A DNA stretch of 64,000 bases from contig JAVLRN010000008.1 of the NCBI GenBank assembly GCA_032821775.1, positions 2,542,001 to 2,606,000 of the forward strand, in the 5' to 3' direction. Positions 1-64,000 of the stretch are shown here, piece by piece. The stretch comes from Sanguinoderma infundibulare. Taxonomy: Eukaryota; Basidiomycota; Agaricomycetes; Polyporales; Polyporaceae. The translations under genes were made by a program, and so were the position numbers. The notes under the pieces were generated by a model. It did no database searches and had not been told where the DNA came from. It saw only the letters and a list, made by a program, of their open reading frames with translations. How positions within the stretch are numbered: the stretch's first letter is position 1; each line of letters starts with the position of its first letter.

Positions 1-114
1 GGGCGGCTGCCCTTCTTCCCTCCTTGTGCAGTCATATAAGATTAGCAGCGGCTTGGACACAGCCCCTGCTTCACGTCGCCCACACTACTTTGCCCGGAAA
101 CGAATCATCGCGCC

Positions 115-1827
115 ATGACCGGCTTTCTCAGAGTGGACAAGACGCGGATCGTCGACGAAGACGGCAAGGAAGTCATCTTACGAGGTGCAGGACTGGGAGG
201 CTGGATGACGTGAGTGGCGGACGTCCTTGGTGGAAGCACTGAACAGCGCTGAGTCGTGGATCAGCATGGAGAACTTTATATCAGGTACACAAATGCGCCG
301 GCCAGCTCATCCATGATCCGAAGACTCTGATGGTTTGGAAAGGATACCCAGGGTGCGAATTCCAAATCCGTGAAGCCCTCGCCAAGGTCATCGGTCAAGA
401 AAAATCCGAGTACTTCTTTGACAAGGTACGGCAGCCCCCAACACACACGTCCCCATAACAATACATATAACTGGGCCACGAAATCCAGTTCCTCGAACAC
501 TTTTTCGCCGAGCCCGACGCAGCCTTCTTCCAGTCCCTCGGACTAAACTGCATCCGCATCGCGATCAGCTACCGGCACTTCGAGGATGACCTCAACCCGC
601 GCGTCCTCAAGGAATCAGGGTTCAAACATCTCGACCGCGTTGTCGCAGCGTGCGCAAAGCATGACATTTACACCATCCTCGATATGCACACCGCCCCGGG
701 AGGGCAAAACGGCGGCTGGCACTCCGACGCCGGGACACACATCGCGAACTTCTGGATCCATAAAGACTTCCAAGATAGGCTTGTCTGGCTCTGGACCGAA
801 ATTGCCAAGCACTACAAGGACGAAAAGGTATGTCATCCCTCATTCATGCACGGAAACCGGCAACCTGAGTCGTTCACGGCCACCCATGCCAGCGGATCGC
901 AGGCTACAACCCCATGAATGAACCAGCCGACGAGCAGCACGGCAGGCTCGTCAACTTCTACGACCGCGTTCATGCAGCCATCAGGTCCGTCGACGCGAAC
1001 CACGTCCTTTTCCTGGATGGGAACACATATGCGACGGACTTTTCGCGCTTCCCCGAGGATGCAGGGACGCGCTGGACAAACACCGCGTACGCGATCCACG
1101 ACTACTCCGTTTACGGCTTTCCCGACGCACCAGAGCCGTACGCACGCACCGAGGCGCAGCAAACGCGTATGAAGAAGAGCTACGAGAGGAAGCGCGCGTG
1201 GATGGACGAGCGCGGCCTTTGCGTCTGGAACGGCGAATGGGGCCCGGTATATGCTCGACCGGAGTACGAGGGCGACGCGACGGAGGAGATCAACGAGCGG
1301 CGCTACAACGTTTTGAACGATCAGCTCCGACTCTATGCCAAGGTAACCCAACCGCATCCCGAACAGGCGTGACCTGATTATATGCAACACAGGACCGACT
1401 AAGTTGGTCCATATGGCTATACAAGGACATCGGGTTCCAAGGTATGGTCTACGTCTCGCCAGAGACAGCATACAGGCAGCACTTCCGAGTCTTTCTCGAG
1501 CGGAAGTACCGCCTGGCCGCCGATTCATGGGGTGCAGACGACAAATACGTGCGCGACGTCTACGGGCCCATCGTGCAACTGATCGAAGAGAACGTACCCA
1601 ACGAAGAGCACCGGAAGCTCTACCCGTACCCCGTGTGGACGGTGCAAGGTCGTGTCGCGCGCCTAGCTCGGTGCATGCTCTTCAGCGAGTTCTTGGTGAG
1701 GGAGTGGGCGGACCAGTTCAAGGGCATATCCTTCGAGGAGCTCGACCGTCTTGCGGAGAGCTTCAGGTTCGAGAACTGTGCGGAGAGGGAAGGGCTGAAC
1801 AAGGTGTTGCGAGAGCATGCCAAATAG
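115..1827 (+). CDS. GH5 family glycoside hydrolase (exo-1,3-glucanase-like)
   Basis: Secreted-type glycosidase family that cleaves beta-glucans; the exact substrate is not clear. Six exons join in frame by GT-AG introns: 115-209, 265-284, 343-425, 489-827, 893-1342 and 1393-1827. Seen: an N-terminal GAGLGGWM block, DMHTAPGGQNGGW near the barrel centre, the acid/base motif YNPMNEP and the nucleophile-type motif WNGEWGPVY, spaced as in GH5. The start at 115 gives a typical short lead into the first GH5 motif, with no obvious signal peptide, so the protein may be intracellular or start upstream. The C-terminal 130 residues form an alpha-helical extension ending GLNKVLREHAK. All exons are open, and this is the only intact GH5 copy in the window; relics lie at 52.1, 54.1 and 55.2-56.0 kb. 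The downstream neighbour is the convergent RRP42 relic. Confidence 0.85.
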
Positions 1828-1941
1828 GCGGAACGAAGCAAGGAAGAACGTACAATGTACATACATGTGGAATAGGTTTGATATCGTGACCGTTGGAAAC
1901 GGTCTGTAAGAGTGCGGCGAATCAATCTCTAGCATTGGTGT

Positions 1942-2606
1942 TTATTCTAATGTCTTCTCCGTTCCTTGATCTACATCCGTGGAGTCCCAGACCTCTTTCG
2001 CAGAAGCGTTGGATCCTTCCGGAGCCCGGTACTCTACCGGGCGCGTCTGGGGCACCTTCGTGGTCCATAGAGCCGCCCTCGCGGCCAGGAAGAGCGCATC
2101 GACGACGTTCCCACAGTCGGCGAGGACAACCGCGTCAAGGTTGAGCAGCCACGCTTGTCGTCCAGGCATGATTGTGAGATTCGACGGGTGAAGAGAGGGG
2201 TGCGCGAATGCTTGGTGAAGGAAGACGGTGAGGTCATGCTGGAGCTCATCCAACGCGTTGGAGGAGAGATGGGGGTATGCAGACGGTGAAATATCTTTCG
2301 AATATTGAATCCTCAGAGTGTATAGATAGCAGGGGATCACGTACCATGTAACTGAACAAATCACTCTGCCTCCATCCACTCCGTCAGCAGATCCGACATC
2401 CTCGACCTCGAGCTTGACGGCAGCCAAGATCTCCGTGCATCCTCCGCCCTCGCGAACCGCCTTCCCGATGTTGAGCCTCGCGCTGCCATTGGCCAGAGGT
2501 GCTACGTCGGTCTCGAGCAAGACAGCCGGAAGTCGAGTAAAGACCGCCCATCAGCAGATGTCTGGATATATGCGCGCTCTGACTTGGAGACTAGAGTTGC
2601 TGCCAT
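1942..2606 (-). pseudogene. RRP42: RRP42 (exosome RNase PH subunit) relic, copy 1
   Basis: RRP42 is a ring subunit of the RNA exosome. Minus-strand reading from 2606 gives MAATLVSKSERAYIQTS and DGRSLLDFR, then after a one-base frame change LETDVAPLANGSARLNIG and LAAVKLEVEDV. After an intron-like stretch come AYPHLSSNALDELQHD, MPGRQAWLLNLD and VLADCGNVVDALFLAARAAL. These are the RNase PH-fold blocks of the RRP42/EXOSC7 family. The frame break after DFR also occurs in the copy at 56.9 kb, so it predates the duplication. The sequence runs out after VEYRAPEG, well short of the family's usual 270-300 residues. It is therefore a truncated relic rather than a working gene. It is convergent with the GH5 gene, and the same GH5-RRP42 order recurs at 55-57 kb. 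Confidence 0.75.
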
Positions 2607-2963
2607 AGTGCCGACGAAAGGGAGATGCGAAATAGTCAAAGCTGCAGCTCAAGGAACCAGGATGGAAAAGCGTCAATGCGTCGTATATGCTCGTTTATAT
2701 CCGTATTTGGTGCGTCGATAAACAGTTTAGACGCCTGCCCATCTCTCAGTCTCCTGTCGACGTCACGTCGACCATGACGTGCATGACACCCTCCTGGGTC
2801 TTAGCTTGCGTTGTGGATACCTTTGGCGCCATGATAACTTTGAGATTGTCTGATTGGTGTGCAAGTATGCCGTGTTCGCAGTCTGCAATTTTTGCTGCCT
2901 TGCTGCTACGCCCGCCGCCTCCGCCTCGCTCTGAGTCTACTGTCTTATTGTGCCGCTCTCTCC
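2607..2963. other. Intergenic; right edge of duplicated block
   Basis: No gene is supported here. About the first 65 bases match the sequence that follows the RRP42 relic at 56,945-57,010. The match stops near 2672, where copy 2 passes directly into the TM-gene block instead. That point is a recombination edge of the duplicated segment. I could not find a terminal inverted repeat for the Tnp2 element that begins downstream. Confidence 0.4.
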
Positions 2964-5900
2964 ATGTCCCCCAAACGCGCGCCACGACCATGCAGTTGTC
3001 GTCAGTTTTGCAAAGGTGTCGAGCATCTGCTTCCGTATTCCACTTGGTACGACCACAGAGCAGCAAGAGCGAGCGACCTGCAGGATGCTCTCGGACGCCA
3101 TCTGCAAAGCGAAGGCGCGGGCCCTTCATCAGCACAATCGCATACTCAGGCAGACAACTCAGCCAGCCAACGCGCACCCAAACGTCAACGCATGGATCAA
3201 GGGCATGAGGATGAGGACCCTTTGCCGGAGCCCCTTGGGGTACGCTTTATAATACTAACTCTATGTTTTATATCCTACATTTGTATTTTCAGGAACATGA
3301 CTTCCCCCGTGGTACACCACCCGAAGAGCCGCCAGGAGTAGACAGGATGCGCGACTCGCGCGAGCCGTCCGAGATGCCCGAGGGCAGCCCATTGCCATTT
3401 GAGGATGAACCGGAGATACCGTGCGATGAACAAGAGGCTGGAGATGGTTCACTGCGCAACATGCAGGTATGTACAGACAGTGTGTGAACTCGATGTGAAC
3501 CTGACAGTAATGCCATGCAGCAACCACGAGAACCTGAACCCGATCCCGAATATGGTGCGCACGACGAGACAGGCCCATTGCCTGTACCGCGGCTTCAAGA
3601 TCTGAAGAACGCACTCGCATTCATGGAGGGCCTGAAGGATGCTTCTCTGGACCACTCACGACTTGATGAGGAAACCTTGGCTCGGCTACGCTGCGATCCC
3701 TCTGAATTCGACGAGTCGCTTCCCGATCTGTCAGAAAACCGTGTCCTCCGCCTCGCCTTACGACTGTTCCTTGCAAGTGGACATTCGGAAGACAACTACC
3801 GTGACACTGCTTTTGCCAGCACTGAGTTCAACGAGGAGCTCGAGCTTCCGACATTCGAGGGAATACAGCGCGAGGTTCAGAGGCTGAGCGGTGTCGTTCC
3901 CATCGTCACCGACATGTGCCCAAACAGCTGTGTTGCTTACACAGGACCCTACGAACACCTAACCAAATGCCCAGTTCCTGACTGCCACCAGGATCGATAT
4001 GAGACTCGGGGACGCAAGCAGGTCGCACGTCGCACTTTTCAGACACATCCGCTTGGACCACAGCTGCAGGCCCTATACCGCCCACATCCCTGTGCAAGGC
4101 GTATGCGCTATCGCGAGCAGGTTACACAGCACTTGGTGGACCTGTTGGATGCGAACGAGATGATTGAGGTGGCGGAGGATGTGTTCTATGCCAAAGAATA
4201 TCTCAATCTTGTCGAAAATGGCACAATACGGGAGGACGACCTACTTCTCATGTTCTCAATCGACGGTGCGCAGCTCTATGAATCCAAGCAGTCTGACTGC
4301 TGGGTGTACATCTGGATTCTCTTCGACCTCGCTCCTGACCAGCGTTACAAGAAACGCTACGTTCTGCCTGGCGCATTCATTCCCGGACCTCATAAACCCA
4401 AAAACCTCGACTCTTTTCTCTTTCCTGGCCTCTACCATGTCGCAGCACTTCAAAATGAGGGACTCAAGATCTGGGATGCTGACAGGCAGCGTGGCTTCGT
4501 GACATGCCCAGTCATCCTCTTCGCAACAGCTGATACACCTGCTATGGCATTCATCAATGGCCTTGTCGGACACACCGGACGACATGGCTGTCGACTCTTC
4601 TGTCCTATACGTGGATGGCGCAAGCCTGGTGGAGGGGGGCATTACTATCCAGCAATGCTCAAACCAGCCAATGAAGACTACAATGTGGAGGGAAGTATGC
4701 ATGACGATATCTTGCTACGTGACCCTCCGCGTGGTGAGACCAACTCTGAGCGGTACGATCGAGACCTTCGTCGTGTTCTAGCCTCTCCAAATCAGTGCCA
4801 ATACGAGATCCGTCGACTCGAAACCGGCATCACAAAGCCATCCATCTTCATGGGCCTCCCCGTGAACTGTGGGTTTCCCAACACCTTTCCTGCTGACATC
4901 ATGCATTTGGTGGCCCTGAACATGACAGAACTCGTGATCAGCCTGCTGCGTGGTAGCTTCCGCCGTGATGCATCTGATGCCTTCAGAAACTGGGACTGGG
5001 CTTGCCTCTCCGACAAGGAGGTGTGGGAGGAGCATGGCCGGCTCGTTGGTGCAGCCTCTCTCTATCTTCCTGGTTCATTTGACCGTCCACTTTGAAACCC
5101 TGCTGAGAAGATCTCCAGCGGATACAAAGCTTGGGAGTTCATGTATTATGTATACGGCTTTCTCGCAGGGTTTCTATAGTCGATCCAGTGCACCGACTAC
5201 TACAGCCACTTCTGCAAGCTCGTTTCCGGCATACACTTTGCCTCGTCACCACTCCCATAAAGCACCACAAAGAGGCACACAACCTCCTCGTGGAGTACGT
5301 GGAAGAGTTCGAAGAGGTCTACTATTTCCGGCGCGTCGACCGCCTCCACTTCTGCCACCAGAGTGTCCATGCACTCTCTCACATGATCGACGAAAATATT
5401 TGTGTAGGCCCAGGATGGCTCCATTCGCAGTGGGCTCTCAAGAATGCCATCGGCAACCTAACTGCAGAAATCAGGCTTCATTCAAAGCCTTATGCAAACC
5501 TTTCCGAACGTGGTCTTCGACGTGCACAGGTCAATGCCCTTTATGCTATGTTCCCTGAACTCGAGAAGCAGGAGAAGCTCCCCACTGGTGCAGTCGAACT
5601 GGGTGACAACTTCATTCTCCTCTATCCGAGAATGTCCAAATCCATTGCTCTTTCCACCGACAATCGTGCTGCCATCCTTGCACACCTCCAAACTTTCCAT
5701 GACATCCATGTTCCACTTGACTGGACCCCGAGTGCCTGCAAATGGGGCCGTTTGCATTTACCAAATGGACAAATCGCTCGCACAGCATGGAAGGAGTGTG
5801 ATGGGGAAAGGAGGGGTCGACCAGTCCATCGTGCACGCATGGTAAAGGTACGAGTGCTAGACTGCGAGTGGGTAGGATGTAACTTACCTTTTGTCAGCTG

Positions 5901-6293
5901 AAGAATGGTCGATTTGCAGAAGTCCAATACTTTTTCCCATTCAAGAGGATGGTGCAAGATGAAGGCAGCGATGACATAGACCTTGCAATGGTGATGGTGT
6001 CCGTGTTCACAAACCCTGACCCACACATTGTGGAGGCTTCGCATGGCGCGTTACTTGCATGCCAGTACCAAGGAGACAGCTCACGGGAGGTTGTTGATGT
6101 CAAGGCAATTGCCTCTGTCATTGCAATGGTTCCGCTCCCTCCTAAACAGGAAGAGCGCGAGGATCCGAATGCAGAGGCACTATATTCTAACAGGTTCTTC
6201 GTAGTAGAGAAGCTTGGGTTTGACATGACATGGATTGGACGGCAGGAACAAGTCTCGGAGGAGTCTGATGGTGGATGTGAGGGGGATGAATGA
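2964..6293 (+). pseudogene. Tnp2-family (Transposase_21, CACTA-type) transposase, decayed
   Basis: Transposase relic of a CACTA/EnSpm-type DNA transposon. The exons read 2964-3239, 3293-3466, 3521-5847 and 5898-6293. Seen: an N-terminal cysteine region with CSCRQFC, then the long Tnp2 core with MFSIDGAQLY, KQSDCWVYIWILFDL, FVTCPVILFATADTPA, GRHGCRLFC and DIMHLVALN. The C-terminal part includes CHQSVHALSHM and a final exon ending in an acidic tail. The frame is broken by TGA at 5093-5095 inside FDRP-NPAEKI, by TAG near 5177-5179, and by a frameshift around 5240, after which the ORF continues as HKEAHNLLVEYVEEFEEVYY. The TGA could come from CGA, because an arginine is usual there. I found no clear CACTA ends, so the element limits are unknown. 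Family call is firm; it is inactive as it stands. Confidence 0.85.
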
Positions 6294-6428
6294 GTAGACA
6301 GGAGTATGTACTGTCACTATGGTATTCGAACTGTGGCCGCTGCACACGTTCGTTGCATTCCCTTCCATACCCACGCCAGAATACTCCCTCGTACGCCAGT
6401 CCGTCAGCCAGTCACAGTGGTTACATGG

Positions 6429-6961
6429 CCCCCCCTGCTACGCAACAGGATCCTTTCCCCCGACCCCACTCAGCTCTTGGTGAATCAAGTCCGACTCCGT
6501 TCACTCAGCCACGCCCTACCCATTTTCCTAAAACCTCAGAACCATCCTACGATTTTAACACCCCCCGATTGCCTCATACGCCATCTCATGTCTCCTCCAA
6601 ATCAGGTACCTTTATCTCGTATTGGGACGAGGCATTGCATAACGCTGGACCGTCCTCGCCTTACACTTGGAGGCAGACACCCGCACAGAGGAAGCACAAG
6701 GATCGTATCAGCAAGTTTAACAACAAGTTCGATATGGCTTGGGCTCCTCGTCCGCCCCATGAGGTCCTGTATGAGCAACTCGAAGAGTACTTTCCGGAGC
6801 ACGATCTCGACAAGCCAGTTATTGATGCGCCGTCCGGTGGCACGTCTCCGACCACGATGGAGGCATCTGCGGCGCCTCCCCAACGCTTTAGGCACAAGAA
6901 GTCCATTCGTGTCGTTACTGCAGAACACATGCGGGTTCAATTGCAAGTTGTCTCCGAAAAT
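6429..6961 (+). pseudogene. BCK1-like MAPKKK regulatory-region fragment
   Basis: The frame that opens at 6290, right behind the Tnp2 stop, reads a Pro/Ser-rich stretch, then SGTFISYWDEALHNAG, LEEYFPEHDLDKPVI, SGGTSPTT and HKKSIRVV. As I recall the family, these blocks are typical of the non-catalytic middle region of basidiomycete BCK1-type MAP kinase kinase kinases in the cell-wall integrity pathway. No kinase domain and no start of the family are present. The similarity ends near 6960, where the sequence passes into short repeats. It is best read as a gene fragment beside, or captured by, the Tnp2 element. Recognition is from memory and could be wrong. Confidence 0.5.
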
Positions 6962-7017
6962 ACCGCCGTTTTGACAAGGAGGTCACGAAGTCTTTCACTG
7001 GTCAGATCTTGGGTGGC

Positions 7018-7136
7018 CTTGAGTATGCATCTGAGTGTGTGAGATTGCATCCGAGTGTGTGAGATTGCATCTGGGAATGTGAGTGTGAGATTGCATCCGG
7101 GCATGTGAGTGTGAGGTTGCATCCGAGAATATGTTG
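7018..7136. repeat. Minisatellite, GAGTGTGAGATTGCATCCG-type units
   Basis: About five imperfect units of 17-25 bases, each built on GTGTGAGATTGCATC with variable spacing, run in a row directly after the MAPKKK-like fragment. They keep no reading frame and look like a local tandem repeat at a junction. Confidence 0.7.
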
Positions 7137-7834
7137 TTCGAATGACGTACCGTACAAGTTGAGACAGCCGTAAGCCTGGGGTCGAGGGGCTCTCAGGCAC
7201 TTGGTCGCCAGCTGCCAGGAGCGTATCGTTGGTGTCGGGGAGAATGAGCACGAAGAGGGTGTTTGGTGTGAAGGAAAGGTCGGCCAGTCATCGTGGAGAC
7301 TGGAACATAAGGTTAACACCAGATGGTGTCATGGACCAATCGGAGAATACGTACTGCATTGGACATGATGAGGTCGTGCTCGACAATGGAGTAGTTGCGT
7401 GCGTAGCTAACAATCCCCTTCTCGTGGGGACAGATCGCTACATTGCTCAGTTGCCTGTTGAACGAAACCGGTGGTGAGTTTCCTCCCTTCCATTAAATTC
7501 ACAGCACGATGAAACAAGAGCATGTTGACAATAGCACCCTCAAAGTTCAGCATGCTCTGCAAGAACGTCAGAACAGTCAGGACGCGTATATGCTGTTGCA
7601 ATGCACTTGGCTAGCTTCCTCAAATCGACCCGACTTCTTTCCTCGACCTGCCCTGATTGGCATACTTGGCAAAGGGGCGTAGGTTCACAATCCTACGCCA
7701 TGTGGATCCAATGCATCTTTGCCATATCCGCTTCTCAGCCTACAATATGCACCACGGAATCCTGATCAATTGGAAGCATACCCCACGCAGGAAGGAAAAT
7801 GACTACTCCCACGACGAACGCGAAGCCGACCTCA
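7137..7834. other. No supported gene
   Basis: Short open frames occur on both strands but none shows recognisable motifs or consistent splice signals. A perfect 8-bp stem (GGCGTAGG / CCTACGCC) around 7676-7699 is the only structure noticed. The 3' end of the unidentified minus-strand gene may reach into this stretch. Confidence 0.3.
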
Positions 7835-9450
7835 GTCATCGTCGGCCTGTGCTGTGACACCAATGCCAACCCCAGGACCCATCAGTCGCAGTCGCCAACA
7901 GCCGCGATGAAAGAGATGACCGTTGGGCAATGCAAGTTTGGGGTAGGAATGACAGCATCGCGCGCAACCGACAACCGACATCAGCCTCATGGTGCCACCA
8001 TGCCACTCGATCCCGGATCCGAGCCCAGCAATACGGTGGACCACAGCAAACGGCCCAATGCTAATGGTCGTTCACATAACCCAAAACCATAGCGCCTCAT
8101 GACCATGCCCACAAAGAACAAACACGAGAACACGACACGACACAGCTGGGGGGTACTCACACATGCCCGATCGTGACGTTCCTGGGTGCGACCGTGCAGG
8201 GTTCCACGGATGACAGCAGCATCGAGAGCCCACGTGCCATCTTGAGTTCGACGATCCCCGATCCGGATAAGTGTAAGTGTAAGCGTAAATGCAAGCGCAA
8301 GTGTCGTCCGCGTCCAGAGGCTTCAGCGTGCGGCAGCGGTGGAGTGCGTGAGAGTGTCACGGGGTGATCAGTGGCAGAAAGAAAGAAGGAGGGCAGGCAG
8401 GCAAGATGAGGATACAAGGACCAAGGGTGTCCAGATAAGCACTTCCGCTGGGCAGGGGCGGGGGGAGAGCGGGGGTGTCAATGCACGGACGGGGGAGTTG
8501 CGGCGATGCTGTGGTATACGTATGTGTCTGCATGTTTCCCCGCACACACAGATGGGATGCGGCGTACTGCGTCTGAGGCGTGGTAGTGTGCAGGTTGTTC
8601 AGAAAGCAGTTGGCAAGCATCTGCAAGATGAAGATGTTCCAGGGGAGGGCGGGTGAACGTGATATAGATCAGCGTGTGCACGGGGTCGAGGAGCACCGTG
8701 CAGAGGGTGTGAGGCGGTGACATGTCATACGCGATGCCTGAGACAGCCGCGAGCTGGGGCGACCCCTCAAGTGGCTCCCACATGCTGAGGAGGCGGATGA
8801 GGAGGTTGTTGGGGAAGTGGTCAGTGAGCACCAGCGAGGGCGTAGCTGAGACGGTGCGAAACGTCAGTCATCTTATCCACCCTAGAACATAACGAGCAAC
8901 TCACGACTCGGCTTTTGCGCCACGATACCATCCGTGTCCCCGACCAGTACACTCCTCCAGCTGAACTCCTTCTCCTTCCTCTGGTCCTTGTCTGTGTCCC
9001 ACATCACCTCCACCATCTTCCTCTCCTCGATGATCCACAGCAGCTGCACCTCAAAGATCCCGTCCATGATGCGCAGCTTGACCAAGCTTCCCTCCGCGAT
9101 GCTCATCACCCAATTGCGGATGCGCTTCTCGTTCGCCTCCTTCTTCTTCGCGAGGGTCGCCTGTATTTTCTTCAGCCAGCTGCGCGACAAAAGATGGATG
9201 GAAGCGATGCGTACTGGGCTATGTTGATGGCAGAGCAACTCCACCTCTGTCTTCCGAATCGTCTTGAGCACCTGTGGCTCAGGCGGTTCTCCATTTTGCG
9301 CAGACGATGCCTGCCATGCGGCAGCCGGATCGACATTCATAGGCTGGTCACTTGCAGCGAGGCCGGAAGGTCCTGGGGGTAGGGATGCACGTGGTTGGTG
9401 GTCTGGATGCAAAATAAGAATCCCTGGTCCAGGGGGTGGTGGTGGGGGCA
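7835..9450 (-). CDS. Unidentified multi-exon gene
   Basis: I do not recognise this protein. From an ATG at 9450 (open upstream to 9523) the minus strand reads a proline-rich leader, then a charged segment: RSWLKKIQATLAKKKEAN, KRIRNWVMSIAEGSLVKL, LLWIIEERKMVEVMWDTDKD and FSWRSVLVGDTDGIVAQKP. A GT-AG intron (about 8907-8852) joins to SLVLTDHFPNNLLIRLL, SMWEPLEGSPQLAAVSGIAY and YITFTRPPLEHLHLADA. Further exons probably include VELKMARGLSMLLSSVEP and a piece ending in VTAQADDD. The coding texture and the splice that keeps frame argue for a real gene, but exon limits after 8650 are guesses. It lies downstream of the PRI1 3' piece on the same strand. Confidence 0.45.
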
Positions 9451-9872
9451 TAGAACCTGGGAGCAGAGCGGGTAGGCGGCAGCGATGGGTGCCGGGTGCG
9501 AAGGCGGTTCGGGTGCAGTACACATTGGAGTCGGTGTGGGGGCCACTGGGCGGCCAAGTGGGATCCCACTACCTCCTGCCAGTGCGCGCACGGACACCCT
9601 TCCAGCCCAAGACTTGACTAGGTGAGTGAAGCTAGCAAGGTTGGTAAGTGTAGCTGACAAGATACTGCCGCGACGTGGCACGCTAAGGGTGCTGATTGCC
9701 GCCGGTTAGCGCGCCAACACCAGACACAGGTACTAATCCGCTCCATCGCGAGCGGAGGCACATTTCCTACCAACTAACTGGTTATAAAGCTCATTATAGA
9801 TGTATTTTTATTCAACAGTTCCTATGGTATGCAAGCTCACGGTATACATGTATGGCTACCCTTTCCACTCCT
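9451..9872. other. Intergenic between PRI1 3' end and the 9.4-kb gene
   Basis: No gene is supported. The region would hold the 3' end and terminator of PRI1 and the promoter of the next minus-strand gene. A TATA-like run in an AT-rich patch lies near 9780-9830. Confidence 0.35.
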
Positions 9873-10101
9873 TCAGCTCCATCTCGAGCTCCTGGCTGTG
9901 GAACGTTGGCCACAATGGGCGAGCGACTTGCCATGCTCCTGAAGCGTGCTCCAGTAAGTGTCATTCGCAATCTAAGGTCGAGCATGTCGACGTATGGCTT
10001 CAACGACGTCCATTCCCAGTCAGCCGTGGTGCTCTCCGCCCACGCCGGCTGTCCCACCCTCGCCTGCCTCGCCTGCCTCGACCGGCACGAGCTTCACCAT
10101 A
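9873..10101 (-). pseudogene. PRI1: PRI1 DNA primase small subunit, severed 3' part
   Basis: This is the C-terminal exon pair of the primase small subunit whose 5' part lies 29 kb away at 39000-40286. Reading minus from the KDZ terminal repeat, the sequence gives MVKLVPVEAGEAGEGG-type linker residues and then DWEWTSLKPYVDML, the conserved C-terminal block of eukaryotic PRIM1/PRI1. A probable intron ends near 9919, and a short last exon stops at 9873-9875. Without splicing the frame would run on to 9812. The reading frame of the linker and of the DWEW block differ, so a small frameshift or another intron is present. The gene is physically split by the KDZ element. Confidence 0.7.
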
Positions 10102-10452
10102 TGTTGTAGTTCTGATGTATCATAGTCCGGCTAACTCCCAGGAGCGTTTTACAACAGGAGACGGCTAATTTGGTGATGTATCAGAACACCTCCGAGGCAT
10201 CACCGGTGCCTCCGCTCGGATATCTGGCCCCCCGGCAGCTTCTCGGCAGCCTTCCTAAAGCGGTAGATGCTGATCTCGGGCTGATTGCAGCACGCCTCCC
10301 CTTATCATACCACACTACCGCCTGATATGGTTTCCAAATTAGGACTGCACAGCGGGATGCATGCTTTTTGAATGTGGGCAGGGTGTGCATGATGGTCACG
10401 CGCCAGATGCACAAGCGCAGGCCATGCGCGGGTGGGGTGCGCGTGATGGTCG
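10102..10452. repeat. KDZ left terminal inverted repeat
   Basis: 351 bp, inverse complement of 38649-38999, apparently with no insertions or deletions between the copies. By eye the mismatches fall at CpG positions (for example CCGG against CTGG near 10128, and CATG against CGCG near 10362). Confidence 0.9.
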
Positions 10453-12277
10453 CGTGCCAGGGTGCCCATGTGGAAGCCAGCGCGATGGATAGGCAAGAAG
10501 ACCATAATAATGTGACTACTATCTAAGTATACATAGCGCCCTCTAAATCTTCACCGTCCAGCTCGTACATGGCTGTTGGGTCAAACATGAGCACCTCGTC
10601 CTCCTCAGTAACTGAAACTGCGAGCCCTCCATCATCTATCCACTCCCCGCCTGTACCACCATTAGCTGCCAGCGCGTCAGGCAAACACGTTGCCCGGAAT
10701 GTTCTCCTCATCATCCTGTACATGCCTACCTGCTTGTAAGCGTAAGCAGCCAGGCCCTCATGCAGGGCGGAGTCAACACTGTTCGCCGGCATTGAAGCTC
10801 GCGCCAGCCATGCATCCTCGCTGTGCTGGTGGCTCGCTAGTACCCGGCGCATCTCCTCCGGGAGAAGCCTGACCTCCTCATGCCAGCGCATGACCCTGGC
10901 GTGAGCCTTCAGCCATTCAACGCGCAGGGAGTCAACCATGACATTTGTACCCCCCACGTCAGAGGCACTCCATATCCAGGAAAGTGTTCGCCTCCCCTCA
11001 GCAGGGACGGTCTTGCTACTGCTGGCTTGCCTCTGCCTCCGCTGCACTGCGGCGGAGCTTGGGTCGTCTTCCTCTAGGCCACGAACATCACTGTCATTCA
11101 AGACACGAAGCTCTACCTCCCAAGGCCCGGGCCCCGACAGTGCCAACTTTGCGAGTCAGGCGTGGCGGTACTTGTGAACTGCGCGAAGTTTGCGCTTGTC
11201 CTCGCTCGCGATGTCGCTGCGCGCCCAGGTGTTTGGGCCTTGATGGCGAACATGCAGCTTCTTGTACCAGTACAGGTGGCTGATAGTGTGGAGCTTGTTG
11301 CGGATATCCTGGAGGGCATCCCTGCACTGTGCCTCACGCAATCTAGCCTCCATTTCCTGGATCCGCGGGGAGCACACAGTGTTCCGATGGGAGGGGTTGA
11401 TCTCGGATGGCATGGCCAGGTGGACATTTTCGATCTGTTCAATGTTCGTGCGGCAGTTCGCGTAAGCCTCGATGATGGGTGCGGCGCCTGGCATGTGGAC
11501 TTTCTGCACGTCGCGGAACTTCTGGACTTTGCGACGAAGCGATGTACGCCGCTCAAAAAGCTCCGCCGCCTTGCCTGGGGGGGAGTCCTTGGCATCTGCC
11601 TGTAGGCGCATTCTACATGTCAAAATATCAGCGGCGGCATCGAACCTAATTTAATTACTTAAACTTACTGCACCTCCTCCAGCTCCAGCCCCATCGTCAC
11701 GAATCCGAGAGCGCTTACTTCATGCACTGCGACAAATCCAGGCATCGCGCTGGCCTGTTGCTCCTCCCGGGAGAGTTCACGGAGGGTCTCAGCCTCAGTC
11801 ATACCTTATAGATATAAGCGTTTGAGGGACATTGTACAGTAGTAACATGCATTGCTTACCTTGGAATGCCACTACATAGGGATCATCACTGTTGAAGGGA
11901 TCCTTCTTCCATGCCTTCACGTCCGCCTCCCACTTGGCCACGTTTTCCGACAGGAGTGACGCTGTGAGCTCCTTGAAAAGATGCTTCTGCTCGACATAAG
12001 TTCAGTGCGCCATGCGCAAACGTTCGCGGAGAGTCCGTGCTGAAATTTTCTATCAGCTTGTTGATCGTGCATCAATTCAATGTAGCACCTACGCATTTCG
12101 ATTGTCTTGCACCAGTTTGAGTAGCTCAGCTGGTCCTCCAGCATACCTTGACGCGAGCCTGGCCCCATGACCCTTGTACTGCTGACTACTGGCTGAATCC
12201 ACCACCAACGCCGCTCAATCCCTTCGCCATCTAAGCGTGCGGACCCAAGGCAATAGTTCAGCGAGAAAGGCGAATGA

Positions 12278-12285
12278 CCTTCACT
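12278..12285. repeat. hAT target-site duplication, left
   Basis: CCTTCACT, repeated exactly at 28379-28386 on the other side of the element. Eight bases is the usual hAT duplication length, and removing one copy plus the element restores the KDZ frame across KSEG/HSPF. Confidence 0.95.
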
Positions 12286-12412
12286 TAGGGTGTAGCACGG
12301 GTGCGGGTAACCCGCGCGGGTGAGCACGGGTTTTCAGCGCGGGTGCGGGTGCGGGTCAGCATTGGCCAACCCGAGGGCAAACCCGCACCCGTGGCACGGG
12401 TTTGCGGGTGCA
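12286..12412. repeat. hAT left end with GCGGGT subterminal repeats
   Basis: The terminal 125 bases are dense in GCGGGT/ACCCGC motifs on both strands, with several inverted pairs. The right end (28226-28378) has the same composition. Clusters of short subterminal repeats are typical transposase binding sites of hAT elements. Confidence 0.75.
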
Positions 12413-15400
12413 GATGCCTATATAGGCGCCCACGCCCTTCGAAATATGGCGTCCAGGTTTGGCAATGTTGGTGCCCTCCGGGAAAGGGCGACAGACTTTG
12501 ATATCAGGTTAAAAATGCCTCGTGTTCATCCGATTGCAATCCAGATATAGTTATTCACTTGTTCGGGTAGTACTATACAGTTTATGCAGACCTCCTGTAC
12601 AGTTGCAAGCCACATTTCATCAAAAACGTCTGGGTACGACAGAGAGTACAAATTGACAGAGTCCGTTGAGGTATACACAAACGAGATTCACTCCCCTTCC
12701 TCCTGTAACATTTCCCCTGCTTCCCATCATGTCAAAAGCCCGCAAACGTGCAGGGACCGCCACCGCCACCAAGTCTCCTCCCCCTAAGAAGCTGCATGCC
12801 CCCCCATCCAATACTGCCGCCAACTCGTCCGAGTCCACCGCCCTGAACAAAAAGCCCACACCCGCCTCAAAAGCAGCTGCAAAAGGAAACAAACCGACCG
12901 AAAAGACAACCACCCACACCAAAAAGTCCCAGGGCAGCTCCGAGGCGGCCGCACTCGAGAAGGAGGGCCTCGCGATTATCAAAAAGGCGTCGGGTAGGGG
13001 AAGGAAGGGTGGGGATGAGTCCGAGGAGGAGGTAGATGCCATTGTGGTTGAGAAAACAGATTTGGAAGAGGAGCTGGATACGTGAACATGTGCCTGTTAT
13101 GCAATGCAAAGAAGTCACTGTTAGTAATGGATAGCGACGATGATGGAAAAATGGACCAGTACCATATATGCGTTCTTCAAGCCCACACTAATCATCGAGT
13201 ACATCGACGGCCAGCGTTCGCACAATTTCGAGTGCGCCGCGAAAGGTTGCAAGACACGCGTCCGCCGCTTCCTCGACACCAAGGACCGCGCATCGACAAA
13301 GAACCTGCGCGCACACGCCATCAGCTGCTGGGGCCAACCGGCTGTTGATGCTGCAAAGGAGGCTGCAAGTGTGGGTGAGGCACGTGAAAAGATCGTCAAC
13401 AGCATCCTTGAGACGGGCTCCATCACGACACACTTCGAGCGTAAAAAAGGGAAGATCACGTTTAGTCACCGCCAGCACTCGCGCGAGGAAACAAGGCTCG
13501 AGATTGTCAAGTGGGTGTGCCAGAGCGCGCGGCCCTTCCGCGTTGTCGCCGACCCCGGTTTTGAGGTGCTGATGAAAACCGGGCGGCCCGGCTACTACCT
13601 CCCTTCCCCATCGACCGTTGCACGCGACGTGAAGTCGGTTTTCCAAAAGACCCGGTCCCGTATCGCAAAGATGTTGCAGGTGAGTGAGTTTCCTGTTTGT
13701 CCGTCAAGCGTTCAGCGTTTTACGTCATTCCTTCTGGCTCACGGACGTACCTTAGGACTACGAGGGGGCACTGCACTTCGCCACCGATGCCTGGACCTCG
13801 CCCAACCACCGTGCCTTTGTTGCCGTCACCGTCCACTTTGAGGAGCAAGGCAAACCGATCTCTCTTCTCCTGGACATCATTGAGGTCGCCAAGTCCCACA
13901 CAGGCACGAACCTCGCAATCGCCTTCACTGAGATCCTCAGGGAGTTCGGGATCGACACAAAGGTGAGTCTATATTCAAAATAATGTGTTAGTAGTGTCGC
14001 ACTGCGTGCGGTGCCACAAGGACTTTCTCGAGGTCGAGAATGACAACCGGAGCAGCTCTGGTCGTCGTTCTCGACCTTGAGCTGCATTCAATATGAATAA
14101 ACATTCATACCTTTAATTCTAGGTCCTCGGCGTGACCTGCGACAATGCGTCAAACAATGACACGATGGTCGACGCCCTCGCCGACCCTGGAAACCCAGCC
14201 TACATCCCTGGCTTCGAGGGTCAAGACACCCGTGTCCGCTGTTTCCTGCATATCCTGAACATCGTGTGCGGAAAGAACCTCGTCCGTCAATTCGATGCCC
14301 CCACCAAACCGAAATGACAGGACGCTGTTCCGAAACACAACATGGATGAAGACGAGCACAAACTGGCTGCACTCACAGAGGACCTCGCAGGCACAATGGA
14401 GGATGAGGAGAAGGGAAAGGCGGCTCCCCCAACGAAGGACGCAAAGGATGACGATGTCGACGATGAGGGGGAGGCATTGTTGGACGTGACTGCCGATATG
14501 CCTGAGGATGCACGGGTGAAGTTTGGTAAGGATGTTCGTCCAATCAAGCTCATGCTGGCAAAGGTGAGTCAATATTAGTGGCCCTCCTTCTGCGTGAGTT
14601 TGCATGCGTTGCGCACCTTCTGTGAAAGTCTCTTGGTTTGGCCAGGTACCGCGGCAGATCCAGATGGAGGCGACGCTGAGGAAGGAAGCGGTCAGCCATC
14701 CTCATTGTAATACGACTTCTGGATTTCCTGGAGTTTCTGATACGTCTGCTCCTTCCCCTCTGAAGTGTGCGAGAGGAAGACAAATTACTCACGAAAATGT
14801 TTGACAGATCCGGACGTTCACCATGAAGGTCGTCCACTCGTCGATGAAGCTCCTGCCTCGCTGGAACGAGATCGTCGAGGAGCATACCGAGTTGCCGCCG
14901 CAACTCCTTCCGAGAGACGTCCGCACCCGGTGGAACTCGACATTTGATATGCTGGAGGCCGCCTTGGAGTATCGTGAGGCTTATGACAAGATGTGCGAGG
15001 AGCAAGAGAATGGACTACGTAGGTACGAGATGTCGGCCAGAGAGTGGGACATTGCCAGCCAACTACACAAGATACTCAAGGTTCGTGTGCCGCTTCAGCC
15101 ACTTGAACCTTAAGAATAGAGTTTGAACTTTATTTGCATACCTGAACTCGATGTTGACGCGTGTCCACTTGTTGTCTCCTGGGTGCGTCCTTCGTTTTCG
15201 TCCTTCTCGTTCTCATTGTTCTCTCGTTCTCGTTGTTCTCGGTTCTCGTTCTCTGGCTTCTATCAAACTCTGGGCTCGCGTCATCAATAGGTCTTCAAAA
15301 GAGCAACCCTGTTTTTCTCCCGGCGAACACCCAACCTCGCCCAGGTGATCCCCACCATGGATTGCCTTGACAAGGTCCTCGCCTCCGCCATGACCTCGGC

Positions 15401-15785
15401 AAAGTACGACAAACCCATACAAATCGCCTGTGGCATCGCAAAAAAAGCCCTCAACCGATACTATTCGCTCACGGACATGTCCTCAACGTATCGAATTGCA
15501 ATGAGTAAGTTACGTTCATCTCATCATCCTCCACTTGCACTAACACACTCCCTATCCCACTAGTCCTGCACCCGGGCCACAAGCTCGAATATTTCCAGCA
15601 GGCCCAACGGCCCGAAGAATGGTGCGAGCAGGCACGCGCACTCGTCACTGACACCTTCCGCCGGAGTTACCAGGGTCAGTTTGGACAGGAGCCCAACCAC
15701 TCGGATGGAGAGGACGAGCCTGAGCCCGAGGGGGACGACCAATCAGCATCTGAGGTAAGTTTGCATTTGTTCTGCCCCCCAGAAG

Positions 15786-15868
15786 AGCTCGAGATGATCA
15801 GGTGTCTGTTGTGGGACACCTGATCATCTCGAGCTGTTCCGTCCAGCATCACCTTCTTCTGGTGATGC
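15786..15868. repeat. Two perfect hairpins inside a hAT transposase intron
   Basis: The intron at 15755-15895 contains a 21-bp perfect inverted repeat (15786-15806 with 15815-15835, 8-base loop) starting AGCTCGAGATGATCAGG. A second perfect 8-bp hairpin follows (15846-15853 with 15861-15868; GCATCACC / GGTGATGC). No coding role is expected for either. Confidence 0.9.
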
Positions 15869-15974
15869 GTTCACGCTACTGACTTCTGTTGACAGGACGA
15901 TAATATCTTCGCCGCGATTGCCTCGTTCACGCGCCTCCGGGCTTCCGACCTTGGTGACGAACTGCAACGTTATC

Positions 15975-15978
15975 TCGC
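15975..15978. repeat. Gypsy target-site duplication, left
   Basis: TCGC, repeated at 27636-27639. Removing the element and one copy restores the hAT reading frame LQRYLA-APLEDV. A four-base duplication is also supported by the solo LTR at 41219-42166. Confidence 0.8.
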
Positions 15979-16967
15979 TGATACACTATCCCAGGGCCTG
16001 TGTACAGTCAGGACGACCGAGGGCTGAGGGAGGCGAGGTCGGAGCGACGTCGCCAGTGCGGAGGGCGAGTACAGTCTCGAGTTCCCTTTGGTCGCGATCG
16101 TAACCAGTGCCGAGGAGAAGAGAGGGGAAAGAGCGTGTGGTGTCGAAGGTCGAAAGTCACGGTAAAAGTCGCGCGACGAGTCGCTGTCGCTGTCGCAAAT
16201 CGGTCGATCGGTGGTCGCTGTCGCAAGTCGCAATCGCAGTCGCTAGCTACACCCGACAGAGGATGATGTCGAGTCGCACTTGCTCGTCGGAGAAATGAGA
16301 GGTAAAGGGTGGGGGTCCAAGATGTCTGCCCAAACGGCAACGAGTGGGGTTAAGTACATCGGTAACCGGTAGCTACACGCGACGCCCATAGCCTAGCCTG
16401 CCTCGCGGTGGCGAGCGATCACAAAACCAGCGTCGGAAACCCTCCGGAACTCCAGCGATCGGCGCGCGACCGCGACCGGATTGGGCGACCACCGTCGGCT
16501 TGTCTTGGCGGATCACGATCGCTGTCGCGCAGTCGCGCGACTCGTCGGTTTCCGGTTGTCGCGACCCGTACCTGCTGCATAAGTAACCTTTCGTGAGGGA
16601 CGATCTGCGACCAGTCGCGCGACGCGACGGAGAGAGCAACTGTGTGACTTAACTTGTGGCCCGCCGCCGTGCGACCGTAGGGACGGTCGGGGACAGGCCG
16701 AGTCGCGACACCGATCGTGACCGAATACTTTTGGTACCCTTCGACGGCCTAGTCTTGGTGCGGCGGCATCGCACGTGCCCGGCTTCTTCGGCTCTCGTCG
16801 GTACCGGACCCGGTTAACAGGCCGGGCCGCCACCACGTGTGTCCGAATTGCGCAGCCCAGAGACGCCAACGAGCCGGCAGCCGCCGAGATGTCGGTCGAG
16901 TCACCTCGGTCGTCCGAATGGAGCAATTGCGTCGGGCTCCGCGGTCGGAAGCGTCGGGTGCGCATCA
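15979..16967 (-). repeat. Gypsy 3' LTR
   Basis: 989 bp. On the plus strand it runs from TGATACACTATCCCAGG to GGGTGCGCATCA; on the element's own strand it begins TGATGCGCACCC and ends GTGTATCA. Same length and offset (10,668) as the 5' LTR, with no indels. It carries six of the seven CpG transitions that separate the two LTRs. Confidence 0.95.
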
Positions 16968-16980
16968 CCTCCCCCTCACT
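16968..16980 (-). other. Polypurine tract next to the 3' LTR
   Basis: On the element strand AGTGAGGGGGAGG lies directly before the LTR start TGATGC, the expected place for plus-strand DNA priming. The tract and 23 flanking bases recur inside pol at 21570-21605. Confidence 0.85.
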
Positions 16981-17318
16981 GGGATCTCGACCGTCCTCGG
17001 TCGCCGCGAGGAAGCTGCGTGGTACTGGTGCCGTCGCCGCACGATCTTCTCTTCTCGGCCACTTGACAGACGGCGATCCTCGCTAGACGCGCTTCTCGCG
17101 CTTCTCGACGAAAACGGTAACCCTTCGACCCGTCGCGCGACAAAAGACCGCCCCGAACTGGTGATCCCGCGACTCCAGGCGTGCGATGGGGGTAGGCCCA
17201 GGATGCTGGCGCCGCCATCGCGCGTCACATAAGAGCCGTCGCCTGGTGGGTCTTCGTCCGTGCTCCCCTCCAACCTCGCCCCTCGGTTCTTCTTCCTCTC
17301 CTCGTCTCACCATCTCCC

Positions 17319-19557
17319 ATGTCCGACCCCAAAGGCAAGTCCCGCGCCACCGGCGACGACACCTCCCAGGTCGCGCGCGACGGCGCCAAAGCCAACCTCG
17401 ACATCCTCCTCGACTACTTGGACGGGAACCCCCCAGAGACCGACGACGACCGCGAGGCGGGACTCCAAAACGCGTCGGACAACCTGGTATGTCGTCTGTC
17501 GCTGTGTCCCTCCATGTTCAGGCTGACTTCGTTTTCTCGTCACAGGACGCTTGGCTCGGTGCAGGAGCGGACGCCGACGCGGTCGCTGCCGTCGCCGACC
17601 GCGTTGTTTTGTCGTTCGCGGACTGGTTCAGCTCGGTCGCACACGCGTGGCCGTCCTGGCTCAGCCCCATCCTCCGGGAGGGATACCTGCGCCTGGCCGC
17701 CCGTCAGATCGCCGATGCCCAACGCGTCGCCCGGAAGGCCGACGTGATGGCCAAGGCGCGCGAGCGCGCCGCCAAAAAGGCCGCCCGCCAGGCCGCTCTT
17801 CCTCCCATGCCCGACGTCCTCGCCGGCGTCGCCGCCCCTCCTCCTCCTCCGTCCTCTGCTGCCAAGTCGCAGCACCCTTCCGCCGCCGTCACCGTCACCA
17901 CGTCCTCCCAGCACTCCTCCGCTGCCGTTGCCGCGACTCTTGCCCCGGTGTCGTCCGCGTCGCGCTCGGGCGCTGTCGCTGCCGACGCCGTCGCCGGCCA
18001 GGCTCCCGAGTCGCCGTCCGCCGAGTCGCCGCCGCCCCGCGTTCGCCCTCGCGTTCGCCGCAAGCGCGGCCTGGTGGATCGCAGCTCCGTGGAGTCGGCC
18101 GAAGTCGCCGGGGAGAAGGCCGCGCCGCCCAAGAAGACGCGCCGCGATCCAGAGGTCGCTGGTGCCGTCGTCGCACCGCCCGCGCTGGCGCGCCCCGCCC
18201 CCATCGAGCTCGGTTCCTCCGAAGACGAACCCCGTCGGCCCGAGATCCCCAAAGTCGAGCTGGGGAAGCGGAAGTCGGCAGCCGACACTCAACCGCGGCC
18301 CGCGTCGCCTCCTCGCCCAGACCCCGCGCTGTCGGCGGTAAGTGACTTGTCGCCGCTCTTTCCCCCTTTGTCGCTGCTGATCGCTGTCGCAGTGCGACCG
18401 CTGCTCCGGCTACGCCCGGATCGAGTGCGTCCTCCGGCGTGGGGAGGTTCGGTGCGAAAAATGTCGCAAGGACAAGAAGGGCTGCGAGTACGACTCGCAG
18501 CGGTACAGCGAGTGGTTTGACGACTCCAAGCTCAAGCGCGGTAAGTCGCCCAGCCCCTCCTATCGCCGCGACCGCTGACCTTGTTCCAGGTCGCATGGCC
18601 GTCCGCCCGTCGCTCCACCAAGTCGAGCGGGGCAACGCAAAGGGGTGGGAGCTCGCCGCTGATGGCTCCATCGTCGCGGTCGCTCCTCCGGACATCGAGG
18701 GCCCGGCCGTTGCCGACCCTCCCCCCAAGGCTCCAAAGCCCCGCAAGGCCAAGAAGCCGGCGCCCGCTGTCGCCGGCCCTCCTCCTGCCGCGGGTCCTTC
18801 CACGCGTCGCGCCGCGGCGGTCCCTGGGCCTGTTGCTGGTGCTGCGACCCGTCGCGCCGGCGACGCTCTCCCTCCCGTCATCAGCCCCGAGACGCGTCGC
18901 ATCCTCGACGCTCGTGTGCCTGTCGCGGTCCCTTCCTCGCGTGTCGCCCACGCTCCTCCCCCCGCCGCTGGTCCTTCATCTCGCCCTGCTGCGCCGATCC
19001 CCGCCCATCCTCCTCGGCCGGCCTACGCCACGGGCTTCCGCATCCCCACGCCGACTATGCGCCTCCGTCGCCAACTCGCCGGGGAGGGCTTCCCTCTCCT
19101 CGCGTCCTCTGCCAACCGGCACGTCGCTGGCCTCGGCGGCGCGACCGCTGGACTGGGCGCCGACGACCTCGCCGGTGCTGGTCTGTCGGAGGACCGGCAG
19201 ACGTACATCCGTGCCCTCCGAGCGGAGAACGCCTTCGTCGCGGGTCGCATTGAGGTCCTGCTGGAGCTCCAGCAGTACCTGCATGAGCTAGAGCTCATCG
19301 CGACTGGGAAGGAGTGGGGCGCCGACGACTACGAGGCCGACGACTACGACGAGCGCGAGCGCGAGCCCACTAGTCGGGGGGGCGATGACGACGACGACGA
19401 TGACGCGTCATACGTCCCGTCGGAGGACGAGCGGGAGCCGGTCGTCCAGGCGCCTGTCGCGCAGGGGCCCGTCGCAGAGGCGCCAGTCGCAGAGGAGCCT
19501 GTCGCTGAGCCGTCGGAAGGCCAGGAGGACGCGTTGAATGGCGAAGGGGACGAGTAG
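17319..19557 (+). CDS. Antisense accessory gene of the Gypsy element, zinc-cluster-like
   Basis: Four exons (17319-17486, 17546-18337, 18393-18540, 18590-19557) join in frame by GTATGT/GTAAGT donors and CAG/AG acceptors to give 691 residues with no stop. It lies between pol and the 3' LTR but on the opposite strand, convergent with pol. Seen: MSDPKGKSRATGDD start, a helical segment with WLGAGADADAVAAVADRV, and a long Ala/Pro/Ser-rich basic linker. A compact cysteine motif in exons 2-3 (CDRCSGYARIEC, then RCEKCRKDKKGC) has spacing C-x2-C-x7-C-x8-C-x2-C-x6-C, close to fungal Zn2Cys6 clusters. A Leu-rich helix (IEVLLELQQYLHELEL) and an acidic C-terminal tail follow. A nucleic-acid-binding role is inference. 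It could also be a captured host gene, but I do not recognise one. Confidence 0.75.
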
Positions 19558-20091
19558 GTGGAGTCCAGTCGCGCCGTGGTCGCACCACGTCGGACACTGA
19601 TTTTCTTCCCAGTTTTCTTTCTTGGACTTGCATGTGTATGTAGGCGCGCTCTCTTCCCGTCTCGTCGCTAGTTTTCTTGCTGTATGTCGTATGTCGCCGT
19701 CGCTATCTCGGTCGCAGTATCGCAGTCGCTATCGCAGTGTCGCAGTCGTTATCGCAGTGTCGCAATCGCTGGTCGCAGTCGTCTTCGCTATCTTGTCGCC
19801 TGTAGCTTATATCCGTCAATAATAATATCTCTCCTTTGGTTCTAGACGCGTGAATGACAAAAGTATTTCCCCGAGGGAAAGGCTCAGCGTGGAATCCTTC
19901 ATCGCCAGAAAACCCTCGCCATCGCGACAAAGCCACGATGGAAAATCGGTCGCAAAGGTGCGTCCGAGGTCGCAAAGAATATAAACGAAAGACTATGAAG
20001 TGGCGATTGGGGGGGGTATGCGAAAGATGAAAAGAGCGCAATATGGAAGATATGGAAGCGGATCACAAATGAAAACCGATACTCAGCTCGA

Positions 20092-23000
20092 CTAGTCCGT
20101 GTCGCCCACCCCGTCGCTGCCGTTCAGCGATATCGCATCGCCAGTCGGACGATCGTCCTCGACACCCGCGTCGTCGGCGTTCTTCATGTCCTCGAACCGC
20201 TTTTGCGAGATGTCGAGGAGCTCGTCGGCGATGCCGATTGATTGTCGCGCGAGGTAGGGGAGGAGTCGGAAGGCCGCGACTGGTCGGTGAAAGACCGTCC
20301 CATCGAGTTCGCAGATGACGTACGCTCCCCCGCGGTTGCGGGTGAGGACGACAAGCGGCCCGAGGTATCGTGGTCGCATCTTGCGGTTGAGGGCCTTCTC
20401 GATCTGCGTGTGTCGGAGGAGGACAAGGTCGCCGCGTTTGAAGTCGAAGTCGCGGATGGTTGTCGCGTGGTCGCGCTCGAACTTGTACGCTGCTCGAAGT
20501 CGCGCTCGGTAGACGTCGGACTGGAGGTCGGCGATCTGGTCTTGCCGCTTCTGGAGCGCTGTCGCGTGCTGCGTGATGAGATCGGTCGTCGACAGGATCG
20601 AATCGGGCGGTGGGAGCAGATAGGTTGCTTCTCCGATGTCGAATGGCAGGATCGGATGACAACCTGTAGCCGCGAAGTACGGTGAGCAGCCCATGCGACG
20701 TCGCGTAGTTACTCTTTCTGCCCAGAAGGCGAAATGAGCGACTTGCGACCACTTGGTCTCGTCGCCGTCGGCGGCCTTGAACAGAACCTGTCGCACGTCG
20801 AAGTGGGGTCGCTCGACGATGCCGTTCGCCCGCGAGTTGTAGCCGCTGATTCGGATATGTCGGAGGTGATACTTGCGCGCGAGGTAGCCAGCCGCTTTGA
20901 CGAAAGCCGCGCCGTTGTCGGTGACGATCTCTGCGAGGCCACCCCAGCGACAGATGACGTCTTGGAACAGCCAGTCACCGAGGGTCTTCTCGGTCTCGAC
21001 GCGGAGCATGCGCCACTCCGGGTAGTGCGAGATCGCGCAGCGCGCCTGGACGATGTACTTGAAGCCGCCGGAGGCGGGCATGTGCATGGTGTCGATGTGG
21101 ACTCGCGCGAACAGTGGTGCGGGTGTCGCGACCGTCGGCGGAATGAGGACCTGTCGCGTCTGTCTCGTCTGGCAGAGATGGCAAGTGCGAACATACCAAG
21201 TGACGTCCTCCCGAAGGGACGGCCACCAGAATCGCTCCGCGATGAACTGCAACGTCGCATAATTGCCGCGATGACCTATGTCGTCGTGTGCCTGTCGGAG
21301 GATCGCGAGTCGCTGGCCGAGGCCGACTACGAGCTTGTGCGCGCCGTGCGAGTCCTTTCGCCACAGTCGGTCGCCGTCGACGAAGTGCTGCTGGCAGTAC
21401 TTGATAAACTGCGGGTACGCCTTGTCGGAGATGTCGCTCGGTTGTCGGAGGTCGCGGAGCCACCTCTTGACCTTGTCGAGTCGCTCGTTCGCTCGCCGAG
21501 TGAAGTCGGAAGTCGGAATGTCGCTCGACGTGGTCGCAGTGTCGCTTGTCGGTTCCTGGTCGGTCGGTCCCTCCCCCTCACTGAGATCTCGACCGTCCCC
21601 GGTCGGAGACGCGATCGTGAAAAGTTGCAGGGGAGAGGCGCGTTGTCGCGGTCGCGTCGGCAGCATCTGGTGCAGGAAGCCGTGGACTTTGTCGATCCAG
21701 TCCTCGAAGCCGTCGTCGTCGTCGCGCGGCTCGTCGCCCGGTTGTGATGGTCGCCGCGACAACCCGTCGGGCCCGTGCGACGTTCCAGGGACGTGCACTA
21801 GAGTGAAGTGGAACGTTAGTATCGCGACGATCCAACGGTTAATGCTAGCGCTCGGAGAAATGTCAGGGTTCTGGAGCATGCCCTGAATGTATCGCGCGTC
21901 GACCTCGACGACGAGGTTTCGAACACCGATCAAGTAGACCTTGAGGTTCCGCAGGGCGCGATAGAGGCCGTAGATCTCGAGCTTCGGTTGCGAGAATCGC
22001 GCCTCCCTGTCGTTGAGCGTTATTGATCCGAAGCGACTGTAGTACCGCTTGCGCGGGTCGTCGATGTCGCACTGGCAGAGGTGGAAGCCGACCGCGATGT
22101 AGGAGGTATCGACGGCGAGGATGACGGCCGCGCCCGACTCGTAGTCGATCGCGCGGAGTGCCGGCGACTCGATGACCGCCTTCTTGAGGTCCTCCTGCGC
22201 ATGGAGTTGCTCGTCGCCGAACTCGAAGGGGACGTCTTTCCGCGTGAGCTTCACGAGTGGCCAGGCGCGCTTCGCGAAGTTTCGAATGAAAAGTCGCAGG
22301 ACGCCGACCGTGCCTATGAACGCGCGGATCTCCGATATGTTCCCGCACGGTCCCCAGTTGACGATGAGGGCGATGCGCGACTGTTCGGGTTGTCACCCGA
22401 TCGGAGTGCATCGCTGGCCGATGACGATGTTCTCGATGTCGATGGGCATCGACTTCGGCCCGGAGTAGGTGCCGCCGGCGTGGCTCATGCGTGTGACGAT
22501 GCGATTCTGGTTGTCGAAGTGCTCCTTGACGAAGCGACGAACGCCGGGGTTGCGCGGGATGGTCTCGTACTTGCCGTCGCGGTCGCGATAGTCGGATTTC
22601 GGTCCCTTGTCGGGGACATCGTCGATATACGGTACTGTCCACTCCGGGATCTCGGGCTGCAAGATGTAAGTGACGTCGTCGTGGAAGATAGGTACCGAGT
22701 TACACCACCCCATCGGGAGGGTGCAGTGTCGCAACGCGCCGAACGGAGTCTGGAAGGTCGTGAGGTCGCGCGACGACTTTGCGATCAGTCGCTCGTCGTA
22801 GCCGACGTAGAGGTCGTACATCGAGCCGCACGGTCGCCCGCCGAACTGCTCGGCGAGATAGTCGGGCGTCGGAGTTACGCCCGAGTGCGCGATCGTGACC
22901 TTGTTGAGTGGCTCGAGGCTGTGGACGATGCGCGGCTTCCCGTCCTTTTTCGCGACGCAGAACCAGCGACCGCGATACGACGAATTCGACGGCTCGTACA

Positions 23001-23571
23001 CGCCGGCGGCGATCTTGCGCTTGATGATGTCGCAGACCTCCTTGTAGAGACCCGGCGGGATTGGGATGTTCTTCTGGACCCACGGCGTGTGCGGTACGAC
23101 CGGAAAATCGACCGGTGGGAAGAACTCGGGTTTGAAGCAGCCGCGCTCCTCGTCGGTCCATGCGAACGCCTCGTTGTGGACGCACATGAAGTAGTGGAGG
23201 AGCTTGCGCTCTTCGGGCCAGAGAAAGTCGGGTCGCAGCTTCTTGTCGAGGGCCTCCATGCGTTCGCGGGTGTAGCGACCGGTCGGGACGAAGTCAGGGG
23301 GATGATCGGGGAGGATCGGCATGTTCGCGAGCGGGTCGCCGGTGATGTTGCGCACGACGCGAAACTGTTCGGGGCACGAGCCTAGGACAGGTCGCACCTT
23401 GCGCGCGACCGGTTTGTACTTCTTCTTGGTGACGAGGCCTTTCGTAACGGGGTCGCGCGTAGTGAGGAAAACGTTCGCGGGGGTATCTTGCGATCGCGGC
23501 GCGAAGTAGCCGCGACCGTTTTTGGTCGGAAACGAGAATACGAAAGAAGGTGAGGAAGAACAGGGGCGCAT
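20092..23571 (-). pseudogene. pol: Gypsy Pol: reverse transcriptase, RNase H, integrase
   Basis: One continuous minus-strand frame from 23571 to 20092 apart from a TGA at 22395-22393. RT part: KPRIVHSLEPLNK, LTTFQTPFGALRHCTLPMGW and the catalytic YIDDVP. After the TGA: NWGPCGNISEIRAFIGTV, RNase H with AVDTSYIAVGFHL and EIYGLYRALRNLK. Then the H2C2 finger (HDDIGHRGNYA with CHLCQTRQ) and the integrase core with HIDTMHM, IVTDNGAAF and GIVERPHFDVRQ (the D, D, E triad). It ends with a GPLVVLTRNRGGAYVICELDG block and an acidic tail. The TGA replaces a position where arginine is usual in related elements (PIG-stop-QPEQSR), so CGA to TGA is likely. No chromodomain was recognised. Confidence 0.9.
21570..21605 (-). 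other. Internal copy of the polypurine tract
   Basis: 36 bases match the 3' PPT and its flank (16968-17003) with two mismatches, sharing the 13-base tract AGTGAGGGGGAGG exactly. It lies in pol between the RNase H and integrase coding regions, within codons for DLSEGEG. The position resembles the central PPT of lentiviruses. Confidence 0.6.
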
Positions 23572-23890
23572 AAAGGAGAGAGAGAGGGCGATGTCGAGAG
23601 AGGGAGACGGAGGAGGAACTGGAGACGCGAGGAGAGAGAAAGAGTCCGAGGTCGCAGTGGTCGGCGGTGTCGCCGGTGTCGCCGCGCTTGTCGCACGACA
23701 TTTTTCGCTAGTAGTTGTGAGATTAGTTGAGAAATAGACGGCCGCGCGATCGTGCAGTTGATCGCAGGCCGATAAATAGAGAGCTGGGATAGGAATAGAG
23801 TCGTCAGCGATGCGGGTATATGCAGAGATAATGGGGCCCCCTGGTGTGTCGTCGATGACGAGGGCGTAGTCGCCGTCGGGCGACCCGTCC
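23572..23890 (-). other. Gag-Pol junction region
   Basis: Between the Gag-protease stop (23893-23891) and the RT frame an open reading stretch exists in a third frame (starting EDGSPDGDYALVIDD). It shows no known domain. RT expression would need a frameshift, a splice or internal initiation. Whether this is natural or decay cannot be decided from one copy. Confidence 0.4.
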
Positions 23891-26134
23891 TCAAACGGAT
23901 TCGGCGCGCTTGCTGTCGATGCGAAACCGAAAGGTCGGCTGTCCTCGCGGTCGCGTCGGGATGGTCACGACTTGTCGCGTGTTCGGGCATTCGAGCGTGA
24001 TCGTCTGGTCTTCATTGTTGAAGTTCTTGATGACGCTCCGCGTCAGGACGTCGAAGGGGCGACCGAGGAGCAAGTCGTAGGGCGCGTTGCGAATGACATG
24101 AACCTGTAGGTAAAGCGTAATACCGCCGACGAGGAAGGGCACATTGCGAACAATACCTAGCGACGGGTCGACCGCGCCGTTCGCCGACTGCATATACAGC
24201 TGCACCGTCGGGTCGTAGGAGAGCGCCGCGTGGTGGCAGAGGCCCTCGGAGATCGAGACGATTTGCGCACCGCCATCCAAGGTTCCCTCGACGTCGATCT
24301 TACCATCGAGACAACCGACGATCGAGCGAAGCGCATACGACTCCTTTGCGACCACGAGCGGCTGCGGCTCTTGGCCGGGGCCGAGTCGCGAGAGGTAGAC
24401 GTCGTACGGGTCGGGGACTACCAACGCACCCGGCTCCAGGGGTTCGCCGCGACAGGACCGCGCAGTCGCGAGTTCGTCGTCGCTGGTCGCATCGGCGAAG
24501 GTGACTGTGCGCGGCTCGGTCGGTACGCGCTTTGGGGTGATTGCCTCGCGGAACTTGGCGCGCACGTCGGGAGCGATGCAGAGGAGCTCCTCGACAGAGA
24601 GCGTGATCGCCGGTGTCTTCATCGCGCGCGAGTAGACCTCGTCGATCAACTTGGGCTGGTAGACCGGGACCGTGTTGCGATACGCTGGATCGCGCTCTTT
24701 ACCGCTCGCTGGTCGCGGTGTTGCGCCGACATTGGTCGTCCGTGGCGGCGCATAAGTCGCGTCGCGGGCTCCCGCGAACGGGTGCTCTGGCGCCGCTCCT
24801 TGTCGCGTGGCCGGGGTCGGTGGTCGCAGGATGGTGACCGGCCGTGCTGGCGCGGCCGCCACGGTTGCCCTGGTCGCGGCTGGGGCCGACGCCCTCATTC
24901 CGGAACCGCTGGCGGTCGCTACCGTGGGGCCCCCGTCGGGAACCTCCTCGACTCTTGCTGCCGGTCGCGGTCGCCGGGGAACGGTCGTGATCTCAACTCC
25001 ATCGAACTTCTCTCTTGCTTGTCGGAGGGCGAAGATCTCATGCTCGAGTTGGGCGATGCGGTCGCTGGTCGCGTCAGGCGTCGGGGCCGCCGGTGCGACC
25101 TGGAAGAGGAGCTGGCCTACAGGCGCCGTCGCGTTGCGCCGGTGCCACTCGTAGGCGCGGTCGCGCATAGTCAGGCCCGGTAGGTTGCGCGGTACGAATT
25201 GCCCATTAGGCAAGACAACCTTCCCATCGTTGTTCCGCGCAATGCGACCCGCGTTGATGTCCTCGTCGACGAACCGGCAGGTGCGAACCTGGCAGCCCGC
25301 ATCACCGCAGTAGTGGCAGAAGCCCATCGGCGGCGGTCGCCCGTAATCGGCACGCTGTGGTGGTCCCGCTGGTCCTGCCCCGGCACCATTGTCGCGTATT
25401 GCCTGCGCCATCATTCGGAAGAAAGGCTCGACATCTTCCAGCTTGATACCTGTCGCTGTCGGAGTCGCCGTCGCCGTCGCAACCGCTGGTGCTACCGGCG
25501 TCGCCGTCGCTGTCGTCGACGTCCCGTGGAGCACAAATCGTGCCGCCTCGAGGACGTCTCGGAGGGCGTAGGGGTCGTCGGGGTGGTGGTCGACGAACTT
25601 GATCTGAAGTCGCTGAGCCACCTGATCCCATAGGGGCGGTCGAATGCCACGCGCGAAGAGTCGCGACTGTTCCAGTACCGACAATCGCTGGTGCTGTATC
25701 AAATAGGTAGTCATAACGAGGAAGTCCCGATGAAAACTGGAGAGTTCACCGAGCGTCGTGATCGGTGTCGCCGCGCGACCTGCGACCAGATTATCCACGT
25801 CGGCGACCGAGTACTTGCGAGCCTCATCCGCGCCGGGGTATAGCTCGGCCACGCTCGTCTTCCACTGTTCGAACGTGTACGCGTCCTCGTACGAGGGGAG
25901 CGACTCCCACAAATCGGCGACCTCGACCTCGAGATAACGAATCGCCCATCGTTTGCGTGGTCGGCCAGCGGCGACCTGGCACCTGTCGAAGAGCGCGTCG
26001 AGGTCTTGCCAAAAGCCACGCAAGGTTCTTGGTCGCTCGGGGTCGAATACCGGCGCAGTCGCGTGGTTGCGCGCGGGCATCGCGGGTGGCGGGTGCGCTG
26101 CTGGCTGCGGCGCTTGAAGATCGGGGGGATCCAT
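23891..26134 (-). CDS. gag: Gypsy Gag-protease polyprotein
   Basis: 747 residues from ATG at 26134. The N-terminal half is a Gag capsid-like helical region (RWAIRYLEVEVADLWESLP, FEQWKTSVAELYPGADEA, LIQHQRLSVLEQSRLFARGI). A zinc knuckle-like motif follows (CHYCGDAGCQVRTC), where the usual His is Cys. After a disordered linker comes a retropepsin-like domain with LDGGAQIVSIS in place of the common DSGS form, and LLLGRPFDVL near its end. The frame is also open upstream to about 26570 but without an ATG. No internal stop. Confidence 0.85.
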   Translation of the reverse strand: MDPPDLQAPQPAAHPPPAMPARNHATAPVFDPERPRTLRGFWQDLDALFDRCQVAAGRPRKRWAIRYLEVEVADLWESLPSYEDAYTFEQWKTSVAELYPGADEARKYSVADVDNLVAGRAATPITTLGELSSFHRDFLVMTTYLIQHQRLSVLEQSRLFARGIRPPLWDQVAQRLQIKFVDHHPDDPYALRDVLEAARFVLHGTSTTATATPVAPAVATATATPTATGIKLEDVEPFFRMMAQAIRDNGAGAGPAGPPQRADYGRPPPMGFCHYCGDAGCQVRTCRFVDEDINAGRIARNNDGKVVLPNGQFVPRNLPGLTMRDRAYEWHRRNATAPVGQLLFQVAPAAPTPDATSDRIAQLEHEIFALRQAREKFDGVEITTVPRRPRPAARVEEVPDGGPTVATASGSGMRASAPAATRATVAAAPARPVTILRPPTPATRQGAAPEHPFAGARDATYAPPRTTNVGATPRPASGKERDPAYRNTVPVYQPKLIDEVYSRAMKTPAITLSVEELLCIAPDVRAKFREAITPKRVPTEPRTVTFADATSDDELATARSCRGEPLEPGALVVPDPYDVYLSRLGPGQEPQPLVVAKESYALRSIVGCLDGKIDVEGTLDGGAQIVSISEGLCHHAALSYDPTVQLYMQSANGAVDPSLGIVRNVPFLVGGITLYLQVHVIRNAPYDLLLGRPFDVLTRSVIKNFNNEDQTITLECPNTRQVVTIPTRPRGQPTFRFRIDSKRAESV

Positions 26135-26626
26135 CGCGAGCGACGAGAGTTCGCTGAGTGGTGTGAACGGGGAAACTTGTAGTGACGCTGTCGAGGGTGT
26201 CGCAGCGATATCCGGCGACGGCGGGAGGGGAACGTCTGTCCAGTAATCGGGCGAGGGAGGGAGTGGAACGTCTTCCCAGGGTTCTGGCGACGGTGGCAGG
26301 GGAAATTCGCCGGGAATCGCGCTCGGCGTCGCGCGTCTCGCTCTAGACCTAACCGTCGTGGAAGATGTCGCGGACGAAGAGTCGGAAGAAGAGGGTCTGT
26401 TATCGAGTGCGTCGATACCGCGATCGAGGGCGCGAGAGAGGGAATAGAGTATGCGACTGTATCGGGCCTCGTCGCCGAGCTGAAGTCCAAGGTCGGTGAC
26501 TCTATGCGCGCGAGCGACAAGTAGCTCGTGTGCGAGCGACGAACGCGAAGGAGTGGAAGGTGTCAGCGTGGCACTGTATGAGAGTTACGGGATCGCACCA
26601 AAGGCGGAGGCGAGATCTATACTCCC

Positions 26627-26643
26627 CCTCGCGGTGGGCTCCA
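26627..26643 (-). other. Candidate primer-binding site
   Basis: On the element strand, TGGAGCCCACCGCGAGG starts three bases after the 5' LTR end. It begins with TGG, complementary to a tRNA CCA end. I cannot name the tRNA from sequence alone. Confidence 0.6.
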
Positions 26644-26646
26644 AAA

Positions 26647-27635
26647 TGATACACTATCCCAGGGCCTGTGTACAGTCAGGACGACCGAGGGCTGAGGGAG
26701 GCGAGGTCGGAGCGACGTCGCCGGTGCGGAGGGCGAGTACGGTCTCGAGTTCCCTTTGGTCGCGATCGTAACCAGTGCCGAGGAGAAGAGAGGGGAAAGA
26801 GCGTGTGGTGTCGAAGGTCGAAAGTCGCGGTAAAAGTCGCGCGACGAGTCGCTGTCGCTGTCGCAAATCGGTCGATCGGTGGTCGCTGTCGCAAGTCGCA
26901 ATCGCAGTCGCTAGCTACACCCGACAGAGGACGATGTCGAGTCGCACTTGCTCGTCGGAGAAATGAGAGGTAAAGGGTGGGGGTCCAAGATGTCTGCCCA
27001 AACGGCAACGAGTGGGGTTAAGTACATCGGTAACCGGTAGCTACACGCGACGCCCATAGCCTAGCCTGCCTCGCGGTGGCGAGCGATCACAAAACCAGCG
27101 TCGGAAACCCTCCGGAACTCCAGCGATCGGCGCGCGACCGCGACCGGATTGGGCGACCACCGTCGGCTTGTCTTGGCGGATCACGATCGCTGTCGCGCAG
27201 TCGCGCGACTCGTCGGTTTCCGGTTGTCGCGACCCGTACCTGCTGCATAAGTAACCTTTCGTGAGGGACGATCTGCGACCAGTCGCGCGACGCGACGGAG
27301 AGAGCAACTGTGTGACTTAACTTGTGGCCCGCCGCCGTGCGACCGTAGGGACGGTCGGGGACAGGCCGAGTCGCGACACCGATCGTGACCGAATACTTTT
27401 GGTACCCTTCGACGGCCTAGTCTTGGTGCGGCGGCATCGCACGTGCCCGGCTTCTTCGGCTCTTGTCGGTACCGGACCCGGTTAACAGGCCGGGCCGCCA
27501 CCACGTGTGTCCGAATCGCGCAGCCCAGAGACGCCAACGAGCCGGCAGCCGCCGAGACGTCGGTCGAGTCACCTCGGTCGTCCGAATGGAGCAATTGCGT
27601 CGGGCTCCGCGGTCGGAAGCGTCGGGTGCGCATCA
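26647..27635 (-). repeat. Gypsy 5' LTR
   Basis: 989 bp, same boundaries as the 3' LTR. It should hold the element promoter. It carries the CG form at six of the seven variable sites. Confidence 0.95.
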
Positions 27636-27639
27636 TCGC
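27636..27639. repeat. Gypsy target-site duplication, right
   Basis: TCGC, matching 15975-15978; the hAT coding sequence continues directly at 27640. Confidence 0.8.
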
Positions 27640-28225
27640 AGCCCCACTTGAAGACGTTTCCGATGCACTTGTCTGGTGGACGGAGCGTCACTCTCTCTAC
27701 CCATGCCTGTCGCGCATGGCCCTCGACTATCTTACGATTCCTGGTTTGTAACGTTTCTCTGATACCTCTCGAGAGTCGAACGTGACTAATGTTTCCCTGC
27801 ATTCCTTTCAGCCACATCTGTTGATGTTGAATGTGTTTTCAGCCGCGGCCGGCTGCTCCTGAGCCACGTTTGGAACTGCTTCAATGCCCAGACCACCCGG
27901 GCGGTGTTGTGCGTTGGGGCGTGGACATCAGCGGGCCTCGTCGTCGCCAACGACGCACACAAAGTTGCCAGGCTGCCGGACGTCGAGGATGTGCAGGGCT
28001 CGGACTACGAGATGGACGAGGGCTGGGACGCGATTGAAGTAGCGGCGGTCGATGGGTAATGTATAACATGTTCTTGTGTACACTTCCTGAACAAGCTCGA
28101 GCTGAAGCGCGAGCTGAGCTATGCATCCATTGCAGTGAAAACAGTACATACATGCATTGTCTACTCCCATGAAACCTCCATGCAATCTCGAGAGTACCGC
28201 AACTTCATGCAAACCCGCGCCCGAA

Positions 28226-28378
28226 CCCGTACATCGACGGGTACGGGTTGTACCCGCCGCACCCAGCGCTCACCACCCGCACCCGAGGCAGACCCGCGGG
28301 TCGCGGGTGCGGGTTTTTCGCGGGTGCGGGTGCGGGTCAGGTCTCGGGCACCCGCGGGTTCACCCGTGCCACACCCTA
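28226..28378. repeat. hAT right end with GCGGGT subterminal repeats
   Basis: Mirrors the left end: many ACCCGC/GCGGGT motifs and a terminal CACCCGTGCCACACCCTA that pairs with the left TAGGGTGTAGCACGGGTG. Confidence 0.8.
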
Positions 28379-28386
28379 CCTTCACT
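28379..28386. repeat. hAT target-site duplication, right
   Basis: CCTTCACT, identical to 12278-12285; on the minus strand it encodes part of KSEG in the KDZ transposase. Confidence 0.95.
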
Positions 28387-30316
28387 CTTGTGGCTCGCAT
28401 AGTGTAGCTTTGGGATGATGTAGCCAATTGTTCCATCAGGAAGGGGGATGTGGAGGCGGCTTGGAAAGGCAGCGAGGCGGTCCTTCAAGCCCTTCCACCA
28501 CTGACAGGCGATGTCATAGCTGACTAGCTTGTTGAGGACGAGGTACTCCAGCATCGCTGACGCAAATATGTAATCCATATTAACATATCTAGCGACTGTG
28601 GCGTAAATCAACTGACAAACACAAGCACTGTGTACAAAAGGCGCACCGCTCTCCCTTCTGCAAGTCTGCCAAGCCACCAGGCAGCCAAAACTCATGCCGC
28701 ACGCAGACAACAGCTCCAACTCCAGTTGCGGCATAGCCTTTCGAAAACTTCGTGTTTGCATGGTCAATGGCTGAGAGCCCGGTGCAGGTAGAGATCTGAC
28801 AACAAGTAAGTGTTTGCAAGTTGGCCGGAATAGGAAATGTTGGGCGCACATCTTCCTGATCACCATACATCGCAAGGACTTCCTTGTAGCCCTTGTCTTC
28901 GACGAAATAACCCCAGCCGCTACCGAGAATAGGATCTTTCTCCTCACTAGAGACGTCGCGCCGCTTGAGGCGGAAACATGCGTCAACCGCGACAGATATG
29001 GTGTATAGGAACCTAATACCATTATTAGCAGGGCGCGCAAGATGTTCATGCGGGAGCGCGTACTTCAAATCCTCAGCAACTTTGTCCCAGTTGGGTGGAA
29101 GATTGACGCCGGGCTGTGGACATGCAGGGCAATGAAGGGCGAGCTCACCGGGCTTGGTACCCTCGACGCCGGTTGGATCGTGGCCGCGGCCGGCACGTTT
29201 GAGTAGCTTGACATGCCGCCACTGCGCGACGACGCGCATGAACGCGCGGTACCGGTCCTGGATCTTCACAGTCCCCGTGATGTCTGTCATGCATTCAAGT
29301 GCACGGTAGTAGTCGTACATGGAAACCTTGCCCTGGACACTCATGACGTGATAGTTCTCCAGCAGTTGAAAGGAGAAGCAAGTGTTGGGCTCCGTGTCCG
29401 TCGCTGGCCAAAGGTCGGCGCGCAGAAGTTGCTGAACGACGTTGCCTGCGCGCCCGGCTTTGTCGCAGCCACAAAGGGATAGGGCGATGCTATGGATGCC
29501 ATTGACATGAAGCACGGTGAAGTCGTGGCGCATGGGGATAGGGTTCGAGCAAGGTGAACCGTCAACTTGATGGCCAAGTTGGATCTTCAGGCCGAGATCC
29601 TTCAATGCGACATCCTCAAAAATCACGCCGGTCCAACGCTATGGAGCCTTTTAACCCAAAGCCAAGCACACATCACGAGGGGCTCACCTTGACCTGATGG
29701 AGGGGCATCCTCGAATGGAGCCGCACCGCACAAGCCTCACAAAGAAGCGGACCTGGAGAACACGCCATACATCGGATGGCGGCATGGGCGGCGTTGGCTG
29801 GATTGAGGCAGCAGGGGCATGTACTGGCCACAAAGTCTCCTCGGCCGTCGCGTCGCAGCAGCTCGTCCAGATAGAATTGCCTCTTTGGGATGAACTGCTT
29901 CATAGGCTCGTCCTAGGGACTAAAGCGAGTGAGGTGCGGAGATAAAATACACAGGCTGTTTGACGCACCGATGTCATGTACCGTGGTGCTCTCTGCGTGC
30001 CCTCCACTCCCTCAGATTCCTCGCCGTGCGCTGAATGGTCGTGCATGGGTGGTAGCAAGAAAAGGTTTGGATCGTCGTGCATTGCAGGTTCAGGAAAAGG
30101 GGGGAGCTGTGGTGCAGGAGACTGGGAGCCTGAGTATGGAAGGGCGACTGCATGTTGGTAGAAGCGGCGGCGGTCCATAGACACTCTATCAACTGTGAGG
30201 AGAGAAGGGGCGGCCGCTTCGAAGGCTTCCGCAAGGGATACTTCAAAGTCGGCAGTGAGGGAGGGGTCTGGTGTGGCGAGAGTGGTTCGCGCACGTTTGG
30301 GAGCGCGTTGGGACAT

Positions 30317-31167
30317 TGTTGCAGGGGAAAGAACGCCAAGGGCAAGAACGTTGGCTGGAAGGATAGCGGCAGGGACTCCGAGAAGGAGCGAGCAGAGAAG
30401 AAGTTAGCAGCGCCAGTGACTAGTGAGGTCGCACGCGAGGACTTGTCGGTCAGGCCAGAGTCTGAGTCGGTTGGCACCGACCAGTCACAGACCCCGTGCC
30501 CGTGACTACCGCGTTGTTGAATTCCCAACCCGGCGCTTCTACAGCCGCCTCCCTTCGCACCTCCACCGCCGCCCCTGGCTCTCAACAGCATCTCAAATGC
30601 GGAATAAGGGTACGTCACTTCACCTTCCACAGGCCTGCGCTGCACGAGCATCCCCCAGACTCGCCCTTGGGACGTGGGATGCTTGCAACGTGCGGCCTGG
30701 GGACTGCTCGCTCGCTGCAACGTCATCTGACTGCGCTTTACCGCAGAGGCCACATTTAACGCGCCCCAGGGATTTCGCGTGGTGCGTAGTGTGACTGCTG
30801 GATCATAAGCCAAGGCTCTTACGCACTTTTTGGACAGACTCGGGGAGGCAAGATATTCTCCCCTTGGGTCTCGGAGGTGGGCCTGCCGATCTATGCCCCC
30901 GCAAGCTTCGACCTCGCGGAGCACTACGAAGCTGCACTGGCACGCAGCGTAAGCGAGGTACATGACGCCGACGATCCCTTAGTCGGCACCCCTCCCCCAT
31001 CCCCGCTAGTTGCACACGCGATCGCGGACCTCCACGAAGCTGACGCCTTGTCAGCGTTAGACGCGCTCCTGGATTGCGATGCGCCCCCCTGCAGCTCAGA
31101 ACTCCCTCCCTCCCCCCAGCCCACCTCTGCCACATCTCCGCCACCATCGGCAACGGCTCCTGCCACC
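30317..31167. promoter_or_regulatory. Divergent intergenic region between KDZ transposase and TET/JBP
   Basis: About 850 bases separate the KDZ start (minus) from the likely TET/JBP ATG (plus). It must hold both promoters, though I cannot point to clear TATA boxes. The TET/JBP frame is open upstream of the chosen ATG to 30877 and may encode extra N-terminal residues. Confidence 0.4.
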
Positions 31168-32560
31168 ATGACCACCAAAAGCAAGGCCAAAAAGTCCTCG
31201 CACATGCGCCGCTGCGCTAAACGTTTGGCAGAGGCTGAGGCCCAGGGACATGGGACGCTGAAGCCCCTCAAGACCACCGCAGTCAAGCGTTGGAAGGGCG
31301 CGCTCCCTCTCCAGGTTGCAGAAGATGGCGCGGATGGCGAGCGTGCCATTGCTGAGGCTCTCGCCCTGGACAACTCCAACATCCACACGTCCGGGGGCGA
31401 GCCCATTCGCACCGATATGTCGCTTGCCATGGAAGACGTTTGAGTAGCGTCCACTGCGTTCGTGGGTAGTCGCTTGGAGCTGACTGAGGCAGACATGCGG
31501 CCGATGTCCCGGGAGGATTGGGAGGCGCTAGGGCATACCTATGTGCCTTGGGATGGGAGGTGCGTGTGTATGATTTCACCCTCTCACGCGCACTGCAACA
31601 CAAGTCGCCATAGCACATGCCGCCCCATCCTAACCCGCACGGGCGAGGTCATTGCTGCACTCGCCGGCCACCCCATGGACAGCAACTGGGGCGAAGTGAA
31701 CGAGCAGCTACTTCCCATCTTCCGATTCCTCAGCGAGCACTACCACTTCAAGAAGCCTGGACAGCTGCACCGTCGCGGACACTACAATGCCGCAGGATGT
31801 GGGATCTCATACGGCGGCGGGCAGCAGGTAGGCCTCGCGCACAGCCTGCCCTCCAAATCTCACCATGCACCAGCAAGTAAGGAACATGGCGCAAACAGCT
31901 CACAACCAGGCGGTCCTCAACATCGCCCTCAGCAAGCGCGCGGTCCATCACGTCGCCAATTTTGGTAGCTGTGCGTGCATTCATTCCCTTCTCAGCGCGT
32001 CCTTGATCATCAACCACTATGATCCCACAGCGGTCATGCACGTCCTAAGCCCACACATGTACGACACATATGAAAAGACCTTGGCTGACGTGTGCAAGAA
32101 CAACCCCTCGCTGCGCCGCAACTTTTGCAGCAACCCCTTCGCCGCCGCCCACTTCAATGTTGGGCCCCACACTGTAACTTTCGGACACACAGATCACCTG
32201 AACCTCCCTAACGGGTGGTGCGCAATCACCGCGGTCGGCAAATTCGACTCTGCTCATGGCGGACACCTTGTACTATGGGATTTGAAGCTCGTCATTGAGT
32301 TTCCGGCTGGCTCCACCATCCTCATTCCATCTGCCCTTCTCAAGCATTCAAACACCTGCCTGGGCGACCCGGAGAATGAGTTCCACTATTCGCTGGTCCA
32401 ATACTCCGCTGGTGGCCTCTTCCGCTGGGTTGAATGTGGCCACCAGAGCTTCAAGGCCTTCACAAGTGCGGGCGGGCATTTCTCGCAGACTGGGAGGCAG
32501 CGGTGGGAGGGGGGGGTGAAGGTTTTTAGCAAATGGGCAGATCTATTCTGCGGGCAGTGA
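31168..32560 (+). pseudogene. TET/JBP-like 2-oxoglutarate/Fe(II) dioxygenase, one TGA
   Basis: TET/JBP enzymes oxidise 5-methylcytosine (or thymine) in DNA using Fe(II) and 2-oxoglutarate. Exons: 31168-31559, 31614-31827 and 31874-32560. Seen: a basic N-terminus (MTTKSKAKKSSHMRRC), then SRLELTEADMRPMSREDWEA, RRGHYNAAGCGISYGGGQQ and the catalytic core. The core has TFGHTDHLNLPNGWC (HxD iron ligands), GGHLVLWDLKLVIEFPAGST, LLKHSNT (distal His) and GGLFRWVE (the Arg expected to bind 2-oxoglutarate). A TGA at 31441-31443 interrupts the frame after MSLAMEDV; the same frame continues with VASTAFVGSR. CGA to TGA would explain it. The start at 31168 has a good CACCATG context. The KDZ-TET/JBP pairing is known in basidiomycetes. 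Confidence 0.85.
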
Positions 32561-32801
32561 AATCATGTACATGTAGAGCTGGTATCAACTTGCACTGCTG
32601 TTTGAAGCCTACCAGTGAGCTGGATACTGCGTGGTGTGGCCGTGGGATGTAAGACGCTTGGTGAGACACTTGGTGAGACGCAGGTGAGATGCACAGTTCA
32701 TGGGGCACAATAAGACGCGTCTCACCAGACCCCTGGAGACGGCGCTTTCATTGCGTCTCAGCGCGTCTTCTCCACCCAATTCCTCTTTCCTTCCCCCAGC
32801 T

Positions 32802-33548
32802 ATGTCTAGCGGTCGTACACATGGCCACCCACTTGACATTTCCAGTGATAAGCAAGAGCGAAGGCGATTGCTCCGTCAAGCCCGCAACCAAAAATATCGC
32901 CAGAAGATAAAGGCTCGGTGAGTCACTCCCTTAATTTCGGCCCCCCGGCTGGTTACAGAATATTCGTGCAGGGAGCAACATTCTCAAACAGTACCCAGCG
33001 TTGCTTCGTCAAGCAATGCTTTGACAAAGCCTACTGAAGACAAGTCGTGCAGCCCGAATCCATCCCCTACTTTTGTTGATACATCCTTTCTTTTCGGTGG
33101 GCGACCTCAGTAAGCTGGTTTATTCTTCACAGCGGCGCGTTGCTAATAGTTCACTTCAAACAGGCAGGAGGGCCCATTCAATCTGCCTCATGGGCCTGCT
33201 GTTGACCCCGAGTTCATCGCAGAATTGCGCCTGCTCAACAGTGCCCTTCAGGCGTGGGGTTTTCGCTCCTTGGATCAGCTGCGGGAAGATATTCAGCGCG
33301 ACTTTGCGGCGCTGCGTCAGGCTTCTCCCGAAGATATAGCATGTTTTATTCAGCGGCAAGGTGAATGGGTATCACACGGTGATGCCATTCTCACCAGGTT
33401 TGAAGCACTATTGGTGGGGGAGATATTCGAACACCTTTCACTGGAGGTTATTTCACATGTCTGGCAGGAAACGATGTCCATTACATATAATATCTTGTAC
33501 GCAATGGCTGCGGTGGAGGCGCGCCTTGATGCATTCACTACTATCTAA
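32802..33548 (+). CDS. Small basic-region protein (bZIP-like N-terminus), KDZ cargo
   Basis: Three exons (32802-32917, 32972-33103 or so, then from about 33161 to 33548) join in frame. The N-terminus has KQERRRLLRQARNQKYRQKI, which resembles the basic region of fungal bZIP factors. No clear leucine zipper follows. The C-terminal part is helical: FIAELRLLNSALQAWGFRSL, LREDIQRDFAALRQA, LLVGEIFEHLSLEVISHVWQ and a final AAVEARLDAFTTI. A DNA-binding role is inference. It is co-directional with and just downstream of TET/JBP. Confidence 0.55.
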
Positions 33549-33657
33549 ATTCAGAGACTCGGATCAAAGGCGTGTTCATGAACTGGGTGCATGGTATTAG
33601 ACAACGCGCATCTTTACATACACAGGCACATAGAGACTGATACAACAGTATGCGCTA

Positions 33658-34827
33658 TCAGATTTCCTCCAGCTCAGGCTCATCCTCATCCACCACGAGG
33701 ACGGGCACGCCAACTCTCCCATTCATGTACTGCTGGACAAAGTACAGGCACGCCACCTTGAACGAGGTGAAACGGACGATTTTCATCGCCGGGTTGGAGC
33801 CAGCGGCCTGGAGCGCAATCTCGCTGACAAGAAACATGAGCTTAGCCAACTATAGAGTGGAGAATAAAGGACTTACGTCTCCAGGTACACGCCAGGATGG
33901 TCGCCCCGCACGACGACAAATACAGGATCATGGCGCTGCCTCCTTGTGGTGCTGGCCCTGTCAAGAACCCCATGCATAGCCGAGGAACGCCCTGCGCTCG
34001 CGTTCCTGGGCACAGAGCCCATCGCCGCCCTGCCCGACAAACTGCCCCCACTAGCGAGGAGCTCAGTGAGGCGTAGGTACTCGCAATCGACAATACTGTA
34101 CCTTTCCCCGAAGGACAGGTCTTCCATGGCCGAGACGATGGTGCGGGGCGTCGCAATGGTGCGGGGCGTGAGAGTGCCAGATGATACCCAGGAGTCGGTG
34201 TCGATGATGGAGGTGGAGGATGCCGATGATGGCGAGCGTGGGGCGTGAGCGTAATCTTGGTAGCCGCCGTCCTTGCAGAGGTGGACGTCGCGCCAGTCCT
34301 CCAAGGATACCATGACTTGGACGGGCGGTGCCTGAGTGGCATGCTCGAGCTTGTCAGGAAGCGCAAGCTCCTCGTCCGCCTCCTTGTCGCCACCAACAGA
34401 TTGGTCATCCCGAGAGTTGCGGGGGGCAAGGCCCGGGGTGCGCATAGCATGGCGCGGGGCTGGCGGCGTCCCCCACCCGGCATTGCACCCTGTTGGACCA
34501 TGCTCCCAGGCAGCCTGCGCATTCTCCAACCCGATGAAGGCCTTGAACGCCGCGCCACTGTACCCACAGACCATGGCACTGGCAAGGCCCCTGTGCCAAA
34601 CAGGTGAGATCTCAGACGCATGACACTGAAGCTGACACGCACCAGTTGTGGAAAAGCCCAACAGCGCGGCCGACCCAGACATCGTAGAGCTTCCGCTTGT
34701 TGGGGGGAGTCCTGGGGTCTTCAGGCAGGTCAGCGGGGACCACTCTGTTTTGGCTGTCGAGCTTGGGGGTGAGGCCGAGGGATGCGGCTGTAGAGTCCCA
34801 GTCACGGCAAAGGTGTGCGGCGACCAT
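33658..34827 (-). CDS. Protein with RNase H1 N-terminal (viroplasmin)-like segments
   Basis: From ATG at 34827 the minus strand reads an N-terminal segment, then KLYDVWVGRAVGLFHNW. After a short intron it continues MVCGYSGAAFKAFIGLENAQ. The W-x-GR-x-x-G-x(3)-W ... GYxGAxxKxF pattern is that of the RNase H1 N-terminal/caulimovirus VI-like domain, which binds nucleic-acid hybrids. After a polar linker (RSPSSASSTSIIDTDSW) a second partial unit appears: PVFVVVRGDHPGVYLE, an intron, then VRFTSFKVACLYFVQQYMNG and the stop at 33658. The arrangement as two units is inference. No RNase H catalytic domain is present. It lies divergent from the gene at 35020. Confidence 0.55.
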
Positions 34828-35019
34828 TGATAGTAGGGCAGGTGGGAGGGGTGGGGAGCCTGAGCGTGGGAGCGATAGCAAGGCGTCGGATACATACCGA
34901 ACAGCGCGCCTGTTGGGGTGGGTCTCGTGCTCGGCTCATGGTTACAGCTGCGCACGTGCACGGGGCCGCCCAAAATTGAACAACTCCCCGAGCCCAACGT
35001 GTGATGGGTACACACGACC

Positions 35020-38000
35020 ATGGCTTCGAACCTCGACCTAGAAATTCTTGATGCAACATACCCGACCTCTGCAAAAATGTCCAAGGTGGCTTCAGCTCGA
35101 TGCAAGGGCAAGAGGCAGCTGAAGGGCGGTAAAGCTGGGCACCCTACCATCTTTACCCCACAGCGACACACCTTTCTGGGCACGTACCTCGAGGCCTTCA
35201 CCGAGATTCAGGGCAAACCGTGCACCACTCAGAATGACTTTTGGGACCACGTCTTCGCTGAGTATTGGGCGGAGTTTCCATGGCACCTTCCATTCGACAA
35301 GGATCCCGACCCCGATGTGGAGCTTGAAGAGCCTGAGCTCGACGGCGAAGGGCTGGAGAGAAAAGGAAAAATAATAAAGACAACGGAAGATGTGAGTGCA
35401 CCTCTCTTTGACCTCAAGAGACACATTATTTACCTGAATGCTCTCCAGCGCATACGCGCGCACCTCCGCTATCGCCGCAGCACCTTGAAGCACACTCACA
35501 AGGACCCTTGGACAGGGATCCTACACGACCTGTTTGACCAAGTTGCTCCCCCGCCTGTCCCCCGCACAATGTCCCTTGGGCAGCTGTACATGAGCACGTA
35601 CAAATCTGCTGTAGATGAAGAGTTTGAGAGGCGGTGGCCTGGCGCGGGGCTCCCAGATACTCACAAAATCGCCTTCCATTGCACCATCACCAACGAACTC
35701 GTTTCGAATGCTCCGCAAGACGTCGTGGAGGGACTTCAGGCGCAGTTGAAAGAGATGTCCACGGCAGTGAACACGCAGGAGGGAACTGAGACCGAGGTAT
35801 CTCTGACTGTGCAAGAGGAGTAAGTTTGGCATCACTAAATGCTAGGTTGGGACTTACGCGGTAGACAGGGCCCGTGAAAGCATGGCGCGCGTGATGCAGC
35901 CGATGCTGGACTTCTTGAGGAAGAAGACAGGCTTCTACTTGACACTGATCACTGGGATCCCCAATGAAGAGGGGCCGCGCGAGTTCCAGCTGAAAATGTA
36001 AGAGAATGCCTTACTCCAATGACACGCCTGACCTCAATGCTATAAAGAGTCTCCGCGGGCAAGACAGGCGGGAACGTTCCGCTACCTTGGCACCTGGTGG
36101 AAGGCGAGCTTTTCAAGACGAACATTATGGGGTCATTTACAAGGTTCCTGTCACAGACCTCTGGTCAGTACTTTTGTATCCACGTTGACGTCCAACGTCG
36201 CTGACACTTACACAGAATTCGCTGCCCGAGAGGAGAAGCTGGGGCGAGCACCAACTGCTAACCTGGGAGCTCGTGGCGGCTCACTCCCCAGTACCCCGTC
36301 ACGGTTGAACCCTGTAGCTCGCGTACGCTCAGACCTCCTCACCCTGCCGACCAGCACTACATTGACTCCCACTTTAACTGCCCTCGACACCCCTTCGAAA
36401 AACCCCTCCCCAATCATCTCCACTCCGACACTGCCGGCCCAACACACCATGAGCGCTGCGTGCAAAGGGAAGGAGCCGGCCGCACGCAAAGGGAAGGAGC
36501 CAGCCACGCGCAAAGGGAAGGAGCCGGCCGCGCGCAAAGGGAAGGAGCCAGCCGCGCGCAAAGGGAAGGAGCCAGCCACGAGTAAGCAGCCTCGAAAGGG
36601 CGGGCATCATAGGCTCCCTGCAGACAAGTCAGATAGTGGGGAAGAGTCAGGTGCGGAAGAGGAAGAGCTTGCCAAAGTCTTTGAGGACGGAGGTGGGCAG
36701 GATGAGGACGAGGACATGGAGGACGAGGACGTGGAGGACGAGGGCATGCAGGGTGAGGACATGGAGGACGAGGACATGCGGGACGAGGACGTGGAGGACG
36801 AGGACGTGCAGGACGAGGATGAAGATGAGGACCTTCTTGCTGGAGGAGGGGTGCCAGCGGGCGCGGTCATACCTGCGTTGGAGGAGCTTACCTTGCACGA
36901 CGCGGTTCGCGAGTTCCTCCAGAGACTGAGTCCCACCATGCGCCGACAGCAGCTCTATGTCTACAGTATTTCGACCGAGTACGAGCGGAGGGCATTTACT
37001 GGGCGGATTGTCTCCCAGGTGCTCCTCCGCAGCCTCAACATCAACACCCAACCCACGGGCCCAGCCACCACAGGCGCCAAGCATGGAAATGCCACGTGCG
37101 CTTCGTCGTCCTCTGCTCCTCCGCGCCGCTCTGCAAGGCTGAAAGACACAACCACCATGCCGCCCACAGCATCTTCTGCCTCCCCTGCCTTGTCTTCCTC
37201 TCAGCCTCTGCCGCTTGATTCTACACCCCAGTCGCCCACCGCTGACATTGCACTGCCTGCCGACTCAGTTGCCGTGGAAGTGCCGCTCGAATCGACTCAG
37301 CGCAGGAGCTCCACTCCGCCTCAAGACGCACCTGTCCTTGGGCCATCCACGCACTCCGAAGGGTCTCCCCCTTTGCCGTCTCCCGCAACCATCCCGTCAA
37401 CAGATGTCCCTACTTCTCAAACTCTGCCGGTCGTGTCGCAGCCTGCACAACAGCCCGCGGCCCCTATTCAACTGGACTTCACATCAACGAACACGTCGGG
37501 TACGTCCGCGATTATTCTAAATGAGGAGGGGTGGCCGCAGTGGGTACATGAAACGTTCAATTGGATGGATGGGAAGCGGCTGCAGCTGGGGCCGGACTTC
37601 GCATCGGCGGCGGAGTGGTGGACGGTCGTTGAGCGGTCCTACAACTGGGAAAGCTCTGTGAGTACACCACAATCGTGTCCTCCAATTCTTTACACTAACA
37701 TACCATACAGTCGAAAGGCTATGGTACACAGAATCGTCCAGAGCAGATAGTGGACTGGCTACGCGTCCTCCGTGCGGACGTCACGAAAATCCCGAAGATC
37801 GAGGACGTCGCGGAGTATGCTGAGGAGTGGGTAAGCTGGTGGGCGTCCATTCAGCCTGAATGGCGTGAATGTAATGGCGATCTCCCTGTCATCAGGGGAC
37901 AGGGAGACTGGGATGTGCTCAAGAGGCCAGGTAAGAACGGGCTTCGTATTGTGCTGCTCTCCCTTGCGTGGTGGGGCCTTAAAGTGGCGGATTCCACGTG

Positions 38001-38215
38001 CAATGACTACAACGCCCCAATGCATGAGAAATGGGCCAATGCTGCGAAGGACACGGCGTGGGTGTGCAGTCAGATGGCAGCTTGGGTGGGCCGGTGAGTA
38101 TTCTGACCCTCTGTACATGTTCAATGCCCTGAAAGGAACTTATATTTACAGAAAGCGTGTTCGAGAGGACGCAGAAGAAACCCCTCAACCCGCGAAGCGA
38201 GGTCGCCGCAAGTAA
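35020..38215 (+). CDS. Large acidic-repeat protein, KDZ cargo, function unknown
   Basis: Multi-exon gene. Exon 1 from 35020 (MASNLDLEILDATYPTSAKM) has TPQRHTFLGTYLEAF, FWDHVFAEYWAEFPWHLPF and LNALQRIRAHLRYRR. Short exons follow (RVMQPMLDFLRKKTGFY; GKTGGNVPLPWHLVEGELF). A long exon (about 36216-37657) carries five KGKEPAAR repeats, an acidic EDEDMEDEDVEDE run and a Pro/Ser linker. It ends WPQWVHETFNWMDGKRLQ and WWTVVERSYNW. The last exons read IVDWLRVLRADVTKIPKIED, VSWWASIQPEWRECNG and a basic end KRVREDAEETPQPAKRGRRK. I know of similar uncharacterised basidiomycete proteins but no function. All recognised exons are open, which suggests the cargo is newer or under selection. Confidence 0.6.
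36462..36580. repeat. 24-bp coding tandem repeat (KGKEPAAR)
   Basis: Five units of AAAGGGAAGGAGCCRGCCRC plus four bases, in frame, giving KGKEPA(A/T)RK-type octapeptides. A second in-frame repeat of GAGGACGAGGAC type follows at about 36703-36835 and encodes the acidic run. Confidence 0.9.
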
Positions 38216-38648
38216 CGCCCGCCTTGCAGATGGTATTCAGGGCTCACCTCTCTCACGAATGTATATCCTGTTTTCATGCCGCTCCTTATATGACCCCCTG
38301 CGTTCCTGCTTGAAGCTCTCATCTCTCCCAGTTGCTCACCTGCATATATCACTCCCCCCCCCTGTATCGCCCTGCTTCATTACAATAGTGCATGTAGTTA
38401 ATGATATACACCCCTCTGTGTGCCTATAGTGGAAGGCGCGAGGCGCATGCATGCTCCGTGCACTCCCCGCCTATTGCATTTGAGCAGTCCAGTGCACATT
38501 TTGAGTATACATTTTGTGCGCGCACCCCAGCACACACTCTCCACCAACTGCTCCCCATGCATGCAATCATGGGCCTCGTGGGCACCCTGTGGTACACACT
38601 TCCCCACGCACTGCCCCATGCATGGCCCGCACGCGTGCATCCCAGGCA
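38216..38648. other. KDZ subterminal region, no gene
   Basis: Between the last cargo stop and the right TIR no gene is supported. The 100 bases next to the TIR keep a GCATGG/CACGCA-rich texture that resembles a degraded continuation of the repeat. Confidence 0.4.
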
Positions 38649-38999
38649 CGACCATCACGCACACCCCGCCCGCGCATGGCCTGCGCTTGTGCATCTGGCG
38701 CGCGACCATCATGCGCACCCTGCCCACATTCAAAAAGCGCGCATCCCGCTGTGCAGTCCTAATTTGGAAACCATATCAGGTGGTAGTGCGGTATGATAAG
38801 GGGAGGTGCGCTGCAATCAGCCCGAGATCAGCATCTACCGCTTTAGGAAGGCTGCCGAGAAGCCGCCGGGGGGCCAGATATCCGAGCGGAGGCACCGGTG
38901 ATGCCTCGGAGGTGTTCTGATACATCACCAAATTAGCCGTCTCCTGTTGTAAAACGCTCCTGGGAGTTAGCCAGACTATGATACATCAGAACTACAACA
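38649..38999. repeat. KDZ right terminal inverted repeat
   Basis: 351 bp, inverse complement of 10102-10452. The outer end CATCAGAACTACAACA abuts the PRI1 sequence GCAGCTGCGAGCTTAG at 39000. Confidence 0.9.
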
Positions 39000-40286
39000 G
39001 CAGCTGCGAGCTTAGTGAGCTCGCGGAGAAGCTGCTGGACCGTTGGCACTTTCTCCGGGTCAAATTTGACAATCATGTGCGGGTCGACGGGGACGCAGAC
39101 CCGCCCTGTCTTGGGATGGATGCAGAAGGGCGCCTTGAGCAAGTGGTTCTGGTGCTTCGAGACTTCGGCATCGAGGCAGGGGCATGTGTACTGCAGAATG
39201 ATGTCCTGCAGTGCGTCCTTCCCCTAGAGGTAATGTGAATAATGGGTACCCTACTTCACAATGCTTCTTTGGGTGGGACGTACTGATAAAGCGCCCTGGC
39301 GGGACTTGGACGACGTCGCGCTTGTCAATCTCATTGACCAAGTCCTGCCACCTATCCTCCGACGACCGCTTAGGGCCCATCTTTCCACCGCTCTTGCAGG
39401 TTTGCCTTGACCTGGTTGTCCGGGATGAGATGCAGCAGCGCTTGCCAGCCCACCTCCTCCGCAAACACGTCCTGGTCTCCAAGAATGAGCTCATGGCATA
39501 CTGGTTCGAGCACATTGCCTAAGACTCCTCTCAGGAGAGGCATACACAACAACAAGAGAGGACTCACTTGATACTGGGGGGGCAATTTCCCGCTTCCCCC
39601 TCGCACGTTCACCTTCTTATGCATCTCCTTCCCGCCCTGGATCACTGTCATCCACCCCACCAATGCCTTCCTCTGGTCGTCCATCAGCTCAGCCTCCCTA
39701 TCACTGACCCACAAGTGGATCCCTCGGCGGCCAGAGTAGACCTGGTGGAGGTGGTGGTAGCCAAACTGGTTGTGGATGGCACGGTCGAGGGCGCAGATGG
39801 CGGCAGAGATGAACCCCCAGCAGCGGCAGCAGATGTCGGCGCAGGAGCAGCATGTACGGATAAGGTCATAGTCGGTCATGTCAATGTCGAACACGAGCTC
39901 GCGGAGCTGAGGGGAGGAGGCGGTGGGGTGGACAGTCTTCTTGTTTTGTGGCTGCGTCCCCACTGCTTCACACCGGAGGGATATAGTAATGGTGAACGGG
40001 GGAGGGGCCATACTCGTGCGCTGTAGACGGGGCCGATCTCGACATGGGTGGGATTATACATGCAGAGTTGCTTCTTGAGCTCCTCGGCGTTCGCGAACGA
40101 GTTGTACCGCAGATAAACATCTCCCTGGAGCATAAACGCAAACTCGCAGTGGGTGAACATCTTGGTAGGTCCGTGCTTGTGGTTGAACCAGGAGAAGATG
40201 GATTTGAAGGGATACAGTCGATGGTAGAAGGCGAGCATGATCTCAGGGGTGACAGGCTCGACTTCCCGCCTGTTGCTGGTAGCCAT
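39000..40286 (-). pseudogene. PRI1: PRI1 DNA primase small subunit, severed 5' part
   Basis: PRI1 synthesises RNA primers within DNA polymerase alpha-primase. Minus exons: 40286-40014, 39951-39568, a middle exon (about 39521-39290) and 39223 to the KDZ border. Seen: YPFKSIFSWFNHKHGP, GDVYLRYNSFANAEELKK, the catalytic VFDIDMTDYD, the zinc-type cysteines RTCCSCADICCRCWGF and the SGRRGIHLWVSD motif. The last exon reads HLLKAPFCIHPKTGRVCVPV and PEKVPTVQQLLREL. The middle exon needs two frame changes (LILGDQDVFAEEVGWQALLH against KRSSEDRWQDLVNEI), so decay has begun. The gene is cut after LTKLAA by the KDZ element. A second functional copy must exist elsewhere, or on the other nucleus, if the cell depends on it. 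Confidence 0.85.
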
Positions 40287-40548
40287 TTCATTGATTAACC
40301 GAGGAGGTAAGTAGAGTGAGAGGACGAGTGTGGAGGACGAGGTTGGGTAGATAGCTGTTGGGTGAATAGTGAGTGCAATGCCAAGACTGGCAGTGGCACC
40401 ATCACGCCGGCCACTTGCAGTACCGAATTTGGGGTATCCCGCACGGGGGACAGACGCACAGTCGTCTCTCCCCCTTGTCCTTGTCCCCATCCCTCTACCA
40501 TATACCTCCCACACCATAATGCTATTTGTATTCCCCGGATAATCCGTC

Positions 40549-43500
40549 ATGTCTTCAGAACCGCCATCCCCTGTCCAATCCCGTCTACAGCTTCCTTCAT
40601 ACCCATCTCAAGCTAATGACAATTCACGCTCTCGTCTGCATTCCCGAGACTCTCTGTCCGACTCTCTGGCCTCTTCTCATTATGACTATGCTCATTCGGG
40701 CGTGCAAATCTCATATCCCTCTTCATGGAACTCAAACTTGGACTTTTCGAGCCGTCCCTTGCATCTGCATGAGACGGCTGCTGCCATTGCTCCTGGCGAC
40801 CACCATTCTTATCATCATCGCGAGCACCTAGCAAGCTATGGAGGGCCTCCGCCAATGTCCTACCAACGAATGGTAAGTCCCTTTAACACTTGTAGTGCAC
40901 TCATGCTCAGCACGACCTAGAATTCTCCAGTTTCTGCACCACCATATCCGCATCCCCATGCCTCGCAATCATCCAAGCCTCGACCCTCGGAGATGGAGCT
41001 TTATGTTTGCATTGACCTGTTGGAAAAGGAAATGGCTAAGCTTCGGTAAGATCTCAACATACTTTCCGTGTGCCTTGGCAAAGTCGAATATGCGTGTAGC
41101 ATGGATGTTCTGGAGTTAGGCGTTCATATGGAGCATATTCGGTACGTTGTCATACTATTCATTGTCAATTCATTTTATACACTCAATTGTGCTGTGCTTC
41201 CAGGAAAGACAGTTATGCTGATGCGCACCCGACGCTTTCATTCGCAGAAGTCGGCGCAACTACCCCTTTCAGACAGCGACTGTGACTTCGCACCACGCGA
41301 TGTTGTGGGAGTTCCCGAGTCGCCGACGGCATCGGCGGTCGCGCGACGCACCGACCCTTTGGCACGAGGCAAAGGCCTAGAACATTGGCGATCTCCGTCA
41401 CTGGTGTGAAGCTCCCGATCGGCCCGAACTGGCGACTACAGCGACCTGGCCCGCCCGTTTGCGCCTCGCGTGTGGCAGCGTAGCGGCGGGCCACAAGTTA
41501 AGTCGTTCAGCATCTTTACAGTCGCGTCGCGCGACGGTCTGCGAGTCGTCTCTCACTAGTTGGTCTTGGTGACAGGTATTAGTCACGACCCCCGACTGCG
41601 ATCGCCGACGACCAGCGACATCGCGCGACCATGCGACGACAAGGCGAGCCGACCCCAAGTCGCACGACCTGTCGCGGCCTTGTGACAGTCGCTGATGTTC
41701 CGATGGGTTTCCGACATGGGTTGTCATGGGCGCTCATCGCTGCGAGGCAGGCTAGACTATAGTTGTTGCGCGTAGTTACAGGCTCGATGTACTTAACCCA
41801 GTTGACGGCTGTTTGGGCACACAATCTTGGATCCTCCCACCTTTCACCTCTCATTTCTCCGGCGAGCGACCGCGGCTCGACATCGTCCTCCTCTGGGTAT
41901 AGCTAGCGACTGCGATTGTGACTTGCGACAGTGACAGTGACCCCCGACTGCGACCTTGCGACAGCGACTCGTCGTGCGACTTATACTGCAACTTTCGTCC
42001 TCCAGCTTCGTTCGACGTTTCTCCCCTCTCCCTGGCACTTGTTGCGATCGCGACCAAAGGGAACTCGAGACCGTACTCGCCCTCCACACCGGCGACGTCG
42101 CTCTGACCTCGCCTCCCTCAGCCCTTGGTCGTCCCGACTGTCCACAGGCCCTGGGATAGTGTATCAACGCCAATGCCAGAAATGCTCAATCCTCGTCCTC
42201 TACAGTGGAGCGGCCATTTGAACAGCAAGACCGGTTCAGTATGTCATATCCATGTATCAAGAATCACGTCTAGTTAATAAGTGCACTGCAGCGAAGCTCC
42301 AAACTCTTAATACACAATCCCTCAAGCCTACAAGAGCTCTCATCGCTGGTGAAGAGCGTGGTGAAGTTCATTTCCGCAGTCCGGAGGACTTTCCCAAAGT
42401 ACATTATGCTGTTCATGTTTTATTCCTCTTAACATCCCCAATCGCTGCCCTAGGTCAAATTCTGGATGGAGTCGCAATGGAGCAAACACAAGAAAGGCGA
42501 GGTAGGGTCTACCCGCATTGGCGATCCTCCTCCACAGCGTGGCAAGCACAACTCTTCTGAGGGCATCAATACAAGGGCGCGGTATGTTGAACAGGTAGAT
42601 GGAAGCATTGTCGATGGCTATTTTATAGCCAAAGCTTGTCGCTTTTGTCAAGAATTTATCAACATGTTGCGCAACGCTGGGTACCACGGAATCCACATGC
42701 CGAAGTACTGGGCTGATGTGGAATTATGTGCCCGCGAGGTCTTCAACACCGCGCTATGCACACTATTCCCTGAGTTCCAACTTGATCATGACAGTTTCAA
42801 GGCAACACTCCTGATGGAAAAGGTGTGGTACGACAAGGTGGGGTGTCACTGGGATAATGCATCCACAGCTCCGTCGGTCGACCTCGATGACGCCCATTAT
42901 ACAATTGACGGCTCTGATCCTGGTGACGCGCCAGCAACAATCAATCTGCCATCCGCCGCTGCTCGCCCTGCCAAACGGTCTTTGCCTGACGACGATTGCG
43001 GTGGGGATGTACCTCGCAAAGTGAAGTGGGTACGAAATGACACTCCTCTTGGTACGTAGTATTATTGTGTTCTCTAACATGGTATAACATTTGTTATCCT
43101 GCAGGTCCATCGCGCGAGGAGAAGGGCAAGGGCAAAGAACGTGAGCATCCCAGCTTGCGCAATCGCCTGGTATGTGTCATATGGTCACCACATTCTGGGA
43201 TGTACTTACTGCCATCTCTCCACCGGCAGATCAATAGCAGCGTGTACGTATCCTTTGTAGTGATAAGAGTATGGCTAAATTTTCTCTATATAGGACAAAT
43301 ATTGTTGGTACAAACAGATCTATACCCAAGCGCACCACAGCATCCACACCTGCTTCCGACACCATGCCCGCCACACCCGCTTCCGGGACCATGCCCGCCA
43401 CACCTGCTTCCAGGACCATGCCCACCACACCTGCTTCCGGGACCATGCTCGCCACACCCGCTTCCGAGACCATGCCTGCCACATCCCCTTCTGAGACCAT

Positions 43501-44327
43501 GCTCATCGCACCCGCTTCCGAGACCATGCCTGTCGCACCCGCTTCTGAGGTGTTGCCCACTGTCACAGCTTCGGAGGCTGTGTGCGCCATACTGGCTTCC
43601 GAGACAGGGTCTGCTTCATACCCCATGCCAACTACATCTACTTCGATGCTCGCCTCCGAGTCTGTACCCACTACATTGACCGCTTCCCCAACCGCACCCA
43701 CCACCATCCATCCTGCCTCAGGACAGTCACCCCCCACACCAACTCCGATGGCTGAAGTGACATCAAGCTCACAGAAGAAACGCGCCACCCGCAAGGTAGT
43801 ATGGCCCCCTCGAGCCGAGGCCAAGGGACCCAAGTATGTCTTTCGATGACTTCTGAATAGTTTTTACTGACTACAGACTTTCCATGACAGGGCAACGTAT
43901 TCTCGTGAATGGTACGTAAGTCATCCGAGCAGCATGCAAGAAGAATTCGAGGTGCACTACGCAAATCTCTCAGCCAAATTCAAACGGGTATGTATCTCAC
44001 CTACATCTAACATTGTATTATAGACTGACATGCTCGATTCGGCATAGGATTATTCCAAGACTCTCAAGACCGCAACAGTACGTTCACATCTTTGTTAAAC
44101 ACGTCCAAGTCTCTCACATGTATTCGACAGGAATGAAGATCTTGATCTCCTAGGTCATTCAATGCAACTCATCTGCCGTTCTGCGGTACTGACATTTTTG
44201 CAACGCAGACGTCAAGCAAAGGAAGAGGCTCGAGGAGGACTCAAGAACCGGAGAGAATGCCCATGAATACAATCGTGAACGACTGAATACGCCTGAGTAC
44301 AACAAGTATACCCCAAGTACACCATAA
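40549..44327 (+). CDS. Uncharacterised multi-exon gene (exon hit by a solo LTR)
   Basis: Divergent from PRI1 across 260 bases. Exons: 40549-40872 (MSSEPPSPVQSRLQLP), 40921-41045 (MELYVCIDLLEKEMAKLR), micro-exon 41100-41141, an exon from 41203 that is cut at 41218 by a solo LTR and resumes at 42171. A large exon (about 42456-43053) has SQWSKHKKGEV, INTRARYVEQVDGSIVDGYF and FPEFQLDHDSFKATLL. Then come a repeat-rich exon (PASETMPAT units) and short basic exons ending about 44327. I do not recognise a domain. Similar proteins exist in agaricomycetes, to my memory, without a known function. Phases agree at most joins, but the LTR in an exon probably disables this copy. Confidence 0.5.
41219..42166 (+). 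mobile_element. Solo LTR of a related Gypsy family
   Basis: Starts TGATGCGCACCCGACGC and ends CCCTGGGATAGTGTATCA, the same termini as the 989-bp LTRs above but in plus orientation and clearly diverged inside. 948 bp, no internal coding sequence. Flanks ATGC (41215-41218) and ACGC (42167-42170) fit a 4-bp duplication with one CpG transition. Confidence 0.85.
43343..43566. repeat. 30-bp coding minisatellite (PASETMPAT)
   Basis: About seven imperfect 30-base units of the type CCCGCTTCCGAGACCATGCC, in frame within the uncharacterised gene, giving ten-residue Pro/Ala/Thr/Ser repeats. Confidence 0.9.
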
Positions 44328-45374
44328 CGACCATATACGACCATATACACCCCTGTACACAGATCAAGTAGATATAACCCCTCTGGAAAAACCTCCCCAG
44401 GCTAATTTGATGAAAGTACCACTAAAAAGTTGGAATTAGTTGGAATTAGTTGGAATTAGTTTTGCATTAGTGGCATTAGGGACATTAGCTCTAAATTAGA
44501 CAGGTCCCCATTTTTTTTAGAAGTATTAGGGACAAAGTAGCACTACATTAGTGCTACTCTGTGCCTAATAGTACTGTAGTACTACATTATCCCTAATCCT
44601 TCCTAATGGTTGCTAACATAGGACTACAGGTTTATTGGGCTGTCCAGAACTTGCACACACCACATAGAAGATAGACATGAAAAGGGTATATTGAGCATAA
44701 CTAATACATTGCTGTAGCTATATACTAGCAAGCAGGTAACAAACAGTGACAACTGTGAGCAACAGCGAGCAAGAACAATGTAGTTAGCAACATCCACGCT
44801 GGTCAGAAGGTGCAAGACAAACAAGGTGGCCATCCCCTGTTCGCCTCCCCCGGAAGCACCCAAAACTTGCAGAGCCCAACCCTGAAAAAGCAACAAGTTC
44901 AGTGAGCACGAGTCCTACTGAGCAGACTCAGACAGAATGCGACCAGCGCATGATACCATCTACGTCTTCCCCCCCGAGTCCAGCAACCATCTTCCCGTCC
45001 ATCTTCATGTCCAGCGTCCATAATCGCGCCATGTCCGTATTCGGGTTGGTATCCGAGTCTGCGTTGCCATCTTCGACCGGAGGCGGGGGTATGTCGGCGA
45101 CGAGGTGTCCCCAGAGGCGGCCCACGAGTTTGTCACTGCGGACGCCGGAAGACATCCGCCGTGACTGTGCTACGCCAGTGCTGAGGACGGGAGGGGCCGA
45201 GGAGATGGAGTGAGGTGGGAGCTTACCTTGCGAGTTGGGAGGGTGAGGCTCGCTCGCTGGGGACGGCGAGTTTCTGCATGGAAGGTGTCCTAGGAGAGGG
45301 TGGTTTCGAGGGCTCAGAGTCAGATGGCGCCAACTCCTCAGCCAACCACACACAAATGATGATCAAACGCACCC

Positions 45375-46410
45375 AGCCTTGCCGTCCGTCGTCGCATACT
45401 CTGCCGACGTCGAGCATGCAAGCTTCTGCATCTGCCTCCCGTACTCGTCCAGCACGTCTCTTGAGGAATGCGGCAGCTTCCTACATGCGGAAGGTTGCAT
45501 GGCTTCAACGACTCGATCCCTTTTCGGGGAGCGTTGGGGCCTGGGGCTCGGGGACTCACCATACATGAAGACATACTCTGCTTTATCCGGTCAGGAAGCG
45601 GAGGCACCCCGCACGATATCGCGCGTGAAGCACCGCATCCACCAAGTGTGCCGCAGCGATCGTACAGTCCCCACAATGCACAACGCCCAAATCGCCCAAT
45701 GTCCACAGAAGGTCAGCGCATGCACGGAGACAGAACTGACCAGCCAACCAGCCAAAGCAGGCGGCTAGCCAGGAATAGAGAGCACTCACGTCCGTCTCAC
45801 ACAGCGCCCGCAAGATGTTCTCGTCAAAACTCGGCTCGACGAGCGTCACCATGTCCGCCGTGCTCGCCGCCGCCGGAGTCTCCCCGTCCCCGACAACACT
45901 CGCAGCCTCGTACTCCGCGCTCACCCGCGGCGGTACATAGCCGTGGCCCAGTTCGCTCTGCATCCCCATCCCCATCGCCATGCCCAGCCCTTCTCCTCCA
46001 CCACCTCCACCACCTCCTGCACCCACACCCGCGCCGATCCTGACCATCGAGCCCGAGCCCGTGCTCTCCGCCCACCTGCCGGGGCTGGTCCCAGACCCCG
46101 AGGCGGGGGCAAGCGAGGAGGCGGGGGCAAGCGAGGGGCATGATGTGCTCTCCGCGCTCAAGCGGCGGTGGGGCGACGCGGGCTTGGCAATCTTGGTGGG
46201 CGTCGGCGGGGCGTTGTCTTCTAGGTGCTGTGATGGGGGGTAGGGGGATTCCGAGGGGGGCATGCAGTGCTGCCCACGCCCGGCGCCGTGCCCATGACCG
46301 TTCGAGTTGGAGTTGGAGTTGGTGCTGCTGGTGGGCCTTCGCACGCGTCTTCGCCTTCCGACCTTCTCGACCTCCTCGTCATTGTCGCTCCCGAACACGC
46401 TGTATATCAC
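45375..46410 (-). pseudogene. F-BAR / RhoGAP gene relic with a disordered leader
   Basis: Minus strand from 46410 opens MIYSVFGSDNDEEVEKVGRR and a Ser/Pro/Gly-rich segment, ending DMVTLVEPSFDENILRALCE. Two further exons read CGVPPLPDRIKQSMSSCM, then EAAAFLKRRA, a two-base frame gap, and DEYGRQMQKLACSTSAEYA with DGKAG. This matches the start of the F-BAR domain of fungal Rho GTPase-activating proteins, where the usual text is close to CGVPLLLDRIKQS and EEYGRQMQKLAR. The rest of the F-BAR and all of the GAP domain are missing. The leader looks as if it came from another gene; a WAPL-like N-terminus is a weak guess. Truncation and frameshift mark it as a relic. Confidence 0.55.
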
Positions 46411-46832
46411 GTCGCCCTTCCCGTTCTTTCGTCTCCGCTTCCTCTTGTAAGGGTTCTCGAAGAGCTCTCATTCTGCGCGTGCGTCGGGGTCGTTGTCGTC
46501 AAAGTTGGGCTCGTCGACATCAGAGACAGGAGAGGAGTCAGAGTCGTCCTTCTAGGAACCGTCGTTTCCGTCGACCAATGGTAAGAGTGTGGAACAGAGT
46601 AGAAGGAGAACAGTGGGGACTATATGCGAGCCATGGAAGATGAGGCGACGAGACGACGTGGCGACGTTGAAGTGTCAGACGCTGGGCGCCACAGTCGCAG
46701 CCACATCCAGCGTCTAACACTTGAACTTGTCTCGCCACATCGCCCCTTCGCCCTCGTCCAACACACGTCCCTCTCCTGTTCCATCACCATGCTCACGTCC
46801 TTCCTCAAATCAAGCACCTCTAACAAGCAAAT

Positions 46833-48470
<1,638 letters not shown>

Positions 48471-50062
48471 GATGAACGGTGATCTCCCTTGCCGTCGGGC
48501 GTTACGGTTTCCATATTCAGGATCGTCACTGCTCTCTTCCTCCTCCAAAGCTCATCCCAACCTACTCTTTGCCGACCGTGCGGAAGGGCTCTGGAAGAAT
48601 ATGCTATCGAGTATTCGCCTTATATCTCCGCCATGGTTGCTGACGACTGTCTATTCAGATCCAGCCGGGATTCTGGGGCTGACACTGGCAGTCAGCCTCT
48701 CCAAAAAACATACTTCAGACCGCCAGTTTCACCCATGTCCAGCACCCGACTCTTCTCAAATCCCTCCACCATCCCCTCCCTTTCACCCGTATCCTCGCCA
48801 TGGCTTCCGTTGTCGCACAGGCCACCCGACCCCTCTCCGGCGTGACTGTCATCGCGCTGGTATTCGTGGTGTTCGTGACCGTCCTCGCCGCTATCACCAC
48901 CTGGGTCCTTTTCGCTCGTCGTCGTCGCCTCTGCCTTCGCGTTCCACCCACCACTCAGGTGGAGGCCCAAGTCCAGGTTGAAACCGAGGTTGAGAAGATC
49001 CAAGACGCTACTCCCGCGCCGTCTTCAAGCTGTCCGGTCCTCCCCTTCCCCGTGACTGCGTCTCCTGTTCGATCGTCGTCGGACTCATGGGTTCAACGGA
49101 TCGTGGGGAAACATCTCGCGAAGTCTCAGCCCCCTGCCAAGAAGGAGACGATGTGGTTCGCCTTCGACTCTAACGAGACTCTCGCTACCCTGGACCACGA
49201 CCCGCTCGAGGACGGTCACTGCGACGTTCCCCCCACTTCCAAGAACGCTGAGGATGGCTCTTCGGAAGCATCGGCCCCCTCTCTCGCCAGTGGGACGGCA
49301 GGCCCGGCTTCCTCCCGCGAGGGCCAGGCGCCTATTCCCTGTCTCGTCAATGCGCCGGCAGTCCACAAGCCAGACGCTTCATTCTCCTCGGACGACTACC
49401 AGATCGACCTCGGTGACATCAAGATCGACACCGAGCGATATGCGGCCCTTATCTACGCCATCTCTGCCTCGTTCTCCGCCTCGACCCTCGGGCTCCCTAC
49501 CAACTCGTCCTCCGAGGACAGCTCCCCTGCCACGAGCGACTGTGACCATGACTCCTTCCACGACAGCGACAGCTCTCATTTCGAGGACGAGGACAACCAC
49601 GAGTGGGATCTCGGGACGGTCACCATCCATGAGAGCGACTCGCTGTGCGAGCCCTCCATCTTCGCGATCTAACTACCGACATCCCACTCGTCCCCCACGA
49701 GTCTACCCGACACCCATCCACTTGTACGTGAATTGCCAACAGCCAACCTCCCTTCTCGGATGGATCCCCTACCCTCATGCGGATATCTTGCAAGACTACG
49801 ACCCGATCGCATACTCATAGCTTGCGGCGACTTCCGGTGTATGCGTTCTGTCACTCATCCCTCAGTACGGCTTGACTCTTTGTATGTCTACGAGACTGGA
49901 GAGCCCCAGATCATATTGAATTGGATCATCTTTCTCTCTTTTCCTCCGTGAGGTTCTCGCCCGAACTGTCGAACCGAAGGCCTGGACGCTTCAGTGCACA
50001 ATCCGACCCTACTTCGAAGCATGTGTGCGTAGTCGTGAAGATGACGGGTCCACACACTAGGT
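48471..50062. repeat. Segmental duplication block TM-1
   Basis: Homologous to 57022-58640. The first 390 bases are only roughly 80% alike with indels. From about 48858 to about 49990 I see no difference, because three overlapping translations agree exactly. After 50,010 divergence rises again. Confidence 0.9.
48800..49672 (+). CDS. One-TM acidic protein, copy 1 (family unknown)
   Basis: 290 residues, single exon. A short N-terminus (MASVVAQATRPLSGVT) is followed by one hydrophobic segment, about residues 17-38 (ALVFVVFVTVLAAITTWVLF). Then comes RRRR, so the N-terminus is probably outside and the long C-terminal part cytoplasmic. That part starts with a Gln/Val/Glu heptad-like stretch (TTQVEAQVQVETEVEK) and continues as a Ser/Asp/Glu-rich low-complexity region. 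It includes a better ordered block DDYQIDLGDIKIDTERYAAL and ALIYAISASFSAS. I do not recognise the family. Identical to copy 2 except two residues at 17-18 (VI against AL). Confidence 0.6.
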   Translation: MASVVAQATRPLSGVTVIALVFVVFVTVLAAITTWVLFARRRRLCLRVPPTTQVEAQVQVETEVEKIQDATPAPSSSCPVLPFPVTASPVRSSSDSWVQRIVGKHLAKSQPPAKKETMWFAFDSNETLATLDHDPLEDGHCDVPPTSKNAEDGSSEASAPSLASGTAGPASSREGQAPIPCLVNAPAVHKPDASFSSDDYQIDLGDIKIDTERYAALIYAISASFSASTLGLPTNSSSEDSSPATSDCDHDSFHDSDSSHFEDEDNHEWDLGTVTIHESDSLCEPSIFAI

Positions 50063-50807
50063 TTTTCAGGCTCCATAGACCTGACTGGCTCGAAAACCCT
50101 CGCCTGGAAAGTGGACAGTAGTTGGGCGAAAGTAGATCAGCGCGCACGCAAGCTGACAAACTCAAAATGAGCGCGTACTCCCACAACTTCACGGAACATT
50201 CAGTGAGTACCACAGACGCTGTCATTGCGCAATCTGTAACGTTCACATGCACATTGGACACACGCCCAGGACCGTCAGCCTCCAGTCAGCCCTTTGAAAT
50301 GTGCGTGTCGAACGATGGCTTCTGGCAGCGCTCTGTCTCCTTCGCAAAGCACTCAAGAATGATCATCTCATAACTCTCACTGAATTGCTCCATTCTCATT
50401 GTTTCGTTCGTTGACTTGGATGAAATTTTATGTGACTTCAAGCAAGGAAGAGGCGAATAGCTCCACGGCGACTCCGCAATGGTTAGCCTCCTTTACCATA
50501 AATCGACAATGCATGCCGTCCATTCGCGCCAGAGACGTGCTTCTCAATACTTTTTCTCCACGGCTTCCCCGCTCCAGCTCATCCAGCAAACACGCATGCG
50601 TTGAGGTGGTGCGCGACACGAGGACCGACGATCCATGGGGATGTCTTGCGAGGACCCTCATGACCGTGTCAGGCATGCTCCGGTCGGGGCAAGGACCTGT
50701 TCAAGGGATACATAAAGGGACTCCGTGGCCGTCGCTCACTCACCAACCAGCCCCGAACCAGCCATCGCCTTTGCCTCTACGACAATCTTCACCGCACATA
50801 CCTCACG
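50063..50807. other. I66-A upstream region
   Basis: No gene seen. A TATA-like ACATAAAGGGA lies about 95 bases before the I66-A start and is conserved as GCATAAAGGGA before I66-B. The last 250 bases are homologous to the upstream regions of copies B and D. Confidence 0.45.
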
Positions 50808-51459
50808 ATGTCTCTCGAAAGCGGCAAGTACAAGATTTACGCCAAAGGGGACGACCGTGACGCGCTCGTCGGCCGCAGGCGCTTCGAAGATCGTTCCCTC
50901 CTACCGAAGGGCATCTACAAGCTCCCCGCGAACGAGGGCGACACCACGGTGGTATGCAACTGGTTCCTCATATGTTGTTGTCAAAGATGTTCCCTGACGT
51001 ATCTCGTGGTCCGCAGTGGGACGTCGAGAAGCTCGCCAACGGCAACTACACGCTCAAGGCAAACGGCGACATCGTCGGCTCCTTTGAAGACAAAGTCTGG
51101 GCCTTCCTCCTCAAAGAGCAGGTTCAGGGAGCGGAATGGGAGCTCTTACCCAATGGGCACGCCAAAGACGTCTTCGCGTAAGTTCGAGCTTTTTCATCAC
51201 GCCGCGAGAAGCCAGTCACCGAATCCACCTGTTTCCACAAGTGTTGCAAGTGCCAGCCTAGAGGGACAAGGCTGGAAGGTCAAAGACCAAGGCGAGGAGC
51301 GTCAGCAGGTGGGATTCACGACTATCCTCCTCCTTGCGACGGCCGATAGCTGACTCGCTCCTGGAATGGCAGATCTCCGTTATGCTCCTCATCGCTTTCC
51401 GGACCTTACCCCCGACCTACCCTGCGAACGAGCTCTTCGTCTTCAAGAAGGTCGACTGA
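50808..51459 (+). CDS. I66-type serine peptidase inhibitor, copy A
   Basis: Mushroom beta-trefoil inhibitors of MEROPS family I66 (cnispin type) block trypsin-like enzymes and are thought to be defensive. Exons 50808-50951, 51017-51177, 51242-51308 and 51373-51459 give 152 residues with matching phases. Seen: the start MSLESGKYKIYAKG, VGRRRFEDRSLLPKGIYKLP, WDVEKLANGNYTLKANG, DKVWAFLLKEQ and the C-terminal YPANELFVFKKVD. The family's usual N-terminal MSLESGxYxI and C-terminal YPxNELFxFxxV are both present, at the usual length of about 150. This appears to be the one intact copy of four. A conserved CATAAAGGG-type box lies about 95 bases upstream. Confidence 0.75.
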
Positions 51460-52089
51460 ATGGAGAGCGTGATAGCCCTGGATTTATCCGAGAGGTTTCC
51501 GGGTATCTGCATACGAGTTATTGTCAGATTGTTTGCTAGCTCGCGTTCAACCGCGAAGAATCAGTACAGACTTGTGCCATATACTATGTCTTGACATCAT
51601 GTTTGAAAGCTGTATTATTTGAACGACACCATTTGTCGTTGGATGTGAAGTCCTGGACATTGTCCGCCTATCGGTCGCAAATTGTATGGTGGCATCGGGA
51701 TCTGGGGGATGGTGTCCCGGTGATTCTTGAAAGGGACACAGTGCTGCGGAATTCACTTGAAGTCGCCCCGGGCTGTATCGCGTTCACGAACATCACTTCC
51801 GAAAAGGGACTTCGTGCATATAAAAACCCAAGTAGAACGCCTATTACATACATAGGGAGGTTGCCTTAGATCACACCAGAGATGCGTTGAACCGAGTTTG
51901 ATACTCAAGGTAACGAAAGCGTGGAGTATACAAAAGGTAGCGAGAGCAAGTAGTTACGGAGTCCGTGTACAGTATGTACGTGCGCGCCACAACTATAACA
52001 GTTATTGATAGCCGATAGGCGCCAGACTTTCCATATTAGGCCCGGGCCCTTACAGCGCATTTTTGCCCAGCGCGACAAATCTAGTCCCT
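51460..52089. other. Duplicated I66 3' flank
   Basis: No gene. 51,520-51,610 (CGCGTTCAACCGCGAAGAAT) recurs behind copies B, C and D. 51,640-51,780 matches 55,230-55,360, and both are degraded GH5 sequence. Confidence 0.6.
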
Positions 52090-52232
52090 TAGATGCAACT
52101 GCATTAACATCACAGTCACATACATGCACTTCGAGGACGGTAAAAACCCCCGCTACCGCGAAGAATCTCGTATCAACTATGGGCCTGCCCTCATGAACAA
52201 CCCAGCCGACGGACAACATGGTGGGCTTGTCC
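52090..52232 (+). pseudogene. GH5 relic, internally deleted
   Basis: Pieces corresponding to the intact gene: a TGCATTAACATCACAGTC...CACTTCGAGGA stretch matches the CIRIAISYRHFEDD codons. It runs directly into CATGAACAACCCAGCCGACG, which matches MNEPADEQHGRLV with the catalytic Glu codon changed to Asn. About 300 bases of coding sequence between them are gone. Confidence 0.65.
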
Positions 52233-52405
52233 CTTGCGTCCGTGCGACTATAATGGAGCGCCTACATGACAGATCCACCCACAGCCGCAGGACGCGTGAA
52301 TAATGGCGAGGCACACACGACTCGGAGCCCACAGCCCTTCTCCTTTGCCTGCCATTATTTTGAGATCTCAGCCTCGGCCTGGGCGTGTGTCTTCTACTGT
52401 GTTCA

Positions 52406-52714
52406 CAGCTGTTTTCAGGATGGTAGGCCCTCCGGAAGAAAACTTGTTCAGGTCGGCTAGACAGCTGATGTCGATGGGAGCCCCAGACGCACTGGTGTGC
52501 TGGCCCCAGTTCCCAGAGGGGCGCCGCGTCGAGGTCGACGGGATCCCGAACCGGAAGTCGGACACTCCAATGGGCCATCCACGGCAGTCACAGCGGCATC
52601 CCGCTGGGACCTGGGGCCAGCGCACTGGAATGTCCGGGGTTCCCATCCACGTCGGTTGTCTAGCTGACCTACGCGTGGTTTTGGGGAGAGGACCTGTAGA
52701 CCTGAAAACAGCTG
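52406..52714. mobile_element. Foldback/MITE-like element, 309 bp
   Basis: Perfect 14-bp ends CAGCTGTTTTCAGG / CCTGAAAACAGCTG enclose two long arms that are roughly 75% inverse complements of each other over about 140 bases. The paralogous flank of I66-D (about 60,270) lacks it: there GGGCATGCTCAGGGATCGT takes its place. That supports insertion of a unit here. Confidence 0.65.
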
Positions 52715-53156
52715 CAACGGTCATCCCATGACTCTCGCTGACGCACCCAAAAAGACACTCATCGTCTCGTCCAGTGGCTTCGATGCAATTATCCATGACT
52801 TCAAGCGATGAGAAGGTGAATCACCTCGTGGCGACTCTGCAATGGTTAGCCCCCTTTACTATAAATCGACAATGCGTGCCGTCTTTTTGCGCCGGAAAAG
52901 TGCTTTTCACTACGTTCTATTCACGCCTTCTCGCCCCAGCTCGCGCGCATTGAGATTGTGCGGGACACGAGGACCAACGATCCATGGAGATGTCTTGCGA
53001 CGACCCTCATGACCGTGTCAGGTATGCTCCGATCGGGGCAAGGACCTGTTCGAGGGATGCATAAAGGGACTCCGTGGCCGTCGCTCACTCACCAACCAGC
53101 CCCGAACCAGCCATTGCCTTTGCCTCTACCCCAGTCTTCACTGCACATACCTCCCG
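52715..53156. other. I66-B upstream region
   Basis: No gene. Homologous to 50,360-50,807 and 60,300-60,738, including the ATAAATCGACAAT motif near 52,860 and the GCATAAAGGGA box about 95 bases before the start of copy B. Confidence 0.5.
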
Positions 53157-53808
53157 ATGTCTCTCGAAAGCGGCAAGTACAAGATTTACGCCAAAGGGGA
53201 CGACCGTGACGTGCTCGTCGGCCGCAGGCGTGCTGAAGATTTGTCCAACTTGCTGAAAGGCATCTACAGGCTCCCCACGGACGAGGGCGAGACCACGGTG
53301 GTACGCAACCTATTCCTCGTATGTTATCGCCAAAGATACTGGCTAATGTATCTTGCGGTCCGCAGTGGGACATCGAGAAGCTCGCCAATGGCAACTACAC
53401 GTTCAAGGCAAACGGCGCCCCCATCGGCTCCTTTGAAGACAAGGTTTGGGCCTTCCTCGTGAAAGAGCAGGTTCAGGCACCAGAATGGGAGCTCTTACCC
53501 AATGGGCACGCCAAAGACGTCTTCGCATACGTTTGAACCTTTTCTTCACGCCACGAGAGGCCAGTCACCAAATCCACCTGTTTCCACAAGTGTGGCCAGT
53601 GTCAGCCTAGAGGGAAAAGGCTGGAATGTCAAAGATCAAGGCGAGGAGCTTCAGCAGGTGGGATTTACAACTATCCTCCTCCTTGCGACGGCCGATAGCT
53701 GACTCACTCCTGGAATGGCAGATCTCCGTTATGCTCCTCATCGCTTTCCGGACCTTACCCCCGACCTACCCTGCGAACGAGCTCTTCGTCTTCAAGAAGG
53801 TCGACTGA
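53157..53808 (+). pseudogene. I66-type inhibitor, copy B, damaged splice donor
   Basis: Same four-exon layout and about 85% alike with copy A: MSLESGKYKIYAKG, WDIEKLANGNYTFKANG, EQVQAPEWELLPNG and a last exon ending YPANELFVFKKVD. The donor after exon 2 is changed: copy A has TTCGC|GTAAGT, copy B has TTCGCATACGTT. Without that donor the frame ends at TGA (53534-53536) after HAKDVFAYV, losing the last third of the trefoil. A nearby GT (ATAC|GTTTGA) would shift the phase. It may still be transcribed as a truncated form. Confidence 0.6.
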
Positions 53809-54719
53809 ATGGAGAGCGTGATAGCCTTGGAGCTATCTGAGAGGTTTTTGGGATATCTTCTTATGAGTTGTTGCCAAATCGTTTTCTAGCTCACGTTCAA
53901 CTGCGAAGAATCAGTACAGTCCTGTGCCATATACTGCGTCTTGATGTCATGTTTGAAAATCGGCTGAGACGGTGCACGTATGGGTCCCGGTGGTTCTTGG
54001 CGGGGATAAGGTTGCGCGGATTCAACTTGAAGTCTCGGATATCACTTGAGTCAGTTGTGCTTTGAGTGCTCTTGCCGAACGCGACAAAACCCCAATTGCA
54101 TTCGTGCGCATCGCAGTCACCTACAGACACATCGAGAACAATACAAGCCCCCATCGACGGCGCCTTTGGGTGCATCCCTTAGTGTCACAACGCTAGTAGT
54201 CGCCGCCGCCTCAGGCCGAGTCCCAACGCAGAGCAAATGGGGACAAGAGGATGATCCATACACTTTTGCTCAATGAAGTAATCGAGTCTAAGTGTCCGCA
54301 CCGTGGGTCATGACCATAGCCTGAACCGTGGCCAGGGGTGGTCTGATACTTCATTTTGTGCGAGTCTGCCAGTCAAACAGCGTGCTTCATGGAGAGAACC
54401 TGGGAAAAGTGTCGCATCCAGGTCGTGAGGTTGCAGACCAGGTGATCGTCGTGCTTTATCCTGCTTTTAATCTGCATCTTGGATCACAGAATTTTGAAAG
54501 CATTGTCAGAACATGATACTACCATATGAGAGTACTCACGGTGTCGGATGGAGACGTACTCATCAGAGGTCATAGGGACGGCAGTGGGACAATCGGTCTG
54601 GACGACCCGGAAGGTGTCAGCTTGAAAGAATCAAATATTGACTTGCGATGGTACAGCAAGATCCAGGCGGTATCATGTCAAGGCGGGGTGGCCGGAGCAA
54701 GTTCGGGGGCCGTGCTGGG
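53809..54719. other. Degraded duplicated sequence with a small GH5 relic
   Basis: 53,870-53,950 repeats the I66 3' flank. 54,093-54,150 keeps GH5 wording (TGCATTCGTGCGCATCGCAGT, the CIRIAIS codons). From 54,160 to 54,700 I recognise nothing. Confidence 0.45.
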
Positions 54720-55063
54720 GTGGCCTTGGGCAACTGGCATGCATGATTGGCGCCTTGAAATCCCATGGCGTGCGTCTCCATTCCCTTATTGGGTCACCAT
54801 GTATGGACTCGTCGCCGCCGACTCCCAGCCTGCTTGTCCATAAGTTCCGTCTTCAGGCTAGACTAACGCTCTATTCGTCGAGGCCTATCTGAAATACTTG
54901 CGCTATGTTGTCTTCGCAGTTAGTCCCCGCCATGGTGGCTGTCTGGCATCGATCCACCCCGGCTTCTGGGGCTGACAGTCAGCCTCCTCCCATCATCGCT
55001 TTCAAGACCTTTCTGCAGACCTACCCTGAGAACGAGATATTTATCTTCAGAAAAGCCGAATGA
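54720..55063 (+). pseudogene. Chimeric relic: TM-gene flank fused to the last I66 exon (copy C)
   Basis: 54,720-54,985 matches the sequence before TM copy 3 (about 62,045-62,265; shared TTCCCTTATTGGGTCACCA and TCCCCGCCATGGTGGCTG). At about 54,986 it passes directly into an I66 last exon reading IIAFKTFLQTYPENEIFIFR and stop at 55061-55063. The first three I66 exons are absent. This is a recombination junction between two members of the array. Confidence 0.6.
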
Positions 55064-55199
55064 ACGGAGAACGTGATAGCCTTGGAGGTATTCAGCATAT
55101 CATCTAAGAGTTCTTGTCAGATCGTTTGCTATTTCGCGTTCAATGTTCAACCGTGAAGAATTGATACAGACCTGTCCAACATACGTCTCGATGTCGTAT

Positions 55200-55990
55200 T
55201 TGAAATCCAATGAAACAATTCACCGTTGGATGCGAAGTCCTGGACATTGTCCGCCGATCGGTTGAAAAGTGTACCATGGGGTCGGGGTGCGCGTTCTTCG
55301 CTGAGATGGTGGGCGTTCTTCATGAGTATAAGGTGCCGCGGAATCCACTTGAACGCGAGCAGAAGTGCGTGCATGGACGAACGGGGACTTTGCATCCGAA
55401 ATGGTGAGTGGGGACAGTATATGCGCGACCTCACTACGACAAGCGATCGACACTCCAGTCAAACCCCATGGCTAGGAAATTTATACCCTCATGCGAATAA
55501 CGAACGATTATAATCTTTATGTAACCCACGACCGACTTAGCAACAACATTGCATGCTAGGCCTCGTCAAAGGCAACATACAGGAAGCATCTCCGCGCCGT
55601 CGTAGAGCGGGAGTATTGTCTGGACCGGCACTCATGGTCCGTGGCGGCGTACAAACCATCTTGTAGGAAATCAAAAAGCACGTACCAAACGAAGAGCACC
55701 GCAAGCTACACCCTTACCCCATGTAGACGACGCAAGGTCGTATCGCGCGGTTGGCTCTGTGTACATTCATCAGCGGGTTCCTGGTGGAGTGTGCGTATGG
55801 GTTTAAGGGCATGTCCGTCGAGGACCTGAACCGTCTTCCAGAGAGCTTTGCGTTCGAGAACTCCGTGAAGAAGGAAGGGCTGAACAAAGTGTTGCGAAGC
55901 AGGCGGAATCATGCTGAGACTGGGGAACATGAAGCTCAGTGCCGTGACAATGTACATACACGCTATACTTTTGAAACTGTCATCGTCGGG
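55200..55990 (+). pseudogene. GH5 relic, C-terminal half
   Basis: Degenerate copy of about 1150-1860. Seen in shifting frames: GLCIRNGEWGQYMRDL (the nucleophile region), HLRAVVEREYCLDRHSW-like text, VPNEEHRKLHPYPM then a stop, and a longer clean stretch FKGMSVEDLNRLPESFAFEN with KKEGLNKVLRS. Several stops and frameshifts. It is followed by an RRP42 relic in the same order as at the left end of the window. Confidence 0.75.
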
Positions 55991-56289
55991 AACGATCTAT
56001 CGCAGCGCTGCAAATCCGTCTCTGGATTTCGCGTTCCTTCTAATGACCTCGTTTCTAGTGCCGAGAACAACTTGTGTACATACTTCTTGCCATCCTGAAC
56101 GCAGGGTCAGCACGCATACAGGCAACGACGAGAAGAGACGAACCGCGATGCAAGACTGGAACGGTGCTCTGCTGGACCCGAAACGCGCATTCATTGTCCA
56201 GTTGGAAGAGCGGGATCAGGGAACGAGAACACCAAGTGGAGACAGAGGGGCACCGATGAGATCGCTGCAGTATATACGCGTTGTAAGCG

Positions 56290-56944
56290 CATACATGCAG
56301 AAGTGGAAGAAGAAGAAGAAGGACTCCCAACGTGAGCCCGGAACTCTACAGGTAGCATCCGTGGCACCCTCGTGTCCCACAGCGTCGCCCTTGCCGCCGT
56401 GCGGAGCGCGTCCAAGACGTTCCCCAAATCCGCCAGGATGACCGCGCTGAGCAGCCACGCTTTTCGTCCAGGGGTGATTGGACGGGTTAAGGGAGGGGTG
56501 CGCGAATGTTTGGGGTGAAGGATGACGGTGAGGTCATGCTGGAGCTCGTCCAATGCGTTGGAGGAGAGATGGGGATATGCAGACGGCAAGATATCTGTCT
56601 AATGTTAAATACTTGAATCCTCAGAGTGCATAAGTAGATGGTGGGGGATCACGCACCATGTAACTGAACGAGTCACTCTGCCCCCATGCCCTCCCCCAGC
56701 AGATCCAACGTCCTCGACCTCAAGCTTGACGGCAGCCAAGATGTCCATTCTTCCTCCTCCTCGCTCACGAGCCGCTTTTCCGATGTTGAGCCTCGCGCTC
56801 CCATTTGCCAGAGGTACTACGCCGGTCTCGAGCAAGACAGCCGGAAGTCCAGTAAAGACCGCCCATCAGCGCGCGATGGTAGCGTTGTCTGGGGAGATGT
56901 CTGGATATATGCGCGCTCTGACTTGGAGACTAGAGTTGCTGCCA
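56290..56944 (-). pseudogene. RRP42: RRP42 relic, copy 2
   Basis: Minus strand from 56944: MAATLVSKSERAYIQTS, then a 25-base insertion relative to copy 1, DGRSLLDFR, the shared one-base frame break, LETGVVPLANGSARLNIGKA and ILAAVKLEVEDV. After the intron-like gap come AYPHLSSNALDELQHDLT, PGRKAWLL and ILADLGNVLDALRTAARATL. Additional deletions are present. The sequence past its 5' side joins the TM-2 block at 57,022, whereas copy 1 leads toward the Tnp2 element. Confidence 0.75.
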
Positions 56945-57021
56945 TAGTGCCGGCGAAAGGGAGGTGCGAAATAGTCAAAGCTGCAGCTCAAGGAACCAGG
57001 ATGGAAAAGCGTCGTGGACGT

Positions 57022-58640
57022 GATGAACGGTGATCTCCCTTGCCGTCGGGCGTTACGGTTTCCATATTCAGCCTGATCGTCACTTGCGTCCTCTTTTCCT
57101 CCTCCTCCTTCTCAGCTCATCCATTCCTCTCTTCCAATCTGCTGTTTGCAGGCCTGGCGTAACGGCTCCGGAAGAATATGCTATGGACTGTTCGCCTTCT
57201 ATTTCTACCATGGTTGCTGACTACCGTCGATTCAGATCCAGCCGGGGTTCTGGGGCTGACACTACCAGTCAGCCTTCCCAAGAAACATACTTCAGACGTC
57301 CGGTTTCACTCATGTTCAGCCCCCGCCTCTTCTCAAATCCCTCCACCATCCCCTCCCTTTCACCCGCATCCTCACCATGGCTTCCGTCGTCGCACAGGCC
57401 ACCCGACCCCTCTCCGGAGTGACTGCCCTCGCGCTGGTATTCGTGGTGTTCGTGACCGTCCTCGCCGCTATCACCACCTGGGTCCTTTTCGCTCGTCGTC
57501 GTCGCCTCTGCCTTCGCGTTCCACCCACCACTCAGGTGGAGGCCCAAGTCCAGGTTGAAACCGAGGTTGAGAAGATCCAAGACGCTACTCCCGCGCCGTC
57601 TTCAAGCTGTCCGGTCCTCCCCTTCCCCGTGACTGCGTCTCCTGTTCGATCGTCGTCGGACTCATGGGTTCAACGGATCGTGGGGAAACATCTCGCGAAG
57701 TCTCAGCCCCCTGCCAAGAAGGAGACGATGTGGTTCGCCTTCGACTCTAACGAGACTCTCGCTACCCTGGACCACGACCCGCTCGAGGACGGTCACTGCG
57801 ACGTTCCCCCCACTTCCAAGAACGCTGAGGATGGCTCTTCGGAAGCATCGGCCCCCTCTCTCGCCAGTGGGACGGCAGGCCCGGCTTCCTCCCGCGAGGG
57901 CCAGGCGCCTATTCCCTGTCTCGTCAATGCGCCGGCAGTCCACAAGCCAGACGCTTCATTCTCCTCGGACGACTACCAGATCGACCTCGGTGACATCAAG
58001 ATCGACACCGAGCGATATGCGGCCCTTATCTACGCCATCTCTGCCTCGTTCTCCGCCTCGACCCTCGGGCTCCCTACCAACTCGTCCTCCGAGGACAGCT
58101 CCCCTGCCACGAGCGACTGTGACCATGACTCCTTCCACGACAGCGACAGCTCTCATTTCGAGGACGAGGACAACCACGAGTGGGATCTCGGGACGGTCAC
58201 CATCCATGAGAGCGACTCGCTGTGCGAGCCCTCCATCTTCGCGATCTAACTACCGACATCCCACTCGTCCCCCACGAGTCTACCCGACACCCATCCACTT
58301 GTACGTGAATTGCCAACAGCCAACCTCCCTTCTCGGATGGATCCCCTACCCTCATGCGGATATCTTGCAAGACTACGACCCGATCGCATACTCATAGCTT
58401 GCGGCGACTTCCGGTGTATGCGTTCTGTCACTCATCCCTCAGTACGGCTTGACTCTTTGTATGTCTACGAGACTGGAGAGCCCCAGATCATATTGAATTG
58501 GATCATCTTTCTCTCTTTTCCTCCGTGAGGTTCTCGCCCGAACTGTCGAACCGAAGGCCTGGACGCTTCAGTGCACAATTTGGCCCTACTTCGAAGCATC
58601 TGTGTGTAGTCGTGAAGATGGCGGGGCCGCCCACCAACGT
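57022..58640. repeat. Segmental duplication block TM-2
   Basis: Partner of 48471-50062. It begins GATGAACGGTGATCTCCC at 57022. The central 1.1 kb looks identical to block 1 while both flanks are diverged, which suggests gene conversion of the core. Confidence 0.9.
57377..58249 (+). CDS. One-TM acidic protein, copy 2
   Basis: 290 residues, single exon, the same as copy 1 except for AL in place of VI at residues 17-18 before the TM segment. Same layout: one membrane span, RRRR stop-transfer, Gln/Val heptad-like stretch, Ser/Asp-rich tail with the block DDYQIDLGDIKIDTERYAAL. Both copies keep an open frame. The exact identity at nucleotide level argues for recent conversion rather than selection alone. 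Confidence 0.6.
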   Translation: MASVVAQATRPLSGVTALALVFVVFVTVLAAITTWVLFARRRRLCLRVPPTTQVEAQVQVETEVEKIQDATPAPSSSCPVLPFPVTASPVRSSSDSWVQRIVGKHLAKSQPPAKKETMWFAFDSNETLATLDHDPLEDGHCDVPPTSKNAEDGSSEASAPSLASGTAGPASSREGQAPIPCLVNAPAVHKPDASFSSDDYQIDLGDIKIDTERYAALIYAISASFSASTLGLPTNSSSEDSSPATSDCDHDSFHDSDSSHFEDEDNHEWDLGTVTIHESDSLCEPSIFAI

Positions 58641-59521
58641 TTTCGGTCTCTTTACACCTAACCGGCTCAACGAGCACGCACGTGGGGCCAAGTTGCGATG
58701 TCTTTCCCGACGAATCTCAGGCGACAACGGGCCGGCTACGACCGTCCTAATTAAGGCAATCCAGACGCTCGCGGCTTCCACAACATCCAGTCAAGACGAT
58801 CGTATGTTTTCACGATCTTTGAAAGCATCACTGATATCGTTTGTCTGGATGCTGCAACTCACTGTCCCAGATAAACATATCGCAACGAGGATATGCAATC
58901 ATCGCGACAGGTTTCCCTCCACCGCACATTCCGGACTTCAAAATCCACACAAAGATGAGTGTCTGCGTGCACACATGATCTCATTGAGAATACTGAACTC
59001 CTCCATGAAGGACGCATTTCCACCGCTGTCCCGACCTCGTGTCCCACCCTGACTTCTGATGCCTTCTGCTCCCGCCTGGGGATAGAACTTTAACTTCGAA
59101 CGTGTTCAACGGTCGGTGCCGAATCGATGAGTCTGAGTCCTCGGATATAGGAACAGGATTCGAAGAGGGTCAGGGGCTGGGTGAGTAGGAAAACGAGGGT
59201 AGAGAAGACAACGGTATGAGGAAACGAAGTCGGCCACAATCCGGTAGGGAACTTCATGATCGAAGTACTGTGATCGCCATTCGAATGCACATGAGGCCAA
59301 GGTACAGGGTGTCCGGGGAAAGAGCTCGATCCTGAAGGCGTGATCTCTCGAACGGGGTCCCGCGCGATGAGTATAAAGACGCACGCACTCGACCGCAATT
59401 CCTCAGCAAGTCGTCTTCGCCCACTTGTCTACCAAAGAGTGAGTCCTCGCTCTCTGTTTCTTCCTCACTGCAGGCTCCCTCCATCCACACCGCGTTCCGA
59501 TGCTGACGCACCACTGACAGA
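58641..59521. promoter_or_regulatory. Upstream region of the fruit-body lectin with TATA box
   Basis: No gene in 58,641-59,370. TATAAA at 59372-59377 lies 145 bases before the lectin ATG. Between them a likely 5'-UTR intron (GTGAGT at about 59,440 to CAG before the ATG) would leave a short leader. This is the clearest core promoter in the window. Confidence 0.55.
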
Positions 59522-59947
59522 ATGGCCTACATCATCACCGCCCGCGTCTTCCAGACCAACCCTACCCGCTTCGCGCACGTCATCGAGCAGACCTGCCAGG
59601 TCAACGCCAGCTGGGCCGAGTGCAAGGGGGCGTACGTCCTCTCCATGACCGGCAGCGGCACCTCCGGCACGCTTCGCTTCAACCTGGCCAACGGCGAGGA
59701 CATTCTCGTTGCCCTCGGCGTGCACAACTACAAGCGCTGGTGCGACGTCAAGACCGCCATCGACCCTTCCAACTCGACGGGCATGACGATCCATCCGAAG
59801 TACTATCAGGAGGGCACCGAGGAGAACGCCATGATCTGGAAGCAGCTCGCCGAGTACAGTGTCAAGAGTGCCAAGGGCACCACCTGCAGCGTCCAGTACT
59901 CGGTTCCCGAGGGCAACAACCTCGTCGCTGACATCATCTTCCAGTAA
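59522..59947 (+). CDS. Fungal fruit-body lectin (ABL/XCL family)
   Basis: 141 residues, single exon, close to the family's 142-144. Fruit-body lectins of this family bind T-antigen-type galactosides and N-acetylglucosamine and are considered defence proteins against nematodes and insects. Seen: the start MAYIITARVFQTNPTRF, WAECKGAYVLSMTGSGTSGT, LRFNLANGEDILVALGVHNY (the GVHNYKRWCD block is diagnostic), MTIHPKYYQEG, EYSVKSAKG and SVPEGNNLVADIIFQ at the end. No signal peptide, as usual for cytosolic members. All conserved positions I can recall are present, so it is probably functional. It stands alone among duplicated genes and has no second copy in the window. Confidence 0.9.
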   Translation: MAYIITARVFQTNPTRFAHVIEQTCQVNASWAECKGAYVLSMTGSGTSGTLRFNLANGEDILVALGVHNYKRWCDVKTAIDPSNSTGMTIHPKYYQEGTEENAMIWKQLAEYSVKSAKGTTCSVQYSVPEGNNLVADIIFQ

Positions 59948-60738
59948 AGTGAGTATCGCTCGGCTGCTCCTGTCGTTTCGACCCTTGCTGACGTACGTAG
60001 CGGAACTCGTGTGTGTCTTGGAGAAATAAATTGGAGCCAGCGTCGCAAAGGAACCATCGATGTACTAGTAGTTCTGAAATGCCAGTGACTCGGAATCTGT
60101 CCCCGGTGACAGACTGATCTGTAACAGACCGATCTATGGGAAGCCTCTCGCTTGCCGCAACGTACCCGAGAAGACAAGCTTAAGTTTTGCGGGCAAGAGC
60201 GGGACATTAAGTTCGAGTGTCCGAAGCCCACAGGTCTTATCCTCGGCCCGTCTCTATTGTGAGAGCTCAGCCTCGCCCTGGGCATGCTCAGGGATCGTCT
60301 CATGACTCTCACCGACGCGCTCCAAAAGACTCACATAGTCTCTCCCGGTGGCTTCCATGCAACTCTGTGCGCCTTCAAACGAGAAGGCGAACAGGGCCAC
60401 AGCACCCTCGAAGGTTAGCCCTCTTTACCATAAATCGACAATCTGCGCCATGCTTTCGCACCGGAGACGAGCTTCTCAATACTTTTCGTTGACGGCTTCC
60501 CCGCTCCAGCTCGCCTAGCTCACATCCACACGCTGAGGTTGTGCGGGACACGAGGACCGACGATCCATGGGGATGTCTGAAGACGAGCCCTCACGAACGT
60601 GTCAGGGATGCTGCGGTCGAGGTAAGGACCTGTTCGAAGAGGGTCCGTGGCTGTCGCTAACTCACCAACCAGCCGACCACTGCACGAGCCCGCTACCATC
60701 TGTGCACCCACGCCCATCTTCACTACTCTTCCTCCACG

Positions 60739-61373
60739 ATGTCTCTTGAAAGCGGCAAATACAAGATTTACGCTAAAGGGGACGACGCACTCGTCGGCCG
60801 CAGGCGCGCCGAAGATTTTCCCTCCTGCCGAAGGGCATCTACAAGCTCCCCAGGGACGAGGGCCAGACCACGGTGGGACGCAACCGGTTCTTCGTATGCT
60901 GTCGCCAAAGATGTTTACAAACGTGGTCCGCAGTGGGACGTCGAGAAGCTCGGCAACGGCAACTACACGTTCAAAGCAAACAGCGATACCGTCGGGACCT
61001 TTGAAAGACTTCTCTGAGCCTTCCTCATCAAGGAGGAGATCAAGGCAGGAGAGTGGAAGTCTCACGCAACAGAAACGACGCAGATGTCTACGCATACATG
61101 CAATTGCGTTTGCCGCGAGAGGCCGATCACTGAAATTGCGTGTTCCACAAGTGTGATAAATACCAGCTTGGATAACGAAGGCTAGGTCGTAAAAGACCCA
61201 AGCGAGGAACTTCAGCAGGTGGGCTTCACGACTGTCATCCTCCTCTCTCAGCGTGACAGCTGACTCGTTCGCCGCTGCAATGGTAGATCGTCGTGAGCCC
61301 CATCATCGCGTTCAAGACCTATCCGGCGACCTACCCTGCGAACGAGCTCTTCGTCTTCAAGAAGGCAGACTGA
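60739..61373 (+). pseudogene. I66-type inhibitor, copy D, frameshifted
   Basis: Starts MSLESGKYKIYAKGDD, lacks two codons and loses one base after RRRAEDF, so exon 1 runs out of frame. Exon 2 is recognisable (WDVEKLGNGNYTFKAN, TVGTFE) but ends in a premature TGA at 61015-61017. The last exon (about 61295-61373) reads IIAFKTYPATYPANELFVFK. Not functional. Its upstream flank (60,260-60,738) is the empty-site version of the flank of copy B. Confidence 0.7.
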
Positions 61374-61559
61374 AAGGAGAGCCAGATAGCCTTGGAGTGA
61401 TCCAAGAGATTTTTGGAGATCATCTACGAGTTGTTGTCAGATCGTTCGCGAGCTCGCGTTCAACCGCGAAGAATCGGTACAGACCTGTCCCATATACATT
61501 ATTTCTCGAGGTCGAGTTTGAAAATCAGACTTGTGAGCCCGGACGTCATCCAATGAATC

Positions 61560-61890
61560 ATTAGAGTGCATATATGGTAGAATAGCACGCACGATGTCGC
61601 CAAACAAACCACTTTTCCCCCATCCACTCCGTCTCTCCAGATCAAACGTCTGCGACATGGAGCTTGACTACGGCCAAGACATACATTCCTTCCCTTATAT
61701 TGCGCCGCCCCGGACTCACGATGTTGAGTCTCGCGCTCCAATTCGCCACATGCGCCACGCCTCTCTCGCGCAGGACAGCCCAGAAGTCGAGCAGAGGACG
61801 CACATCCGCACGCAGTAGAGACTAAGTCTCGAGATGTGTCTGGACGTATGCGCGCTCGGCCAACTTGGAGACTAGAGCTGGCCAACATTG
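61560..61890 (-). pseudogene. RRP42: RRP42 relic, copy 3 (most degraded)
   Basis: The plus strand keeps CCATCCACTCCGTC, GACTACGGCCAAGACAT, GATGTTGAGTCTCGCGCTCC and CTTGGAGACTAGAGCTGGC, which line up with copies 1 and 2. On the minus strand GVDGGKVVC is still readable. Many indels. It again precedes a TM-gene block, as in copy 2. Confidence 0.65.
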
Positions 61891-62044
61891 CGGACGACTG
61901 AGAGATGCTTCACACTGCGAACGAGTAGCACAAAAGAGCAGCGGAGAGCGAGGGTGACGGCGAGCGGTCCAATCACGTACTTTTTGATCGTGTGGTATCG
62001 TGTCGAGCCGTAAGCGGCAGCCTGAGAAACTGAGATTCATTGGC

Positions 62045-63540
62045 GCCCAGAAGTTTGATTGGCGCGCGCCTTCATTGCCTTATTGGGTCACCACTCCCAA
62101 CGACGAGGTGACTCTCTCGACCTCGTCCGCTCCCATCTTCCGAGAGTAACCTGCTATTCGTCGGCCCATCTGGAGTACTCTGGCTATGTGTTCGCATTCA
62201 GTCCCCGCCATGGTGGCTGGCAGCTATCAATCCAGCCCAGCTTCTGCTGCTGACAGTTAGCCTCCCCGAGAAACATACTTCAGACGTCCAGTTCCACTTG
62301 TTTCCAGCACCCGCCTCCTTTACCATCCCTCCGCCATCCCATCCCCTTCACCGTGATCGCCGCCATGGCCCCCGTCGTTGCCGTTGTCCTGGTCCTTGTG
62401 GCGTTTGTGACCGTCCTTGCGGTCATCACCACCTCGGTCGTCTTCGCTCATCGTCGTCGCCTCCGCCTCCGCATCCCTCCCACTACTCAGGTGGAGGCCC
62501 AAGTCCAGGTGGAAGTCCAGGTCAAGAAGACTCAAGTGGCTATCGGCACGACGCCTTCAAGCTGTCCGGTCCTCCCCGTCCCCGTGACGGCGGTTTGCCC
62601 TCCGTTGTCGTCGGAAACCTGGCTTCAAAGGACCTTTGGGAAATATCGTGCGAGGTCTCAGTCTCCTGTCGGTGTCAAGAAGGAGACAAGTTAGTTTGCC
62701 TTCAACTCCAATGAAACCCTCGCCACCCTGGACCACAACCCACTCGAGGACGATCCGCGCGACGTTGCCTCCACTCCTACGTCTGAGAACGCTACCGTTG
62801 GCTCTTCTGTAGTATCTCTCCCTTCTTTCGTCAGCGGGAGGACGAGCCCGGCCATCTCCCGCGAGCCTCAGACGCCTCCTCCCTCTGTCCACACCCAGGC
62901 AGTCTGCAAGCCAGATGCCTCCTTCTCCTCGGACGACTACGAGATTGACCTCGGTGACATCGATATCAATAGCGAGCGATACTCAGCCCTCATCTACGCC
63001 ATCTCTGCGTCGTTCTCCGCCTCGAGCCTCGGTCTCCCTAGTCACTCGTCCTCCAAAGACGGCTCCCCTGCACGCAGCAACCTTCACCACGACTCCTCCC
63101 GCAACAGCAACGACAGCGGCCGCTCTCATTGCCGCGAGGAAGACAAGGAGTCGGGCCTCGGTACCCCGGCCGTCCACCAGAGCTCCTCGCAGTGCGAGCG
63201 ATCCATCGCGATCTACCTGACGATATCTTCCATTCGCCCCTCACGAGTCTAACCGACGCCCATCCACTTGCACATGAACTGCCAGAAGCCAGTACCCCTT
63301 CTCGGACGGATCCCCTACCCTCATGCGGATATCTAGCAAGACCACGGCCTCGATAGCGTACTTGCGGCCGTTCTTGGTGTATATGTTCCATCACTCATCC
63401 CACGGTGCAGATTGACTCTTTGTACGTCTACGAGACAGGAGAGCTCCAGATCATATTGAATTGGATCATCTTTCTCTCATCTTTCGTGCGATCCTCACTT
63501 GAACTAAGCTCCCCAAACGTTCCACTGCACCATCTGGCCC
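62045..63540. repeat. Segmental duplication block TM-3 (degenerate)
   Basis: Homologous to blocks 1 and 2 including the 3' flank (GAATTGGATCATCTTTCTCTC near 63,458), roughly 75-80% alike by eye. The 5' part is also present as a relic at 54,720-54,985. Confidence 0.8.
62365..63252 (+). pseudogene. One-TM acidic protein, copy 3, TAG in frame
   Basis: Starts MAPVVAVVLVLVAFVTVLA with the TM segment close to the N-terminus, then RRRLRLRIPPTTQVEAQVQV. A TAG at 62692-62694 stands where copies 1 and 2 have TGG (ETMWFAF against ETS-stop-FAF). The same frame continues open for 186 codons (DDYEIDLGDIDINSERYSAL, ALIYAISASFSASSLGL) to a TAA at 63250-63252, past the stop position of the other copies. Either a pseudogene or a truncated 113-residue membrane protein. 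Confidence 0.65.
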
Positions 63541-64000
63541 GACTTGCAATCGCCTACCTGTCATGAATCAGCACCGAAGCAGCGGACCGACGCGATAAGA
63601 TTCCTTATACACGTAGTTGTCTCCTTACCCAAGAATTCGACGCTACTAGGACCGCCTCTGCAGGTCCATCTAGCTATACGCAAGCCGGCGATAGCAGAAA
63701 GACGGCATTCCAGGGTGTTGGCGTCTAACGGTAACCGGGGGATGTGGACCTCGAGGCGGACGGGTGGAAGCTCCGGAGCATCGGACAAAGCTGCTCGACA
63801 AGGTCATGCTTGTTCGGGTGAAGGCATGTTGGAGCCGGGCATCGATGTGAGTATCGCAGGCGTGTGGCAGCGGCACGGGTACTCACAATTTTGGGTCGCA
63901 TATATTCAGGTCCCTAGACAGCAATCCCATCCTTTCGGCAAGGACGCTGCCCGTCTGCGACGGTGACGCAATGGTCGGCGGAGATGGGGTTAGCTCGCTG
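63541..64000. other. No supported gene at the right edge
   Basis: A 140-codon open frame on the plus strand shows no family motif or splice logic. Nothing else is recognised before the window ends. Confidence 0.3.

Follow-up and report, generated by a model that had tools for sequence, protein, structure and literature searches.

Results

A Gypsy-type element with a gene on its opposite strand

The window, a stretch of 64,000 nucleotides of Sanguinoderma infundibulare DNA (G000:C8:2542001-2606000), contains an LTR element that spans 15979-27635, reads on the - strand and is flanked by the target-site duplication TCGC (15975-15978 and 27636-27639). The features expected of a Ty3/Gypsy element are present, namely LTRs, polypurine tract and target-site duplication, with RNase H and then integrase following the reverse transcriptase. 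In the reading direction of the element its parts are:

26647-27635, - strand: 5' LTR, 989 bp, 7 differences from the other LTR
23891-26584, - strand: frame for gag and aspartic protease (PF13975, E 1.4e-5, 26 bits, under the cut-off of 28.2)
22393-23964, - strand: reverse transcriptase frame, assigned by order and YIDD motif, with an in-frame stop at its end in the window copy
20092-22392, - strand: RNase H and integrase frame, end of pol (PF17917, PF17919, PF17921)
16968-16980, - strand: polypurine tract AGTGAGGGGGAGG, near-identical in the aligned A, B and two C1 copies
15979-16967, - strand: 3' LTR, 989 bp, with U3 at ~16368-16967 and R-U5 at ~15979-16308, a division that we placed at the divergence step

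A Pfam search with the reverse transcriptase piece of the window copy gave no match; we take the YIDD motif in this frame as the reverse transcriptase signature, and some longer relatives have PF00078. The in-frame stop separates the reverse transcriptase and RNase H frames in the window copy, and several other copies have an open pol of ~1290 codons. Named pol relatives of the element come from Heterobasidion and Mycena. Among viral contigs, three stretches fitted the search pattern and none of them was related to pol. Within the integrase region, the sequence at 21570-21605 repeats the polypurine tract with its flank (16968-17003) at 94% identity and represents a candidate central polypurine tract. 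The CpG observed/expected ratio is 1.37 across 15979-27640 vs 0.90-0.91 in the surroundings.

In the space that separates the pol stop (20092, - strand) from the 3' LTR lies a gene with its coding strand on +. The first-pass annotation had described a gene of 691 codons with three introns on the strand opposite to gag-pol, and its coordinates, strand and structure were confirmed, with four exons that give 691 codons plus stop:

17228-17237, + strand: candidate TATA-like sequence CATAAGAGCC, 91 nt upstream of the antisense ATG
17319-17486, + strand: exon 1, conserved in copies
17487-17545, + strand: intron 1, GTATGT..CAG
17546-18337, + strand: exon 2, N-terminal part, Pro/Ala-rich linker, basic clusters RVRRKR and KKTRR
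18338-18392, + strand: intron 2, GTAAGT..CAG
18393-18540, + strand: exon 3, cysteine cluster at 18393-18485
18541-18589, + strand: intron 3, GTAAGT..CAG
18590-19557, + strand: exon 4, predicted long helix at ~19189-19305, acidic tail, stop

The introns measure 59, 55 and 49 nt, are all of the GT-AG kind and lie in phases 0, 0 and 1. In the C1 copy L023 an in-frame GTACAT..CAG stretch of 51 nt is found at the site of intron 1. Gene finder models were plausible for L023 and L027; those for most other copies were spurious and were not used. A box of the form CATAA-purine-rich-CC lies at a similar distance upstream in the aligned B and two C1 copies, as it does in A, the type of the window copy. 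Dense TCGCAGT-like repeats occupy 19700-19800, directly past the antisense stop codon, and GTCGC is frequent across the whole element.

The cysteine cluster of the product

Re-reading of the translation bore out the proposed cysteine spacing C-x2-C-x7-C-x8-C-x2-C-x6-C. The canonical Zn2Cys6 spacing is C-x2-C-x6-C-x5-12-C-x2-C-x6-8-C, so that the second gap of 7 departs from the canonical 6, while the other gaps fit. The zinc-cluster identity suggested by the first-pass annotation was not supported by profile searches: the Pfam family Zn_clus (PF00172) was without match at E<=10 in 11/11 copies, a negative result on which it bears that the HMMER filters discard most weak matches. As a positive control, PF00172 gave 32 hits in the same genome, 0 of them at antisense-gene loci. 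No known family was matched by the cysteine region in profile searches, the best hit among sequences of solved structures being a weak match to a peroxisome protein (E 0.33), and a search for homologs of this region scored 63 candidates with none at E<=0.1. The full antisense protein gave no Pfam hit at E<=1; its full-length homolog search, with 7995 candidates scored and none at E<=0.01, was probably swamped by low-complexity words. The protein may still work like a Zn2Cys6 factor although PF00172 does not match it and its second gap deviates. AlphaFold modelled the cysteine region of exon 3 poorly (mean pLDDT 52.8) and gave helix blocks with pLDDT 73-80 in exon 4, within a model of mean 51.6, so that neither model was good enough to search for similar folds; the EVLLEL of exon 4 is invariant across 9 aligned rows.

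Occurrence of the gene across the genome

The genome of 48.9 Mb was searched for further copies. Among the 118 reverse transcriptase matches listed, from which locus counts are lower bounds, all 28 loci at >=79% identity carry the antisense gene downstream, two of them beyond inserted DNA. At 27/28 a gene hit lies downstream within 18 kb and in the right orientation, including a locus on C9 with split pol where the gene is 15.7 kb away. The 28th locus, on C5, is itself split into two pieces ~16 kb apart on the same strand, with pol residues 1-193 in L029 and residues 178-766 plus a C1-type gene in L049. A close host paralog, which the first-pass annotation had named as an argument against its proposal, did not emerge: no match among the 90 inspected could be clearly identified as a host gene lying outside an element.

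The next pol group comprises 13 rows at 59-69% reverse transcriptase identity, of which seven regions were fetched. In this D group, three distinct copies (L034, L035 and a third covered by both L037 and L038, which overlap) have an antisense gene without introns at this position, with the motif C-x2-C-x5-C-x8-C-x2-C-x6-C and a dN/dS between two copies of 0.39, into which CpG decay is mixed. L033 (at L033:1004-1840 and 2470-3635) retains solely the C-terminal part of the antisense ORF, preceded by short repeats and another, lysine-rich antisense frame. No cysteine motif was found in L036 and L039 of the same group. When the D-type protein was compared by profile with those of A/B/C, the probability was 0.1%, and we therefore regard D as an analogous gene at the corresponding position. 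Four loci, L040-L043, were fetched from the group at 47-49% reverse transcriptase identity (17 rows) and are without the motif. From this distribution the antisense gene marks a clade, possibly with a deeper root.

Selection on the antisense gene

All three introns keep GT..CAG in 16/16 A/B-type rows (the window and 15 copies), and their lengths vary by type, from 59/55/49 in A to 58/53/51 in L013. The frame is unbroken in 12/16 of these rows, the exceptions being L008, L009, L011 and L019; L012, L017 and L018 were omitted from this set, and their frames were broken in another comparison. Copies that lack the ORF or accumulate stop codons freely had been named beforehand as evidence against the gene, and this outcome did not appear: of the four broken A/B frames, the three checked for it (L008, L009 and L011) belong to CpG-decayed copies. 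Older copies decay mainly at CpG (131/168 differences in L010, for example), with preferential CpG loss in the four older copies checked, and this suggests methylation of silenced copies.

Comparison between copies, as the first-pass annotation had proposed, revealed purifying selection, with dN/dS ~0.25 between A and B (0.24-0.26 for the window vs five B-type rows). L013-L015 stand at dS 0.65-0.68 and dN 0.16-0.17 from the window, and the values for L016 and L019 are larger. Copies of type A show few differences, and dN/dS among them scatters between 0.10 and 0.67. The window and L013 differ at 114/92/240 of 656 codons in positions 1/2/3, and 13/13 exon indels between them have a length divisible by three. 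All six cysteines were found in 21/21 gene copies examined among L009-L031, 19 by pattern plus L018 and L028, which both have a stop codon between cysteines. In the 11-row alignment, whose C-type rows are 35-38% identical to the window, cysteine invariance holds by construction because the rows were chosen with a cysteine-requiring pattern; the other invariant positions (L14, K23, K29, G30, Y38, W41, F42) are independent evidence. Judged by its sequence, the antisense gene is a genuine spliced, protein-coding gene of the element, for which the best evidence is evolutionary.

U3 and the antisense gene vary together on a shared gag-pol backbone

The copies proved to be mosaics, a cassette exchange that went unnoticed in the first reading. 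Pol DNA is 89-97% identical to the window in 11/12 other elements (82% in L032), and across the same 12 elements the antisense gene region is 47-77% identical. Synonymous divergence from the window follows this pattern, with a pol dS of 0.09-0.12 for B and 0.13-0.31 for C copies (0.088 for A-B and 0.141 for A-C1, measured with L021) and an antisense gene dS of 0.65-0.76 for B (whole gene) and 0.93-1.1 for C (exons 3+4). Between the window and the C1 copy L021, identity is 92-97% in pol; below ~19.9 kb the gene stands at 0.42-0.60 and the U3 part at 0.56-0.62. For the gag region, identity is 87-97% in most B and C copies and 78-80% in two. The transition is sharp:

19850-19900, no strand assigned: edge of the exchanged cassette, an identity step common to four C copies

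Identity to these four copies falls from 0.92-0.98 at 19900-19999 to 0.38-0.76 at 19500-19849, and the step is shallower with the B copy L013 (0.88-0.94 to 0.43-0.90).

Since L032 looks CpG-decayed and CpG decay cannot inflate transversions, the comparison was redone on transversions alone. The window differs from L044, L045, L021, L020 and L028 by 0.003-0.008 in pol and by 0.11-0.32 in the gene, a 26- to 94-fold difference. In pol, L032 is 0.015 from A and B and thus further than the C copies (0.003-0.010); in the gene it is 0.12 from A and 0.03 from B and thus nearer than the C copies (0.28-0.32). Bootstrap intervals of this reversal exclude zero in 8/8 pol and 8/8 gene comparisons. The argument is carried by the distance reversal, not by trees. 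The pol tree of 13 elements is poorly resolved (1/10 inner branches starred), although it separates L031 and L032 from all other elements at 90/98. This split is rejected by the gene data (p_AU 1.2e-53 and 2.8e-38, which count as one test because the same split was entered from either side), and pol data hardly reject a grouping of A/B with L032 (p_AU 0.049 and 0.064). Rooting pol with the distant D outgroup gave a saturated branch and p_AU 0.40 for the placement of L032, and warnings on long branches and letter composition attach to the trees.

Identity matrices of 11 elements correlate at 0.93 between U3 and gene, 0.31 between U3 and pol and 0.26 between gene and pol, while R-U5 correlates with pol at 0.76 and with the gene at 0.67. 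From these comparisons, the gene and its adjacent U3 appear to be one block exchanged between lineages that share an R-U5/gag/pol backbone.

At a locus on C4 (L050:3124-3125; 2013500-2017700) a truncated A element abuts the B-type LTR of an 11.7-kb stretch. Next to gag this stretch has an A-type LTR (99%), and its opposite end carries a gene and an LTR of B type, with 72% and 88% identity to the window; if it is a single element, as we infer, it is likely a natural chimera.

Discussion

A putative regulator directed at U3

The best explanation of these data, to which we assign a probability of roughly 0.55, is that the antisense gene encodes a regulator directed at U3. The candidate TATA-like promoter beside the 3' LTR would drive the gene's own transcription, and the introns would persist because the gene is antisense to the genomic RNA and they are hence never spliced from it; introns inside a retrotransposon find a simple explanation in this orientation relative to the reverse-transcribed RNA. 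The six-cysteine cluster, the basic clusters, the C-terminal helix and the acidic tail point to a nuclear DNA-binding protein, which would act on the U3 of its own family and set whether those LTRs are transcribed. In retroviral reverse transcription the U3 of both new LTRs derives from the 3' end of the RNA and R-U5 from the 5' end. Adjacent in the genomic RNA, the gene and the U3 that is copied into both LTRs would thereby remain matched. If two co-packaged RNAs recombined by one template switch in gag-pol, protein and target would move together, and once the blocks had diverged, crossovers would be possible solely where homology remains, in gag-pol. This confinement of crossovers would preserve the block as a unit and account for the boundary that the copies share.

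An HBZ-like repressor, serving copy-number control or immunity, and an activator or anti-silencer of the VANC kind may both fit the sequence data; the anti-silencer reading is attractive because old copies show CpG decay. Co-variation of U3 and gene may also be plain linkage of two adjacent stretches without co-adaptation. Two candidate specificity determinants were rejected. CGCGCGAC, the sole U3 motif over-represented vs shuffles, is not type-specific, as it exceeds shuffles in A, L021 and L028 (3/6 regions) and not in B (two regions) or L023, and GTCGCGCGAC was found in some copies of each type.

Alternatives to a U3-directed regulator

The main rival is an accessory protein with a post-transcriptional job, such as particle assembly, nuclear import or integration-site choice, for which the cassette would reflect physical linkage alone. 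We regard it as rather unlikely, but it accounts for several observations: profile searches gave no match to a DNA-binding family, an acidic tail with a predicted helix suits a protein-protein adaptor, and linkage by itself would yield the co-variation with U3. The capsid or integrase partners of such a helper would, however, come from gag-pol, which is similar across elements whose antisense proteins are very different. It is improbable that the antisense RNA rather than the protein matters, by interfering with transcription or through small RNAs directed at the sense transcript. The gene does converge on gag-pol, but codon-level selection, in-frame indels and the kept cysteines point to a protein, and the coding sequence of the gene ends ~530 bp short of the pol stop.

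The introns would also be in place if a host gene had been captured once and was carried as a passenger without function. This reading is already disfavoured, and we consider it very improbable, since diverged types across the pol clade carry the gene with a dN/dS of ~0.25 between A and B, and the unpaired hits examined adjoin element pieces (L049 and L050, with L018 near a gag fragment). Equally hard to credit is a U3-gene block that evolved fast in place and was never exchanged. Transposon regulatory regions can evolve quickly, and the weak pol trees would allow it, but within one and the same pair of elements pol and gene differ 7-8 fold in synonymous divergence, the excess persists in transversions (26-94 fold), and L032 inverts the order of distances between pol and gene.

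Comparison with known systems

The arrangement had been called little-described. This needs some restriction, as the position of an antisense ORF is already known from plant Retand (Gypsy) elements, for which antisense ORFs between pol and the 3' LTR are characteristic, and from Grande and RIRE2 (PMC11963269). In Retand, 97% of the clusters of recent elements encode an antisense TRP28 domain, for which DNA binding is predicted and a regulatory role was proposed (PMC11963269). Retand thus resembles the element of the window in the location of the ORF, whereas the antisense protein of the window is without TRP28 (PF04195; Pfam, E<=1). Moreover, the main text of that report leaves introns unmentioned, while the gene in the window has three, and a U3-linked cassette exchange like the one seen here is not mentioned in the parts of it considered (PMC11963269). 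Our literature search, which covered open-licence papers, returned neither a fungal case nor a U3-linked cassette exchange.

HTLV-1 HBZ, a nuclear factor, and the APH proteins of HTLV-2/3/4 derive from spliced antisense transcripts that originate at the 3' proviral end; APH-3 and APH-4 suppress transcription from the 5' LTR (PMC10186651). A U3-directed repressor would resemble these proteins in function; the bZIP factor HBZ is expressed from the 3' LTR, whereas the gene in the window has a cysteine cluster and a candidate TATA-like site outside the LTR. An anti-silencer would instead resemble VANC of the VANDALs, which are DNA transposons. In Arabidopsis, VANC is an element-encoded, sequence-specific anti-silencing protein that, across related elements, diversifies in step with its non-coding targets (PMC5735166). 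Those targets form tandem repeats (PMC5735166), whereas no type-specific U3 motif was found here. The pairwise, retrovirus-like recombination within an Arabidopsis LTR retrotransposon family, which makes chimeric elements in transposition bursts, is the mechanism proposed here, although an accessory regulator cassette is not mentioned in the parts of that paper considered (PMC5668417).

Self-encoded restriction of an LTR retrotransposon is represented by Ty1 copy number control through p22/p18, with subfamilies that reportedly differ in how they are restricted. Ty1 p22 is a piece of Gag that acts on particles, not on LTRs, unlike the proposed U3 regulator.

A possible specificity module

Antisense accessory genes are on record for LTR elements with no function known for them (PMC11963269). 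What is new here is a fungal, spliced, cysteine-cluster and cassette-swapped form of such a gene, of which a single genome contains several types; their gag-pol backbones are similar, and each type is linked to a U3 of its own. As far as sequences can tell, the exchange of the block appears as would be expected of a module for self-recognition or self-regulation. We tentatively suggest, as a reading that goes beyond that of a U3-directed regulator and is held with less confidence, that an antisense-coded DNA-binding protein and its cognate U3 could constitute a swappable specificity module, of which several old types are maintained on a common, recombining gag-pol backbone. Recognition would take place among elements of one type, leading to self-limitation or joint de-silencing, and not between types, and diversity would be kept by a frequency-dependent advantage. 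If so, the block would be a retrotransposon counterpart of the immunity regions of lambdoid phages. Since the same machinery comes with different candidate regulator/target pairs, the family offers a ready-made swap test of retrotransposon self-recognition.

Other features of the window

An inverted fragment at 41483-42169 has ~76% identity to the LTR of the element and is possibly an old solo LTR. A cluster of duplicated stretches occupies 48471-63478, in which 48471-50091 and 57022-58668 are 94.6% identical and others 74-86%; three frames within these stretches gave no Pfam match. At 3488-5095 a frame matches Transposase_21 (tnp2) with E 4.7e-10.
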